A stretch of 64,000 bases of DNA from Undaria pinnatifida. Taxonomy: Eukaryota; Sar; Phaeophyceae; Laminariales; Alariaceae. Positions 1 to 64,000 of this stretch are shown here, in pieces. The stretch's first letter is position 1, and every line of letters starts with the position of its first letter. Location of the stretch: NCBI GenBank assembly GCA_012845835.1, contig JABAKD010000023.1, positions 7,825,147-7,889,146 on the forward strand. The letters are read 5' to 3'. The position numbers were made by a program, and so were the translations under genes. The notes beneath the pieces are model-generated. The model did no database searches and was not told where the DNA came from. It saw only the letters and a program-made list of their open reading frames with translations.

Positions 1-3000
1 TGCTGCAGTGTTAAGGCCTGGTAGGCAGAGATGGATAGACATCAACGACTTGCACTGTTCCCTTGGCCACGCCCACGATACCGTTTTACGTGAGACTGCT
101 CGTCAAATGGGAATCAACGTGACGGGACGTTTGGGGTATTGCGACGGGTGCGCGGGGGGCAAGGGGATCCGCAAAGCCGTCGCTAAGTCCACGTCGTGCC
201 GTGCTGAGAAGCGGATGCAGCGCCTGTACGCCGACCTCGCAGGACCTATGCCGACGTCAACAGGCGGCGCTCGGTACTGTTTGATGATCGTCGACGACGC
301 CACCAACATGGGCTGGCCGGTATTTCTGCCGGACAAGAGCGCGGCCACCGTCACCCTCGGTTTCCGCACTTTCCTGGCGGCCGTAAATGCCTACGGGCAG
401 CCGGAATGCCTTCGCACTGACAACTCCTCCGAATTCACTAACGCCGAGTTCCAAAGGCTGATGGTCGAAAACAACATCCGCCGCGAGTTCACGTCCGTCG
501 ACGGCCCGAAGCGCAACGGGCGGGTGGAGCGGAAGCTAGCTCTTGTTGCCGAGGGGGGTCACGCTGCGTTCTTGGAGTTCCAGACCATGTTCGATGGTGT
601 GGAGTTTCCGGCCAAGGCGCTCAACTATGAACGCACGTGGCCGGAAGCATGGACGTGGATGTGCGACGCGCTCAACCTCATGGCGCGGGTGGATGAAAAG
701 CCCGGCATGATGTGCTCGTTCGAGAAGTTCCACGGGAGGCCTTACAGGGGCCCCGTACTTCCATACATGATGCCGGGACGGCACAAGGTCAAGCTGGCGG
801 CTAAGTCAGAGCCGAAGGGGGAACCCTGCTTCTACCTGAACTCCGGCAACGACCACGCCTCGGATTGCAGCAAGATCATGCTGTCGCCATCAGGCATCGC
901 GAGCTACTCGACCGATGTGACGTGGGGCTATCGGCGCGCGCCATTCGGTGGAGGGACCGCGATTGCCGGGTCCCCGTCGCCGGCTGAGGGGGGGGCTGTC
1001 AGTGACCCAGCCCAGCAATCGCAAGCGCCGCGGGGCTTCGAGGTGTGGTACCAGCCGTCGACGCCGGTGACTGGTGTAACGCCGGAGTCTTCGCCCACGC
1101 CCCTGCCTGCTGCGTCGTCCGTACCACAGCAGCAGAAGCCGACGTCAGCGACCGTTGCATCACCGGAGTCCTTGCCCGTGTTCATTCCCCCTGCGCCACC
1201 CGCGACCGTTGCACCGCCGGAATCCTCGCCCGCGCCTCCACCCTCTGTGGAGGTGCCAATGCAGCAGCAGCAGCAACCGCGGGTATCGCCGGCGGTGACG
1301 CGGTCGGCGGCGCGACAACGGGGGGGCCTGGGCCCGCAGCATGGCTTCGTTTCGATGCTAGCCGCGCGGGAGAATATCGCTATGATCATTGCCGACCAGT
1401 CTCCTCCGCACATGCCCGCTCCTGAACTGCCTTCATGCCCTGCGAGTGAGTTGGTAACGCCCGACTCGTATCGCGAAGCGTGCGAGGATGAACACGGAGA
1501 TGTGTGGTTCGATGCCATGGACACTGAGTTCGACGGTCTGTACCGCGCGGGGACGTAGCATGAGGGGTCTTGGTTTTGAGCAGTGTGAGGCTGATGCGTG
1601 TGTTATGCGTTTGGTTGAAGCGGGGGCCGTTTCTATCGTAGTGGTAGTGCATGTGGATGACATATTTGCGATGGGGCTTAAGAGTAGGTGTGACAAGTTT
1701 TGTGAGGATCTGAACCAGTTCGTTCCTATCAACAACCTGGGGGAGTTGCGGTGGTACGCAGGTTGCCGATTTTCTCGAGACTGGGATGCAGGGAAGTTGA
1801 CGATATCACAGCAGGTTTTCGCTGAAAGTACCGTGGCGAAGTTTGGTGTCACTCGCGGCAAGAGCATCCCTGCGGTGGTTGACCTAAAGCTTGAGGTGTT
1901 TGACCACGATGAACCAGACGTTGATGAGCCTTTTCGGTCGTTGGTAGGGCATTTGATGTGGCTGGCGAACCAGACCCGCCCGGACATCCTTAACGCGGTT
2001 CGAGCGGTGGCAAGGTACTCTGCAGCGCCAAAGTTATTGCATTGGCAGGCAGCGCTGCACATCGTGATGTACATCAAATCGACGAGTACTTACGGTATTA
2101 CTTTTCAGAGGGGTCTGAGTGATGGAGTTCAGCTGGAGTTGTACGTGGACGCGGACTATGCGCACGAGGCCAATGACCGAAGGTCTGTCTCTGGTGGAGT
2201 TATCATGTGTGCTGGTGCCTGTGTATCGTTCTACTCTAGGACGCAGAAATCCGTTACGCTTTCGTCTACGGAGGCAGAGTATGTGGCGATGGCCACGGGT
2301 TTTCGCGAGACGATTTTCATGCGGTATCTCTGGAGTTTTATTTTCCCGGACCGCGATGTTGGGTGTACCACGGTGAAGGAAGATAACCAGGGGGCGATAC
2401 ATTTGGCGGAAAAACCCTGTGACCACTCCCAACAGTAAGCACATTGATGTCCGTCATCACTTCCTTCGGGAACGTGTTGCTAACGGGGAGTTTGAGGTTG
2501 TCCACGTAGCGTCGACACTGCAGCATGCTGATTTTCTCACCAAGCCTTTGCACACGGAGGCGTTTCGTTTTCACCGCAACTTTGTGATGAATTTGTGGTG
2601 ATTTCTTGCATTTATTTATTTCTTCGGGTAGTGGGGGTGGGTGAGTGGAACGGAGAAGTTATTTTTAGGGAATTGGAGAAAGTATTGGGATGTACTCATG
2701 CGTCGAGTAAGGTTAACACGCCAGTAAGATATGCCGATGGTCTTGATGAATCGTGCCGTACACGTTGGCTATTGGTTAAGTATGCACAACGTACACGGGA
2801 CCCAAAATTACTAGTATCCTTAGTACTTTTAAATTCAGATGCAATCATTGCCTTTTGCATACTCCCGTGGTGAGCACCTCTTAATAGCAGGGGGGCTGTT
2901 ATAGTTCGATTTGAGATGCCCTATATATCAGACACGTTCTGTTGTCCTACTCGCCCAGAGTACGCAACAGGGGGGCCGGATGTTATCGGGCGGTGTGATA

Positions 3001-3193
3001 TTTTTGCACAACAGGGGGGCCGTTGTTATCGGGCGGAATGCTATTTTTAGTGAAGACGGTGTTATTGGTTTTGGTTGAGGATTTTACCAGCATACTCTTG
3101 TTTGTTGGATTTTTCCCTTCCCGTATAGTTACTGTCTCGCTTTAGATTGGGAGATCAATGCTGGAATGGAGATTGAGAGATTTGGTATAGGGA

Positions 3194-3301
3194 TTGCCGT
3201 TTTACCTTGGCAATTCTTCATGACGGAATTTGGGCTTGCCGTTTTACCTTGGCAATGATTTATTATGGAATTTGGGATTTGCCGTTTTACCTGGCAATTG
3301 G
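3194..3301 (+). repeat. 43-base tandem repeat upstream of the copia LTR
   Basis: About two and a half copies of a 43-base unit are seen, each starting TTGCCGTTTTACC and carrying GGAATTTGGG. The same words, inverted and more diverged, occur at 27,040-27,310 beside the reverse-strand LTR relic, so the repeat belongs to the copia family's 3' non-coding region. Confidence 0.7.
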
Positions 3302-3340
3302 TGATAAGTTGTTCGGGACCTATCGTATCGAGCACCGAAT

Positions 3341-3348
3341 AGGGGGGC
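3341..3348 (+). promoter_or_regulatory. Polypurine tract of the copia element
   Basis: AGGGGGGC abuts the first base of the 3' LTR, where plus-strand DNA priming occurs in LTR retrotransposons. Similar G-runs followed by TGTTAT-like words occur upstream near 2,890, 2,967 and 3,013, so the 3' non-coding region carries four tract-like copies. Only this one abuts a complete LTR. Confidence 0.65.
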
Positions 3349-3752
3349 TGTTTGTGGTATGCGGTTGTTCGATACGGGTCCGCGGATATTTGGCGGTTTC
3401 GTATATTCTGGGGTTTCGTATTATGTGTCGAGGCATTATTCGGTATATATATGCCTCGGAGTGTGGAGCTGCCCCCCCGCGGGGCAGTCGATGATGTTAA
3501 TGATACGACCCGGGCTTTGATGATAACGATACTGCCCGTATACATGTGAGTGGTGCAGCCGGTGACAATCAGGTGCGGCTTACCTCCTGTGTGTGGTTTA
3601 TATGGTACGGTCTCTGACAGAACGGTATTGACCCACCTGGTGTGTATTTGGTATCCGGTGTACGAGTATTTTATCTTCTCTCCTCGATCTACGCCGTAGC
3701 GGCACGCCGCGTGGTTACACAGAACACGTTATTCAGCAAGCGTATTCAAACA
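3349..3752 (+). repeat. 3' LTR of the copia element
   Basis: The 404-base LTR begins TGTTTG and ends CAAACA, a perfect inverted terminal hexamer of the TG...CA type. It follows the purine run AGGGGGGC directly. A TATA-like stretch (GGTATATATATGCC) sits near 3,440, about 90 bases into the LTR, and would suit a U3 promoter. A diverged LTR of nearly equal length lies on the reverse strand at 26,549-26,950 and supports these borders. The target-site duplication cannot be tested. Confidence 0.8.
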
Positions 3753-4004
3753 TACATGCCTCATATATCCAATGTGGATAACAATACTGCTGTGTATCAA
3801 GTTCCAAAAACTCGAAAATTGACACCCAACGCTGTACCAAACGGAAATTAACCTAAGTAATCGAACGGAAATCGCAGAGAAAAACATGGGCGACTCCAAA
3901 AGCTCAGCTGTAGAAGAAGCAGTATTAGAGTGTACGCCAACAAATTTCTTATTGCTGATATCAAACCAGTGTTCAGGTCGGGACGGCTTTTATTGTCGGC
4001 TCAC

Positions 4005-4290
4005 AACGGAATGGGAATGCAATGTGCCGGGACACTTTAGCCGGGTTGCCGGGACTAAGTTTTTTGCCGGGTACCGCCTTCGCGGTATCCGGGACAATCT
4101 AAATATATAGGCTGGTACATTTTCGCCGGGGAACGCAACATGCCGGGACCGCCTTCGGCGGTACCCAGGTACAGCAAAATGTGCCGGTACTTTTTTCGCC
4201 GGGAACGCAACATGCCGGGACCGCCTTCGGCGGTACCCGGTGCAGCAAAATGTGCCGGTACTTTTTCGCCGGGAATGCAATATATGTGCC
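4005..4290 (+). repeat. GC-rich minisatellite, block 1
   Basis: Degenerate repeats carry the words GCCGGGA, GCCGGTACTTTTT and the palindrome CCGCCTTCGGCGG. Two neighbouring 72-base units (4,135-4,206 and 4,207-4,278) are nearly identical. A related block in the same orientation lies at 4,895-5,190. The 265-codon reverse reading frame across 4,099-4,896 is a by-product of the repeat. Nothing is recognised in 3,753-4,004. Confidence 0.75.
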
Positions 4291-4894
4291 GGCAATTGAT
4301 GCGAATGGAGTAAACCAGCTAGCTAGCCTAACCGGCAGAACGGTTGACTTCGCCAGGTCATCAGAGGGGGACGGTTGCACCCGAACCAGGCACAGACACC
4401 TCGGCCGACGCGGCCCCTGCACTACTTTCAGCACTGGGGTTCCACATCCGAAGCGCTCATTGTTCTGCTGGACCGCACTCGCTAGGAGGTGTGGGCAGGT
4501 GGCCGGTATTTGTCCGGACGGCTGCCGTCCACCCAATAAAAAATGGTTCTGCCGAAAAGAAGCCCGCCCCGAACCAAAAACAATATAAAACAAATGGACC
4601 TCACAGCACCGAATAAAAAAGCAACTGGAGTTAGATCGACACACGACGCGTATGTATGAAAATACGTGGAAGTGTGGTGAGCTAAATCTTTGTTTTTCCC
4701 CCTCCGCCGGAGAATAAAATAAAATCAATAAATAAAAAAAACTTTTGCAGAATGAAAAAAAAAAAACACTCAGAAAAAAGGAAAAAAAAAACCTGTTTGG
4801 AAGGAAACGAACCCTGCACTTAGATCTAATAGAGATACATGTAATCTCCCAGACCATTCGGCCAGTGAAGAAGTGCACGAAATCCCGGCAATCC
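4291..4894. other. Unassigned spacer between minisatellite blocks
   Basis: No gene is supported. The left part is mixed sequence; the right part (about 4,680-4,800) is A-rich with several A-runs. The flanking minisatellite blocks share orientation, so this is not a simple terminal-inverted-repeat element. Confidence 0.5.
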
Positions 4895-5190
4895 ATTATA
4901 CCGACCGGTACTTTTTAGCCGGGATTTTAATATGCAGGTACTTTTTGGGCTTTATCCGGTACTCTAAAATGAACCGGTACTTTTTGCCGGGATTGCAATA
5001 ACAGTCTATGCCGGTACCCTTTGGGCGGTATCCGGGACTCGAAATTCACGTGGGTTCATCCGGGCCCTAGTGCCATTTGTCGGGATATTTAAACGGTTAC
5101 CGGGACTGCGTTTTTTTGCCGGTACTGCCTTCGGCGGCATCCTGGACCACCTAAATATGCCGGGATATGCCGGTATCCCGGATCCCGCCT
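4895..5190 (+). repeat. GC-rich minisatellite, block 2
   Basis: More diverged copies of the GCCGGTACTTTTTGCCGGGA-type word recur every 40-90 bases, again with a GCCTTCGGCGG palindrome near 5,130. Same family and orientation as 4,005-4,290. Confidence 0.65.
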
Positions 5191-5715
5191 ACTAGGATGG
5201 GATTTTGACGTCGGGATTTATCCCGACCTGAACCCTGAATGAATATTTCGCCTTCATTTTCTGAAAATATTTAGCCGTCTCGGGGAGCGAGCGAGCCGCC
5301 ATCCACCACCAACCCACCACCCACCATCCACTCACGGACCTACCCAGTACAACAGTACGGCAATGCAGCAGTACGTAGAGCAATGCACAAGACAGGCGAG
5401 TCGCAGCCGATTGGTTGGTTACAATGCTCTCGGTCTGGGCGGAATTTGCAATTGTTTACTATTCCCCGCTACGCCGGGGGCCAAGCGAGCCAACCCAGGG
5501 AAGGCGATTTCCAAGCTCCCCCCTCGCCGAGGTGGGGCACCGACGCCCGTTCATTCGCCGGCACGTCACAAGGCTGCTCTGCGGATGGGACGTGGCGGCA
5601 CCGCGAGGCCGCGGGAGGCCGAGTGGAGCTCGGGAGTCGCCGCTTTTTGGGGGGGTGTCATAACCAAGATGTTTTCGAAATATCCATTTGGACATCACTA
5701 CCACGACGTTAGCGT
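5191..5715. other. GC-rich unassigned stretch
   Basis: Three overlapping frames are open at about 5,360-5,780, but none shows a known domain and the openness fits the high GC content near 5,460-5,660. No gene is called. The end of a dispersed repeat begins near 5,716. Confidence 0.4.
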
Positions 5716-6312
5716 ATTATATCCACTTGGTACCCTCTATGAGCCCAATAATACCGTCTTTTTCATAGCCAGTTCCTAGGGTCTGTCTGCTCTACTAACA
5801 GTATGACATTTTTTCATCTTTTCCTTTCCTTGCTCCCTCTTCTTGTCTTGTCTTTTCTTGATTTTCTTGTCTGTTCCTTTTCTTTCCTTTCCTTTTCGTT
5901 TTTTCGCTTTCTTGTCTTTTCGTTCCTTTCCTTTTAGTCTATCTTCTTTTCTTTTCTTCGTTTCTTGTTCCGATGGACTTGCGCCTGTCGTGCGTATGCA
6001 TAGTGATAGGTACTACGTGCAATATACACGTGATAGTCTTTATTGGGCGGCGAGCGGTGTTGTCGGTTATTCCAGGCGCGAGTAGTGAGACGTATGCACC
6101 AGTATGGACCTGGCACATCGTGGGCTGACTCCCTATTTCACTTTTATATGTTTCTGGTGGAGGCATGAATTGCGTCATCGGTGATATATGCGTGTACCAC
6201 CTTTCTTTGGTTTGTTTGTGGGTTTTCCTCAGCTCCAGAGTGACTGGAGCCTGTCCTGTGACCACGGACTCGATTTTGCGAGTTAATGTGAGAACAACCA
6301 CAAAAACAACAA
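5716..6312 (-). repeat. Dispersed repeat family R2, copy 1
   Basis: Read on the reverse strand, this matches 53,954-54,528 over nearly its whole length. Shared landmarks are a start of TTCTCACATTAACTCGCA, then ACAGGACAGGCTCC, CCAGAAACATATAAAAGT, TACGTCTCA, a purine-rich A tract, and a tail with TGTCATACT and GGAACTG. The pyrimidine-rich stretch at 5,805-5,975 is the A-rich tract seen from the other strand. The copies differ at perhaps a quarter of positions. A reverse frame at 5,939-6,301 and its counterpart at 53,944-54,318 share most residues, but no protein family is recognised. A retroposed element is likely. Confidence 0.8.
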
Positions 6313-6592
6313 CAGCAACAACAACAACAACTGAACAACAACAACGACAACAACAGCAACAACAGCAACAAGAACAACAACACCACCACCACCACCACCA
6401 CCACCACCACCACCACCGCCACCACCACCACTACCACCACCACCAACAACAACAACGACCACCACCGCCACCACCACCACCACCACCACCACCACCACCA
6501 CCATCACCACCACCACCACCACCACCACCACCACCACCACCACCACCACCACCACCACCAACAACAACAGCAACGACCACAGCAACAACATA
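6300..6592 (+). repeat. CAA/CAC trinucleotide microsatellite
   Basis: About 290 bases are almost entirely CAA, CAG and CAC triplets. The tract begins exactly where copy 1 of R2 carries its short GTTGTTGTT start, so it looks like an expansion of that end. Open frames here (poly-Gln/His/Pro forward, poly-Val/Leu/Gly reverse) are low-complexity artefacts. Confidence 0.95.
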
Positions 6593-6784
6593 ATATGGAT
6601 GCTCGTACGTGGCCGAATTCGATCTGTTTTCAATCGCACTGCTCTGTTTGAAGTAAATCTCCCTATTAAAAATACATTGTAACCCTAAGATTGTTCCTCT
6701 CCTTTTCCCAAAAACGGCCTTCCTTATTTCCTTGGAACCAGAGGGTGCGCGTACTTGTAACGCGACCTCAAGATCGAAATAACC

Positions 6785-7222
6785 ATGCGACCGGTGATGC
6801 CATGGCAGGGGAGTTACCGCTGTTCAACCTGTACAGCAGTACATGCCCCTGATAGTGCCGATCGATGCCAAGCTACAACACCGGCAGTATATAGCGGAAC
6901 ACTAAAAGACAGTGCAGGGTGTCCGAGTTGTGCCAAGCGCATATTCCGGCGCTATACCGCGAATAGGTATTGTTCAACAGGCACTATGGTGGGACCCCCA
7001 CTGTCATGCCGCGTAAATGCGCCTGGGCGCGATTGTTTGACCATGTGCCCTTGCACCGAAGAGCAAGCCATACGTGCCGAAGTTACTAGACCACACAATT
7101 ATCTCTCCCTCTCACTTTCTCCCACTACCTGGGTGTCCTGCGTTAATACCTCTACCTATTTCCCTGCGCCAATCCGTTCTCCTAAAGATAGAAATCAGTT
7201 TCTATTGAGCATCGCTTCTTGA
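6785..7222 (+). CDS. Hypothetical Cys-containing small ORF
   Basis: This is a 145-codon frame. The start is in fair context (AACCATGC). The product has scattered cysteine pairs (CSTC, CPSC, CPC) that might suggest metal or disulphide bonding, but spacing matches no family I know. There is no signal peptide, membrane segment or repeat. It stands alone between a microsatellite and a motif-rich spacer, with no neighbour to suggest a role. A chance frame is about as likely as a gene. Confidence 0.2.
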   Translation: MRPVMPWQGSYRCSTCTAVHAPDSADRCQATTPAVYSGTLKDSAGCPSCAKRIFRRYTANRYCSTGTMVGPPLSCRVNAPGRDCLTMCPCTEEQAIRAEVTRPHNYLSLSLSPTTWVSCVNTSTYFPAPIRSPKDRNQFLLSIAS

Positions 7223-8344
7223 GGTCTCAAGCAGCAACGAGTGACAGCAAGAGGGCGTGTTCATCTCCTAACCGACATCACCATCGCCGCGAGAACTACA
7301 CACACAGGAAGCAAGAGGCCTGTGATAGGCGTCACCCATCAAGATATCCCCGTGTAAATAATCCAAGGAGCACACTGCTGTTCTTGCTTGGCGTTACGGG
7401 AGTCTGAGGCTTATCAGGACAGGCTGGTCTTCGGTTTGGGATGATAACAGACATCACGGTGTTCGCTTGAGGGCTTTGGAGACGGCTGTTCTCGTCCTTC
7501 GTGCGGAGTATCGCTTGGAATCTTTCTTCAAACAACCTTGTGAGCGCAACGTATTGTAATGTACATAAAAAATCTCTCTTTCGAAGTATAGACTAGTCTA
7601 GACTATACCTGGTACATGTGCATGGTCCACGCAGGCTGACCACAGCAGTAGTAGCACTACCACTTAGTAGTCGTGGTCACCAGGACTGAGCGACGAAACA
7701 AATGTTTTTTTAATAGCAGTTAAATTTTTCGGACTCTCTAGCGTCAAGTAAGTTACTGGTTTTCAACCGGCTGCCAAAGGAGGGCAAAAACAGCTTACAA
7801 ACGTACGAGAAAACACACATTTTTAGCGAAATACTGTGCCAATTGAAGAAAGTGAAAAACTTGCAAGGTAGGCTAGTCTATAGTCTAGACTATTAATAGA
7901 CTACGTATCTCAGCCCTGTTGTGTGTAACCACAGCAGCACAGTTCGTGTCGCCAGGAGGCATCAGCACAGTTCGTGTCCCCGTGTAGATTGGTGGAAATA
8001 TAAGTGTTAAGTGAAGACCACACACACACACTCATGGGACACAAACATAGCGAGGAGGCGGGTTCGTTAGACATAGTCTTGACTTCGACTAGACTAATTA
8101 CTTGGTTCTCGACCCCCTCGGACCTCGGTCCCCTAACGCACCATAATAGCATTAGGTCTACCCTAAAACAGTAGGATAGACTGCAACCCAGGATTCTTCG
8201 TTCTTGGTCCTTCGGGTTCGGATATGATACCTCGTCTTTCATCACGTATCGGCCCAAGATGCTCTGAATCCCCGATCCCGCAGTAGCTTCAAGTCTTGTC
8301 AACTCTTTAGCTGTCTAAACCTCTGCATGCAGCGTGAACGACAA
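7223..8344. other. Spacer with TAGACTA/TAGTCTA palindromic words
   Basis: No gene is supported. Words built from TAGACTAGTCTAGACTA occur at about 7,580-7,603 and 7,872-7,906, with a related piece near 8,085. The same words recur near 39,985-40,165. Their role is unknown. Confidence 0.4.
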
Positions 8345-9085
8345 AATGCATATCAAAATTTCCGCGCACAGATTGGTTAACTCACCCACTGTTAACCCTG
8401 GTAACGCCTCGCTGTAATTCCAAGGAGACTCGCCGACCTATCCTTAACGCGGACACACACCGAGCAATACGCGCGATCGAAGTTTACGCACTGCTTGCAA
8501 GCATTAGTTTGGATGAAATCTTCGATCTTACAGCTAGAGTGTTTTTTTTTTTTTCGTCATAGCTCCTGTGTTTTTTATATTTATACGGAGTATATGTTTT
8601 TTTTTTTTTTCTCCCTCGCTTCCTCTTGCTTAAACGCCCCACCTACTATCGAAATCCGCCAGAGTAATAAACACTTCCACGCCCTGGATATCGCCTCGTT
8701 ATCGTTTCAGAGACGTCCATGCCGCTGCTGCAATTCCCACCCATCCCCGCCCCCAACGCCCCCTCCTTCACCCACCACCCGCACCATCGCCTAGACCTAG
8801 CACCACGCGTATAGCCAACCCCTACATCTATGCGACCTAAAGCCCTCCCCGCCCGCCCCCGCCCCCCCCCGCCACATTCCTCCCCCTCCCCCACAAGAAA
8901 TATTTATAGTTTCCACGCACAAATTGACCTGCCCCACCCGTCCCCTCCCCCCCCCTCCCCCCCTCCCGTCCCCCTTTTGATCAAAATCAGACCCCCACGT
9001 CCTTAAAAACTCCGCCCTCCCCTCACCGGATATTCGACTTACAGGATTCACTTGATGAACTGATGCATTTCCTTCCACAGATGTC
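8345..9085 (+). repeat. Dispersed repeat family R1 (forward copy)
   Basis: The family has two modules. Module B (about 8,345-8,550) carries CGCGCACAGATTG, CTCGCCGACCTAT, ACGCGCGATCG and CGATCTTACAGCT. Module A (about 8,630-9,085) carries AAACGCCCC, GAAATCCGCCAGAGTAATAA, C-rich runs, GATCAAAATCAGACCC and TTCCACAGATGTCAGATTTTG. The inverted copy at 12,810-13,470 matches both modules, and a third copy lies at 37,440-38,030. Module order differs between copies, as expected if A-B units sit in tandem. No protein or RNA gene is recognised. Two T-runs lie at about 8,540-8,610. Confidence 0.8.
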
Positions 9086-9403
9086 AGATTTTGCTCTTAT
9101 CTCCGTAAACGCTAATCTCGGCTTGGTTATTGTGCAGGATATGGTAGGTATTGGCGTGGCTATCATACCGATTTTAAAGTATTGTAGGCGTCACAAGGCA
9201 TGCCGAGCAGGTGTATCCGCTCCGTCTTCTCTTGCGATTTTCAAGGAGTATTTGTTTAAGCTTGCTTCAACTTCATATCACTTGTCAAAATTTCAGGTCC
9301 GAACTCCGAAAAATGAGCGGGGCACAGAGATATTTTTAGTTTTCTCACTTTTTGTCGAAAACGCTTGACTCATATACCTCGTATGGAATCGAGCTTAAGT
9401 AAT

Positions 9404-10420
9404 ACCTGGCATCTCTTGTTGGATGGCGAATTTTATGGCGAATCATAGTGTCCACCAAATTTCACCTCGATCTAGCGATATTATTTCTAAGACCAACTTC
9501 GTGAAAAGGACAGACTCCACTTCGCCGAGTCTGACACGTACTACTAGCGTGGAAGCGTCAAAGCAGATGCTGGAGAAGCGGAGATGCGTCAAAGTAGATG
9601 CCGTAGAAAAGAAATACCCTGTGGGGGCTGTGGGTGATACCCCCGTCGTCAGACTGTGTAGCCGATCATGCCGATGACCTGGCCGCATGTTGCAGCTGTT
9701 GATCTCGTCTGAAAATGAATTTTCACGTGGAGACATTTTTGTACGTGCCTGGTACTTCGTGGTAGTTTGAACGAACGGATTTGACGACGGCTTCGCCCGC
9801 ATGATAGCGCGAACTCCGGTCATTTTCCTTCTACACGTGGGATATCGTGCTAGCGGTCCTATTGCCTGCTCCTCGTGTTAAGAGTGAAATCAATCTCCTC
9901 TCTGAAACATACCTGGTTAGTTGATATTTTGGCCTGCAGAAATGTAAAGTTAATTGCGTGGAGATGCAATTCAGTTTCTCGGAGTGTGGCACGTTCTTCT
10001 TCTGGCGTGGAAGCGTAAAAGTAGATTCTGGAAATTTTACCCGGAGAGTGACAGGTACTACTAGCGTGGACGCGTCAAAGCACAAGATGTAGGAAACAAA
10101 TGCCCTGCGTGGGCTGAAGGTGGTGACCCGCGTCGCTAGGCTGTTTACTCGATTTTGCGACCGACTTTGCGGCACGATACAGTTGTTGTTGGTCTACTCG
10201 TCTTTATATGAACCTTTCACGAGAACGAATTAATGAACGTGCTTCGTACTAATTTTTAACAAAAAGCTTGATGACGACTTCGCGCGTACGATAACGCGTA
10301 ATCCGACTCCTTTCCTTCTCCACGCATGATATAGCCTAGCCGTTTTCTTGCCTGCTTCTCGCCCAAAGCGTAAAATCGGTCTCGTTTCTGAAATATTCCT
10401 GATGTACTTGGCGCACTCAT
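9404..10420 (+). repeat. Old tandem duplication, unit about 490 bases
   Basis: Two diverged copies follow each other (about 9,404-9,905 and 9,905-10,420). Matching landmarks include TACTACTAGCGTGGA with GCGTCAAAGCA, GTTGATCTCGTCT against GTTGGTCTACTCG, and CGCATGATAGCGCG against CGTACGATAACGCG. Reverse frames at 9,443-9,823 and 9,831-10,175 also share words (FDASTLVV), which may mean that an old coding sequence was duplicated. No family is recognised. Confidence 0.6.
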
Positions 10421-11959
10421 AGATAGAGGCGACTTCCCTGCCGTGTCAAGGCTGATCGGTTCCTAGGAGAAATTTACAAAAATTCTGCGCCCTTGAGGAT
10501 ATGCGGATCCTTCCTCGAACTTCTCGGAAATACGTGGCGAACTTAACGCGACGCCGTTGATTGGCGCCCGTAGACCATTGGGCGAGGGTCACGACCTTTT
10601 CCCATGTCGAAGCTCTGACTGTGTGATGAGAGCTGCAGAGGTGGCACCGAAATGTCTGTGAAGACCACTTGTGATGGAGAAGAATATTACAAATATTGTA
10701 CTGAAAAAAAATCAAACGACAGCTGTGAGTTCGACGAATTTTCGGGTCAATACTCATGGTTAAAAGCTGCGTTTTTGATAGTTGTAATTTAATATTAATA
10801 TGTGGGTGGGTTTTTTATTGGGAGGGGTCCTATTTAAAATATATACCTGGTAAATATAAATCTTTTGTTGTTTTCCATTATAATGGTTAGTGTCGGTAAT
10901 ATTACTTTAGACAAGGTGGAGAATTTTGAGCTAGATCTGACATCATATCTACTTAATAAATATATTACTGTAGTTTTCACTATTCTGCTCTATCGTATGT
11001 ATGGTAGGTGATTTTATTGTTTGGAACGCGGCGCTAGTGTGGGCAAAATGGTCAAAGAGAATGGCGGAAGAACGAAGGAGAAACATCGAGATGTAACGAG
11101 AGAAGGAAACGTAAGGAATGAACGAGGTGGGGCTGATCATCATCTGAACGATACAGCACAATGCCCATGCTATGGGCAGATGCACTCTACTGGTTGTTGT
11201 ACTCACCGTCGGACTGTCCTATTGCAAGGTTCCTCGAAACATTCCTTGTCACATTTCCCAATAGTCATGGTTGGAAGTTAGTTAACACTAAAATATACAA
11301 TACACCGATGGGAAGTAATAAACCGACATTCCCCGCATGGTGTATTTCTCTGCATATATAATAGGATACAGAGTATACCCAGGGTAGTGACTACCGATCA
11401 AGTAGACGCTAGCAGACTGCTGAGTCGATGTTACAAGTAGCAATACCCCAGCAAGGAATCAGATGACATCACTCAGTTGACGTCGAGGCAAAACCCGGCT
11501 GGATCCCGAATGCAGCTCTTAACTCTAGAGGGCTAAGCTTTTTAGCCGCCCGGTCTGTCCTCTACCTGCTGTACCTAACGACGGCGGTGTCTGCACCAAC
11601 TTCATCGCCTTTCTTGCAGCCAAGGGCATCCATACACGAACAAAGCAAACGGTAGCATGACACGGAGGAAGGTAGGGAATTGAAGAAATAGGAGAAACTG
11701 GTTCAAGCAAGAACCAGCATACCTAGGGTGGGAATACCGCAGTATCAGTCGGCACTGCGCCTCCGAGGGGAGTGGAGAAGGCAATCCTAATCAAGCCACA
11801 AGGTAGTCCCATATTTGAAAAACGCAAGTATAAAGAACACAGGCGACATCTCAGCAAAGGCCATTTCGAACCAAACCCGACCTAAATGCAGCAGATTCAA
11901 ACTACGAAGGCAGGCGTTATCTACAAGTCGGCCTACCACCTTGCTACCCTGTTTGCCGT
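10421..11959. other. Intergenic stretch, nothing recognised
   Basis: Both strands were read for long frames and motifs. Only short frames without known domains are present. Confidence 0.5.
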
Positions 11960-12520
11960 TGCCTTCTTGTTTCCTTGAACGGTGGATTCCCTGCTCTCCC
12001 CGCCCTTTCCCCGCACTTTTGTCAACATACATCCGGCCTGCGCGGCACCCCGGCCTCTGTTTTTTCTCCTGACCATGAACCGTTCCGCTGCTTCGAGGAT
12101 CCCTCCCACTCCCTTTTTCCTCCTTATTTGCTGCATGGACCCAGCACAGTATCACCTCCAAACCGCCGCGCGCAGTCTTTCGTGAAGCCTTGAGTGGAAC
12201 CATAGACGACGACGTCGTCTACCATGGGTCTACGTCTTCTTTCTGGGTGCGCGCCTTCCCCCTTGCCCTCGATTTCCCCCGCAAACAAGAGCTGCTGCTT
12301 CAGATTGGCCGTTTCTATGCTCTTGCATTTGGTCTTCTCGTTGGCGGTGGAATACTAGAGGTCAATGTGGTCGGTCAAACACCGGAAGCCAGGGTCTCAC
12401 CGGAGGACTTCGAGGTGCGCTGTTTGGAGCTCGACACAGTGCATCGTGTTGAGGGTCCACGTCACACACCCGTACAGCAGTGTCTCAATCACCGTGGCAT
12501 TCAGTGAACTTCAGGCTGCG
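11960..12520 (-). mobile_element. LINE 3'-end fragment, decayed
   Basis: The reverse strand, split over shifted frames, reads TVIETLLYGCVTWTL and then TKCKSIETANLKQQLLFAG. It matches the C-terminal region after the reverse transcriptase in the LINE at 54,680-57,840 (VVETLLDGCMTW; ESIEAIVHKRRILFA). It differs enough to belong to another subfamily. Only the 3' part is present, as expected from 5' truncation during target-primed reverse transcription. Stops and frame changes show it is dead. Confidence 0.6.
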
Positions 12521-12809
12521 CGGGGTAGTTCTCATGTCTTGTGCCCAATAGCTCTCGCCGTAACCAGGCCGTTTGCCCAGGACGGATATTCAATAGCATG
12601 GATGTCACCGGCACCCGTAACACAGAGGTACCTGGAGCGAGTGATGGGCAACACAACACTCGCAGAATCCCGGTAAACCAAATGTGTCCCCCTTTGGTTC
12701 AGAAATCGGCAAAGCATTCCCGGTTAGGCGAATAATTCTACGCTGGAAGCGACATCGGTGGCATGTGTGGTGTGACATGTGCCACAATTTTACGCATACA
12801 CATAATATA

Positions 12810-13470
12810 TGAAAACAAAATATAGATACTCCAGCTGTGAGATCGAATATTTTGTCGAAACTCATCTTTGCTAGCTGTGTGTGATACTCCGATCGCGCGT
12901 ATTACGGGTTGTGTGTCCTCATTAAGGATATAGGTCGGCGACTCCCCTTGCAACTACAGTGTAGCTATCAGGGTCAACAGGGTGATGTTAGGCAGTCTGT
13001 GCGCGGAAACTATACAAGGGGACAAAATCTGACAGCTGTGGAAGGAATGCATCAGTTTATCAAGTGAATCCTGTAAGTCGAATATCCGGTGAGGGGAGGG
13101 CGGAGTTTTTAAGGACGTGGGGGCCTGATTTTGATCAAAAGGGGGGCGGGAGGGGGGGAGGGGGGGAGGGGACGGGTGGGGCAGGTCAATTTGTGCGTGG
13201 AAGCTATAAATATTTCTTGTGGGGGAGGGGGGGGAGGGCTTTAGGTCGCATAGATGTAGGGGTTGGCTATACGCGTGGTGCTAGGTCTAGGCGATGGTGC
13301 GGGTGGTGGGGAAGGAGGGAGCGTTGGGGGCGGGGGTGGGTGGGAAATGCACAGCGGCATGGACGGCTGTAAAACGATAGCGAGACGATATCCAGGGCGT
13401 GGAAGTTTTAATTACTCTGGCGGATTTCGATGTTAGGAGGGGCGTTTAAGCAAGAGGAAGCGAGGAAAAA
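12810..13470 (-). repeat. Dispersed repeat family R1 (reverse copy)
   Basis: This is inverted relative to 8,345-9,085. It shows AGCTGTGAGATCGAATATTTTG, CGATCGCGCGTATTACG, GTCGGCGACTCC and TGTGCGCGGAAACTAT (module B), then CTGACAGCTGTGGAAGG, GATTTTGATCAAAAGG, TAGGTCTAGGCGATGGTGCG and GGCGGATTTCGATGTTAGG (module A). Here the modules are joined A-B on the reverse strand, which defines the likely full unit of about 660 bases. Confidence 0.8.
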
Positions 13471-13499
13471 AAATGGAGGGGAGGGGGAAAGGGTTTTCA

Positions 13500-14080
13500 A
13501 GAGGTTTAGGTCACTTACAATATTAAAATACACTCCAGCTAGATCAAGGATTTAGTTGACACTGATCTTCGCAACATTGTGTGTGATCCTCCGATCGCGC
13601 GTGTTAATCATATATGTGGGGGCTTGCTATACGCGCGGGGCTGGGTCCAGGCGATCGTGCGGGGTGTGGGGAAGGAGGGGGCGTTGGAGGGGGTGAGGGG
13701 GGATGGATGAAAGCTACGTCATGGATGGCTTGAAAGATGATGACATGATATCAATTGCTTAGAAGTGCTTATTACTCTGGCCGATTTGGATTGTAAGTGG
13801 GGCGTTTGAACGAACTGGGCGGGGAACAAAAGGGAGGGGGGGGGGGGGGCGAAGGCGGAGATGAGTTGGAGCTACGACATGGATGGCTAGATGGGTAATG
13901 AGATGATATCAGCTGGCTGGTAGTGTTTACTACTCTGGTAGATGTTGATTTCAGGTGGGGCGTTTGAACAAGAGGGATCGGGGGGGGGGGGGGGGGGGAG
14001 CATTTCAATATGTGCGCGGGAACTATAAACCCTTAAAGGGGACGAATCTGACGGTTTCAGCAAGAAGACACCCCTTTAAA
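13500..14080 (-). repeat. Further partial R1 copies in tandem
   Basis: Two or three shorter, diverged pieces of R1 follow the copy at 12,810-13,470 in the same orientation. Repeated landmarks are CCGATCGCGCGTGTTA, CCAGGCGATCGTGCGG, TTACTCTGGCCGATTTGGAT and, twice, GGGGCGTTTGAACAAG-like words followed by long G-runs. Confidence 0.65.
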
Positions 14081-16868
14081 TCACCCGCCTGGCAATATTT
14101 ATTATTCTAGAAGCCTTGATGTTACATGTAGTATGCAACCCAGTTCTTAGGTGTAGTAAACAACGTGTTAAAAGCTTCATAATTTGTTTTTGTACATGGA
14201 TCGAAAGATTGATTATTCCAATCGATATGTACAATCATGTAGATACCATTATTGTCTGACGTTGCTAATTATAAGAAAGAGATACATATTGCCAACTACA
14301 ACAGGCGAGGTGATGTGGTCATGCAATGTCACCGCCATTGAGAACGAAAGGGAGAAATGCGAATCGTTATTGTTTTGAAAGGAACGCTTAGTGTGCACGC
14401 GCTCAATTACATTACGTCGTTAGTCATACTTCGCTTGGCATAGGTTGTGAGGCGATCATGCAGACGCTATGTACGGAATACCCTACGTACCAAGTTGGTA
14501 ATGCGGTGTACCGCAATCTTAACATATCTGTCTGTATCTTCTTTTCACATTATTATTTTCTCACATATACGATTTTACGCCTATGATTTTTGCTGTGCCG
14601 ATGTGGGGCTATGAGGTCGCCAACTCTAAGACAGATATATATATATATATATGTATATAATTTGAAGTCACCCCTCGGACGGAGGGTGACGAAAGGCTGA
14701 ACATGTCGCGACCCCGGGTGCTTGCTCGCGTTCTTACGGTAGATAGCGTTGCGTTCTATACGGCTCATACTCTGAGTGCTTGCAGCATTCAAAACGTTTG
14801 TACTGCATGTATTCATGTTACCCTGTGTTTCGAACTGCTAGTACGCACAGTGCTCATAGTAATTCGGCCTTTACAACAAAAGTTATCCCAGTATTTTGGC
14901 CACAGTACCCGCAATATCCCCAGTACTCGATGTACTAAACCTATTCCAAGTACCCGAGGCATTCTCCGAGTATGAAGTATATTGGAAGCGTTTGTGCACC
15001 GTTTCCACGTGCTCTACAAGTACGAGCTTTGTGTTTGCTTCCCACACTTCTCTCGCTTAGTTTAGCTTTGGTATAATGGAATTGATTAAGGTACACGTTA
15101 TACTGCCAGTTTCAACGATCTAGTCTGTTAGAATAACATCCATCGTTCCCACGTGTGCTTTGCCCTTTCCTACTCGCGCTACGCATCCCAATTACAGGAG
15201 TGTGTAGACATCTCTACGCTGAGCTGTGTATACTAGTCTACGATCGGTAATCAATATTCTCGCCACTTCCACTTGAGAGTTACCGGATTGTGCTAATCTT
15301 TAAATACAACGATCAGCGATTTTGCGTTCACTGTCACTGTCGATTTCCCAGCGTTTTCTAGTGCCTTTCATTCGGATCTGTAGTCCATCAAGTGTTTTGG
15401 ACATCCCCACGAAATCACCTGCACAAGTCAATCCCGACACCAAATCTCCCCCCAACGGGACTCCCTGCTTTGATGATGTAACTGATACTCCATCACGCCA
15501 TCAATTGCACCTCCCGAACAGATCGCGAGATATTGTACATTCTCGCTCCTCGCCTTTTACCAAACTAAAAAGGATGTCGGTATTTCCCTGAACAGCATCT
15601 CTGCTCTTCTCGCGCATTCCGTAATATTGGTCATTCTACACATATATTTGATCGGGATGAGTGACGGCAACGTAACCGGTAACACTTAGTACGCGCCGCA
15701 CACAAACTCAGGCATCAGATGGGGTTACACCATCAGTCGAGGTGACTAACTCAACCTGACCATTTCTGATACGTACATGGGGGGGTGATAACAGGGGGAT
15801 GGTTGAATCGCGTAGGCATACATGTCGTGTTTGCAAATCAATTGATCATGGACAGCCAACGACGGGGACGGGAAAAAATGGTTGCTACGCGGTTAGCAGT
15901 ATCCACTTTAACGCATCATGATTTGACCTGATTTCTTTTTTGCTGCCGTTGTCTTTATACACGAACGGCGGAATACAGGCGTCGGCGATGATACCGGTAG
16001 GTGCCTCTTGCTTGAAAGCCCGTACTTTTTTCAACCACAACTTGCTTGTGGACAAGCCTTTACCTTCGTGTGGGCCGCGGCTGATGTTTGATTTTGTGCG
16101 TTCCACGCAGGAACCTAGGTGTTTTTCGGAAGCCGCATCGGCCGCCGCGTGTTGTACACAACGCACATCGTTGACCACCTGGCCTTGTTAATATGTATTC
16201 TCTGAGCAACACCGGGGATGTTTTCCTGTGGTGGTGTGGTTGCAACTAAACGAAGCGCAATAGGATCCGTCAAACACGACAATCCCTGACTACACTATGT
16301 TAATCCCAACTCTTCGTCGATCATATTCGAATACCGGGCATCGCCACCAAAGTTGTAGTCTAAAGCTCCCACGTCACCCAAACGCGGATCTTGACTGAAA
16401 CGAAAGCGCTACACGATGAGCAATATCAAGACCTACTAGGAACTCCACGAGTAGAGTTGAACCGGCACTTTCCGACAGTTCGCCAAATACATATTCCAGT
16501 TCTTCAGTCGAGAAGCTTAGCTAGTTAAACGTCTGGAGGGAACACAGTCCACCCTTATCGCAGCTCGCGTCTGACGTACAACTTCAGTGAGAGTTGCGCA
16601 ACTTTGCTTGACGTCGGTTGATCTGAATGCCGCTATCGAAAAAATGAGAGGGAATGTTCTTGGCTGCTATTGCAATGCGTGGAGTAGGATTGAGCGCTTC
16701 AGACGGAGCAAAACACCTGGGTCTCACTGCGAGCTCAATAACGCTACCCGTTCGTCTTAGAGCATGCTTTCGAGCTCCCAGCGGAATGAACGGCAACAGA
16801 TCTAATAAAATAACCCTTACCGTCGTCCTCCCCTGTCGCTGTTCTTCTGATCCAACAGCACACGGGCA
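14081..16868. other. Intergenic stretch, mostly featureless
   Basis: Apart from a short AT dinucleotide run at about 14,633-14,653, no repeat or gene is recognised. Frames are under 100 codons and show no domains. The last few hundred bases may hold the promoter and leader of the gene starting at 16,869, but no clear TATA box was found. Confidence 0.5.
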
Positions 16869-18650
16869 ATGGCGAGCGCGTGGATTCAAGACACTGGCTG
16901 TATCGCAAGCACAATTGTGGCTATCGCAACTCTAGCGGTCACTGTTGTGGGATATAGAAGGATGGACAAGACCGCTATCGCGTCGGCGCCATCACCGTGC
17001 CGGTCTCCCTCCACCCTTTCAGTCGTAGTCGCCCCGCCCCCCGGACATTCGACTCTCCTCACCCCACATGCTTCCTTCCCCTCCTTATCCAACGCGAGTT
17101 TTCAAAACGTGGGATTAGTCGCGAGTACCGTGCTGGCCGTTGCCTCGCTGGCGATAGCGATAGCGGAATATGCTAACAATGGCGACGATTACACACTCCA
17201 GTCACCCTCTCCTTCTCTCCCCTATTCACCTACCCTCACCCCCACCTTCTCTCTCCCATCTCCTTCCCCTTCAATTTCATTACCAGTTCCCACACCCTCC
17301 GATTCGTCGTCCTCGTCGAGTTACTACCCCCACACCCATAATCCTTCCTCTTCTACTTCTCCGACATTCCTGTCCTCACCTTCTGGCACCACCTGGTCCC
17401 CCACACTTCGTGCACCACATCCAAGCTACACGACCACACCCGTCACCGACCCCTCAACGACCCTACCCCAACCACCCGTCAACGTTCCCAGCAATACCCG
17501 CGCCCCTGGCGAAACACTCGCCCCTGGCGAAACACTCGCCCCTGGATCGACCATCGCCCCCGGCGCAACACTCGCCCCTGGCGAAACACTCGTCCCTGGC
17601 GAAACACTCGCCCCTGGCGAAACACTCGCCCCTGGCGAAACACTCGCCCCTGGACCGACCCTCGCCCCCGGCGCAACCCTCGCCCCCGGGGCAACACTCG
17701 CCCCTGGCACGACCCTCGCCCCCGGCGCAACATTCGCCCCTGGCGAAACACTCGCCCCTGGCGAAACACTCGCCCCTGGATCGACCCTCGCCCCCGGCAC
17801 AACACTCGCCCCTGGCGCAACACTCGCCCCTGGCGAAACACTCGCCCCTGGATCGACCCTCGCCCCCGGCACAACACTCGCCCCTGGCGCAACACTCGCC
17901 CCTGGCACGACCATCGCCCCCGGCACAACACTCGCCCCTGGCCTGACCCTCGCCCCTTACGCGACCCTCGCCCCCGGCGCAACACTCGCCCCTGGCACGA
18001 CCCTCGCCCCCGGCGCAACATTCGCCCCTGGCGAAACACTCGCCCCTGGCGAAACACTCGCCCCTGGATCGACCCTCGCCCCCGGCGCAACATTCGCCCC
18101 TGGCGCAACACTCGCCCCTGGCGAAACACTCGCCCCTTACGCGACCCTCGCCCCCGGCACAACACTCGCCCCTGGCGCAACACTCGCCCCTGACACGACC
18201 ATCGCCCCCGGCACAACACTCGCCCCTGGCCTGACCCTCGCCCCTTACGCGACCCTCGCCCCCGGCGCAACACTCGCCCCTGGCACGACCCTCACCCCCG
18301 GCGCAACACTCGCCCCCGGCGCAACACTCGCCCCCGGCGCAACACGCGCCCCCGGCGCAACACTCGTCCCCGGCGCAACACTCGCCCCCGGCGCAACAAT
18401 CGCACCTACCATTAATGGACGTCCATTAGCGGAAGGCCCCTCGACCGTCCCTTCCCCGGCCCCCACCTCCTCCTCCAGTAGCACATCCCCCGAGTACCGA
18501 GCGAGCAATGATTCTTTTGATGGTGGGTTTGACTGGGTGGCGTTGGCGTTCCTGCTTGCCTCAATATTTTTTTCCATGTTGTCGGTGATGCTCTGGCGCA
18601 TGAAGCGTCAACCTCCACAGAGAGAGGAGAAGGGAGCCCACGAGGTTTAA
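16869..18650 (+). CDS. Putative surface protein with 50 TLAPGx repeats
   Basis: This is an uninterrupted 593-codon frame, the best host gene candidate. Residues 10-29 and 81-101 are hydrophobic and similar ([15 protein letters not shown] against [16 protein letters not shown]), so the N-terminus carries a duplicated membrane-type segment. Residues about 110-209 are rich in Ser, Pro and Thr. Residues 210-513 are 50 hexapeptides of the form T-L-A-P-G-x. Residues about 554-576 form a strong membrane helix followed by the basic stretch RMKRQ and a short tail. From layout alone, the repeats would be an O-glycosylated or rod-like outer domain anchored in the plasma membrane. The start has a purine at -3 and G at +4. 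No domain family is recognised. Upstream exons cannot be excluded. Keeping frame through 900 bases of repeat argues for selection, but an 18-base repeat also preserves frame by itself. Confidence 0.65.
17496..18407 (+). repeat. 18-base coding minisatellite
   Basis: Fifty full units plus a partial one encode T-[LIF]-A-P-[GYD]-x. The last residue is mostly A, E, T or S. A higher-order copy is visible: the order [18 protein letters not shown] occurs twice, 16 units (288 bases) apart, implying duplication of a larger block. The reverse strand and another forward frame are also open here; these are shadows of the 18-base period. Confidence 0.95.
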
Positions 18651-19877
18651 ACAGTTTGTCATATTAAGAGCCTACTGTGTTTCTAACGGTCACCGTGTCG
18701 AGTAAATTGTGTTCGTATTTTAACATAGCGGAGAGGGCGTGTTGGTTTGGGTTCCGATGAAAACGCGTCTCTGGTAATGGAAGAGAGACAATTTTCGCGA
18801 ATATGCCGTGCTACGGAAGGTTTTGCGCGTTGGAGGTCTACGATTTTGCAGCAACAGAGGTCATCGGATAAATAATTACCCAGAATACTTCAAACATATG
18901 TTCGTGCTCTCGGCAGTACTGGCTGAGTACCTAGCCCACGACATTTCGTGCCGGGCTCGTCTTTCAGACGGTCATATAATCAATAGTAACATGAGGAATG
19001 CATAACTTCGAGTGAAAACGCAGAGACTACAGGCGCAACCCCCCCTCCCTACTAGTTGTCGAAGAACTGTCTGTAGATTGGCCGTTTGATCTCTGTCAAT
19101 AATTTAAGTTCGAAGTACCCTATGTGTCCGCCGTTATGGAAGGTCTTTGGTCGCAGCAAACCTTGCGGAAGCATGGGTACGGGCGTCGACATGGTCTAGA
19201 AATGATACAATGCGATTCAACATTTTGTCTACATGGGGTTTATTTTTCTTGGAGTGGTTCGGTGTTAGGGATCGTAGTAGCTGAAACCACGACTGTTCGT
19301 TCAACCAAGTCTGATATGACAATGTCATAGCTGTCGGGAAGAGTTCATCCACCAGGATACCTTGTAAGCCATTCCAACTGGCGTGCGTTGGTGGAAGACG
19401 TAGAGGTGCCCGACCCAGGCAGATTAATTTGCCTCCGTCCTACGTGGGCGGGTCGGCGTCGTAAAATATGATATGTACGGGCGGATATGAAGGGTTGCTG
19501 TAGACTCCGCGAAACGTTACGTTTGGATAGGCAAAGCAGAATGTTACATTGAACGTTATGTTCACACCACCAGTCAGTGGATTTCGTACAACATCAGCCG
19601 ATGCATTTCATGACCTGGTGCTGCTTCATACGAGTATTGGTGTACACAGCAGTACAGCAGCACGTTCGTACCTTGCTATTTACGAGTACTTGCAGTTCAT
19701 AATCATTCGAACACGTAAAGTAGCTGCTCAAGCTCGTTGGTGGGCACAAACAATTCACCTCCGCGTGCCCTCGCCTGTTTACGCTACGCAGTAGGTACAC
19801 GTAACAACATGTACAACAGGTTTGCGGACGGATCATTCACATCGGCGCCACACCGAGTTTCCATGATAGGGCAATGG
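18651..19877. other. Intergenic stretch before the TRIM-like element
   Basis: Nothing beyond short frames was seen. The final four bases (ATGG, 19,874-19,877) are the left target-site duplication of the next element. Confidence 0.5.
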
Positions 19878-20146
19878 TGTTAAGATACGGCCTCGAAAGG
19901 CCTGTAGGTATCCGAATTTGAGATCATTTGGATGGGTTTCGTATGATAAGGTTGGCGGTTTATATTCGGGGAAGTGAGGAATTAGATCGGAGGCACGCGC
20001 CTCCGATCTCAGAAGCTATCCCGGGCTCTGGTGGAAACGAATAAAGCTACATCTCTACGAAGGAACGAAAGTGAGTACTCTCCGAAGACCTGCTCAATTG
20101 GCAGACCTGCAGGGGGCACTCTGTGTCCCCACCCATTAATTTAACA
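19878..20146 (+). repeat. Left LTR of the TRIM-like element
   Basis: This 269-base repeat is identical to 20,797-21,065. It contains a perfect hairpin with 11-base arms (AGATCGGAGGC / GCCTCCGATCT) around a 4-base loop, at about 19,985-20,010. It also holds a small GGCC...GGCC hairpin near the start and an AATAAA word near 20,040 that could act in polyadenylation. Confidence 0.9.
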
Positions 20147-20796
20147 AGTGGCGTCGACGGCCACCACCGCTTCTCGATAGTTCTTCATGTTTTTGAGGTA
20201 TGAGTTTTGCGTCTTTGTCTTTGGGTCGTTCGTAGTGTCCTGAGGGTCTTCATCGAGTTTTGGGGCGGTTCTTTCCATTTTTTTTCTGTCCTGCCGAACC
20301 CCCTGCTCAGTGCCGGGTCAGCGTTCGGGTAAAACGCCGCTATCTGAGGCGCAGGGCTGTCGCCTTTTTGTCATTGTTCAATTTCGCCCTGCCGACGCCC
20401 TCCTCAGCCCAGAGCCAGGGGGCGACCAGTGTACGGGTCTGTGTGTCTTCTTTTATGTTTTGTGTGTTGTATTTGTTCTGCTTTGTTTTTTTTTTAGTCT
20501 AAACACTTCCTCCCCTAGCGGGGCTGTAGGTGTTGACACCTTCCATCCCGGGTATTCGTCGCTTCCCCGTCTAACCCCCCCGCCTTGCCGATGGCCCGCG
20601 GGAGGTTTTTCGCATGACTTCTCCCTTGTGTTAGCGCCTGTGTCCCCCTCTATATCCTGGCTCCATAGCCAGACGGTTAGAGGTGTGGGAGTGGGGTTTG
20701 AGGAGCCGCATCTTCGACTCATGGTCTAGTTCGTAGAACCGGAGTTTCCCCGAATCTCCCATATTTCTGCATATGCGACTCATCAGGGTGGGCTAG

Positions 20797-21065
20797 TGTT
20801 AAGATACGGCCTCGAAAGGCCTGTAGGTATCCGAATTTGAGATCATTTGGATGGGTTTCGTATGATAAGGTTGGCGGTTTATATTCGGGGAAGTGAGGAA
20901 TTAGATCGGAGGCACGCGCCTCCGATCTCAGAAGCTATCCCGGGCTCTGGTGGAAACGAATAAAGCTACATCTCTACGAAGGAACGAAAGTGAGTACTCT
21001 CCGAAGACCTGCTCAATTGGCAGACCTGCAGGGGGCACTCTGTGTCCCCACCCATTAATTTAACA
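20797..21065 (+). repeat. Right LTR of the TRIM-like element
   Basis: Identical to the left LTR over all 269 bases as compared by eye, with the same hairpin and AATAAA word. It is followed at once by ATGG, the right target-site duplication. Confidence 0.9.
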
Positions 21066-24000
21066 ATGGTTACCGACCTCCATACCATCAAACCCAGGAC
21101 CCCGAGCACCCAGTTGAAATGGCTGCTACATGTTCAACACCGTGTATGTGAGGGAAGCACAGGACAACGAGTACGGCAGGAGGATCACGTTTGAGGCGTT
21201 TGTTTGCAGTGTTTCGTGGTTACCCTCGCGATTGAACTCCCTGCTTCTTTGTACGTTTGTAAATTCGCGTTAGAAATTCACAATGGAGTGGCACACTACC
21301 CTGCGTAAAAACAATCGGGTTGAGTTCTTTTTGTCTGTGCGATACAGCAACTCGTACGAGTGGCTCAAGCCTGTTAGTTACCTGCTTTGTTGCACGGCTC
21401 TTCACGCGCGCAGCCGACGCAGCATTGAGTGTGCCTGCGGCGGCTGCGGCACTGACGCCGTCCGGTTGGGCGCCTGTTCCGCTACCTGTTGGTGTGTTGG
21501 TGACGAGCTTGTATTTCAGCGTTAAGATTTGTTTCCACTTGAGGTTAACGACGTCCTTCGGCCGTTCCGCAAGCATAAAGCAGCAGGACCTACGGTAGCA
21601 GTGATATAATGTTTATTGGTCAGATGGCGCCCACCTGCGTGCTAGTGAGTACGCCATAACTGCTTGACACTGGGTGCGTTTGGTTGCTCACCACTTTTGC
21701 TGCCTGCTGCTGCTCTGATGGCAAGCTTGTATTCAACGGCCACGCCAAACTATGTCCGCTTAACGAAAGGAATCTAGAATCCAGCAAGCGTACGAGGGCA
21801 GAAGAGCACAACACACGCACAAAAAATTACGGACGGCCGCCACATGAGCAACCATTAGTGCCCGAACCCACCGCGCACCTTGCAGAAGTTCAAATGTAGC
21901 CCCCGAACGTGTCTTCAACGAAATCGACGGTTTCGAAACCTGCTCTCGGCCGTATCTACTAAAATTCGGTGCCCCTCGCCACTCTGACGTCGTATTTTGG
22001 TAGTCCTTTGCAAGCAAGAGAACATATTAAGATGATTTTTTTATAAAGCATCCTTCTTCGTGCCAAGCAGCCATGAAACGTTGATTTTGAACGAAGTGGC
22101 TCGTTTTGAGGAGGGGCTATCGTAGAATCAGCCCTTGGCTGAGTATTGCTCCGCTGTCCCGCTGCCTGGCTCAGCTCGTCTGTTTGTGATTGTGGAAGTG
22201 CCGCGTGAACGTTTCACAGCATAATGCAAGGGGTCCCTGTTTTAAGGTAATCTCGATATCGGAACCTCGAGCGACAAACTGATAACCTATACACACGACT
22301 TGTACATTACGTACATGGACTGTATCGTGTGCGGTTGGTTGCTTGTGCTAGGAACATTATCTCTCGCAGGCATCGCCAGTGAGTGGGTGAACCCTGACAG
22401 CCACTAGTCACAAGAATTGGCGGAGAATGCGGTTTTGGTTTGGTGAACCTGCCAGTCTGATCGATGAGCAAGAATCGTTCCTCAGCGTAGTTCTTAGCTT
22501 GACCGACGAGCATAATTAAACGGGGCGCTCTGTTGACCAAATCTCAGAAGAAATGCTTCGTGCAATGTAGGCTAAGCCACCGTAGACCAAGCCCATGATA
22601 CACGGTCTATGGCCATTTTTCTGTTACGAGTCCATATTTCCTGACGGACCCGACACGATTCTCCTTGATGCTTCCTCATGGAGCTCGCGGCCACGTGCTA
22701 TGACCAACACTTCAACCACCGACGACTGTTGAACAGGGAGATTAAGTCGATGCGATTCAAAGTTCTGACCGTAGGTACTCCGCATTCTCATGACCGCTAA
22801 AAAAGTTCTTATGTACGCCAATTCAGACTGTCTGCCGCGCTCGCGTACAAACTATTGACTGATTCTACGATAGTCTAACGTAATAAGTGCTGTGATTCAA
22901 CTGACGTATCATGGCTGTTCGACACGAACAAGGCTAATATATATCAAATAAACGTTATCTTTGCCAAAATCGACCATCGAACAATGACGTCGGGGTCGCA
23001 AGGGGCACCGTCTTTCGGGAGATATGGCCGGGAGCTGGTTCGAAACTGACGATTTCGCTTTAGACAACGGTTGAGGGTCTACCGTAGCACATCTATGTTG
23101 CAACACTATTGTACTCGTTATCCATGCTACATCAGAGCGTTCGCTTGCTAAGCTGCGTAGATCGTCTACTCGCTATACCGACGAGTATTCACCAAAGAGC
23201 GACTCGGATGGCAACTGGCTAGTGTTGCTGCCCAGGGCAATACACGTACACCTGTACGACCCCTTCATGGAGGAAATGAAGCAAACCCACTTCTGACAAG
23301 AAGAGCAAAGAGATACGAGTATCAATGACGTTGGTAAAAAATAACGTCTTCGTGCTTGATACGTACGCCAACAGCCAATGTACACGAAAACTTATTGCAC
23401 ACCGTGTTCCTTCTCCTTGACGAGTAACCCTTCTTGTTACTGCGTATACCTGTCCGCACGTTAAGCTGTGGAGGGGGGTGTTACTTCATACGAAAAAAGG
23501 TTTATTGCTTGGCCACGGAGCATTAAACTTAGATGCCCCTGCGTTGCTATCGGTGTGCGATCAATCATTTCACAGATAATCCGATAGGTATATAAACTGG
23601 AAAATCAAAGGTGAATGGGTTTGACAGGATGAAGGACGGCCCATAAACACCAAATGCAACCAACAGTTCGCACGCAAAGCTTGGAACCAGGGCTGGCCTA
23701 ACTATAGACACACCAGAAGATACCAGATACAGATAAATAGTCTATGCAGATATGCAGATATACTGGTTTGTGCGTGAACGCCTACGAGACCATTTCTGGC
23801 CGTGGGATGAATTTCTGGAAGGATAGTACTGCCGCGCGCCAGGTTTTACCTACCATGTTTAGTTCGCCAACGCAACACATAGTCCACTGCCCAAGTGGTG
23901 TATGAGCAATGGACGTGAGCTGCTTGTGTACAGAGGCAATATGAAATACAGGTACAAATCGCTAATACATAGGCTATATCATGACAAGCAGTACTCAAGT

Positions 24001-24153
24001 ACTTCCTTGGTTGACCACGAAATACAACAATCAACATCTTATCACCTTACTGTTCTTCGCGTACATGGGAATCGAACGCATTGTGATACTACGAAACAAT
24101 CTCCCCGCCAAGATCGTGCGACCCCCAGGCAATGTAGATGTCTATCTGCCGAT
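21066..24153. other. Long intergenic stretch, nothing recognised
   Basis: Frames up to 118 codons occur (for example reverse 21,220-21,576, with an Ala-rich run), none with known domains. No clear tandem or inverted repeat was noticed. Confidence 0.45.
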
Positions 24154-25026
24154 TCAGATGCTGATGGCGTAGCGACACCAGAAATATTGATCACGCAGTC
24201 TTAAACGAGAAAAATGTTTAGCAACCCAAAAAAAAAGTACGAGCTGAATAATGATGGCGGTGCAAAAAGTCAACAGCCGTTCTCTCCCGGTACTATGGAG
24301 CACCACGATACGATGGTCAAGCCGCGAAATATAGTTCGGCGTTATCAGGTCGATGCTGTGGCAACTCCGGACGGGTAGTCCGATCGAATATTCTGTAGCT
24401 CTTCCGAGCGTTGGATTTCGGCACTCCCACGTCCCGGTGTTTTGCAGCGATCGCGTGAAACGTTTTCCCAGTGATTGCACGCTGACACTATCCATGCCGA
24501 TAAAGATACCCCCCAATTGCCACCGATATCTGTCGACTCTTTCTCAGCCATCGTTTCCGTACTAGAGCAACTACCGGACCAACGAGACGCAATACCTCCA
24601 TCGGTTCATCCCGATGATGATGGCGATCTCAGGCGATGGAGATGTCGCTCCAATGATTTGTGGCCGGTAAACAGCCGTCGCTCTGGTATAGACCCCGTTT
24701 TCCGTACTATTGTTCGTACCCTGGGTCTGTTCAGCGCGGCCTTCAACCTTGACGAAGCATTCCGTGGCGTTCTTGGTGTTGTGAATCACGCTACTCTCTC
24801 TTATTTTTGGCAATTCTGGTACAAGGGTATCTAGCCCAACGTACCGTGCAGCATCCGTAAGGGAGAGTGTCAGCACGTAGGGCGTCGATCGTCTGGAGCT
24901 CGTCACACGTCTCTGTGGAAGAAACATGATGTAGCAGCAGCAGCTCGAGGAAGACGACGACGGCCGTGGAGACTCTGAGGACAAGCACAACCCATGTTTC
25001 TGATGAATCGCGGGTAAGCGCGACAA
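24154..25026 (-). other. Possible degraded or multi-exon gene
   Basis: On the reverse strand the frame at 24,791-24,988 begins MLVLRVSTAVVVFLELLLLH, which looks like a secretion signal peptide, followed by a Cys-containing stretch. A GGTACGT donor-like word lies downstream in that frame. Overlapping and following reverse frames (24,571-25,026 and 24,154-24,516) are fairly long and of normal composition. This could be a small intron-containing gene, a gene relic or chance. No family is recognised. Confidence 0.18.
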
Positions 25027-26548
25027 GACCCTTGGCCCCTAGTGTGTGCCATTATTTTGCGATGTATTTAATGGCCGACAACATATTCTCAAAGCCTGAT
25101 ACACGTCGAGGAATTCAAATCCGTTATTGGAGTGTCCCAACGTGGAATCGTGGTGGACATGGTGTTCGGGAGGGTTGGTGGCAGCCACCGTTAAGTATGC
25201 ATGTGAGCTGCGATCTGAAGAGGATCATATTATTAAAGAAAGCACTCTCTGATTGAAGACAAACAAAACACACGTTGTTTGCCAGCTGGGGTGCAACCAC
25301 CGATGACCATGCTCGGCACGGCATACTGATCAAGGCCACGTTCGTTCCTCGCGACATATGTGCCGACTGGTCGATACAATTTCTCATGTAGTTTTCACGT
25401 GGAGGTCATGACGGCATGCTATTTTCAGTAACCTGACTACCGTCGGCGAACGAAGCACCAAGGCTGCAAAAAACAATCCTCGCATCGTTCGTGCTTTGGA
25501 CACGTCTCATGCTCAAGACAGCTACTTCATAGTACGTAGATGAACAACTCAGTGCCGTTTGTCACGCGTAAGCACCCACAATATATGTGCTCTTCTTTTT
25601 TCAGCCCTCTGGGCTACAACCATACAGACCGTAGGCTTTACAGGGTCCACTTCTCATTGAATAGGAGACTCGGGCGCTTCCTATACATCTAGATTGTTGC
25701 TTTTTCGTATCATCCTGCCTCGATAACCCCTTCACTTAGTTTTCCAGCTGCTCATGGTCGTGTTTTTGATCAGGGCAGGATAGGTGGTCGTCCTCTCCTC
25801 TCCCTGCTATGGCACATATCTGAGCACGTTTCTCGCCGTTTGATTCACACTTCCTATAGGTGGAGCAAAGAGTCCAGCAATACCAAATATAATATGTATG
25901 TATGTAGCATCGTCGCCACCAGAGGTAGCAGGCGTGCTTCGATACGGGGAGTTTGTTATTAACCGAATCAGCTCTTGCTGACCAGGATCATCACCTGACG
26001 AACTACCTAGCAAACGTTGGAGTCTCGTTTGAGTTTATAACACCATTCGTTGCATACCTCGGCAATTTGTCGGTCTGCCACGATAAGGATTGCAAGGTGT
26101 TTAAACGTCAACGACACTTCCCATCTCAGGAGCCCTCGAAACGTTTGCCACGTTTCTAGAACAGCATGCGTCGGAAGCGTTTTCGAACCAAAGCGACGGT
26201 GTACCATCATTCACATCACGACAAATAGCGCCGGCCGTTAGGGGACGGCGAGGGTCCATACTGTACCGAAGACAGGTATTGTGCACGCACGTAGCATGCT
26301 GATCGATGTCATGTTGCACACGAGGTCTTGGTATAGGAGCTGCGATTGGCGGGTTATCTCCATTTTATTACCGTATGAAGGGTGTTGGACATTTTTGTGA
26401 AAGTCCGTGTACGACACTAAATTGATAATTGTATTATGTTCGACTGGATCTGCATACAAGAACATTTCCCGCTGGTGCATGGCGTCACTAACGACCCATG
26501 CTACGAGAGAGATAGCTGTTCGGAAAACATGCACGTAGAATGAATGCT
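25027..26548. other. Intergenic stretch, nothing recognised
   Basis: Only short frames without known domains were found. It ends where the reverse-strand LTR relic begins. Confidence 0.45.
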
Positions 26549-27690
26549 GTTCAACGTTTGCACTACGTACAAGCGCGGTTATACCAATGCTCGCGGAAGA
26601 GAGCAGGTAGCTGTAGAATATATCGTACCACCACCGAACGAAACACACTAGAGCCAGTACATGATTGTCGAAAGCCCCTCATATAAGCAGCGCAGGTCGT
26701 ACCGTTCTGTCACAGACCCTCGCACACATACACGAGTGACCTGTACCTTGTTGTCAGAAGCTCCCCTCGGACATACATACGGGCGGTGTCATTCCTCAAA
26801 GCCCCGGTGGTATCGTTACTGCCATCGATTGCCTCGCGTGAGGCAACCTTCCACTCAAGAACACGCAAATGCTTCTCAAGAACGCTTTCTCAAACTATAG
26901 GAAACCATAATATCCGTAGACGAGTGTCTGAAACCGTAGTGCCGCTAACAGCCCCCCTACTCGGTGCATGATACGATAGGTCTAAAAAATCTCAACTCAG
27001 ATGGCCACATAAAACTGCACACCTCAACTCAAATGGCCACATAAAACTGCACATTCCAAATTCCATCAGAAAAGCTATTGCCCGTGGTAAAATGGCCATC
27101 TAAATTGCACCATCAATAGTTGCAAAGGTTAAACAGCCACCTAAAGATCAATATTCTAGGAAATATTACTCATAAGTCGGCCATAACTCAAGCTTGTGCA
27201 CTGAAAGGTCGTTACAACCGATGTCCTCTATCACTGTGCCGCTTATCAACACAAGAAAAAGCATACGTCAATGCATAATATGATAATGATTGCCCAGGTA
27301 AAACGGCAATACCAATATGACAACGTCTCCAATCTCAAGTTCAGTCAAGTTTCCGATATATAACAAGACCGCAACTACGAGAAAGGCCATAGGTAGTAGA
27401 GCAGTACCAATATCAGAATGTCTCAATATCAACTCCAGCATATATCTCCCATACAACATATAACAGTAACAACGGGAAGGGGAAAACCCAACAAGCGATA
27501 GTCTGTTGGGAAAACCTTCAAATAACGTCATTATCACTGTCATTATAAAAAATCGAATCGCTGAATAACATCCCCCTCTGGTTTGCACTCCGTAGGGAAA
27601 TAATCTAACAACGGCACGTCTCCGATGGAAAATAACAACGCGACTCCAACTCTAGCATCCCCCCTGCTTTACACTCCCCAAGAAGAGCGA
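26549..27690 (-). mobile_element. Copia-family relic: LTR plus 3' internal end
   Basis: Read on the reverse strand, 26,950-26,549 is a diverged copy of the LTR at 3,349-3,752. Shared words include GGTCTGTGACAGAACGGT, the region of CCCGTATGTATG, and TGTT...AACA ends, and the length is about 402 bases. Next to it, GCCCCCCTACTCGGTGC (26,951 on) is the inverted polypurine tract and flank, matching 3,320-3,348. Further on, inverted copies of the TTGCCGTTTTACC repeat (near 27,090 and 27,300) and of the upstream G-runs (near 27,570 and 27,660) mark the 3' non-coding region. No coding part is recognised. It is broken, clearly older than the element at 1-3,752, and lacks a second LTR here. A direct duplication of 32 bases (26,991-27,022 and 27,023-27,054) lies inside. 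Confidence 0.75.
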
Positions 27691-28880
27691 ATGCAAACGC
27701 AAACGAAAAAGCGACTCCGTACGCACTGGTTTGATGAAATAATCAGCATGTTGCTATGACGACGCAAATGGAAAAAAACTAAAACTCCCCGTCGGCCACG
27801 CCCCGGTATAACTCCAAACTGAACACCACCGCTCTTGTTATCCCTCTTAAATGCAATACCGTTACCGTATCAACGCAAACAAAGACAAAATAACATAATA
27901 CCGATCGTTCAAATCATGCCTCTGTATACCGGAAATAGCAGCATTCGCTGATCAATGATAGACACCGTACCACAAATTAGGTATCTGATCGTAATGATCT
28001 CGCATGTCGTGTCGGGCAACATGCCAGTTCGCGGTAAGATCAAGTTACCCTAAACTTCGCGTTGAATCACAGAGCAGTTAGCACGCGGGACACTCGGGAC
28101 GCTCCTGCCATTGGAGCGGGTATATCTTCCCTTGCAGGCTATGACACACTTATTTGCTATCGGTTGCCATGTACGGCGTAAATTCATTGGATGCTGTGCA
28201 CGTCGAGTAATGTGCAACCCTCCCCAGTTCGGCAAACAGCGTCCATCTAGCTCGCGCGTATCTTTAACGAATCCCAAATGCACAACGCAAAATACAAAAT
28301 CAAATATATGACAAAAGATTTCTGTGTCCGAGCACAATCACCCCCCCTTTCCGTCCTCGGCACAAATCAGCTGCTGGAGTGCTCTGAAACAAGTACAATG
28401 TTTAGTAGAAGTGATCGTGATGACGGGTACGCCTCTTAAAACAGCCAAAATCTTTCTTGGGACGGTAAAACGTGCCTAAAAATAGTGTATAGAATATAAC
28501 GCTATGTGGAAAGTGTGTAAAACGGTAAAGTTGACAGTCCCGAGCATTTCATCCCTGAATTCATAAGCCCAACCACACCCCACCCCGACCCCACCCCACA
28601 CAAAACCATCCGACACCTGCCAGCCAACAAGTACTCCCATCTGCTTCTTCGCTACCAGCACCACCACCAGACAGGCCACAGCTGAAAGGACTCCTCTCAA
28701 CTCCCCGGAACCGCCGCCAGCTGTATCTATACCAGCCAGGTGTGTCAAATGCAGCCGTCTGCGTACCTCGCTATCTTTTTCGTGCGTTTATAGATGTGCG
28801 TGATAGGACGTAGCGTGATATTGGTTAGCCGGACTGTACTCAACAAGATATAAATACGACTACAGTTGAGACAAAGCTTC
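27691..28880. other. Intergenic stretch, nothing recognised
   Basis: This may contain more internal sequence of the copia relic on its left side, but no clear match was seen. A C-rich run lies near 28,570-28,610. No gene is supported. Confidence 0.4.
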
Positions 28881-28889
28881 GAATAGCAG

Positions 28890-29760
28890 AGAGTTCGTAC
28901 ATCGGGCCCATCAGAAGCCCCGCGTCGGACGAGAGTACTGCTCGGGTATGGGGTCGGTCCGGTGCTTGGCGGGTGATGAATCGCGCAACAGTTTGCACCT
29001 AGTGGAATCACATAGTCTCCCGATGTCGCACCGTAAGAAAGCAAAGCGCACCAGGCAGAATCTGTGACAGCCGCTGTACTATTGCAAAAGTCACGGACCG
29101 CGATCGATCGGCATCTAGACCGCCAGAGCCACCCGTCTCAGACGAGAACATTGTTCTGCAGGGGGGATCACTCCCGTGCTTGGCAGGTGGCGAGACGCTC
29201 GATAGTCTGTACCAAGGAATGTACTCGATGTTAAGATACCGAATGCGAAGGCCGTAAGGCACACCAGGCGACATCTTCAATCTTTGGATGCAGCAGCCAA
29301 AAATTCAAAAATCACCAACCGCGATCAACCGATATGTATGTAGACTGCCAGAGCGACCGGCTTGGACGCGAAGCATTTTTTTTAAAATCTGCTTTGAGAT
29401 TGGTCCTGTGCTTGGCGTGGGAGATAGTGCGCGATAGTCTGCGCCAGACAGCATTCTTAACCTTCAGGTAACGCAACTCAAAGACGAATCAAACGAAAGC
29501 ACCTATCGACCGACCTGTACCACGTACCACCTACATATTGTACCAAGACACCAGGCATTCGCTATGGTGAAACTGAAGGGGTTGGTTATCTCGTCGACGT
29601 CGCCTCCTCGAGAGGACTGCTATCAGGCCCATCACAGCCCCCAGAACACTGCTCGGCCGTCGGGTCAGCCTCGCGCTTGGTGGGCGACCACACGCGCGAT
29701 GGTCTGCAACAGGCGGCATCTTTTGATATTTGGATACTGCCACCTCAAAATCCAAAAGTC
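28890..29760 (+). repeat. Diverged tandem repeats, period about 230 bases
   Basis: The set of words GTGCTTGGCGGGTG, CGCGCGATAGTCTGCACCAGGC, a TTTGGATACTGCA-like stretch and CCGCGATCGATCGGCAT recurs near 28,960-29,110, 29,180-29,340, 29,405-29,470 and 29,660-29,740. Further members lie near 38,500, 39,075-39,210 and 39,265-39,350 in the duplicated block. The copies are old and uneven. Confidence 0.6.
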
Positions 29761-32290
29761 GCTGAAAGCAACGCGAAATATCCACATACGCAAAGGATGT
29801 GCCCAAGTTACCAGACATACAGCTCGGCATCAATAGGTTGTTGCTCTCCCCGCTGTGGGAGATCGGATTGTTAACAAGATCACGTCTGAACCAGGCGGTA
29901 TCTGTTAATCGACCTCCAAATGCGTACACACAGCTGGCACCAGAAAGTGTGGTGGCGACTGCAGACGATGGCACAGAGCTTTCGGTTCCTATTTCCTGTG
30001 TTTTTTTCCGGCCGTCGAGCCTGACTCTTTCTCATACGGGGCTAAAAAAAGTGGTACTCTGTACCAGGTACCAGGTATTGGATACAGCAGTCATATCCCT
30101 GTCGAAAGAAGAGGACATTCTTCATTGCGCCCCCCCAGTTTCGTGCATTAACAATGTCTCTTGTGACGGCTCGTACTGTTGATAGAGTAGTCCAACACAC
30201 CGTCATAGTGCGGGGTGCCACTTTAGTGCGTATAGTGCCATCCGGCAAAGCACCGCACTATATATGATGAGGCTCCACGCCTATTCTACTGTACTACATT
30301 GTACTGCATCTAAAACTATCAAATAAATGTAGAAAGTCGTAATGTACCAGGATACCAGGCATGCATCAATAATCAAAACGAGGTGATTGTTACTTTTTCC
30401 GCTCTCAGAGTCTGTGGGTGTTTTTTGTTTTTTGTTTTTCGTGGACATGGAATAGCTCGCCCCAACGTCGCCCATCAACCACCGAAGAACAAGCCTCCCA
30501 GGGCTATCCCCTCCCAGGCGCTCTGATTACGCCGTGAAGCAATCCCACATGAAGTAAGTCTGTGTAGAGCGATCAACGTTTTCGTACCGCTGTACGGACA
30601 CATTGGACTATTATTCTGTCTTCGTTCTGTACCTACAGTACGTAGATGTATACGGGTTGCCCCATATGGCACACTTTCCACTCGAAGACGTGTACAGTAC
30701 CTGGTATACGAAGAACGGTACAGCAGTGGCAGAAACAATCTCTCTGCCACGATGCCCTCGTTTTCCTCTCCCGGTAAGCTTCCGACCTTAATTAACCCTT
30801 CTCCCAAAACATACGATATACGCTGAGTAGCACAGATAGCTATACTCATACTACACTGTAGAGAGTACGAGTCGTGACGCACGGCCCGCTAAAGGTGTAC
30901 CGCTAAAGGTGTACCTTTATGATCCTGCAAGGTAGTTAGCTTGTTGAATTGTAGAAGATACCTCATGCACAACCAAAAATATTCAGGAAGATGAAAGGGT
31001 ACCCCGATTACCAAACCCGTTGCTTAGGATGTGTATAGCCCTTTGACCTTTGATAATGCAAACCAAACATGACGTCCCGGCGCTTTGGGGTCAACGACCT
31101 CCACCAACCAGAAAAATAGCTGTCGAAAAGCGCTGCTGCAGCCTCTATTGCAGCACATGTCTCGTGCGAAGAGACTCTCACCGGCGCAATGGAGGGCAAG
31201 TCTCACTGTTTAAGAGGCACACTATGCCGGGAGACCCCGCCGTACCGCAATCGATCGCCATGTATGTGCGTGCTATGTTCTCGTCGGACCTTCTTTGTGG
31301 TTGGTCACCTGCACGAGTAGCCAGCCCGGTCTCTGTCCTGCTTAATCACCATACGACCATACAAAGTACCGTGGTACCGTATAGCTAGCGGAACGTGCTA
31401 CTACAAATTTATGATACCAGACGTACATCCCCAATGAGGAAATAAAAGGTTGTTACTCTAGCCGCTGTCAGAATTTGCCATGGATGCTTGTTCTGTCTCT
31501 GTCGATGATGCCGTGGTACAGTGCATGTCTGCCTATATAGTGCCGCTATTGTTGGCTGACACATGCCGCCACTACAGAGAGGCCGCCACCTTATACCAGG
31601 TATAGAGCATCCCAGTATCGTCTAAACCTGTGGCATCCTCAACGCCACGCTACGTCGACGATCTGGCATCTCTCCCTTCTAATTTCGCTACCCTCTTTAT
31701 GTTACTCTGTGGATCCAGAGACAGATGGATGCCAGGTATACATCCGACTCAGTGTGTTGCTGAAAAACCATCTCGGCCTTTCTATAACACGCGTCATAGA
31801 TACGCGTTTTTTTTACGATTGAACTAAATAGACCTCTGACGAAACACATTTGTACCTTTGATGTGTATCTTTATTTTGAATATATATATTATATAACTGC
31901 GGTATCGTTTTTGCCCTTGACACACATGATCCACCCGAACTGTACTCTAAAAAACTGGATAAATATTGATAGCATGCAGCAGCACTTCGAATTGTGTACT
32001 ATTTCTGCCGTGACTCGACCTATAGGGGATCCTGCCTCAGCTGGGTTCCAATCCCTGTCACACGTCTTCTCACCTGCGCCTCTCATGTACAATCCGCGCT
32101 GGTTGTCTTGTATACCCCGTCGTGTACGTCCTGGTGATTTCGTGGGGAAGACTAGCCAAATATCAGTATACGTTATGATACTGGCATGTGCAACCATAGA
32201 GTTAGGACGTTTGGGTCAAAGCATGTACAGTATGTCTATAGAATTCGTCCACTAAGGGCTACACTACACAATAACAAAAAGCGTTTCCGT
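29690..32290 (+). repeat. Segmental duplication, copy A
   Basis: This matches 38,500-41,890 in the same orientation and order. Landmarks are AAGGATGTGCCCAAGTTACC / AAGGATGTAGCCAAGTTGCC, CAGCTCGGCATCAATAGGTT, CCGGCCGTCGAGCCTGACTC, TAGTCCAACACACCGT with TAGTGCGGGGTGCCACTT, ACCTTTGATAATGCAAAC, and ACACATGATCCACCCGAAC. Copy A lacks about 500 bases present in copy B at 38,850-39,355. Neither copy has a recognisable gene. The block leads straight into the head and array that follow, so the duplicated unit is block plus head plus array. Confidence 0.85.
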
Positions 32291-32700
32291 TTGGTCCCGT
32301 TCCATTCCGCACTGCCACCCACTGTACGTTTGCCACAAGCATGGCATCTTAACCTTGGGTTGTTTCCGGCCACCCACGCCGCGTTCACCACCCCGCAGAT
32401 GGCCTTCGCCCCCCACACGTACACATGGAGTACTTCGCGCAGGCCCTTGTTTGAGCACGCAGCTACCACAGTCGGCACATATTCGAGGGAGTAACGCCCG
32501 GGTCAGGGCCAGCCGGCAGTTCGAGCGGGCTGGCCCTGGCCGGGGCCGTACATCGACCGAGGTCCTCGAATATCTGCCCACTACGGTGGCTCTGTTCCCT
32601 AACAAGACCCTGCGCGAAGAACTCCGCGTCAATCTGTGGGGGGCGAAGGCAATTTGCAAGGTGATGTACGACGCGTGGGTAGCTGCTAAAAACGCGTTCG
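32290..32700. repeat. Inverted-repeat head of array A
   Basis: Left arm (about 32,345-32,500) and right arm (about 32,545-32,690) are inverted copies of each other. Peptides read from the two strands agree: LREELRVNLWGAKAICKV forward, LREVLHVYVWGAKAICGV reverse. The centre near 32,521 is the GC palindrome GGGCCAGCC...GGCTGGCCC. The right arm runs without a break into the first array unit. A related head lies at 41,965-42,340. Confidence 0.8.
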
Positions 32701-35700
32701 AGGAGGAGGGGGTCTACCGCTGGTGCTGCCGTGTCTGTTTGAAGGACAAATCAAACACTAGGTCAAAGCCGGGGCAGGTACCGACGAAGCTGCCGCTGTG
32801 CCGCATCCGGATGTTGGTTGAGCTCGAAGAGCCCATAGAACACCTCGGTGTCACACCTCATGGCGTGACACCGAGGTGGTCTGTGATCTCTCTGAGGGTA
32901 GCCGCATACGGACGCGGTACTGCGGTGGCTTCGTCGGTATCTGCCCCGGTTTGGGCCTTGTCTTAAAGTACTTCGTCAAACAGGAACGGAAACACCCATG
33001 CAGACCTCAATTGGTCGAGAAGGAAGCATCGATGATATTTGTCACCCTGTCTCCCGCCCAGCATCGTATGGTCAAAGAAGCCCTCGTCCCCAACATCTTC
33101 CACCACCAATATCGATTGTTGCTCATCGACCAATTAAGTACTCCACTAGTGCTTCCGTGCCCGTTTCGACGAAGCACTCAAGTACGATGTCTAGGCCGGG
33201 GCAGGTCCCGACGAAGCTGCCCCTGTGCCGCGTCTGGATGTGGTTGAGGTCGAAGAGATTATAGTACATCATAGTGCGTTCTATGCTCTCTTCAATGTTA
33301 ACCGCATGCAAAAGCGGCACAGGGTCAGCTTCGTTGGTGTCTGCCCCGGCTTGGACCTCGTATTTACGTACTTCGTCGAACAGGCACCGAAGCACCAGTG
33401 GGGCACCCAATTGGTCGAGGGGGAACCGTCGATGGTATTCGTGGTGAAAGGTGTCGGGGAAGAGGGCTTCTGCAGCCAGACAATGTTGGACGGGAAAAAC
33501 GGTGACGAATATCATCGATACTTCCTCCTGGACCAGTTGAGTGCCATACTGGCGCTTACATGCCCGTTTGACGAAGTATTCAACAACGAAGTCCAAGCCG
33601 TGGCGGACACCTACGAAGCTGCCGGTGTGCCACGTCAGAGTGTGGTTGAGCTCGAAGAGATCATAGAACATCTTGGTTTCACACTATGACAACGATTTGG
33701 TGTCTGCTCTCTTCGAGCTTAGCCGCATCCGCAGTCGGCACAGCGGCAGTATCGTCAGTATATGACCTCGTGTACAAATAGTTCGTCGAATAAGCACGCG
33801 CGCAACAGATGAGCACTCAATTGGTCGAGAAGGAACCTTCGGTGGCAATCGTAATGGACGATGTCGGGGAAGACAGCATCTTCGGTCAGACAGGGTTGAA
33901 CGGGTGAGAGGGTTAAATACCATCGATAGGTCCCCCTCGACCAATTGAGTACTCCGCTGGTGCTTCCATGCCTGTTTGACGACGTACTTGAAGACGAGGT
34001 CCTAGCCGGGAGAGACACCTACGAAGCTGATGCCATGCCGCGTCCGGATGTTGCTAAGCTCGAAGAGATCATAGACCACTTCTGTGTCATACTACGACAC
34101 CGAGGTTGTTTATGCTCCCTCCGGGGTTAACCGCATCCGGAGGTGGCACGGTGGCAACTTTGTCGATGCCTATCCCTGCTTGGACATCGTCTTCGAGTAC
34201 TTTGTCGAACTGTCACGAAGACATCTGTGGAGTACTCAATTGGTCGAGGAGGAACCACCGATGGCATACGCGGTGGAAGATGTTGGATGCGGGGGGATCT
34301 TCGGCCAGACGACGTAGGACGGGAGTGAGGATGGCGAATACGATTGATGGTTCCTGCTCGACCAGTTGAGTTCTGCACGGGTCCATCCGTGCGTGTTCAA
34401 CGACGTACCTATAGATGAGGTCCAATCTGTGGCAGATACCGACGAAACTGCCGCTGTGCTGCGTCCGGGTGTGGTTCATCTTGAAGAGATCATACAACAC
34501 CTCAGTGTCCTACATCACAGTGTGACACTAAATTTTTCTATGATCTCTTCGAGCTCAATCGCATCCGAACGCAGCACAGTGGCAGATTTGTCGCCATCTA
34601 TGGCGGCCTGGACTTCGTCTTTAAGTCCTTCATCGAACCGACATGTCCGCACCATTGGAGCGCGCAATTGGTCGAGGAGAAACCATTGGTGGCATTCGTG
34701 GTGGAAGATGATGGAGACGAGTCCAGACAATGTTGGACGAGAGAGAGGATGACGAATACCATCTATGGTTCCTCCTCGACCAGTTCAATACTCCACTGAT
34801 GCTGCCGTGCTTGTTTGACGAAATAGATAAAACCGAAGTCAAAGCGGGGGCAGACCCCGATAAAGCTGCCGCTGTGCTGCGTCCGGATGTCTTGAATATC
34901 TAAGATAGCCAAGAAATACCTCGGTGTCATGCCTGGTTTGACACCGAGATTTAAGCTGCTATCTTCAAGCTTATCCGCATCCGCAGGCGGTACAGCGGCA
35001 GCTTTGGCCGGGTCTGCCCCGAGTATAGATTTCGCGTTCAAGCACTTCGTCGAACAGGCCCGGTAGCACCAGTGGAGTTCATAATTGATGGTTAAGGAGA
35101 GGTAGATGGAATTCGTGGTGGAAGGTGTTGGGGACGTGGTATTCCTCGGCCGCACAATGCTGGACGGCAGAAAGGGTGACGAATAGCATCGATCGTTGCT
35201 CATCGGCCAGTACATCGGTGGTGCTTCCGTGCCTGTTTGTCGAACTTTGCAAATACAAGGTCCAGGCCGCGAAAGATACTGACGAAGCTGCCGCTGTGCC
35301 CCGTCCGGATTTGGTTTATCTCGAAGAGAGCCTCGAAAACATCGGTTTCATAGTGTGGCACCGAGGTGGTATACACTCCAGCTTAACCGCGCCCGGACGC
35401 AGGGCAGCGGCAGCTTGGTTAGTATCTATCCCGACGTGGACCTGGTCGTTTGGTACTCCGTCGAACAGGCACGGAATCACAAGTAGAGTACTCGACTAGT
35501 TGATGAGAAACCATCGGTGGTGTTCGTGGTGGAAGATGTTGAGGACGAGGGCTTATTCCGCCTGGCAATGATGACGGATTTTAGGGTGACGAATGCCATC
35601 GATGGTTCCTCCTTGACGAATTGGGTACTCCCGTGGTGCTTCCGTGCCTGTTTGGTGATGTACTTAACGTCAAAGGCCAATATGGGGCAAATATATACGA

Positions 35701-36000
35701 GGCTGCCACTGTGCTGCGTCCGGATGCGGTTAAGCTTGGAGAGATCGTAGAACACGTCGGTGTCACACCTATGACACCGAGGTGTTCTCTGCTCTCTTTA
35801 TGCTTAGCCCCGTCCGCAGGTGGCACAGCGGCAGCTTTTTCGGTATATGTCCCGGCCTGAAACTCGAGTTCAAGCACTTCATCGAACAGACACGGAAGCA
35901 CCAGTGAAGGTTTCAATTGGCCGAGGAAGAACCTTCGATGGTATTCATGGGGGAAAAAGTTGGGGACGACGGCTTCTTCGGCCAGAAAGTGGTTTATGTG
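32700..36000. repeat. Array A of about 420-base palindromic units
   Basis: About eight units are present. Each unit has a left arm (with CTTCGTCGGTATCTGCCCCG and CAATTGGTCGAGGAGGAACC), a loop (GATGTTGGGGACGAGGGCTT and onwards) and a right arm that is the inverted copy of the left (GGTTCCTCCTCGACCAATTG, then CGGGGCAGATACCGACGAAG). Units join at a short palindrome of the type ACCTCGGTGTCAC...GTGACACCGAGGT. Join centres are near 32,862, 33,268, 33,682, 34,095, 34,517, 34,936, 35,352 and 35,771. The loop of the first unit is reversed relative to the rest. Forward frames (33,225-33,689) and reverse frames (33,123-33,671) give nearly the same peptide (SFVGVCPGLDLVF / SFVGVRHGLDFVV) because of this symmetry. 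No protein family is recognised, and no single frame spans the array. Confidence 0.92.
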
Positions 36001-37439
36001 AGAGAAGATGAGTTGCCGCGTATTATTAAGGATTTTTGTGTGCCCTCGAAAGCTTGATTTGACTGGTATTATACTCAATCAGTGTAGTACCGGGTACACC
36101 GCATGCGGGCACCGTTTAGGATATCTGGTGCTCATGTGTGCAATATCTACGTTACCTGGCACCATGTTCTATCACCAGCCACCAGTATAAATTATTGACG
36201 GTGAGAGGTTGAGTACCCTTCAGCAGTAGAATATTGGAAATTAATTACAGTACCCACCATATATTATTAATCTCTAGATTGGGTATATAAGGGTCTCTAG
36301 GGCAGTTGGAATGGCGCAGTGTTTGTCAATTAGCGTCGCATCTCAACCCCGACAAGGGATTCGTCGAGACGTATTTTGTTCAGGGTAAAACCGACCCGTC
36401 TCTCGGGAGCAACGGATAATTCCAGTTATCGATAGCTAACTATGTTTTGGGTTGATATAGAACCACCTGACAGTTGATTCAAATCGTTTTCATCGCCCAA
36501 GGCTTGCTAGCCACGTCCGTTTGGTTTTACAAATATTTAACGGCATGCACCAGTTTACTTCTCGGCGTAGTCACTGGAGATTGATGCTCACGATTTTGTG
36601 GTCTCATGCGGTCTATAAATCACGACAGCGGGGACGTTTACTAGCCATCCCTGGGTTCGAGACCATGCCCTTCGGGTCCTAAACAGGGTCAAGGGCATAG
36701 TTTAGTCTTTGGTGCCGGTTTCGATTTACGTCACACCAACGGGAACATTTAGGAGATATTCCCGAGTTTCTTGCCTTGCCTTTCGGGTTGGGGTAGGGGG
36801 GTTTGAGTAGGTGCCGGTCTCGACGGCCGTGGGAGCTGTTGCGACAAAGAGAAAGTGCGCCTTCGATTTTCTCTCAATTTTACAACGGGTTTCACACTGT
36901 GTTGCGCTCGTCATTGACGTCCCCCTCCAGGCTCCCCCGCGCGCCTTAACCCCCACACCCCCCATCCTGCCATCCCGATATTCGGGCGACTCCGGCCCCA
37001 ATGCCGACTGCACAACCAGCGAATAAGACGAGTCCGACATCGCGGACTCCTCGTATTCGTTTACCGTGTCATCGTCGTCGGATACAGAGCCATCTCAACA
37101 ACGGTGTGGCAGGATGGGGGTGGGGGGGCGTAAGTGGTGCGGAGGAGCGGGGGGGGGGGGCGCCAATGTCGAGTGGAACACACCGAGAAAAGCCATGTGT
37201 TGAGCGAGAGAAGATGAATATCCTCGACGATGGCGGATACGACGCCGTCAATGCCCAACCAACTGGGTCTTCCCCCGTTCACTTTCAGAAATTTCCTGCA
37301 GCACTGCGAGGTACTTCCAAATTTTATAATATACAAACAATACCACCTAAAATGCTTTTTGTCCCATCCACTTCATAGTGTAGCTATGAATTATGGAGTA
37401 TATTCATTTAGCACGCAGAAATAATCGTTTGCTCCCATC
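36001..37439. other. Spacer between the two array loci
   Basis: There is no gene. A diverged tandem pair with a unit of about 115 bases lies at roughly 36,615-36,835; both members end GGTGCCGGTTTCGA or GGTGCCGGTCTCGA. Near 36,655 is GGGTTCGAGACC, and near 36,310 TGGCGCAGTG; these resemble the internal pol III boxes of tRNA genes but are not followed by a foldable tRNA. G-runs lie near 37,115-37,160. Confidence 0.45.
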
Positions 37440-38030
37440 TACCTCAAGTTTTCCCCCCACCCCATACCACCCACACCCACACCTTCCCCCCCCGGCCACA
37501 CCAAACATCAGAGTCCGCCAGCGTTAATAAACACTCCCGAGAGGTGACGTCACCTATTTACCTTTCGAGCTATCCATGCAGCGGTTCCAATTAATGTAAA
37601 CGGTCTTCTCCGCCGCGCCCACCATCGTATTCTAGACCTGGCACCACACGTGTAGCAAGCTACTGGTTTGTTCAGCCTAAATATGTTGGAACCCCCCCCC
37701 CCCCCCACTTAATATGCCGTTCGCTTCTCACCGGTCATACGTCACTAGGAAACCCAATGAACCGGCGTATTTTACAGCCGTCACATTTTGTCCCCCCCCG
37801 AAATGGGGTTAATAGTTCCCGTGCACAGATTGATTAACATTACCTTGTTGACACTGATACAGGCTAGTTCTACGGGGAGTCGCCGGCCAATATTCGTGAG
37901 GACGACAAACCCGGTAACAGGCGGTGTCGGAGTATCACAAATTTCTACAACAACAGCTTGCAAAAATGAGTTTTGACGATATCTTGGATCTCACAGCTGT
38001 AGTGTAACATATTTTTTTCAATATAAAGCC
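37440..38030 (+). repeat. Dispersed repeat family R1, third copy
   Basis: A-B order in forward orientation. Landmarks: AGAGTCCGCCAGCGTTAATAA, CCACCATCGTATTCTAGACC, TTACAGCCGTCACATTTTGT, GTGCACAGATTGATTAACA, GGGGAGTCGCCGGCC, ATGAGTTTTGACGATATCTT and GATCTCACAGCTGTAGTGT. It is more diverged than the pair near 8.3 and 12.8 kb. Confidence 0.7.
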
Positions 38031-38057
38031 GGCACACAGTATTCATAGAAAGGCAGT

Positions 38058-38200
38058 CAAACGCGTGACGCACCTTCTTTGTCGCCGGCAGCTGATGGTT
38101 TCGTACACGTGGGAGACAAACAAGACGTGTCGTCGGACTTCTTCTTCGTTTCCCACGAAGAAGCCGATTGTATCAGCTGCCGGTAAGGAAGAAGGGAGGT
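38058..38200. repeat. Nested foldback structure
   Basis: Outer arms of about 30 bases include CCGGCAGCTGAT and ATCAGCTGCCGG, a perfect 12-base inverted pair about 88 bases apart, extended by GCACCT...AGGTGC. Inside lies a second hairpin, CTTCTTCGT / ACGAAGAAG with a 5-base loop. This could be a small foldback transposon or a structured RNA; no proof of either. Confidence 0.7.
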
Positions 38201-38756
38201 GCATCATATGTTCGGTTGCGCTCATGCTCTGTGTCGGTCTCATATTTTACGAGATGGAAGCACCTCTCAGTGTCGCAAGCAGTTACCTGGTGTTGCGGGA
38301 TCGATCATTCGGTCATTTCGCTTCCTGCCCAGCTAGCAGGAAGCTCGCTTGGCGCCACTCTTAACAAGCCGTAGTCCCAGACTGGTATCTATGTATCTGC
38401 CGGGTACTTGCCTTCCTTGTCGCGTGTTTTCATGCGAGTCACAGGCTCGCCGATTTTTGACATGCTCTTGTTCCGCATTTAGGCGACTGCGTTTGCTGCC
38501 TAGTCTGTACCAGGCGGCATCGTTTCATATTTGGATACTGCCGCTGCAAAATCTAAAAGCAGCAAAACGCAACAGATCTACATATGCAAAGGATGTAGCC
38601 AAGTTGCCAGGCATACAGCTCGGCATCAATAGGTTGTTGCTCTCCCGGCTGTAGCCTGTGGGAGATCGGATTGTTAACAGGTCAGGTCTGAACACGGCGG
38701 CCTCTGTTCGTCGACCTCCAAATGCGTACACACAGCTAGCACCTGAAAGCGTGGTG

Positions 38757-38925
38757 GTGACTGGAGACGGTGGCTCAGAGCTTTCTTTCCCCCTTTCCTG
38801 TATTTTCTTCCGGCCGTCGAGCCTGACTCCGTCTCATAAGGGGCCAAAAAACGATTCAGGCTCGACGGCCGGATGATACTACATGAAAGAGATAGAGAAT
38901 TATGTGCCACCGTCTCCAGTTGCGG
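38757..38925. repeat. Inverted duplication at an insertion border
   Basis: CCGGCCGTCGAGCCTGA (38,811-38,827) and its inverse TCAGGCTCGACGGCCGG (38,855-38,871) form perfect 17-base arms. Similarity extends outward to CTGGAGACGGTGGC and GCCACCGTCTCCAG, giving arms of about 70 bases. Copy A of the duplication has only the left arm, so the right arm came in with the 500-base extra segment of copy B. Confidence 0.8.
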
Positions 38926-41308
38926 CCACGCGTTCCCGTGTTGGCTGCGAGTACGCCTTCAGAGGTAGATCTACGGTTACTGTAGTATATCATCTTGATC
39001 ACTGGACACTGCAGGTTTAAGATGCAAATGTGACCCGGCAAGATCTTTGATCGTGGGATATGGCATCCCATCTGCACCAGGCGGTATCTTTCCAATCTTG
39101 AGATATCGTATCTTCAAGATGCAGGGCGCACCCTTGGGCAGTATCTATGGTTCTTTTTGGCAGAGTACCCTATAATTGCAGCACTCACAAACCTCGATCG
39201 ATCGACGTGTTTTGCGTCAGATCCGGTGGCAAGGAGAACGAGCACACTGCTCTGCCGCGAGGTCCTCGGTCGTGCATGGCCGGTGAAAACGCGCGCGATA
39301 GTCTGCGACAGGCACTATCTTTGAATTTCGGATATCGCATCCGCATACATCAATACTAGTGGTACTCTGTACCAGGTGTTGGGTACAGCAATCATGTCTC
39401 TTTGGACGTTCTTTGGCGCGGTGCCCCAGTTTACCGCAGTATGAATATATCTTGTGACGGCTCGTATTGTTGTTAGAGTAGTCCAACACACCGTGATAGT
39501 GCGGGGTGCCACTTCAGTGCGGATAGTGATATCTGGCAAAAAACCGCATTATATATGATGAGGGTCCACGCCTATACTACTGTACGACACTGTACCGCAG
39601 CTGAAACTATCAAAAGTCTCAAGTCGTAATGTACCAGGGTACCAGGTATATATCGATGATGAAAGCGAGGTGATTGTTGCTCTTTCCGCCTTCAGAGTCT
39701 GTGGGTGCTTGATTTCTCTTTTTCTCGAGGACATGTAGTAGTAGCTCGCCCCGATGTCGCCAAATACCTACCGAAGCACAAGCCTCCTAGAGCTATCCTC
39801 TCCCAGCCGCCCTGTTTGTTCCATGAAGCGAATCCACAAGTAAGTCTGTGTAGAGATATCAATGTTTTCGTATTTCTGCACTGACACATTCTTCAGTCTT
39901 TATTCTGTAACTACCGTACGTAGATGTATAGACTATAGTTTGCCCCATATGGCACATTTTCCACTCGAAGAAGTGTGCAGTATAGACTAGATATATATAG
40001 ACTATATAGTCTACATACGTAGACCGGGCAAGCAGTAGCATAAGCAATCCCTCTGCCACGATGGCCTCGTTTCCCTCTCCCGGCACGCTTCCGACACTCA
40101 CCACGCTCTTGCAAAACATACGATATACACTCTATAGTCATAGACTAGATAGCTAGACTAGACTATACTCATAATAGAAAGTACGACATTTGCGCATGGC
40201 ATGGTAAAGGTGCACCTTTACTTTCCTACAAGATTGTTGGCTTGAGGAATTGTATACCTCACCCACAACGTAAGTTTCCCAGAAAATTGAAAGGGTAACC
40301 CGATTGCCAAACGCATGTGTATATCCCTTTGACCTTTGATAATGCAAACAAAGCATGGCATCCCGAACGCTCTGGAGCCAAGCACCCCCGTCATTCGGCA
40401 GCAAAATTGTCCCAAAGTGCTGCTGCTGCTGCTGCCTCTATCGCAGCACGCGTCTCCGGTGCCTGGCAACTCTCACCAGCGCTATAGAAGGTGAATCACA
40501 CTATTCAATAGGCACACCCCGGCCGTACCGCAATCGATCGTTATGTGTGTGTTTTGTTCGTGTCGAACCTTCGTTGCGCTCACGGACATCACCAGCCAGC
40601 CCAGTTTCTGTCCTGTTTACTCATCCTACTGTAGAGAGACGCCGCACAAAGTACCGGGGTGACGTGTAGCAACAACGTACTGTTGCGAGTATATGATACC
40701 AGGCATATATCCTTGGTGATAAAAAAAGGTTGTTGCTCTAGGCCATTAATAGTCCCCGCGCTCTTTTTGTCTCTGTCGATGATGCCGTGTTGTCCATTGC
40801 GTGCCTTCCTATATATTGCCGGTTGGATAGTGCCTTGACTGCCGGTGCGCCGGTGATATCGCTGTGGCACCACTGGCCCCCGATGTACTACTAGACACCG
40901 CATCGGTACTACACAGTGCTATACACCCAATTATGGCTGTGTCCGATACACTGTAAGTATTGTTGGCTGACACACATTGCGTCTACAGGGAGACCATCAC
41001 TTAATACCAGGTATATATGTAGATCATCCTAATATCGCTTAACGCCTGCACTGCTGGAAACCCTGTTCAGGGACAACTTTACTTGAACTTAGTATATTGA
41101 GGAACTTCGTGCTCCCAAAGGGGTTGAGCCTGACATCCACAACGCCATGATGCGGCAACGGTTTGGCTACCCTCTCCGAATCCCGTCGGTCTATCTAGTG
41201 CGCGAGGTGCATACAGAGACAGATGCTGCGCAGATGTTTATTGTAGTCAAGTGTACTGCTGTAACCTATAACCAGCTAAGCATTCCTATGATACGCGTCA
41301 TAGATACT

Positions 41309-41506
41309 CGTTCTTGTGCGATTCAAATAAATACCTCTGGTACCTTTGTTATGTACAATATGTCAAGTTTGAATATGTACCTGTAACTGCGGCGTCGTTT
41401 TTGTCATACTCGTTATTGTGCGATTCAAATAAATACCTCTGGTACCTTTGTTATGTACAATATGTCAAGTTTGAATATGTACCTGTAACTGCGGCGTCGT
41501 TTTTGT
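41309..41506 (+). repeat. 98-base tandem duplication
   Basis: Two adjacent units, each starting GTTCTTGTGCGATTC or GTTATTGTGCGATTC and ending in GCGGCGTCGTTTTTGTC, are nearly identical. Copy A of the larger block has one unit, so this is a recent local event in copy B. Confidence 0.9.
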
Positions 41507-41964
41507 CCATGGCACACATGATCCACCCGAACAAGTGTACTATTACTACTGCAAATATCTAGAGCACACCTGGTGAAGCAGTACTTTGAACTGTGTAATC
41601 TCTCTACCGTGACCATGCATGTAGGCGATCCTGCCATCCTTAGTTTTGCCCATCATTGTCGCACTTCCTCCGACCTTTGCCCCTCATATGCAATTCGTGC
41701 TGAGTGATCGTCTTGTGCCTGATGTCCTCCACCGTGTACTTTCCTGTGATTTTGTGGTGATGGCTTGCCAAGTACCAGGTACACGCCAGGATGCCGCCAT
41801 GTGCCGCCATAGATGTAGCATTTTTGGGATAAGTTATGTATGTCTACAGGACTCCTAGACTAATGACTACACTGCCCAATATCGATAGCGGTTTGGTCAC
41901 GTTTCTTTCCGCACTACCACTCAAATCACATTTACCACAAGTATATCACCTTCACCCCCTTTTC

Positions 41965-42340
41965 AAACGGGTTGCTTCAGGCCACCCACGCGTCGTTCAC
42001 CACTTTGCAAAAAATCCTTTTCTCCAGACATAGACGCGGAGTGCTTCGTGCATGGCCATATTGGATCACAGAGCCTCCTCAGCCATCACATACTCGACGA
42101 TCTCGGTCGCAGCAAGGCCCGGAATAGGGCCAGCGGGCGCTTCGAGCCGGCTGGCCCCCGCTCGCGCCTCACGGCGACCAAGGTCTTCGGGTTTGGGCCG
42201 ACTGAGGTGGCTCTGTTCTCAAACAAGACCCTGCGCGAAGCACTCCGTGTCCTTGTCTGGGGATCGAAAGCTATTTTTCAATGTGGTGGGCCACGCGTGG
42301 GTAGCCGGAAGCAACCCATTCGAAGAGGGGGAGTCTACCG
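41965..42340. repeat. Inverted-repeat head of array B
   Basis: Left arm (about 41,979-42,110) and right arm (about 42,170-42,306) are inverted copies around a GC palindrome near 42,145 (GGGCCAGCGG...CCGGCTGGCCC). It matches the head at 32,290-32,700; the forward peptide is again LREALRVLVWGSKAI. The right arm passes into the first array unit through GGGGGAGTCTACCGCTGGTG. Confidence 0.8.
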
Positions 42341-45300
42341 CTGGTGCTACCGTGACAAAATGCGATGTGTAAGCCAGGGCAGATACCGACGAAGCTGCTG
42401 CTGTGCTACATTCGCATGTAGTTCAGCTCGAAGTCATCATTTAAGACCTTCGAGTCACACAATGACACAGAGGAGTTCCAAGCTCTCTTCGAGCTTAAAC
42501 CCATCCGGAGGCGGTACAGCGGCAGCTTCGTCGGTATCTTTCCCGGATTGGACCTCGTCTATAAGTGCTTTAGCAAACAGGCACCGCAGCATAAGTGGAG
42601 GACTCACTTGCTCGAGGAGGAACCATCGGTGGTGTTCGTGGTGAAATATGTTGAGGATGATGGCCTCTCCGGGCACACAATGCTGGACGGGAGAGAGGGT
42701 GACGAGTATCATCCATGGTTCTACCTCGACCAATGGAGTACTCCACTGGTGTTTTCGTGCCTGTTTGATGAATTACCTAATGACGAGGCCCAAGCTGGTG
42801 TAGATACCGATCAAGCTGCCGCTGTGCTGCGTCCGAGTGCGGTTAGGCTCGAAGAGATCATAAAACACATCCGTTTCATACATATTTTGACACCAAGCAG
42901 AGAACACCTCGGTGTCATACCTGGCTTGATATCGACGTATTCTCTGCTATCTTCGACGTTGACAGCATCCGGAAGCGGCACAGTCCCAGCTTCGTCGGTG
43001 TTTGTCCCGGCTTGGACCGCGTGTTGAAGTAAATCGTCCAACAGGCACGGCAGCACCAGTACAGCATTCAATTGGTCGAGGCACTCACCACCGACAGTGT
43101 TCGTAGAGAAAGATGTTGGGGACGAGGGATTCTTCGCCCACACAATTGTGAATGGGAGATATGGTGGCGACTACCGTTGATTGTTTTTTCTCGTCCAGAT
43201 CAGTAACCAGTGGTTTTTGACGAGGTCTAAGCTGCGGCAGATACCGACCAACCTGCCGCTGTGCCGTATCCGCATGCGGTTAAGATCTAGGAGAGCCTAG
43301 ACACAAAGGTGTTCCACGCTCCGTTCAAGCTTAACCGCATCCGGACGCAGCACAGCCGATCTTTGTCGGTATCTGTCCATGCATGAACTCGTGTTCAAGC
43401 ACTTCGTCGAACGGAAACGGAAGCACCTGCAATACTCAATTGGTCAAGGATGATCCATCGGTGGTATCGTGGTGGATGATGATGGAACCGAGGGCTTCCT
43501 CGGCCACCTAAGGTTAGACGGGAGAGAGGGCGACGAATACCATCGATAGTTCCTCATCGACCAATGCAGTACATCAGTGGTGCTTCCATGAATGCTTGAT
43601 GAAGTGCTTGAACACGAGGTCAAAGTTAGGGCAGATACCGACGAAGCTGCCGCTGGGTTGCGTTCAGGTGTGATTAAGCTGGAAGAGTTCATAGAACACC
43701 TCCGCGTCACACTACAACACCGAGGTGTTCAATGCTCTCTTCGAGCTTAACCGCAACCGCACAAGACACAGCGGTATCTTCGTCGGTATTTGTCGCGGTA
43801 TGGATCTCGTGTGCAAGTACATCGTCGAACGCAAACGGCAGCGCCAGTGGAGGACTCAATTGGTCGAGGAAGATCTATCGATGCTATTCGGGGTGCAAGA
43901 TGTCGGAGACAAGGGCGTCTTCGGCCACAAATTTATTGACGGGAGAGGGTGACGAATACCATCGACAGTATCCCCTCGACAAATTGAGTGCACCAGAGGT
44001 GCCTCTGTGCCTGTTAGACGAAGAGCTTGAACACGAGGTGAAAACTGGGGCAGACACCGAAGAAGCTGCCATTGTGCGGCGTGGGGATGAGGTTAAGCTC
44101 GAATTGATACTAGAACACCTCTTTGTCACACTACTACATGGATGTGTTCTATTCTCTCTTCGAGCTGTACCGTATCCGCAGAAGGAACAGAGGCAGTTTC
44201 GTCCGTATATGTCCCTGCTTGAACCTCGTGATCATGTACTTCGTCAACCAGACACGGCAGCACCAGTAGAGAGCTCAATTGGTCGAGGAGGACCTATCGG
44301 TGGTATTCGTGGTGGATGATGATGGAACCGAGGGCTTCTTCCGCCATACGGTGTTGGACAGGAGAGAGGGTGATGAATACAATCGATGGTTTCTCCGCGA
44401 CCACTTGAGTACACCAGTGGTGCGTCTGTGCCTGTTTGACGAAGTGCTTCAATACGAGATTCAAGCTTCCGCAGAATCAAACGAACCTGCAGCTGTGCTG
44501 CGTGCGGATGTGGTTCAGCTCTAAGAGGTCATTGAACACCTCCGTGTCACACTAGTACACCGAGGTGTTCTATGCTCTTTTCGAGCTTTACCACATCCGA
44601 AGACGGCTTAGCGGCAGCTTCGTCGGTATCTGTTGCGGAATGCACCTCACCTTATAGTATCTGGTCATGCTGGCACGGCAGCACCAGTATAATAGACAAC
44701 TGGTCGAGGAGGAGGCGTCGGTAGTGTTCGTGGTGGATGATGTTAGAACCGAGGGCTTTTTTCGATAAACAACGTCGAACAGGAGAGAGGGTGGTGAATA
44801 TCATCCACGATATCTCCGCGACCAATTGAGTACACCAGTGGTGCTTCTGTGTCTGTTTGACGAAGTTCTTGAACACGGGGTGCAAGCGTGGGCAAATACC
44901 GGAGAAGCTCTTGCTGTGCTGTGTGCAGATGTGGTTCAGGCTAAAGAGGCCATTGAACACCTCCGTGTTAACGTAGTACACCGAGGTCTATGTGCTACCT
45001 TCGTACTTTACCGCATCTGCAGAAGGCATAGCGGAATCTTCGCGGGCATCTGTTAGGCATGCACCTCACCCTTAAGTATCTGGTCATGGTGACATGGCAG
45101 CACCAGTGAGCACTCAAATGGCCAAGTAGGAGCCGTCGGTGGTGTTCGTGGTGAATGATGTCAGAACCGCGGGCTTCGTCCGCCAGACAATGTTGGACGG
45201 GAAAAAGCGTGGAAAATACAATCGATTATGTCTCCGCGACCAATTGACGACACCACTGGTGCTTCTGTGTCTGTTTGACGAAGTGCTTGAACACGAGGTC

Positions 45301-48300
45301 CAAGCTGCGACTCAGCTGCCGCTGTGCTGCGTGCCGACGCGGTTCAGCTCGAAGAGATAATTGATCACCTCCGTGTCACACTAGTACACGGAGGTGTTCT
45401 ATGCTCTCTTCGAGCTTTATCGCATCCGCAAAAGGCATTGCGGCAGCTTCGCCGGAATCTGTTGCGGAATGCACCTCACCTTATAGTATCTCGTCGTGTT
45501 GGCCCGGCAGCACCAGTGAACTAGACAATTGGTCGAGGAGGAGGCGTCGGTAGTGTTCGTGGTGGATGATGACGGAACCGAGGGCTTCTTCCGCCTAACA
45601 ATGTTGGGCCGGAGAGAGGGTAATGAATACCATCGATGACGTCTAGGCGGCCAATTGAGTAAACCAGTGGTGCTTTTCTGTCTGCTTGAGGTGCTTGAAC
45701 ACGAGATCTAAGTTTGTCGATAATCCGACGAAGCCGCCGCTGCGCTGCGTATGGATACGGTTCAGCTGGAAAGTATCATTGAACACCCCTGTGTCACACT
45801 AGTACACCGAGGTGTTCTATGCTTCCTTCGGGCTTCACCGCATCTGCAGAAGGCATAGCGGCAGCTTCGTCGGTATGTATTGAAGTATGCACCTCACCTT
45901 ATAGTATCTGGTCATGCTGGCACGGCAGCACCAGAAGATTTGACAATTTGTCAAGGAGGAGCCGTCGATGGTGTTCGTGGTGGATGATGTCGGAACCGAG
46001 GGCTTCTTTCGCCGGCAAATGTTGGACTGGAGAGACGGTGATGAATGCCATCGATGGTGTCTCGGCGGCCAATTGACTACACCAGTGGTGCTTCAGTGTC
46101 TGTTGGACGAAGTGCTTGAACACGACGTACACGCTTGGGCAGATACCGACGAAGCTGCCGCTGTGCTGCGTGCGGATGTGGGTTTAGTTTAAAGAGGCCA
46201 TAGAGTACCTCCGTGTCACGCTAGTACACCGAGGTGTTCTATGCTCTCTTCGATATTGACCGCATCCTCAAAAGGCATGTCGGCACCTCCGTCGGTATCG
46301 ATTGAGGCATGCACCTCACCTTTACGTATATGGTGATGCTGACCCGGCAGCACTAGTATATTAGACAACTGGTCGAGGAGGAGCCGTCGGTGGTGTTGGT
46401 GGTGGATGATGTCAGAACCGAGGGCTTCTTCGGCCAGACCATGGTGGACGGGAGAGAGGGTGATGAACACCATCGATGATGTCTCTCTGACCAATTGAGT
46501 ACACCAGTGGTGCTCTTGTGTCTGTTTGAAGAAGTGCCTGAACACGAGGTGCAAGTTTGGGCAGATACCGAAGATGCCCCCGTTGTGCTGCGATCAGATG
46601 TGGTTCAGGCTAAAGAGGTCATTGAACACCTCCATGTCACCGTAGTACACCGTGTTGTTCTGTGCTATCTTTGAGGTCTATCAAATCCGTAGACGGTATA
46701 TCGGCAACTTCGCCGGTATCTGTTGAGGCATGAACCTCACCTTTACGTACCTGGTCATGTTGACACGGCAGCACAAATGAGCACTCAATTGGTCAAGCAG
46801 GACCTATCGGTGGTGTTCGCGGCGGATGATGTGAGAACCGAGGGCTTCTTCCGGCAGACAATGTTGGGCAAGAGAGAGCGTGGTGAATGCTATCGATGAT
46901 GTTACCGCAACCAATTCAGAACACCACTGGTGCTGTTGTGTCTGTTTGACGAAGTGCTTGAACACGAGGTCCAAGCTTGGGGATAATCCGACGAAGCTGC
47001 CGCTGTGCTGCGTCCGGTTACGGTTCAGCTCGAAAACATCATTGAACACCCCTGTGTCACACTAATACACCGAGGTGTTCTGTGTTTTCTTCGAGCTTCA
47101 CCGCATCTGCCAAAAGCATAGCGGCAGCTTCGTCGGTATGTATTGAAGTATGCACCTCACCTTTAAGTATCTGGTCATGCCGGTACGGCAGCACTAGCAG
47201 ATTAGACAATTGGTCGAGGAGGCCCTATCGGTGGTGTTCGCGGCGGATGATGTGAGAACCGAAGGCTTCTTCCGGCAGACAATGTTGGGCGGGGGAAAGC
47301 GTGGTGAATACCATCGATGATGGTACCGCGACCAATTCAGTACACCACTGGTGCTGTTGTGTCTGTGTGACGAAGTGCTTGAACACGAGGTCCAAGCTAG
47401 GGGATAATCCGACGAAGCTGCCGCTGTGCTGCATCCGGATGCCGTTCAGCTCGAAAACATCATTGAACACCCCTCTGTCACACTAATACACCGAGGTGTT
47501 CTATGCTTCCTTCGAGCTTCACCGCATCTGCCGAAGACATAGCGGCAGCTTCGTTGGAATCTGTTGGGAAATGCACCTTGCCTTCAAGTATCTGGTCATG
47601 CTGATACGGCAGCACCAGTAGATTAGACAATTGATCGAGGAGGAGCCGTCGGTGGTGCTCGTGGTGGATGATGTTGGAACCGAGGGCATCTTTCGCCAGA
47701 CAGTGTTGGACAGGAGAGAGGGTGATAAAAACCATCGATGATGGATCCGCGACCAATTTTCTACACCACTGGTGCTTCTGTGTCTGTTTGACGAAGTGCT
47801 TGAACACGAGGTGCAAACTGGGGCAGATGCCGACGAAGCTCCCGCTGTGCTGCGTGCGGATGTGGTTCAGGCTAAAGAGGTCGTTAAAAACCTCCGTGTC
47901 ACCGTAGTACACCGAGGTGTTCCATGCTCTCTTCGAGGTTTACCGCATCTGCAGAAGGCATAGCGGCAGCTTCGCCGGTATCTGTTGAGAAATGCATCTC
48001 ACCTTTAAGTATCTGGTCGGGTTGGCACGGCAGCACTAGCAGATTAGACAATTGGTCGAGAAGGACCTATCGGTGGTGTTCGCGGCGGATGATGTGAGAA
48101 CCGAAGGCTTCTTCCGGCAGACAATGTTGGGCGGGAGAAAGCGTGGTGAATACCATCGATGATGTTACCGCGACCAATTGAGTACACCACTGGTGCTGTT
48201 GTGTCTGTTTGACGAAGTTCTTGAACACGAGGTCCAAGCTTGGGGATAATCCGACGAAGCTGCCGCTGTGCTGCGTCCGGTTGCGGTGCATCTCGAAAAC

Positions 48301-50015
48301 ATCATTGAACACCCCTGTGTCACACTAATACACTGAGGTGTTCTATGCTTCCTTCGAGCTTCACCGCATCTGCCGAAGGCATAGCGGCAGCTTTGTCGGA
48401 ATTTGTTGCAGTATGCACCTCACCTTTAAGTATCTGGTCATGCTGATACGGCAGCACCAGTAGATTCGACAATTGGTCGAGGAGGAGCCGTCGGTGGTGC
48501 TCGTGGTGGATGATGTTGGAACCGATGGCATCTTTCGCCAGACAGTGTTGGACAGGAAAGAGGGTGATGAAAACCATCGATGATGTCTCCGCGACCAATT
48601 GACTACACCACTGCTGCTTCTGTGTCTGTTTGACGAAGTGCTTGAACACGAGGTACAAACTTGGGCAGATGCCGACGAAGCTCCCGCTGTGCTGCGTGCG
48701 GATGTGGTTCAGGCTAAAGAGGTCGTTGAAAAACTCCGTGTCACATTAGTACACCGAGGTGTTCCATGCTCTCTTCGAGGTTTACCGCATCTGCAGAAGG
48801 CATAGCGGCAGCTTCGCCCGTATCTGTTGAGAAATGCACCTCACCTTCAAGTATCTGGTCGGGTTGGCACGGCAGCACTAGTAGATTAGACAATTGGTCG
48901 AGGAGGAGCCGTCGGTGGTGTTCGCGGCGGATGATGTTGGAACCGAGGGCTTCTTCCGCCAGACAATGTTGGACGGGAGAGAGAGGGTGATAAACGCCAT
49001 CGATGATGTCTCGGCGGCCAATTGAGTACACCGGTAGCGCTTCTGTTTCTGTGTGACGAACTGCTTGAACACGAGGAGCAAGCGTGGGCAGATACCGACG
49101 AAGCTACCGCTGTGCTGCGTTCGAATGTTGTTCATTTCCAATTGGTAATAAAACACCCCTGTGTACCACCACTACGCCGAGGTGTTATATGATCTTTTCG
49201 AGCTTCACCGCATCCGCAGAAGACATAGCGGCAGCTTCGTCGGTATCTGTTGCGGTATGAACCTCGCCTTCAAGTATCTGATCATGCTGGCACGGCAGCA
49301 CCAGCAACGTACTCAATTGGTCGAGGAGGACCTATGGGTTGTACACGTGGTGGATAATGTCGGAACTGAGGGTTTCATTCGCCAACCAATGTTGGACGGG
49401 AGAGAGGGTGTCGAATACCATCGATGGTTTATCCTCGGCCACTTGAATACACCAGTTTTGGAGCTGGGCCTGTTTGACGAAGACCTTTTTCGACGAGATC
49501 CAACCTGCACCAAACCGACGACGCTGCCGCAGTGCTGCATCTGGGTGCGGTTAAGCTTGGAGGAGGCACCTCGGTGTCACACTATGACACCAGGTGTGTT
49601 CTGTGCTCTCTTCGAGCTTAGCCGCATCCGGAGATGGGATAGCGGCAGCTTCGTCGCCATCTGGCCCGGCTAGGACCTCGCCTATATGTACTTCGTCGAA
49701 CAGGGCCGGATGCACCCGTGCAGCACTCCATTGGTCGAGGAAGCACCATCGAGGGTATTGGTGGTGGAATATGTTGGGGACAACGGCTTCTTCAGCCAGA
49801 CAACGTTGGACGGTAGATACGGTGACGAATATCGTCGATGGTTCCTCTTCGAACAACTGAGTACTCCGGTGATGCTTGCGTCCCTATTCGACGATGTACC
49901 TAAAGACGAGCCCCAAGCCGTGGCAAGATACCTACGGCTCTGCCGCTGTGCTGCGTCTGGATGTGGTTGAGCTCGAAGAGATAGTAGAACACTTCCGTGT
50001 CATACGAGCTCTCTT
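42340..50015. repeat. Array B of about 420-base palindromic units
   Basis: About 18 units share the design of array A: arm, loop, inverted arm, short palindromic join. Joins lie near 42,460, 42,900, 43,300, 43,713, 44,135, 44,553, 44,975, 45,382, 45,803, 46,224, 46,645, 47,065, 47,483, 47,905, 48,326, 48,748, 49,172 and 49,588. The join at 45,369-45,394 has perfect 11-base arms (CACCTCCGTGT / ACACGGAGGTG). Arms within a unit match at roughly 70-75 percent. Neighbouring units in 46,800-48,900 match each other much better, including an 840-base two-unit repeat (47,225-48,065 and 48,065-48,905). Forward words such as EGFFRQTMLDGREGDEYHRW and reverse words such as HSGSFVGICPRLHLVFKHF recur, interrupted by stops. 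No protein family is recognised. Confidence 0.92.
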
Positions 50016-50027
50016 GATCCTATAGGT

Positions 50028-50810
50028 ATGTTCAACCCAGCAACCGTGCCTGAAATTACCGGCGTGTGCATCGGCTGGGCTCGTAAACCAATTCTAGTAT
50101 TAGCATATAGCGTAAACCCTAGATGTTGGTATTTTGCCCTAGTGTTTCTCTTACTAAGCAAACCCGATTGTTATGTCCGCCCCCCCACCCTTGTGAAAGC
50201 AGATCTACCGGAGGGGACCCTATTTCTCTCCCAGAGGGGGACTCGACCGAAAACAGCTTCACCAATCACCAGAAGCAGGATAAAGACGGGGGGGGGATAC
50301 CACCGCTCGTTATTTGAGTCTGTCCGCACTACGGAGCATGGACATCACGATAAATACCTTGTGGTTTTCGACCACGCCCTCCGAATAATATTCATAATGT
50401 GCCGGCGTGCCTCTCGGATCGTTCTCTTAGCTGTCCTGGTTCATTCTCTTGTGGAGATACGTACTCTTGGAAACGGCCGATATGTACCGACGGACGATGA
50501 CCTTTCTTCGACAAGCGCTGCTTTATACCTGTTGTCCGCACTGCGTTGCGGTTGCGGGCTTGTTCACGTAGTAGCAAAACTGATGTTTTTCCCCGGCGGA
50601 TGTCCACGCCAATTTTTCGATCCAGGCCGTGACTTTTCGCACACGTCTTCTATGTGTCCTTGCAACTACCTCGCCTATCGGTTTTTGTTCCTTCTGTCTT
50701 CCTGCTTTTTCGTTAGTGAAGTTTTTTTGGATAATGTGGACCACCTTACCATACGTATTTTCGTCGAGACAGAAAAAGAAGCCCCCCCCCAGATCGGAAT
50801 GGCGATGTAG
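50028..50810 (+). CDS. Hypothetical ORF after array B
   Basis: This is a 260-codon frame starting just outside the last array unit. It has several hydrophobic stretches (PILVLAYSV..., RASRIVLLAVLVHSL, LAYRFLFLLSSCFF) that could be membrane segments, and Cys-rich parts, but no known family. Part of it (about 50,400-50,500) is an inverted copy of 51,385-51,480, which suggests repeat-derived sequence rather than a gene. No promoter or neighbour supports a role. Confidence 0.15.
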   Translation: MFNPATVPEITGVCIGWARKPILVLAYSVNPRCWYFALVFLLLSKPDCYVRPPTLVKADLPEGTLFLSQRGTRPKTASPITRSRIKTGGGYHRSLFESVRTTEHGHHDKYLVVFDHALRIIFIMCRRASRIVLLAVLVHSLVEIRTLGNGRYVPTDDDLSSTSAALYLLSALRCGCGLVHVVAKLMFFPGGCPRQFFDPGRDFSHTSSMCPCNYLAYRFLFLLSSCFFVSEVFLDNVDHLTIRIFVETEKEAPPQIGMAM

Positions 50811-53300
50811 AACGCGTGTGAAAAATTGAGTGTTTACTTCTCAAAAACGGCGTGGACATGATGACTTTTTTACGTAAGAATGATCAAGGTACGATACTTC
50901 CATCAAATGACATGGTTTTAGTTCAGTACCCATCTTTTTCGCTAGATTCTGCTTACTGTTGAACACAAGCAGGTCAGAGCTTCGAGTTTTTGCGCTAACC
51001 GATCTACAGACATGCTTTGGAGTACGTCCAATCCGATTGTGCAAAATGCGGCGCAATTTTCGTTTTCGTCCCTCGCGTGGGACAAGCCAATTTGATATCG
51101 AAAAATCTGAAAGCCTGTCATGGGTACATACGAGTTTCGCTCCTAGAGACAGCCCGAGAGCCCGCTATATAGAGACAACCCGAGGCCGTTGAAAAAAAAA
51201 TGGCCATGCCACCTCTCTTCCACAGGTCATGGGGGTCAGCACGATACCAAATATTCACCATTTGACTAGATATTGCGAGCGGCATTCGTGCGGGAGAGGA
51301 TTTGGGGGGTTTTACTTGAAATAGGCTGCATGCAGGGTTAAAAATTCGTTTGAGGAAGCGTTTGATGAAGAAACGTCATCGTCGGCAGGAACCCGCGGTC
51401 GGCACATATCCACAGGTTCCCCGGTAGACGTATCTCGACAAGTAATTGAATCAACACCGCTCAAAAGAACGACCCGAGAGGAGGTGGTTTGTTCAATTCC
51501 GCAACGTAGTCGACAAGAGGATGACCCAGAACCTCTCAAAAAAAGCGATCCGAGAGGTGTTCTGTTCATATTCCGCAACTTTGGTACAAGAGCGCCGGCG
51601 GTGGGGAGTGAAAATCATAAGTGAAGCAGGTCTACACGCAACAAGTGAATGCACCGGATTCACTGAATAGGCAAGAAGTTCCAAGAGTTGTTGTGCAAGG
51701 GGGTTGGCTATCATCGCCACAACTCGCCGGCTGAACGTAGCGACCGTTTCCCGTTTGGGGTATCTCGACCAATGACGTTCCTGGGTGGTGTTGTTTATCG
51801 CAGCCAAGTGCGCAATGGGAAATTTTATTTCCAAGCCAAACAATAATATCGGGAGAACAACACGGGTGGTGGAGAGAAAACAAAGTTTAGCAGCGCTGCG
51901 ACGGGTTGGAATTCACCATTACAGTCGGTTATTGTGCGGTCCCGAACACACCCTCCTCTCATCGCTTTCAGGCGACACCATCAATGTCATCGGTGCATTC
52001 ACCGCAAGCAAAGGCAAACGGCGAGAGGTAAACGATGTCATCACGGGTCTCTCACATCGCCACCCTTTCGCATGCCGCCTCCTTACACGCCTATTTGGCC
52101 CTTAGGGTTCCCTGTAGGGGATATGCGAGAACGGGTGGCGAAGTGAGAAGCGCACAGCTGTCAGGTGAATCATTCACAACTCGCTGTTCTTGTTTGTGTG
52201 TGGTGAAAAATCACCGGTAATGTATTGAATATGCTGCCTGAACGCGATGGGAGGAGGACATGTTAGGAAGCAGCCAATATCCGACAGCGCCGCCGCATTC
52301 ACACTTGTCCCAGCGCTGCTCAAGTTTGTTTGCTATTCGCCACTCTCGCTCTCCTCTCCATGACGTTAATTTGCTTGAAAATCAAATCTTCTAATGCGCA
52401 TTTCGCCTCCTTACACATTTCGGCCCTACCGATAGTGCCGGTGCCGGTAGCCCTAAGGTCCAAAAAGGCGTGTATGGAGGCGTTTTGCGAAAACCGGTGG
52501 CGATGTGACACAAGCACGGGCGATCGTTTACAACCCGCTGTTAGAGTTTGGCTTTGGTGAATATTCGAAAATGGGGCGTGGTGGTGTAAGGAAAGCGCGG
52601 GCTATGGTTTAGAACTCGGTGTTAGCCCTCACGCTCGTCGTTAGCGCTCGAGTTTGGTGAATGCGCTGGTTATATTGGTGGTGCCGCCTGAAAGCGATGA
52701 AAGGTAGAAATGTTCGGACGCGACAAATTAAAACGTGTGAAAACCGTACTCATCGCGCATTAGTTATTGGTGATCCTTCCTGTGGTCATGCGTGGTCATG
52801 CAACAACATATCGCGCCTGACTCTTGAGCAGGAGGGAACCATGACGAAAATTTCGGATTACAATAGTTTTGGTCGACGTTCGATGTAGTTCGGCCCAATG
52901 AAAGACACGCGCTTACCTCGTCGAGGGTGCCTTGCCATTTGGTCGTTAAGACAGTTGACATAAAGTTCAAGAAATACCAACAAGAGCTTCTAACCCTAAG
53001 GCTTCCCATAATTAAACCCGTTGGGGCAATACCCTTTGTCTCGAGTGCGCAGGGTGCCCCATCCGTTTTCTTGAAGTCGTGATTAGCTCCCACGCGTGCT
53101 GTGATAAGAGCATAAATATTAATTTAAAGAAGAAATCTTGTGAAGGCGTGGTTCCTTCACCCAAATGAGCGGATCATCGTTTCTGCTTCTCTCTTCGTTC
53201 GTCGCTTACCTTGGCGATGGGGTTGTTCGTCGTTCTGCACATAATTGTCTCAATATCAAGTTATGTTTGGTAAGGAATCGACTTCACGAAGCATCGAGTT
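50811..53300. other. Inverted-repeat debris, no gene
   Basis: The segment 51,385-51,480 (CGGTCGGCACATATCC, GACGTATCTCGACAAG, AAAGAACGACCCGAGAGG) is inverted relative to 50,400-50,500. The word CGA[CT]CCGAGAGG with TTCCGCAAC also repeats directly near 51,470 and 51,550. A stronger inverted pair at 52,050-52,507 is listed separately. No coding sequence is supported. Confidence 0.5.
52050..52507. repeat. Inverted repeat with about 65-base arms
   Basis: Left arm 52,050-52,113 (CATCGCCACCCTTTCGCA, CCTCCTTACACGCCTATTTG, CCCTTAGGG) pairs with right arm 52,440-52,507 (CCCTAAGGTCCAAAAAGGCG, TGTATGGAGGCG, CCGGTGGCGATG). About 325 bases lie between. This could be a small non-autonomous DNA element; target-site duplications were not found. 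Confidence 0.65.
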
Positions 53301-53304
53301 GTTT

Positions 53305-53552
53305 GTGTTATGATGGTGTTAGATTGATGTTGTGATGGTGTTAGATTGATGTTGTGATGATGTTATGACGGTGTTATGGTGATGTTATGATGATGTTATG
53401 ATGATGTTATGATGGTGTTATGATGATGTTATGATGGTGTTGTGATGATGCTATGATGATGTTATAATGATGTTATGGTGATGTTATGATGATGTTATGA
53501 TGATGTTATGATGGTGTTATGATGATGTTATGATGATGTTATGATGATGGTA
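53305..53552 (+). repeat. 12-base microsatellite (GATGTTATGATG)n
   Basis: About 20 imperfect units of GATGATGTTAT with GGTG variants. Regular period, no coding potential of note. Confidence 0.95.
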
Positions 53553-53953
53553 TGACATCCGCCGTCAAAATGTCAACCAGCAGATCCAAGGAAGAAATAT
53601 ATATTCGAGGTAGAAGGTTTTATGCCTTCGGACCCGAAGTGGGACATGTGTGATACAACTGGTATCGTGCCAAAATAGTAGGAGGCAAGACAGACCGCCA
53701 GCTCCTGGCCACCAAGAATCGATATATAACGCCAATTCCGCTGTACCATGATTGTTGCTTGGATGAGTTCACCCCCACCCTCCCACGTCCACAGCCTTTC
53801 TTCCACGACGGCGTATCCCACTGTAGTGTGAGTCTCCAGCGGGTTATGTCACAAATATTTGATCATCCTCCCGAATACAGACCAACATTATGCTGTACCC
53901 GGTACCGTATATGGAATGTAAGTACGAGAGCACAACGTCATGAATGTCTGCAG

Positions 53954-54528
53954 GTGTTGTTGTTGTTCTCACATTAACTCGCATAATCAAGTCCATGATC
54001 ACAGGACAGGCTCCGGTCGCTCTGGAGCTGAGGAATACCCCAGGAAAAAACACAAACAACCGAAGGTGGTACACGCATATATCACAGCGGACGCAATTTC
54101 TGCCTCCACCAGAAACATATAAAAGTAAAATCGGGCGTCAGTCTACGACATGCCAGGTCCATACTGGTTCATACGTCTCATTACTCGCGCCTGGAAAAGC
54201 CGACTGTTCCGCTTGCCACCCAAGAAAGACTACCACGTATATATTACGCGTAGTATCCATCACTACGCATACGCACGACAGACGCAAGTTAATGGTAAAA
54301 AAAAGACAAAGAAAATAAAAGAAGATAAAGGAAAGGAGCGAAAAGAGAAGAGAGCGAAAAAAAATACGAAAAAGGAAGGGACAGAAAAGAAAAGACAAGA
54401 AAAGCAAGATAACTCAAGACAAGAAGAGGAAGCAACAAAAAAAAAAAAAAAAAAAAAAACTGTCATACTAGTAGACCCTCGGAACTGACCAAAGAGGGCA
54501 TTGGGGTCGTAAAGTGTATCAAGTGCAT
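53954..54528 (+). repeat. Dispersed repeat family R2, copy 2
   Basis: Forward copy of the element at 5,716-6,312. It starts with GTTGTTGTTGTTCTCACATTAACTC, runs through CCAGAAACATATAAAAGT and TACGTCTCATTACTCGCGCC, and enters a purine-rich tract ending in about 25 A residues (54,437-54,460). Similarity continues past the A-run into TGTCATACTAGTAGACCCT and GTATCAAGTG, so the A-run is internal to the repeat or an older tail. A truncated start-only piece lies at 61,196-61,228. Confidence 0.8.
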
Positions 54529-54679
54529 CATCAATTGCATTGGGTAGAGAACGCAACATGGCGAAAACGTCAGGGCGGTCTTAGGCTATCTTGTGACGGG
54601 AATTTCAAGGTCCACAAATCTCAAGGCTATGATGGCAAAACCCAGACTTCAGTCTCCTGGGCATGACGCCCCCCTCCCC

Positions 54680-57600
54680 CCCCCCCCCCCCCCTTCCCAT
54701 TTTCACCCCTGACCACCCCCCCCCCTTCCCCCCGGCCGCTTAGAGATGCCGATGGTGGATGGCGCTGCTGCAGCTATTGCGCGTCGCGCTGCAGCTTTTC
54801 GTCTCTCCGTTTCATGATAATTCCGAATGAACAACTCGGCTCCCTCCTCACTCGTCGAAATAATCTGCCGGCCTCCTGAGCAGCCTTTCGCCACCCTTCG
54901 AATTTTATTCCAAAGACCAACATATCCTCCTTCAGATGATCCATCCAGTCTTTCTCTTGCCCCCCTGAGTAGCCCTTACCCCCAACAAGCTCCCCAAACA
55001 TCACCCTCTGTGCCAGACGCTCCTCCCCAATAGGTACTACGAATCACGCAAACAATATCCTCCGTTTGTGCACTATCGCCTCTATGCTCTCGGAAGCTGT
55101 CTTCGCAAGCGCGTCGGCGTACGATAGGGTGTGGTCGTTGCGCTTCCGGTTCCACCATACAAGGCATCGGAGGAACATGGAGTGGCGAACCCGTCGTAGC
55201 CTGTCACAGTCAGGCTTCTTCGGGCTCCACGTCATGCAACCGTCGAGCAGTGTCTCGACCACCTCAGCTTTCAGTAACCGCACCTTCAACCGTAAGCGCA
55301 CATTCAGTAACCGCACCTTCAGCCGTAAGCGCACACCCGGGCGATCATAGATTTCCATCTTGTACCGCTGGAAGCACGCCCAGGCGCTCTGAAGACGGTG
55401 CGTTGTTTCAATACTAAGATCTTTGTTTGCGGTGATAGCCCCGCCCACGTACACCATCTCGATTGTTTGTTTGTATACCTGGCCCGCTGCATTGATTGTG
55501 AAGGACACCTTCCCCCCCCCTTTGGCTTCCAGCTACAATATCTCTGTTTTTGCCTGGGAAACCGTAAGCCCGAACGACGAGCACGCAGTCACGATCACCG
55601 TCATCATCCTCTCCAGCTTGATGATCGTGATACGATGCCCGCATCGCCCGTTACAGCGTACCCTACAATCTCTGCACTTCACCCCCCTCCGCCCGTTGAC
55701 CTTGCCTGTGCGTGAAGTGCCTTCTTCTCGCGTTCCTCCTTTCGTTAGCGCTGCACCATGTTGTCCGTGATCGCTCCATCAGCGAGGAAATGTTTCTCGG
55801 CCACGCGCATTACCGCCGTGAAAATCATGTTGAACAGCAGTGGCGCGAGCACGCATCCTTGCCTGAGACCTTGCCCCACGTCGAACTTATTGGAGCACTC
55901 TCTATCATAAAGCCGGACGCATGCTTGCATACCGTCGTGCAACTGGCGGATGACGGCGAGCATTCTCGGTGGCACGCCAAACCGAGCAAGGACATCCCAC
56001 AGAAGAAATCGGTCGACGGAGGCGTATGCTTTGGTGAGGTCGATAAAGCACAAGTACAAGGGGATGTCCTTCTTCCGCGCCAGCTCATGCAGTCGTCGTA
56101 CTACAAACATCATGTCAACCGTCGAGCGTTGGGGTCTGAACCCACACTGGTCCTCCGGCAGAATGTTGTCGCGTTCGCAATAGTCACTCAGGCGACCCGC
56201 GATGACTTTGAGGAGTACTTTGCCGGCGTGAGCCACGAGGGAGATGCCACGATAATTGCCACACTCAGTCCCATCTTTCTTCTTGTGAAGTATCTTAATC
56301 GTTGCTTCTTTAAATTGTTGCGGTACGCCACCTCCCGTCCACACAGAGACGATGATATCGTGGACCGTTCCGAGGGTGTTCAATTCTCTTTCGTCATCCT
56401 AAACCTTCAAGAGCTCGGCCGGGAGACCATCTGGCCCTACCGCCTTTCGGTTCGCCAACGCACGGATCGCCTCCTCTACTTCGTACCTAGACGGAAAATC
56501 GTCCAGTAGTCTGTACGGGGTACACTGCCTAAGCTCGCCCAAAATGCTCGGATCGAAGGTTGGCGACTTGGTGTTAAGCAGTTCGTGAAACCACCTCACC
56601 CACCGCTCGCGGATGAGGGCATTATCCCGCAGCAATCGACCTTCTTCGTCTTTGATATCCTGCGAGTTAAACGTCCTCTTCCCTTCCACATCCATCCCCT
56701 TGAGGTTTTTCCAGAAGCCTAGTCGATTACCTTCTTGGATACGCCCTTCAAGTTGGCTAACGTAATCATCGAAGAACCTCTGAACAGCTTCCGTCCGCGT
56801 GCGTTTCAGCTGTTTGGTGGTCGCCTTCAAGGCTTGCCGTAGACCACGATCGTTCGGAGCAGAACGGACCCGTGTCCTCGCGTCTTCCCTATCTTGCCAT
56901 CGTGCGTTCAACTCCGCCTTCGTCGCCTCGATCGCACACCAGCCCCTCGGTACTTGATTGCGCCGAATAGTGGACGCTATGTGGGCCGCATTTGACAGTA
57001 GTAGCGTCTCGGTCAGTGACGAGGCCATGTCATCAGCGCTTCCGGCATTAGTACCGGGTATCGGGGAGGCAAGCTCGGCTGCTATCGCGTTTTGCAAATT
57101 TATCCGGAGATGCGGGTCCGCCACAAATCTTGGTAGATCAATAGCTCGCCGGCTTTTGGTAGCTCCCTTTGGACGATTTGATGCGATGCGACCAAAAAGG
57201 CGAATATTTCTGATTACGGGGTTGTGGTCCGACTCAGCGTTCTCCCTGGGTGGGGTACGCACAGTGACATTACGTACCAATCGTCTATCCACTTACCGTG
57301 TCAGTATGTAGTCAAGCCTGCACTGGGCCTTTCCTCGGTTTGGACTTTGAAACGTGTACGATATACCACGATCAGGTGTAACATAGTACGTGTTGAGGAG
57401 GGGCGAGTTTGTTATCCGTTGTGTGAGTCTCCGTTGTCGTTCAGCTCGTCACGTCCGCATGCACCCAATACCTTGCTGTCGATCTACCCCATCCCTCTCA
57501 TGCCTGTACCAGCGTTTGCGTCCATCAGGACAAGGAGGTGGTCCCTACTGGGTACTCCCTTGACCACCTCGTCAAGTGAACCCCAAAAGTAATCAGTTTT

Positions 57601-57840
57601 GCTGGTGCTCTTATCGAGAGTGGGAGCATATCCTACTATGAAAGACACACCGTTCGATTTCCTTTTGAATTGGATGCGAATCTTCATCAATCTAGCACTG
57701 ATTCACTCGACAGCGACGTCGCCCTTATCCATCCCTGCCACAATATACTCTCTGACAGCTAAGCCTACCCCGTGGTTCCCCTTGTTTTCGTACTTTCCTC
57801 CGTCTGCTCCTCAGCAAAAGGGGAAGTTCCTTACGGGGGG
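54680..57840 (-). mobile_element. Decayed APE-type LINE (RTE/BovB-like)
   Basis: A non-LTR retrotransposon read from high to low coordinates. Endonuclease: IVGYAPT near 57,640, LVLMDANAGTG near 57,520, SDHNPV near 57,225. Linker 56,450-57,200. Reverse transcriptase: RKAVGPDGLPAEL near 56,420, [14 protein letters not shown] near 56,130, motif [13 protein letters not shown] near 56,040, motif [15 protein letters not shown] near 55,850. Motif C, expected as YADD near 55,670, reads YAVTGDA, so the catalytic pair is lost. The C-terminal part has TLLDGCMTW, RNDHTLSYADALAKT and MFGELVGGKGYSGGQEKDW. Damage includes an in-frame stop at 56,399, another in the endonuclease near 57,710, several frame changes after motif B, and a 33-base tandem duplication at about 55,270-55,335. 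The 5' end is truncated near 57,840. No RNase H was seen, which fits RTE-like clades; the clade call is tentative. Confidence 0.85.
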
Positions 57841-58112
57841 CACGTTTTTTTTTCAAAGTCACGCGCTACTACGTAGGATACGGCAAGAGGTGGCAAGCAC
57901 ACAACCGTTATTTTTGTGTTTTTTTTTCCCTGACAAAGTCCCCCACTTCTAACCCCTTTAGAACCCCCAAAATCCCTCTCTATCCAAACTTGAAGCAATT
58001 TTCCCTTTCCCCCCCCCCCCGCCAACCCCCACCCCCACCAAAGGCTTTCCAATAAAGAAGGACCAATGCTACGGTAGCGGGGTCCATTTTTTTATTTTCT
58101 GTGGCTCGTGTT

Positions 58113-58126
58113 CACTCGCGCGAGTG
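58113..58126. repeat. CACTCGCGCGAGTG palindrome, copy 1
   Basis: A perfect 14-base palindrome. Exact copies are at 58,239-58,252 and 58,603-58,616. Confidence 0.9.
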
Positions 58127-58238
58127 AGCGGTCACAGGCTTTGTTGGCTAGCTGATGCGATTTTTCGATATGAATCCACCCAATGGAATGGTTAGCTGTC
58201 TATGCTGCGCTGCGCCAAACGAATCGACTGTGCAGAGT

Positions 58239-58252
58239 CACTCGCGCGAGTG
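58239..58252. repeat. CACTCGCGCGAGTG palindrome, copy 2
   Basis: Exact copy, 126 bases after copy 1, with different flanks. Confidence 0.9.
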
Positions 58253-58599
58253 TCTCAGAACCGGCCGAGAAAATCGGGGGCACGATACTCTTCTACCGTA
58301 GCCTTGATCGAAGGCGTTAAGATATTCTATATCTCATCTCCAAAACCTATAAATCGGTAGAACAAGGCTACCGTGTACGGGGGGAGGGAGAGGGGGGCGC
58401 GGTACCCCTCCTCTCTTTTCACTCACTACCGCGGACACAATACATATTTTTAATACCAGCAGGGTGTTACTGTTTGGCACGCGTGTGCATGCAGTTCACC
58501 ATTGAGAATTTGTTTCCCATTTTTGCGGACTAAAAAAACACCTCAAACTTCACAACAGTTGCAGTAAGATCATGTGGCATGCAAGGAAGAGGGGGGGGG

Positions 58600-58619
58600 G
58601 GTCACTCGCGCGAGTGACC
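58600..58619. repeat. Extended CG-rich palindrome, copy 3
   Basis: GGTCACTCGCGCGAGTGACC is a perfect 20-base palindrome containing the same 14-base core. A fourth, expanded form, GTCACTCGCG...CGAGTGAC, lies at 59,687-59,708. Confidence 0.9.
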
Positions 58620-58889
58620 TCCTTGAGCCACCGGAAAACGAGGACGAACAAAAAAGTGACCCCCCGCCCCCCCTCCCCCCCCTCCCCTCCCTATTCCGCG
58701 TCGACGACGCCATTGACGCATGCCACGACAGAGGTAGCACTTTTCGTGTGAAGTGTTTTCTGAATGACGGGGCTTCTTAACCCAAAGAACCGTCGGGAAA
58801 AAAAATACCATTGTTGTACATCATTCTTGTTGTCGTATCTAAGCCACATGGCTTTTTTTTTTTCATCCGGTAGTAGCAGAGTTTTATTT

Positions 58890-58984
58890 TTCTCCAAATC
58901 AGTTCTTGGGGGAGGTCTTTAAAATCCCAATTTGAGCAGCACCTCAGAAAAAAAAGTGGTGCACCCTCGATCGTAGCGCGCGTC
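58890..58984 (+). repeat. R3 repeat, reference copy
   Basis: A roughly 95-base unit with CTCCAAATCAGTTCTTGG, GGGAGGTCTT, CACCTCAGAAAAAAAAGTGG, GGTGCACC and GTAGCGCGCGTC. Related pieces: 58,718-58,790 (reverse), 59,725-59,835 (reverse), 60,688-60,720 (reverse), 60,890-60,980 (forward) and 63,935-63,990 (forward, cut by the window end). No coding sequence. Confidence 0.65.
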
Positions 58985-59054
58985 TAATAGACTAACAAAA
59001 TCTAGACTAAAAAAGAGCACATCCCGACCAAGGAACTCCCAGGTATATATATAC

Positions 59055-59364
59055 CGGTCGCCCCGGTGGCGTATCAGGTTATCCTCGAGCCTGGCATAGG
59101 TCAGTTTCGTGAGTTCGAGCCCCGCCGAGTGCATACTCGTATTGATTCGTTGGGACTTTTCCTTGTGGACACATTGACTTGCGGAAAGCGCGAGAGCGTG
59201 AGATCGCAACACTCGATGAACAATCGACGAGCAGTGGGATTGCTGAACACTATGCGCGATAAAGACTGAAGGCAAGAACCGGGGAGGAGAAGGGATGACA
59301 CCTCCTGTGACCACGGCTTGTCCAGAAGCTATAAAGTAAAAGGGTGCAAAAAAAAAAAAAAAAA
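59055..59364 (+). mobile_element. tRNA-headed SINE with poly(A) tail
   Basis: The head has a box A-like TGGCGTATCAGG (from about 59,067) and a box B-like GAGTTCGAGCCCC (about 59,112), spaced as in tRNA genes. The acceptor stem does not pair, so it is not a working tRNA. A body of about 200 bases follows and ends in a run of 17 A residues (59,348-59,364). This is the layout of a SINE made by pol III and moved by a LINE. No target-site duplication was found. Confidence 0.65.
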
Positions 59365-59724
59365 CACACACATGGCCCTATTATTAGTATACCACGACGA
59401 CAAGAAGAGGAAAACAAATCCCGACGATTTTGGGAAATATTTCATTTTATATTTTAACCCTTGTGATAGCACTGCGCTCTCTACCGATATGGGGACGAAA
59501 CACTCACAGCGCGCGACTGAAATAGTTATTACCAGTATTTAGTTAGAAGGGGTGGTTAGCTTTTGTGATGTGGCAGCGTAGAGATGGCCATTCCACTACT
59601 CACCGCACACGGACTCATGCCGCAAACTTTAAAAAACGGTCACGAGAAAAGCTCGAGGTATTGCGAAGAAACAACGGGGGGAAACGGTCACTCGCGCTCT
59701 CGAGTGACAACTAAGGAGGAGGGC

Positions 59725-59835
59725 TCCCACGCGTGCTACGACAGAGGGGTGCACACCGTTTTTTTTTTTCTGAGGTGTTTCTCAATGTGGGAGCTTCAGC
59801 CCTCCGCCTAAAAAAACCGATTTGGAGGGGACGAA
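59725..59835 (-). repeat. R3 repeat, reverse copy
   Basis: On this strand it reads ACGCGTGCTACGACAGAGGG, GTGCAC, a T-run, CTGAGGTGTTTCTCAA, GGGAGCTT and CGATTTGGAGGGG, the inverse of 58,890-58,984. The poly-T run is the A-run of the reference copy. Confidence 0.65.
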
Positions 59836-60244
59836 AAACCCCATGGCGTAGCTTAGGTAAATAACGAGAATTCCACGAAAAAAAAAGGTTGTATTTTCTA
59901 GGGTTAGGGTTAAGGAGCTCCGTCATTAAGAAACCATTTTAGACTAAAAGTGCTACCTTATGCTACGGTAGCATGCGTCCTCCACTACTATACGAAAAAA
60001 AAGAAGCGAAAGGAACCGCCCCTGAAGTAGCTTGTTATAGGTCTTACTGCGACGTAGGCCTACTTTTGGACGACCCGATAGGATACACAGCCCGGTATGC
60101 TTCGAGAGGCTAACCGCATGGGTCTAGGCTCCTGTACACAGTGAACCCGCTGTTGTAGAAGACTACAATATATAGTCACAAATATAGCTGCACTGTGCAG
60201 CCTGCTCAATGTGACTGCTGCAGTGAGTGCCATACACATACCTG

Positions 60245-60425
60245 GTACAACAAGCTACACTGTTTGTTGTTGTTCCAGGGGGAGTGTCGCCGAGCTATAT
60301 CCTTAAAGAGGGCACACACCCAGTAACACGCGCGATCGGAGCATTTGACTCACACAGCTTGCAAAGACTCGAGATTCGACAACAAAATATTCGATCTCAT
60401 AGCTTGAGAGAGGAGTCGTGTATTT
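60245..60425 (+). repeat. R1 module B fragment
   Basis: GGGGAGTGTCGCCGAGC, TATATCCTTAAAGAGGGCAC, ACACGCGCGATCGGAG and ATATTCGATCTCATAGCTTG match module B of R1 (12,810-13,020 inverted; 37,800-38,005). Module A is absent. Confidence 0.7.
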
Positions 60426-60429
60426 TTAT

Positions 60430-61195
60430 TTGCATAATATATACTGCACGTTCGGAGGGGGCACATATTACTGCTCGCGTACCACAAATAAAGTTGTTTC
60501 TGTTTTTCGTTATCACAGAATATTTGACCGATGATTATTGATAGATAGAGCTTGAGCCCCCGTCAGCTCTTCTAAATAACCCATCAGATGATCTGTGTCC
60601 ACGAGAAGTCACAGCCACGACGAGTCGACCTGTGGAGGTGATATCATGCAGCAGGAAGGAGAAACAATATATTATACCAAAAACAAGACGCATGCTACGA
60701 GAGAGAGGTATCACTTTTCGCCAAAAACGGTTTCGCTCCTTATTAAAACCCAATAATAATAATATCGTCGGAAGTTGGCCACTTTTTGCGCATGACTCTC
60801 GTTGCGTACCTATTGGGGCCATATATATATGGGGATATATCATCAGGGTACGAGGTACAATCGTATTGTTGCAGTTATATCTTTCCTCATTTTTTTTTCC
60901 TCCTTTTGGGAGAGGTCTTAAGCTCTGTAAAGTTGAGGAAGTGGGCCCTCCGAAAAAGGTGGTGTGCACCTCTCTACTATGTATGGCAGCACGAGTCACA
61001 CAAAAAAAAAGAATGGTTGCAGACTGTAATGGAGTGCCCTGCGTAGAAGGATAGTGTATAGATTCGACGTGAAACCATGGTTGAGGTGAAACCACGTGAC
61101 AGTAGATAGATGTCACTTTCACGTCAAGGCCATAATAGATGGGCGACAAGGTAGGTGACGATGATGGGGCAAGCAGGACGCCTCACATCTCACTA
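60430..61195. other. Mixed spacer with R3 fragments
   Basis: Contains an R3 piece in reverse (60,688-60,720) and one forward (60,890-60,980). The 204-codon reverse frame at 60,535-61,149 crosses these fragments and is not accepted as a gene. Confidence 0.5.
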
Positions 61196-61244
61196 CCTTG
61201 TTGTTTTTGTTTTTCTCACATTAACTCTTGTCAAAAGTATATTG

Positions 61245-61352
61245 TTGTGGATGGTGGGATTTGAACCCACCACCCAAAAAACCCATGGTCTGTCGACGAC
61301 GCCATTTGTTAAGGTATTAGTGGGGTATTAGTCCGTTTGACCACTTGCACAA
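61245..61352 (-). pseudogene. tRNA-like relic (Ser-like, class II)
   Basis: On the reverse strand a T-arm, GGTGGGTTCAAATCCCACC, is perfect, with a box B word. The 3' end ATCCACAA pairs six of seven bases with TTGTGCA at the 5' end. A D-arm-like TGGTCAAACGGACTA follows. A GTCGACA word could be a CGA-type serine anticodon loop, and the following stretch resembles a long variable arm, but the anticodon stem is mismatched. ACTAATACC is duplicated within it, making it about 108 bases. A decayed tRNA or a SINE head is likelier than a working tRNA. It lies 16 bases after a start fragment of R2 (61,196-61,228). Confidence 0.4.
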
Positions 61353-62394
61353 GGTTAACTACCTACTACCTGCTGTACCTTGCGTTTCCCTGCGTTACCC
61401 CGCACTACCGTACCTAGGCTTGTTTTGTCTGTCCTTTAGTATCCTCTAGACTATAATGAAATAATGCAAATAATAAGCCATTGAGCCTATCCAGCGAGCC
61501 ACGAGGAGAGACCAAACAAGGGCACCGGAACCCACGAGGAGCACGCTTCTCAACACCGACCAACCAACCGCGCATCCCCCATTCTGGTAGTACCACTACA
61601 GCACAGCCTGTTATTAGTGGCTGACTGCTGTGTGTTTGCTTGCAGAACATCGACGACAACAAGCGGCCTCTCAAGCCGGCATATGTTCCCCCACGGTGTT
61701 CTAAAAGAGATACAGCAACAACGACAGCAGCAGCAGAGTCATCCCCACGGTATACGAGGGGAGTTGCACGCGTTGAATGAAACGTTCCTGGTCAGTTGAG
61801 CTCCTGAATGAAGCAGCTAGGAATAGGAATCGTTTTAAACCTTCTGATAATAAGTTGAATTGAGTGCCCTTGGTACCAGGTACACTATATTATATCAACA
61901 TGCATCACTATTTTTGCCCTCCGACTATATGGCGTAGAGATGTCGTTCCGAGATGTTAGTCGAATATCCTTCCATAAAGCAGCAGTATAAGTAGTAGTAA
62001 TAATACCTCATATATTTATGAAGTCGAATGCTCGCACCATGAAGCTGAGCAGTGGCATCTCCCGCCAACCATTTCCCCATTTCCTTTCCTCACATCTTCT
62101 CCTTTTTTTATCTGCTGCTGCTGCTGTTTCCTTTTCCCATAGTCTAGTTTATATATACCTGGTATATTGGTTTAGGACGATTAATAGCGCATCGAAATGT
62201 TGGCCTGTCTGGTCGTCGCGCGAATGATTGCCCTCGAAGCCACATCTTTGCGGTGTGCTGGATATATAGAACACTTACCCACGGACTGGCCCACGTAGTC
62301 ACGTGACTACGTAGTCCCACCGACTTCACATGTTTCCGCTTTTTTCCAGGCAGGGAAGGCAAAGAAAGCAGGGCATGTCATGGGCCGCAAGTGA
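61353..62394. other. Intergenic stretch, nothing firm
   Basis: A pyrimidine-rich word ending TTTGCTTGCAG near 61,640 looks like a splice acceptor and is followed by a Gln-rich frame of 60 codons, but no gene can be built. TACCAGGTA words occur near 61,874 and 62,155. Confidence 0.4.
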
Positions 62395-62960
62395 GCGCAA
62401 GTGCGGGCCGGACCGGGCCGGGCCGATCTGAAAATCGCCATGGGCCGGGCCGGGCCGAGATTTTTGAAAATGTGTTAGGCCGGGCCGGGCCGGGCCGGAC
62501 CGAGAGTTTTGAACATTTGGTGGGCCAGGCTGGGCCGGGCCGAGATTTTTGAAAAGTTGGTGGGCCGGGCCGGGCTGCGGCCCGTCGAGGGGAAATTGGA
62601 CGGGCCGGGTCGGGCCGCGGCCCATTATTATCTGAAAATATGATGGGCCGGGCTGTGTCGCGGCCCATGAGATGTGGGCTTTAAATGGACCGCTCTGCCG
62701 AGCCCATGAGGCGGCCCACGAGCTCTCACAGGCCGGCCCGGGCCGCGGCCAATGAAATGTGGTGTACTATTGCTGATATAATGTGTGCGATTGACGAAGT
62801 CCACCCTGCCCATTAGATGGCCCACGCGTTTTTGTGCGCCGGCCCGGGCCGCGGCCCATCATATGTTATGTGCGGTAAGGACTACTATGACGACCTCGAC
62901 GTCCGCCCTAACCGTGAGAGGCAACCAACCCCACATTTACTGGCCGAGACACGGGCCGGC
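62395..62960. repeat. GGCCC-rich minisatellite
   Basis: Degenerate units of 45-60 bases combine GGGCCGGGCCGGGCCGAGAT with TTTTGAAAA or, further right, GGCCGCGGCCCATGA. Palindromes GGCCCGGGCC and GGGCCGGCCC are frequent. Frames across it (Gly/Pro/Arg-rich) are composition artefacts. Confidence 0.85.
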
Positions 62961-63420
62961 CCGCGTGTGACCTGCGCAAATAAAAGCCGCAGGAGAGCGG
63001 CTTACAGTTTGTTTCGCAGCAAAAAACTGCAACAACAACTGGCGAGGAAACAAAAGGATTCGATACTCGCGATGCACATACTGAACGAAAACTGAAGATG
63101 GTTTATAAATCAGACGTATCTCTGCACACCAAGCACGACCTGCTGTTGCTGCTGCCAGCGCCAGAGCAAACTATACCCCAGACAGAACGCAAGCAGAACC
63201 GAACAACAAACTGCCCTGAAAAACAACAACTAACTGCTGCTGTGTATACTGCCCCACAAAACAACCTTGTGGAGAGTGCAGCTGCTCATCCACATGTTGT
63301 GGCCTATCACGTCTCACGAGCACCACACTCTTTTAGACTACATACCCTACATCCCCTTCAACGACAGCCTGCACCTTTGCAGCAAGGCTTCGTAGCGCCT
63401 GCGCGCGTACGTGCTTTATC
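62961..63420. other. Spacer, nothing recognised
   Basis: The frame at 63,098-63,457 (119 codons) has no domain and runs into the next tandem repeat; no gene is called. Confidence 0.4.
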
Positions 63421-63560
63421 TCCGGCTGTTCGTCAAAGAGGACGGCTGAGTGGCTAAAGACCCCCACTAGAGAAGGAGTACCGCGTACATTTTCATCCGC
63501 GGCTGTTCGTCAAAGAGGACGGCTGAGTTGCTGAAGCCCCCCACGAGAGAAGCAGTACCC
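63421..63560 (+). repeat. 80-base tandem duplication
   Basis: GGCTGTTCGTCAAAGAGGAC with GGCTGAGT, a CCCCCCAC run and AGAGAAG appears twice, about 80 bases apart, nearly identical. Confidence 0.85.
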
Positions 63561-64000
63561 TTCCCAACAGCGTCTTGCAGAGGGGGGTAGGGACTCTGAC
63601 GAAGTGCCGCCCACATGATGATTGCGCTGTAGACTCGATGTCGACGGCATCGTGACCTGTGCCAGAGGAATTTAGATAAATATAACCATGAACGGGTATA
63701 GGAAGGAAATATTAGATGCGTATCATGGTATAAGCTGTTTCCTGTCTATACAGTACGAAGCACGAAGCAGATCATTGAAGTTATCAGATTTTTCTTGAAT
63801 TTATAACTTTATATAATTGCAATGCACAGCGGCATTTGTATTTTTAAATGATGATTTTCTTTCTGACAGTGTACCTATTAATTGACCATCGGATTGTTCA
63901 TCCGCGCACACTGTGGTCGAGCGGTTATATTTTTGTCCAAATCAGGTTTTGGAGAGAGGTCTTAAGCTCCGAAAAATGGAGGAACCCTATCACTCACAAA
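63561..64000. other. Right window edge
   Basis: No gene. AT-rich to about 63,900, then a forward R3 copy (about 63,935-63,990: GTCCAAATCAGGTTTTGG, GAGGTCTTAAGCTCC) cut by the window end. Confidence 0.5.

What the first reader, a model, noticed from the sequence alone, without database searches (positions are those of the whole stretch)
42340..50015. Tandem array whose every 420-base unit is itself an inverted repeat
Each of about 18 units consists of a roughly 175-base arm, a 65-base loop, the same arm inverted, and a short palindromic join. Ordinary satellites are head-to-tail; here the building block is a long palindrome, so the DNA could extrude hairpins and a transcript would fold into a chain of long double-stranded stems. 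I know of no named family with this design. Seen: the symmetry and spacing. Inferred: hairpin RNA or a structural chromosome role.
Basis: partly seen in the sequence, partly recalled or inferred. Interest (0 to 1): 0.9.

Follow-up and report, generated by a model that had tools for sequence, protein, structure and literature searches.

The report
Kelp gene copies turned into hairpins
In the seaweed Undaria, broken copies of one little-known gene have become long rows of forward-and-backward copies of its coding sequence; RNA copied from them would fold into chains of hairpins, a shape cells can use to switch genes off, but the DNA has decayed like ordinary non-working sequence.

Summary
The inverted-repeat array is real: 18 join centres scoring 0.45-0.70 (shuffles reach 0.45), arms up to 178 nt, joins near 9 nt. 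The genome matches the Undaria pinnatifida assembly.

It is not an anonymous satellite. Each unit is sense and antisense copies of codons about 77-131 and 143-175 of a 189-codon lineage-specific gene. Five intact copies exist; codons 1-131 look constrained. A palindrome of codons about 12-75 precedes it. A second array, with 8 centres, lies at 32,754-35,913. Both recur in the same order on C56. Two other degenerate copies form inverted repeats of different architecture; one is not inverted.

The design has precedents: dyad satellites and tandem hairpin-RNA loci such as Drosophila hp-CG4068. Transcripts would fold strongly (z -9 to -16), but array A diverges like its flanks, partner arms show almost no co-evolution, and siRNA-length matches to the genes do not significantly exceed shuffles. 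Most likely a decaying gene-derived array; a hairpin-silencing role is possible and untested.

The parts
41955..42138 (-). left arm of the entry palindrome before array B: antisense copy of gene codons 75-13
   Evidence: blastn to an intact gene, 74.2% identity; self-palindrome 41955-42331, 73%
42141..42331 (+). right arm of the entry palindrome before array B: sense copy of gene codons 12-75
   Evidence: 77.0% identity to the intact gene
42367..50004 (.). array B: 18 join centres; alternating antisense (codons about 131-77) and sense (about 77-131 and 143-175) copies, unit about 421 bases; ends in an antisense copy, gene 3' end missing
32357..32517 (-). left arm of the entry palindrome before array A: antisense codons 70-13
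   Evidence: 79.5% identity
32517..32716 (+). right arm of the entry palindrome before array A: sense codons 11-77
   Evidence: 81.0% identity
32754..35913 (.). array A: 8 join centres (32,859 to 35,768), same design; its units are 56-74% identical to units of array B
35914..36052 (+). natural 3' end of the gene copy after array A: sense codons 143-189
   Evidence: 71.9% identity
30050..32350 (+). 5' flank of gene copy A, collinear with the 5' flank of intact copies up to the start-codon region
   Evidence: 31142-32350 matches the C30:9.295M copy at 71%, to position 9252 of that stretch, where the start codon is at 9243; start region aligned
38501..41941 (+). 5' flank of gene copy B (39,358-40,821 is 71% identical to 30,050-31,545; 41,483-41,941 matches the intact copy to just upstream of its start codon)
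36053..38400 (+). 3' flank of gene copy A; 82.5% identical to its C56 counterpart
50025..50408 (+). first of three 3' flank pieces after array B that match the C34 gene region (others 52,517-52,768 and 53,597-53,888)
   Evidence: 66-70% identity

Best explanation
Shown: the array consists of sense and antisense copies of the coding sequence of a 189-codon lineage-specific gene, inside a degenerate paralogue of that gene. The paralogue keeps the gene's 5' flank; copy A also keeps its 3' end, copy B does not. Codons about 12-75 form one palindrome. Codons about 77-131 plus 143-175 form the repeated inverted unit. Inferred: inverted duplication at breakpoints near codons 12 and 77 made the palindromes. 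The roughly 421-base sense/antisense dimer was then amplified in an early burst, and array B was later expanded and homogenised by unequal exchange. The locus is now a decaying by-product with no sequence-level function that I can detect. If it is transcribed from the retained gene 5' end, its RNA would be a chain of hairpins of about 160 bp that Dicer could cut.
For: Gene-to-array map: 29 blast hits in A and 55 in B, alternating in strand. Five copies without internal stops, 90-100% identical in protein; codons 1-131 have dN/dS 0.16, 0.16, 0.19 and 0.37 in the four comparisons of C34 with the others. The consensus of the array arms translates to nearly the gene protein. Arms differ from the gene mainly at third codon positions (0.25/0.18/0.46), while differences from the arm consensus are close to flat (0.21/0.17/0.24; expected from base composition 0.20/0.19/0.21): coding ancestry, then decay. 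37 of 52 arms carry a stop or a frame-shifting indel. Array A against its C56 counterpart: array 82.9%, arms 82.8%, loops 82.6%, entry palindrome 80-83%, 5' flank 81-85%, 3' flank 82.5%. Loop-adjacent arms are no more complementary than non-partner arms (permutation p 0.85 in B, 0.47 in A). Pairs formed in A are kept in the C56 copy equally often for partners (0.805 of 739, 0.792 of 645) and controls (0.804 of 3821). Units B6-B16 are the most alike, B13 and B15 at 94%, and the ends are diverged, as unequal exchange would give.
Against: Three inverted architectures arose from this one gene (window type, shared with C56; C2:16,550,471-16,551,435, a 965-base palindrome 82.5% self-complementary; C30:9.764-9.771 Mb), against one degenerate copy found without inversion in the 2,401 bases read; plain decay does not explain this recurrence. 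In-frame stops in the arms are fewer than a star-tree neutral simulation gives (47 against 62.5, sd 7.8; 0.02 of simulations at or below), though shared ancestry was not modelled. Codon position 2 is the least variable in the units (permutation p 0.06 and 0.014 in the two arms, 0.57 in the loop). Join-adjacent arms are very slightly more complementary than others (B 0.642 against 0.640, p 0.046; A 0.690 against 0.681, p 0.066; B5-B16 p 0.001). Where both sides of a pair changed between A and C56, pairing was restored in 13 of 22 partner pairs and 34 of 72 control pairs. The arm consensus has 13 G-U against 4 A-C mismatches on the + strand.
Confidence: 0.6

Rival explanations
1. Hairpin-RNA (hpRNA) silencing locus. 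The array is transcribed from the retained gene 5' end, the stems are cut into about 21-nt siRNAs, loaded into the single brown-algal Argonaute, and repress the intact gene copies, as the tandem hp-CG4068 and inverted-exon hpRNA loci do in Drosophila. Transcription, dicing and repression are all inferred.
For: Arms are homologous to a coding gene and face each other. Predicted RNA folds: -187.8 kcal/mol (z -16.0), -238 (z -16.0), -201.5 (z -9.4), 100 shuffles each; C2 palindrome -815 kcal/mol, 88% paired, no shuffles run. Inverted repeats arose in three architectures. The 5' flank up to the start-codon region is kept. The genome has six Piwi-domain matches, all at one place on C38, and one partial RNase III match on C22. 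Six 21-mers of array A are perfectly antisense to intact genes, longest run 24. [quoted passage not shown]
Against: Those matches do not significantly exceed shuffles (21-mers: A antisense 6 against 2.45, P 0.16; A sense 0; B antisense 0; B sense 9 against 2.65, P 0.088). Almost no sign of compensatory evolution, and a flank-like rate. Arm pairing has fallen to 64-69% Watson-Crick. In Ectocarpus, Argonaute mutants change few transcripts, and the authors favour translational repression by miRNAs (PMC12867755, abstract and passages). No small-RNA or RNA data could be consulted.
Confidence: 0.3
2. Dyad satellite with a structural chromosome role: hairpin or cruciform extrusion organises chromatin, as proposed for Tribolium satellites.
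For: Monomers contain two inversely oriented subunits, as in T. brevicornis satellite DNA.
Against: Full-length units were found only at two places, in four arrays, plus short pieces elsewhere; the Tribolium examples are abundant. Arms are 31-36% mismatched on average, which disfavours cruciform extrusion (general knowledge). The sequence comes from a coding gene.
Confidence: 0.04
3. The array still encodes protein: a repeat protein with open frames on both strands.
For: The unit consensus is open for 140 codons in one minus-strand frame, and in one plus-strand frame except for a stop at its first codon and one inside. One public protein prediction (P0086, 166 aa, 93% identity over 73% of the query) matches the ORF over unit B1.
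Against: The consensus unit is 421 bases, so the frame is lost from one unit to the next. The 52 arms carry 47 stops and 45 frame-shifting indels. Open frames follow from the coding ancestry.
Confidence: 0.03
4. Foldback transposon or MITE amplification, with the palindromes as terminal inverted repeats.
For: Long inverted repeats within duplicated DNA.
Against: The inverted sequence is the coding sequence of a gene, and the full-length units lie in paralogues of that gene. No transposase gene was recognised among the seven window ORFs scanned with Pfam, which did not cover all of the loci. Termini and target-site duplications were not established.
Confidence: 0.03

Closest known systems
Drosophila tandem hairpin-RNA loci: hp-CG4068 (esi-2), 20 copies in D. 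melanogaster and 9 in D. simulans; hp-tHMG cluster; hp58 (inverted copy of an exon of a nearby gene). PMC10317233 and PMC8127995, passages read
   Same: Tandem inverted-repeat units, or inverted copies of a gene's exon; copy number changes quickly; hairpins arise repeatedly in families related to their targets.
   Different: There, Dicer-dependent siRNAs are shown, and target repression for several. Here neither is tested; pairing is imperfect, complementarity to the gene is not significantly above shuffles, and the organism is a brown alga.
Dyad satellites: Tribolium brevicornis 1061-bp satellite with about 470-bp inverted segments; TmSat2 of T. madens (704 bp, about 300-bp inverted segments); Trichogramma brassicae 385-bp satellite with 80-bp inverted repeats. 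PMC13081366, abstract and passages read
   Same: Each tandem monomer is itself an inverted repeat.
   Different: Those are satellites, abundant in Tribolium. Here there are four low-copy arrays derived from a coding sequence inside gene copies.
Phytophthora 21-nt small-RNA loci from inverted repeats and gene families. PMC3804510, passages read
   Same: Related stramenopile lineage; inverted repeats and multigene families are small-RNA sources.
   Different: Small RNAs were sequenced there; the passages I read describe no tandem array of this kind.
Inverted gene duplications that silence paralogues or give rise to plant miRNA genes (soybean CHS, maize Muk, rice Lgc1, Arabidopsis founder inverted duplications). 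Recalled, not read
   Same: Inverted duplication of a gene fragment making a hairpin against its relatives.
   Different: Those, as I recall them, are single inverted duplications; the analogue here is the C2 locus rather than the window array.

Membership tests
Dyad satellite DNA (Tribolium type) | tandem monomers each made of two inversely oriented subunits | tested here: met
Dyad satellite DNA (Tribolium type) | abundant, long (peri)centromeric arrays | tested here: not met
   full-length units at two places, four arrays, in 511 Mb; counts are lower bounds by the tool's own note; centromere position unknown
hpRNA locus (Drosophila type) | inverted-repeat arms homologous to a protein-coding gene | tested here: met
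   gene open and constrained
hpRNA locus (Drosophila type) | long stems in the predicted transcript | tested here: met
hpRNA locus (Drosophila type) | siRNA-length stretches fully complementary to the target | tested here: inconclusive
   A: six antisense 21-mers; B: none antisense, nine sense; not significantly above shuffles
hpRNA locus (Drosophila type) | transcribed; Dicer-dependent 21-22 nt siRNAs; target de-repressed without them | not testable with these tools
   no RNA data held
hpRNA locus (Drosophila type) | pairing maintained by selection (supporting, not strictly defining) | tested here: not met
   a very small join-adjacent excess (0.002-0.009) is the only hint in favour there
Degenerate paralogue (pseudogene) array | disrupted frame and neutral divergence | tested here: met
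   47 stops and 45 frame-shifting indels in 52 arms; array A diverges like its flanks
Foldback transposon / MITE | dispersed copies with target-site duplications or a mobilising protein | tested here: inconclusive
   full-length units only at gene paralogues; termini and duplications not established
Curated RNA family | match in Rfam 15 | tested here: not met
   0 matches at gathering threshold over the 64,000-base window

The most novel reading that the evidence does not exclude
Undaria has an hpRNA-like system. Paralogues of a recently multiplying, lineage-specific gene have been converted into hairpin genes at least three separate times (window type, C2, C30:9.76 Mb). Their siRNAs restrain the five intact copies on C30 and C34, an arms race like Dox/Nmy/Tmy in Drosophila simulans, possibly against a selfish or driving gene. 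It would be the first such case in brown algae that I know of; of the 196 papers found by my one search on it, none of the 10 listed reports one by title or abstract start.
Probability: 0.22. Interest if true: 0.85.

Novelty: new variant of a known kind. Interest (0 to 1): 0.52.

Why it matters
It shows, at sequence level, how a coding sequence becomes a tandem palindromic array that is easily mistaken for a satellite, and that one gene family can do so repeatedly. Brown algae surveyed so far have a single Argonaute, and Ectocarpus has mainly 21-nt small RNAs (PMC12867755, abstract and passages), so whether long gene-derived hairpins enter that pathway is a clean, open test. A positive answer would extend hairpin-based control of multicopy genes to a lineage that evolved multicellularity independently.

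Tried and rejected
Mobile element: the first comparison looked like a large dispersed non-coding element (no frame over 250 codons in the listings of L038, L039 and L043). The alignment showed that the shared segment is a gene with flanks, so I dropped that reading. Viral origin: a viral-contig scan with the gene gave 45 pattern matches but no relative; the collection may omit near records. Gene identity: no Pfam family over its cut-off, the best being DUF6655 at E 0.3. Two protein searches gave 3 and 2 unnamed hits. Protein-coding array: rejected. Selection on pairing: tested three ways, with at most a very small effect. A literature search on inverted gene-derived arrays, asking for five of six terms, gave no paper.

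Limits: simulates a star tree. permutes arms within one array. Genome searches score only the best candidates, so counts are lower bounds. The C30:11.84 Mb and C36:6.84 Mb flank matches were not read. Searches use arms cut at fixed centres and aligned automatically, so irregular units (B2, B3, B7) are noisier.
Full report
OBSERVATION. The reported structure is there. Tandem Repeats Finder gives a 421-base period over 43,437-50,002. Inverted-symmetry centres recur about every 210 bases: 18 short joins scoring 0.45-0.70 and 14 of 18 expected loops scoring 0.45-0.60 over 100-base arms, against maxima of 0.41-0.45 in five shuffles. Arm pairs reach 178 nt with a 62-nt loop, or 174 nt across a 9-nt join. 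One search aligned 24 join-to-join units (17 from B, 7 from A): pairwise identity runs from 56% to 94%, and the middle of B is the most homogeneous.

A SECOND ARRAY AND A SECOND LOCUS. Masking array B and searching the window with it found a diverged copy at about 32.7-36.0 kb (array A). Its flanks are collinear with those of B: 29,702-30,049 with 38,503-38,851 (83%), 30,050-31,545 with 39,358-40,821 (71%), 31,852-33,263 with 41,442-42,862 (68%). In the whole genome (511,146,479 bases, 68 contigs) one unit has 81 matches. They fall in A and B, in two corresponding arrays on C56 in the same order, and as short partial matches at C30:8.69, 9.29, 9.35 and 9.76 Mb and C2:16.55 Mb. C30 and C56 align collinearly through array A and its spacer.

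ORGANISM. Of the 85 hits of the copia-like ORF at 8-1555, those that bear a species name are from Ectocarpus (4) and an Undaria gene set (1). Contig C34 is 16,510,065 bases long, exactly the scaffold N50 reported for Undaria pinnatifida (PMC7058681, passages). I take the window to be that assembly, on this match.

WHAT THE SEQUENCE IS. At C34:14.181 Mb and C30:9.352, 9.295, 9.213 and 8.694 Mb the same sequence is not a palindrome but one open frame starting MASSSAAAGVQFEP or a close variant. It encodes 189 aa at C30:9.295 Mb; the 8.694-Mb copy lacks the stop at that place and stays open for some 25 codons more. A protein search of the genome gave 118 matches (150 of 152 candidates scored). Five are these copies, without internal stops. 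Twenty are distant paralogues at 37-42% identity on C57 (5), C20 (14) and C2:13.04 Mb (1). The rest lie at the window arrays, C56, C2:16.55 Mb, C30:9.76-9.77 Mb and C30:1.02 Mb. Comparing C34 with each of the other four, dN/dS over codons 1-131 is 0.16, 0.16, 0.19 and 0.37, and over the acidic tail 0.41-0.84. No Pfam family reaches its cut-off. The gene's function is unknown, and I have no evidence on introns.

MAP. In B, codons 75-13 antisense (41,955-42,138) are followed by 12-75 sense (42,141-42,331), then by alternating antisense (about 131-77) and sense (77-131 plus 143-175) to 50,004: 55 hits. Array A has the same plan (29 hits) and ends in the natural gene end, codons 143-189, at 35,914-36,052. 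C56 has 49 hits of the same kind. B has lost the gene's 3' end and continues into DNA that lies further downstream at C34. The 5' flank is kept to the start-codon region: 31,142-32,350 and 41,483-41,941 against C30:9.295 Mb.

OTHER DEGENERATE COPIES. C2:16,550,471-16,551,435 is one 965-base palindrome, 82.5% self-complementary, inside a gene copy with 5' and 3' ends. C30:9,763,845-9,771,366 holds 38 gene pieces on both strands and many inverted pairs. These architectures differ from the window's. One degenerate copy, C30:1,024,488-1,024,814, shows no inversion in the 2,401 bases read; it begins at codon 79, close to the codon-77 breakpoint of the arrays. I did not read two further flank matches, C30:11.84 Mb and C36:6.84 Mb.

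HOW IT EVOLVED. In A, sense arms resemble sense arms (0.671) and antisense arms resemble antisense arms (0.706) about as much as opposite arms resemble each other (0.68): I read this as an early burst followed by independent decay. In B, like arms are closer (0.75) than opposite arms (0.64), as unequal exchange of the 421-base dimer would give. Arms differ from the gene mostly at third codon positions, but from their own consensus almost evenly. In A against its C56 counterpart, arms, loops and flanks diverge alike.

DOES IT WORK AS A HAIRPIN? Predicted RNA folds are very strong: 357 nt at -187.8 kcal/mol (z -16.0), 377 nt at -238 (z -16.0), 424 nt at -201.5 (z -9.4). But the sequence shows almost no maintenance of pairing. 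Loop-adjacent partners are no better matched than non-partners (p 0.85 in B, 0.47 in A). Join-adjacent partners are slightly better (B p 0.046, A p 0.066, B5-B16 p 0.001), by 0.002-0.009. Pairs are retained in C56 at 0.805 and 0.792 for partners and 0.804 for controls; of pairs changed on both sides, 13 of 22 partners and 34 of 72 controls pair again. The G-U excess over A-C is present in B, weak in A, and equally present in non-adjacent pairs; one of three entry palindromes does not show it. Perfect 21-mers to the intact genes: A 6 antisense and 0 sense, B 0 antisense and 9 sense; none significantly exceeds shuffled arms (smallest P 0.088). The genome has six Piwi matches at one place on C38 and one partial RNase III match on C22, searched exon by exon. 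This agrees with the reported single Argonaute of brown algae (PMC12867755); the same paper sees few transcript changes in Ectocarpus argonaute mutants, which speaks against strong siRNA-type cleavage there.

VERDICT. The origin is clear: a gene-derived inverted-tandem array. Most likely it is a decaying by-product (0.6). An hpRNA-type silencing role (0.3) has the right anatomy, a retained 5' flank and recurrence in its favour, and lacks any clear sign of selection. In what it could work like, the closest system is hp-CG4068 and other gene-derived hpRNAs; in monomer design, the Tribolium dyad satellites. Membership in the first is untested for its defining small RNAs; membership in the second fails on abundance.

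Noticed in passing
window 36890-37190 and 38711-38969: Two further palindromes (symmetry scores 0.64 at 37,039 and 0.55 at 38,841) lie between arrays A and B, outside the coding-derived sequence.
   Followed up: partly
L055 (C30:1024488-1024814) and array breakpoints near codon 77: The only degenerate copy found without inversion starts at codon 79, next to the breakpoint at codon 77 used in both arrays; a run of G precedes it in the gene. A recurrent breakpoint is possible.
   Followed up: partly
C20:6.43-7.35 Mb and C57:4.61-4.85 Mb: Distant paralogues of the gene (37-42% identity) form clusters of 14 and 5 copies; the one C20 copy whose frame was read lies in a 578-codon open frame with a long acidic part upstream of the domain.
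   Followed up: partly
window 16869-18650: 593-codon ORF with about 50 copies of an 18-base repeat encoding a TLAPGA-type motif between hydrophobic ends; Pfam's Hexapep match is probably a composition effect.
   Followed up: no
window 8-2438 and 55748-57292: A copia-type retrotransposon with integrase and weak reverse-transcriptase matches in two overlapping frames, and a non-LTR-like reverse transcriptase on the minus strand.
   Followed up: no
window 19877-20147 and 20796-21066: A 271-base direct repeat, 100% identical, 648 bases apart: possibly a young small LTR-type element.
   Followed up: no
window 41304-41507: Two adjacent 102-base copies, 99% identical: a recent tandem duplication in the 5' flank of array B.
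   Followed up: no
C30:8698338-8702615 (L047): Several 97-100% identical copies of a roughly 270-base sequence in both orientations, with 96-97% palindromes up to 800 bases; possibly a recently active inverted element.
   Followed up: no
C30:9203500-9205319 (L040): A 296-base tandem repeat, copies 97-100% identical, about 7 kb from one intact gene copy; it may extend beyond the stretch read.
   Followed up: no
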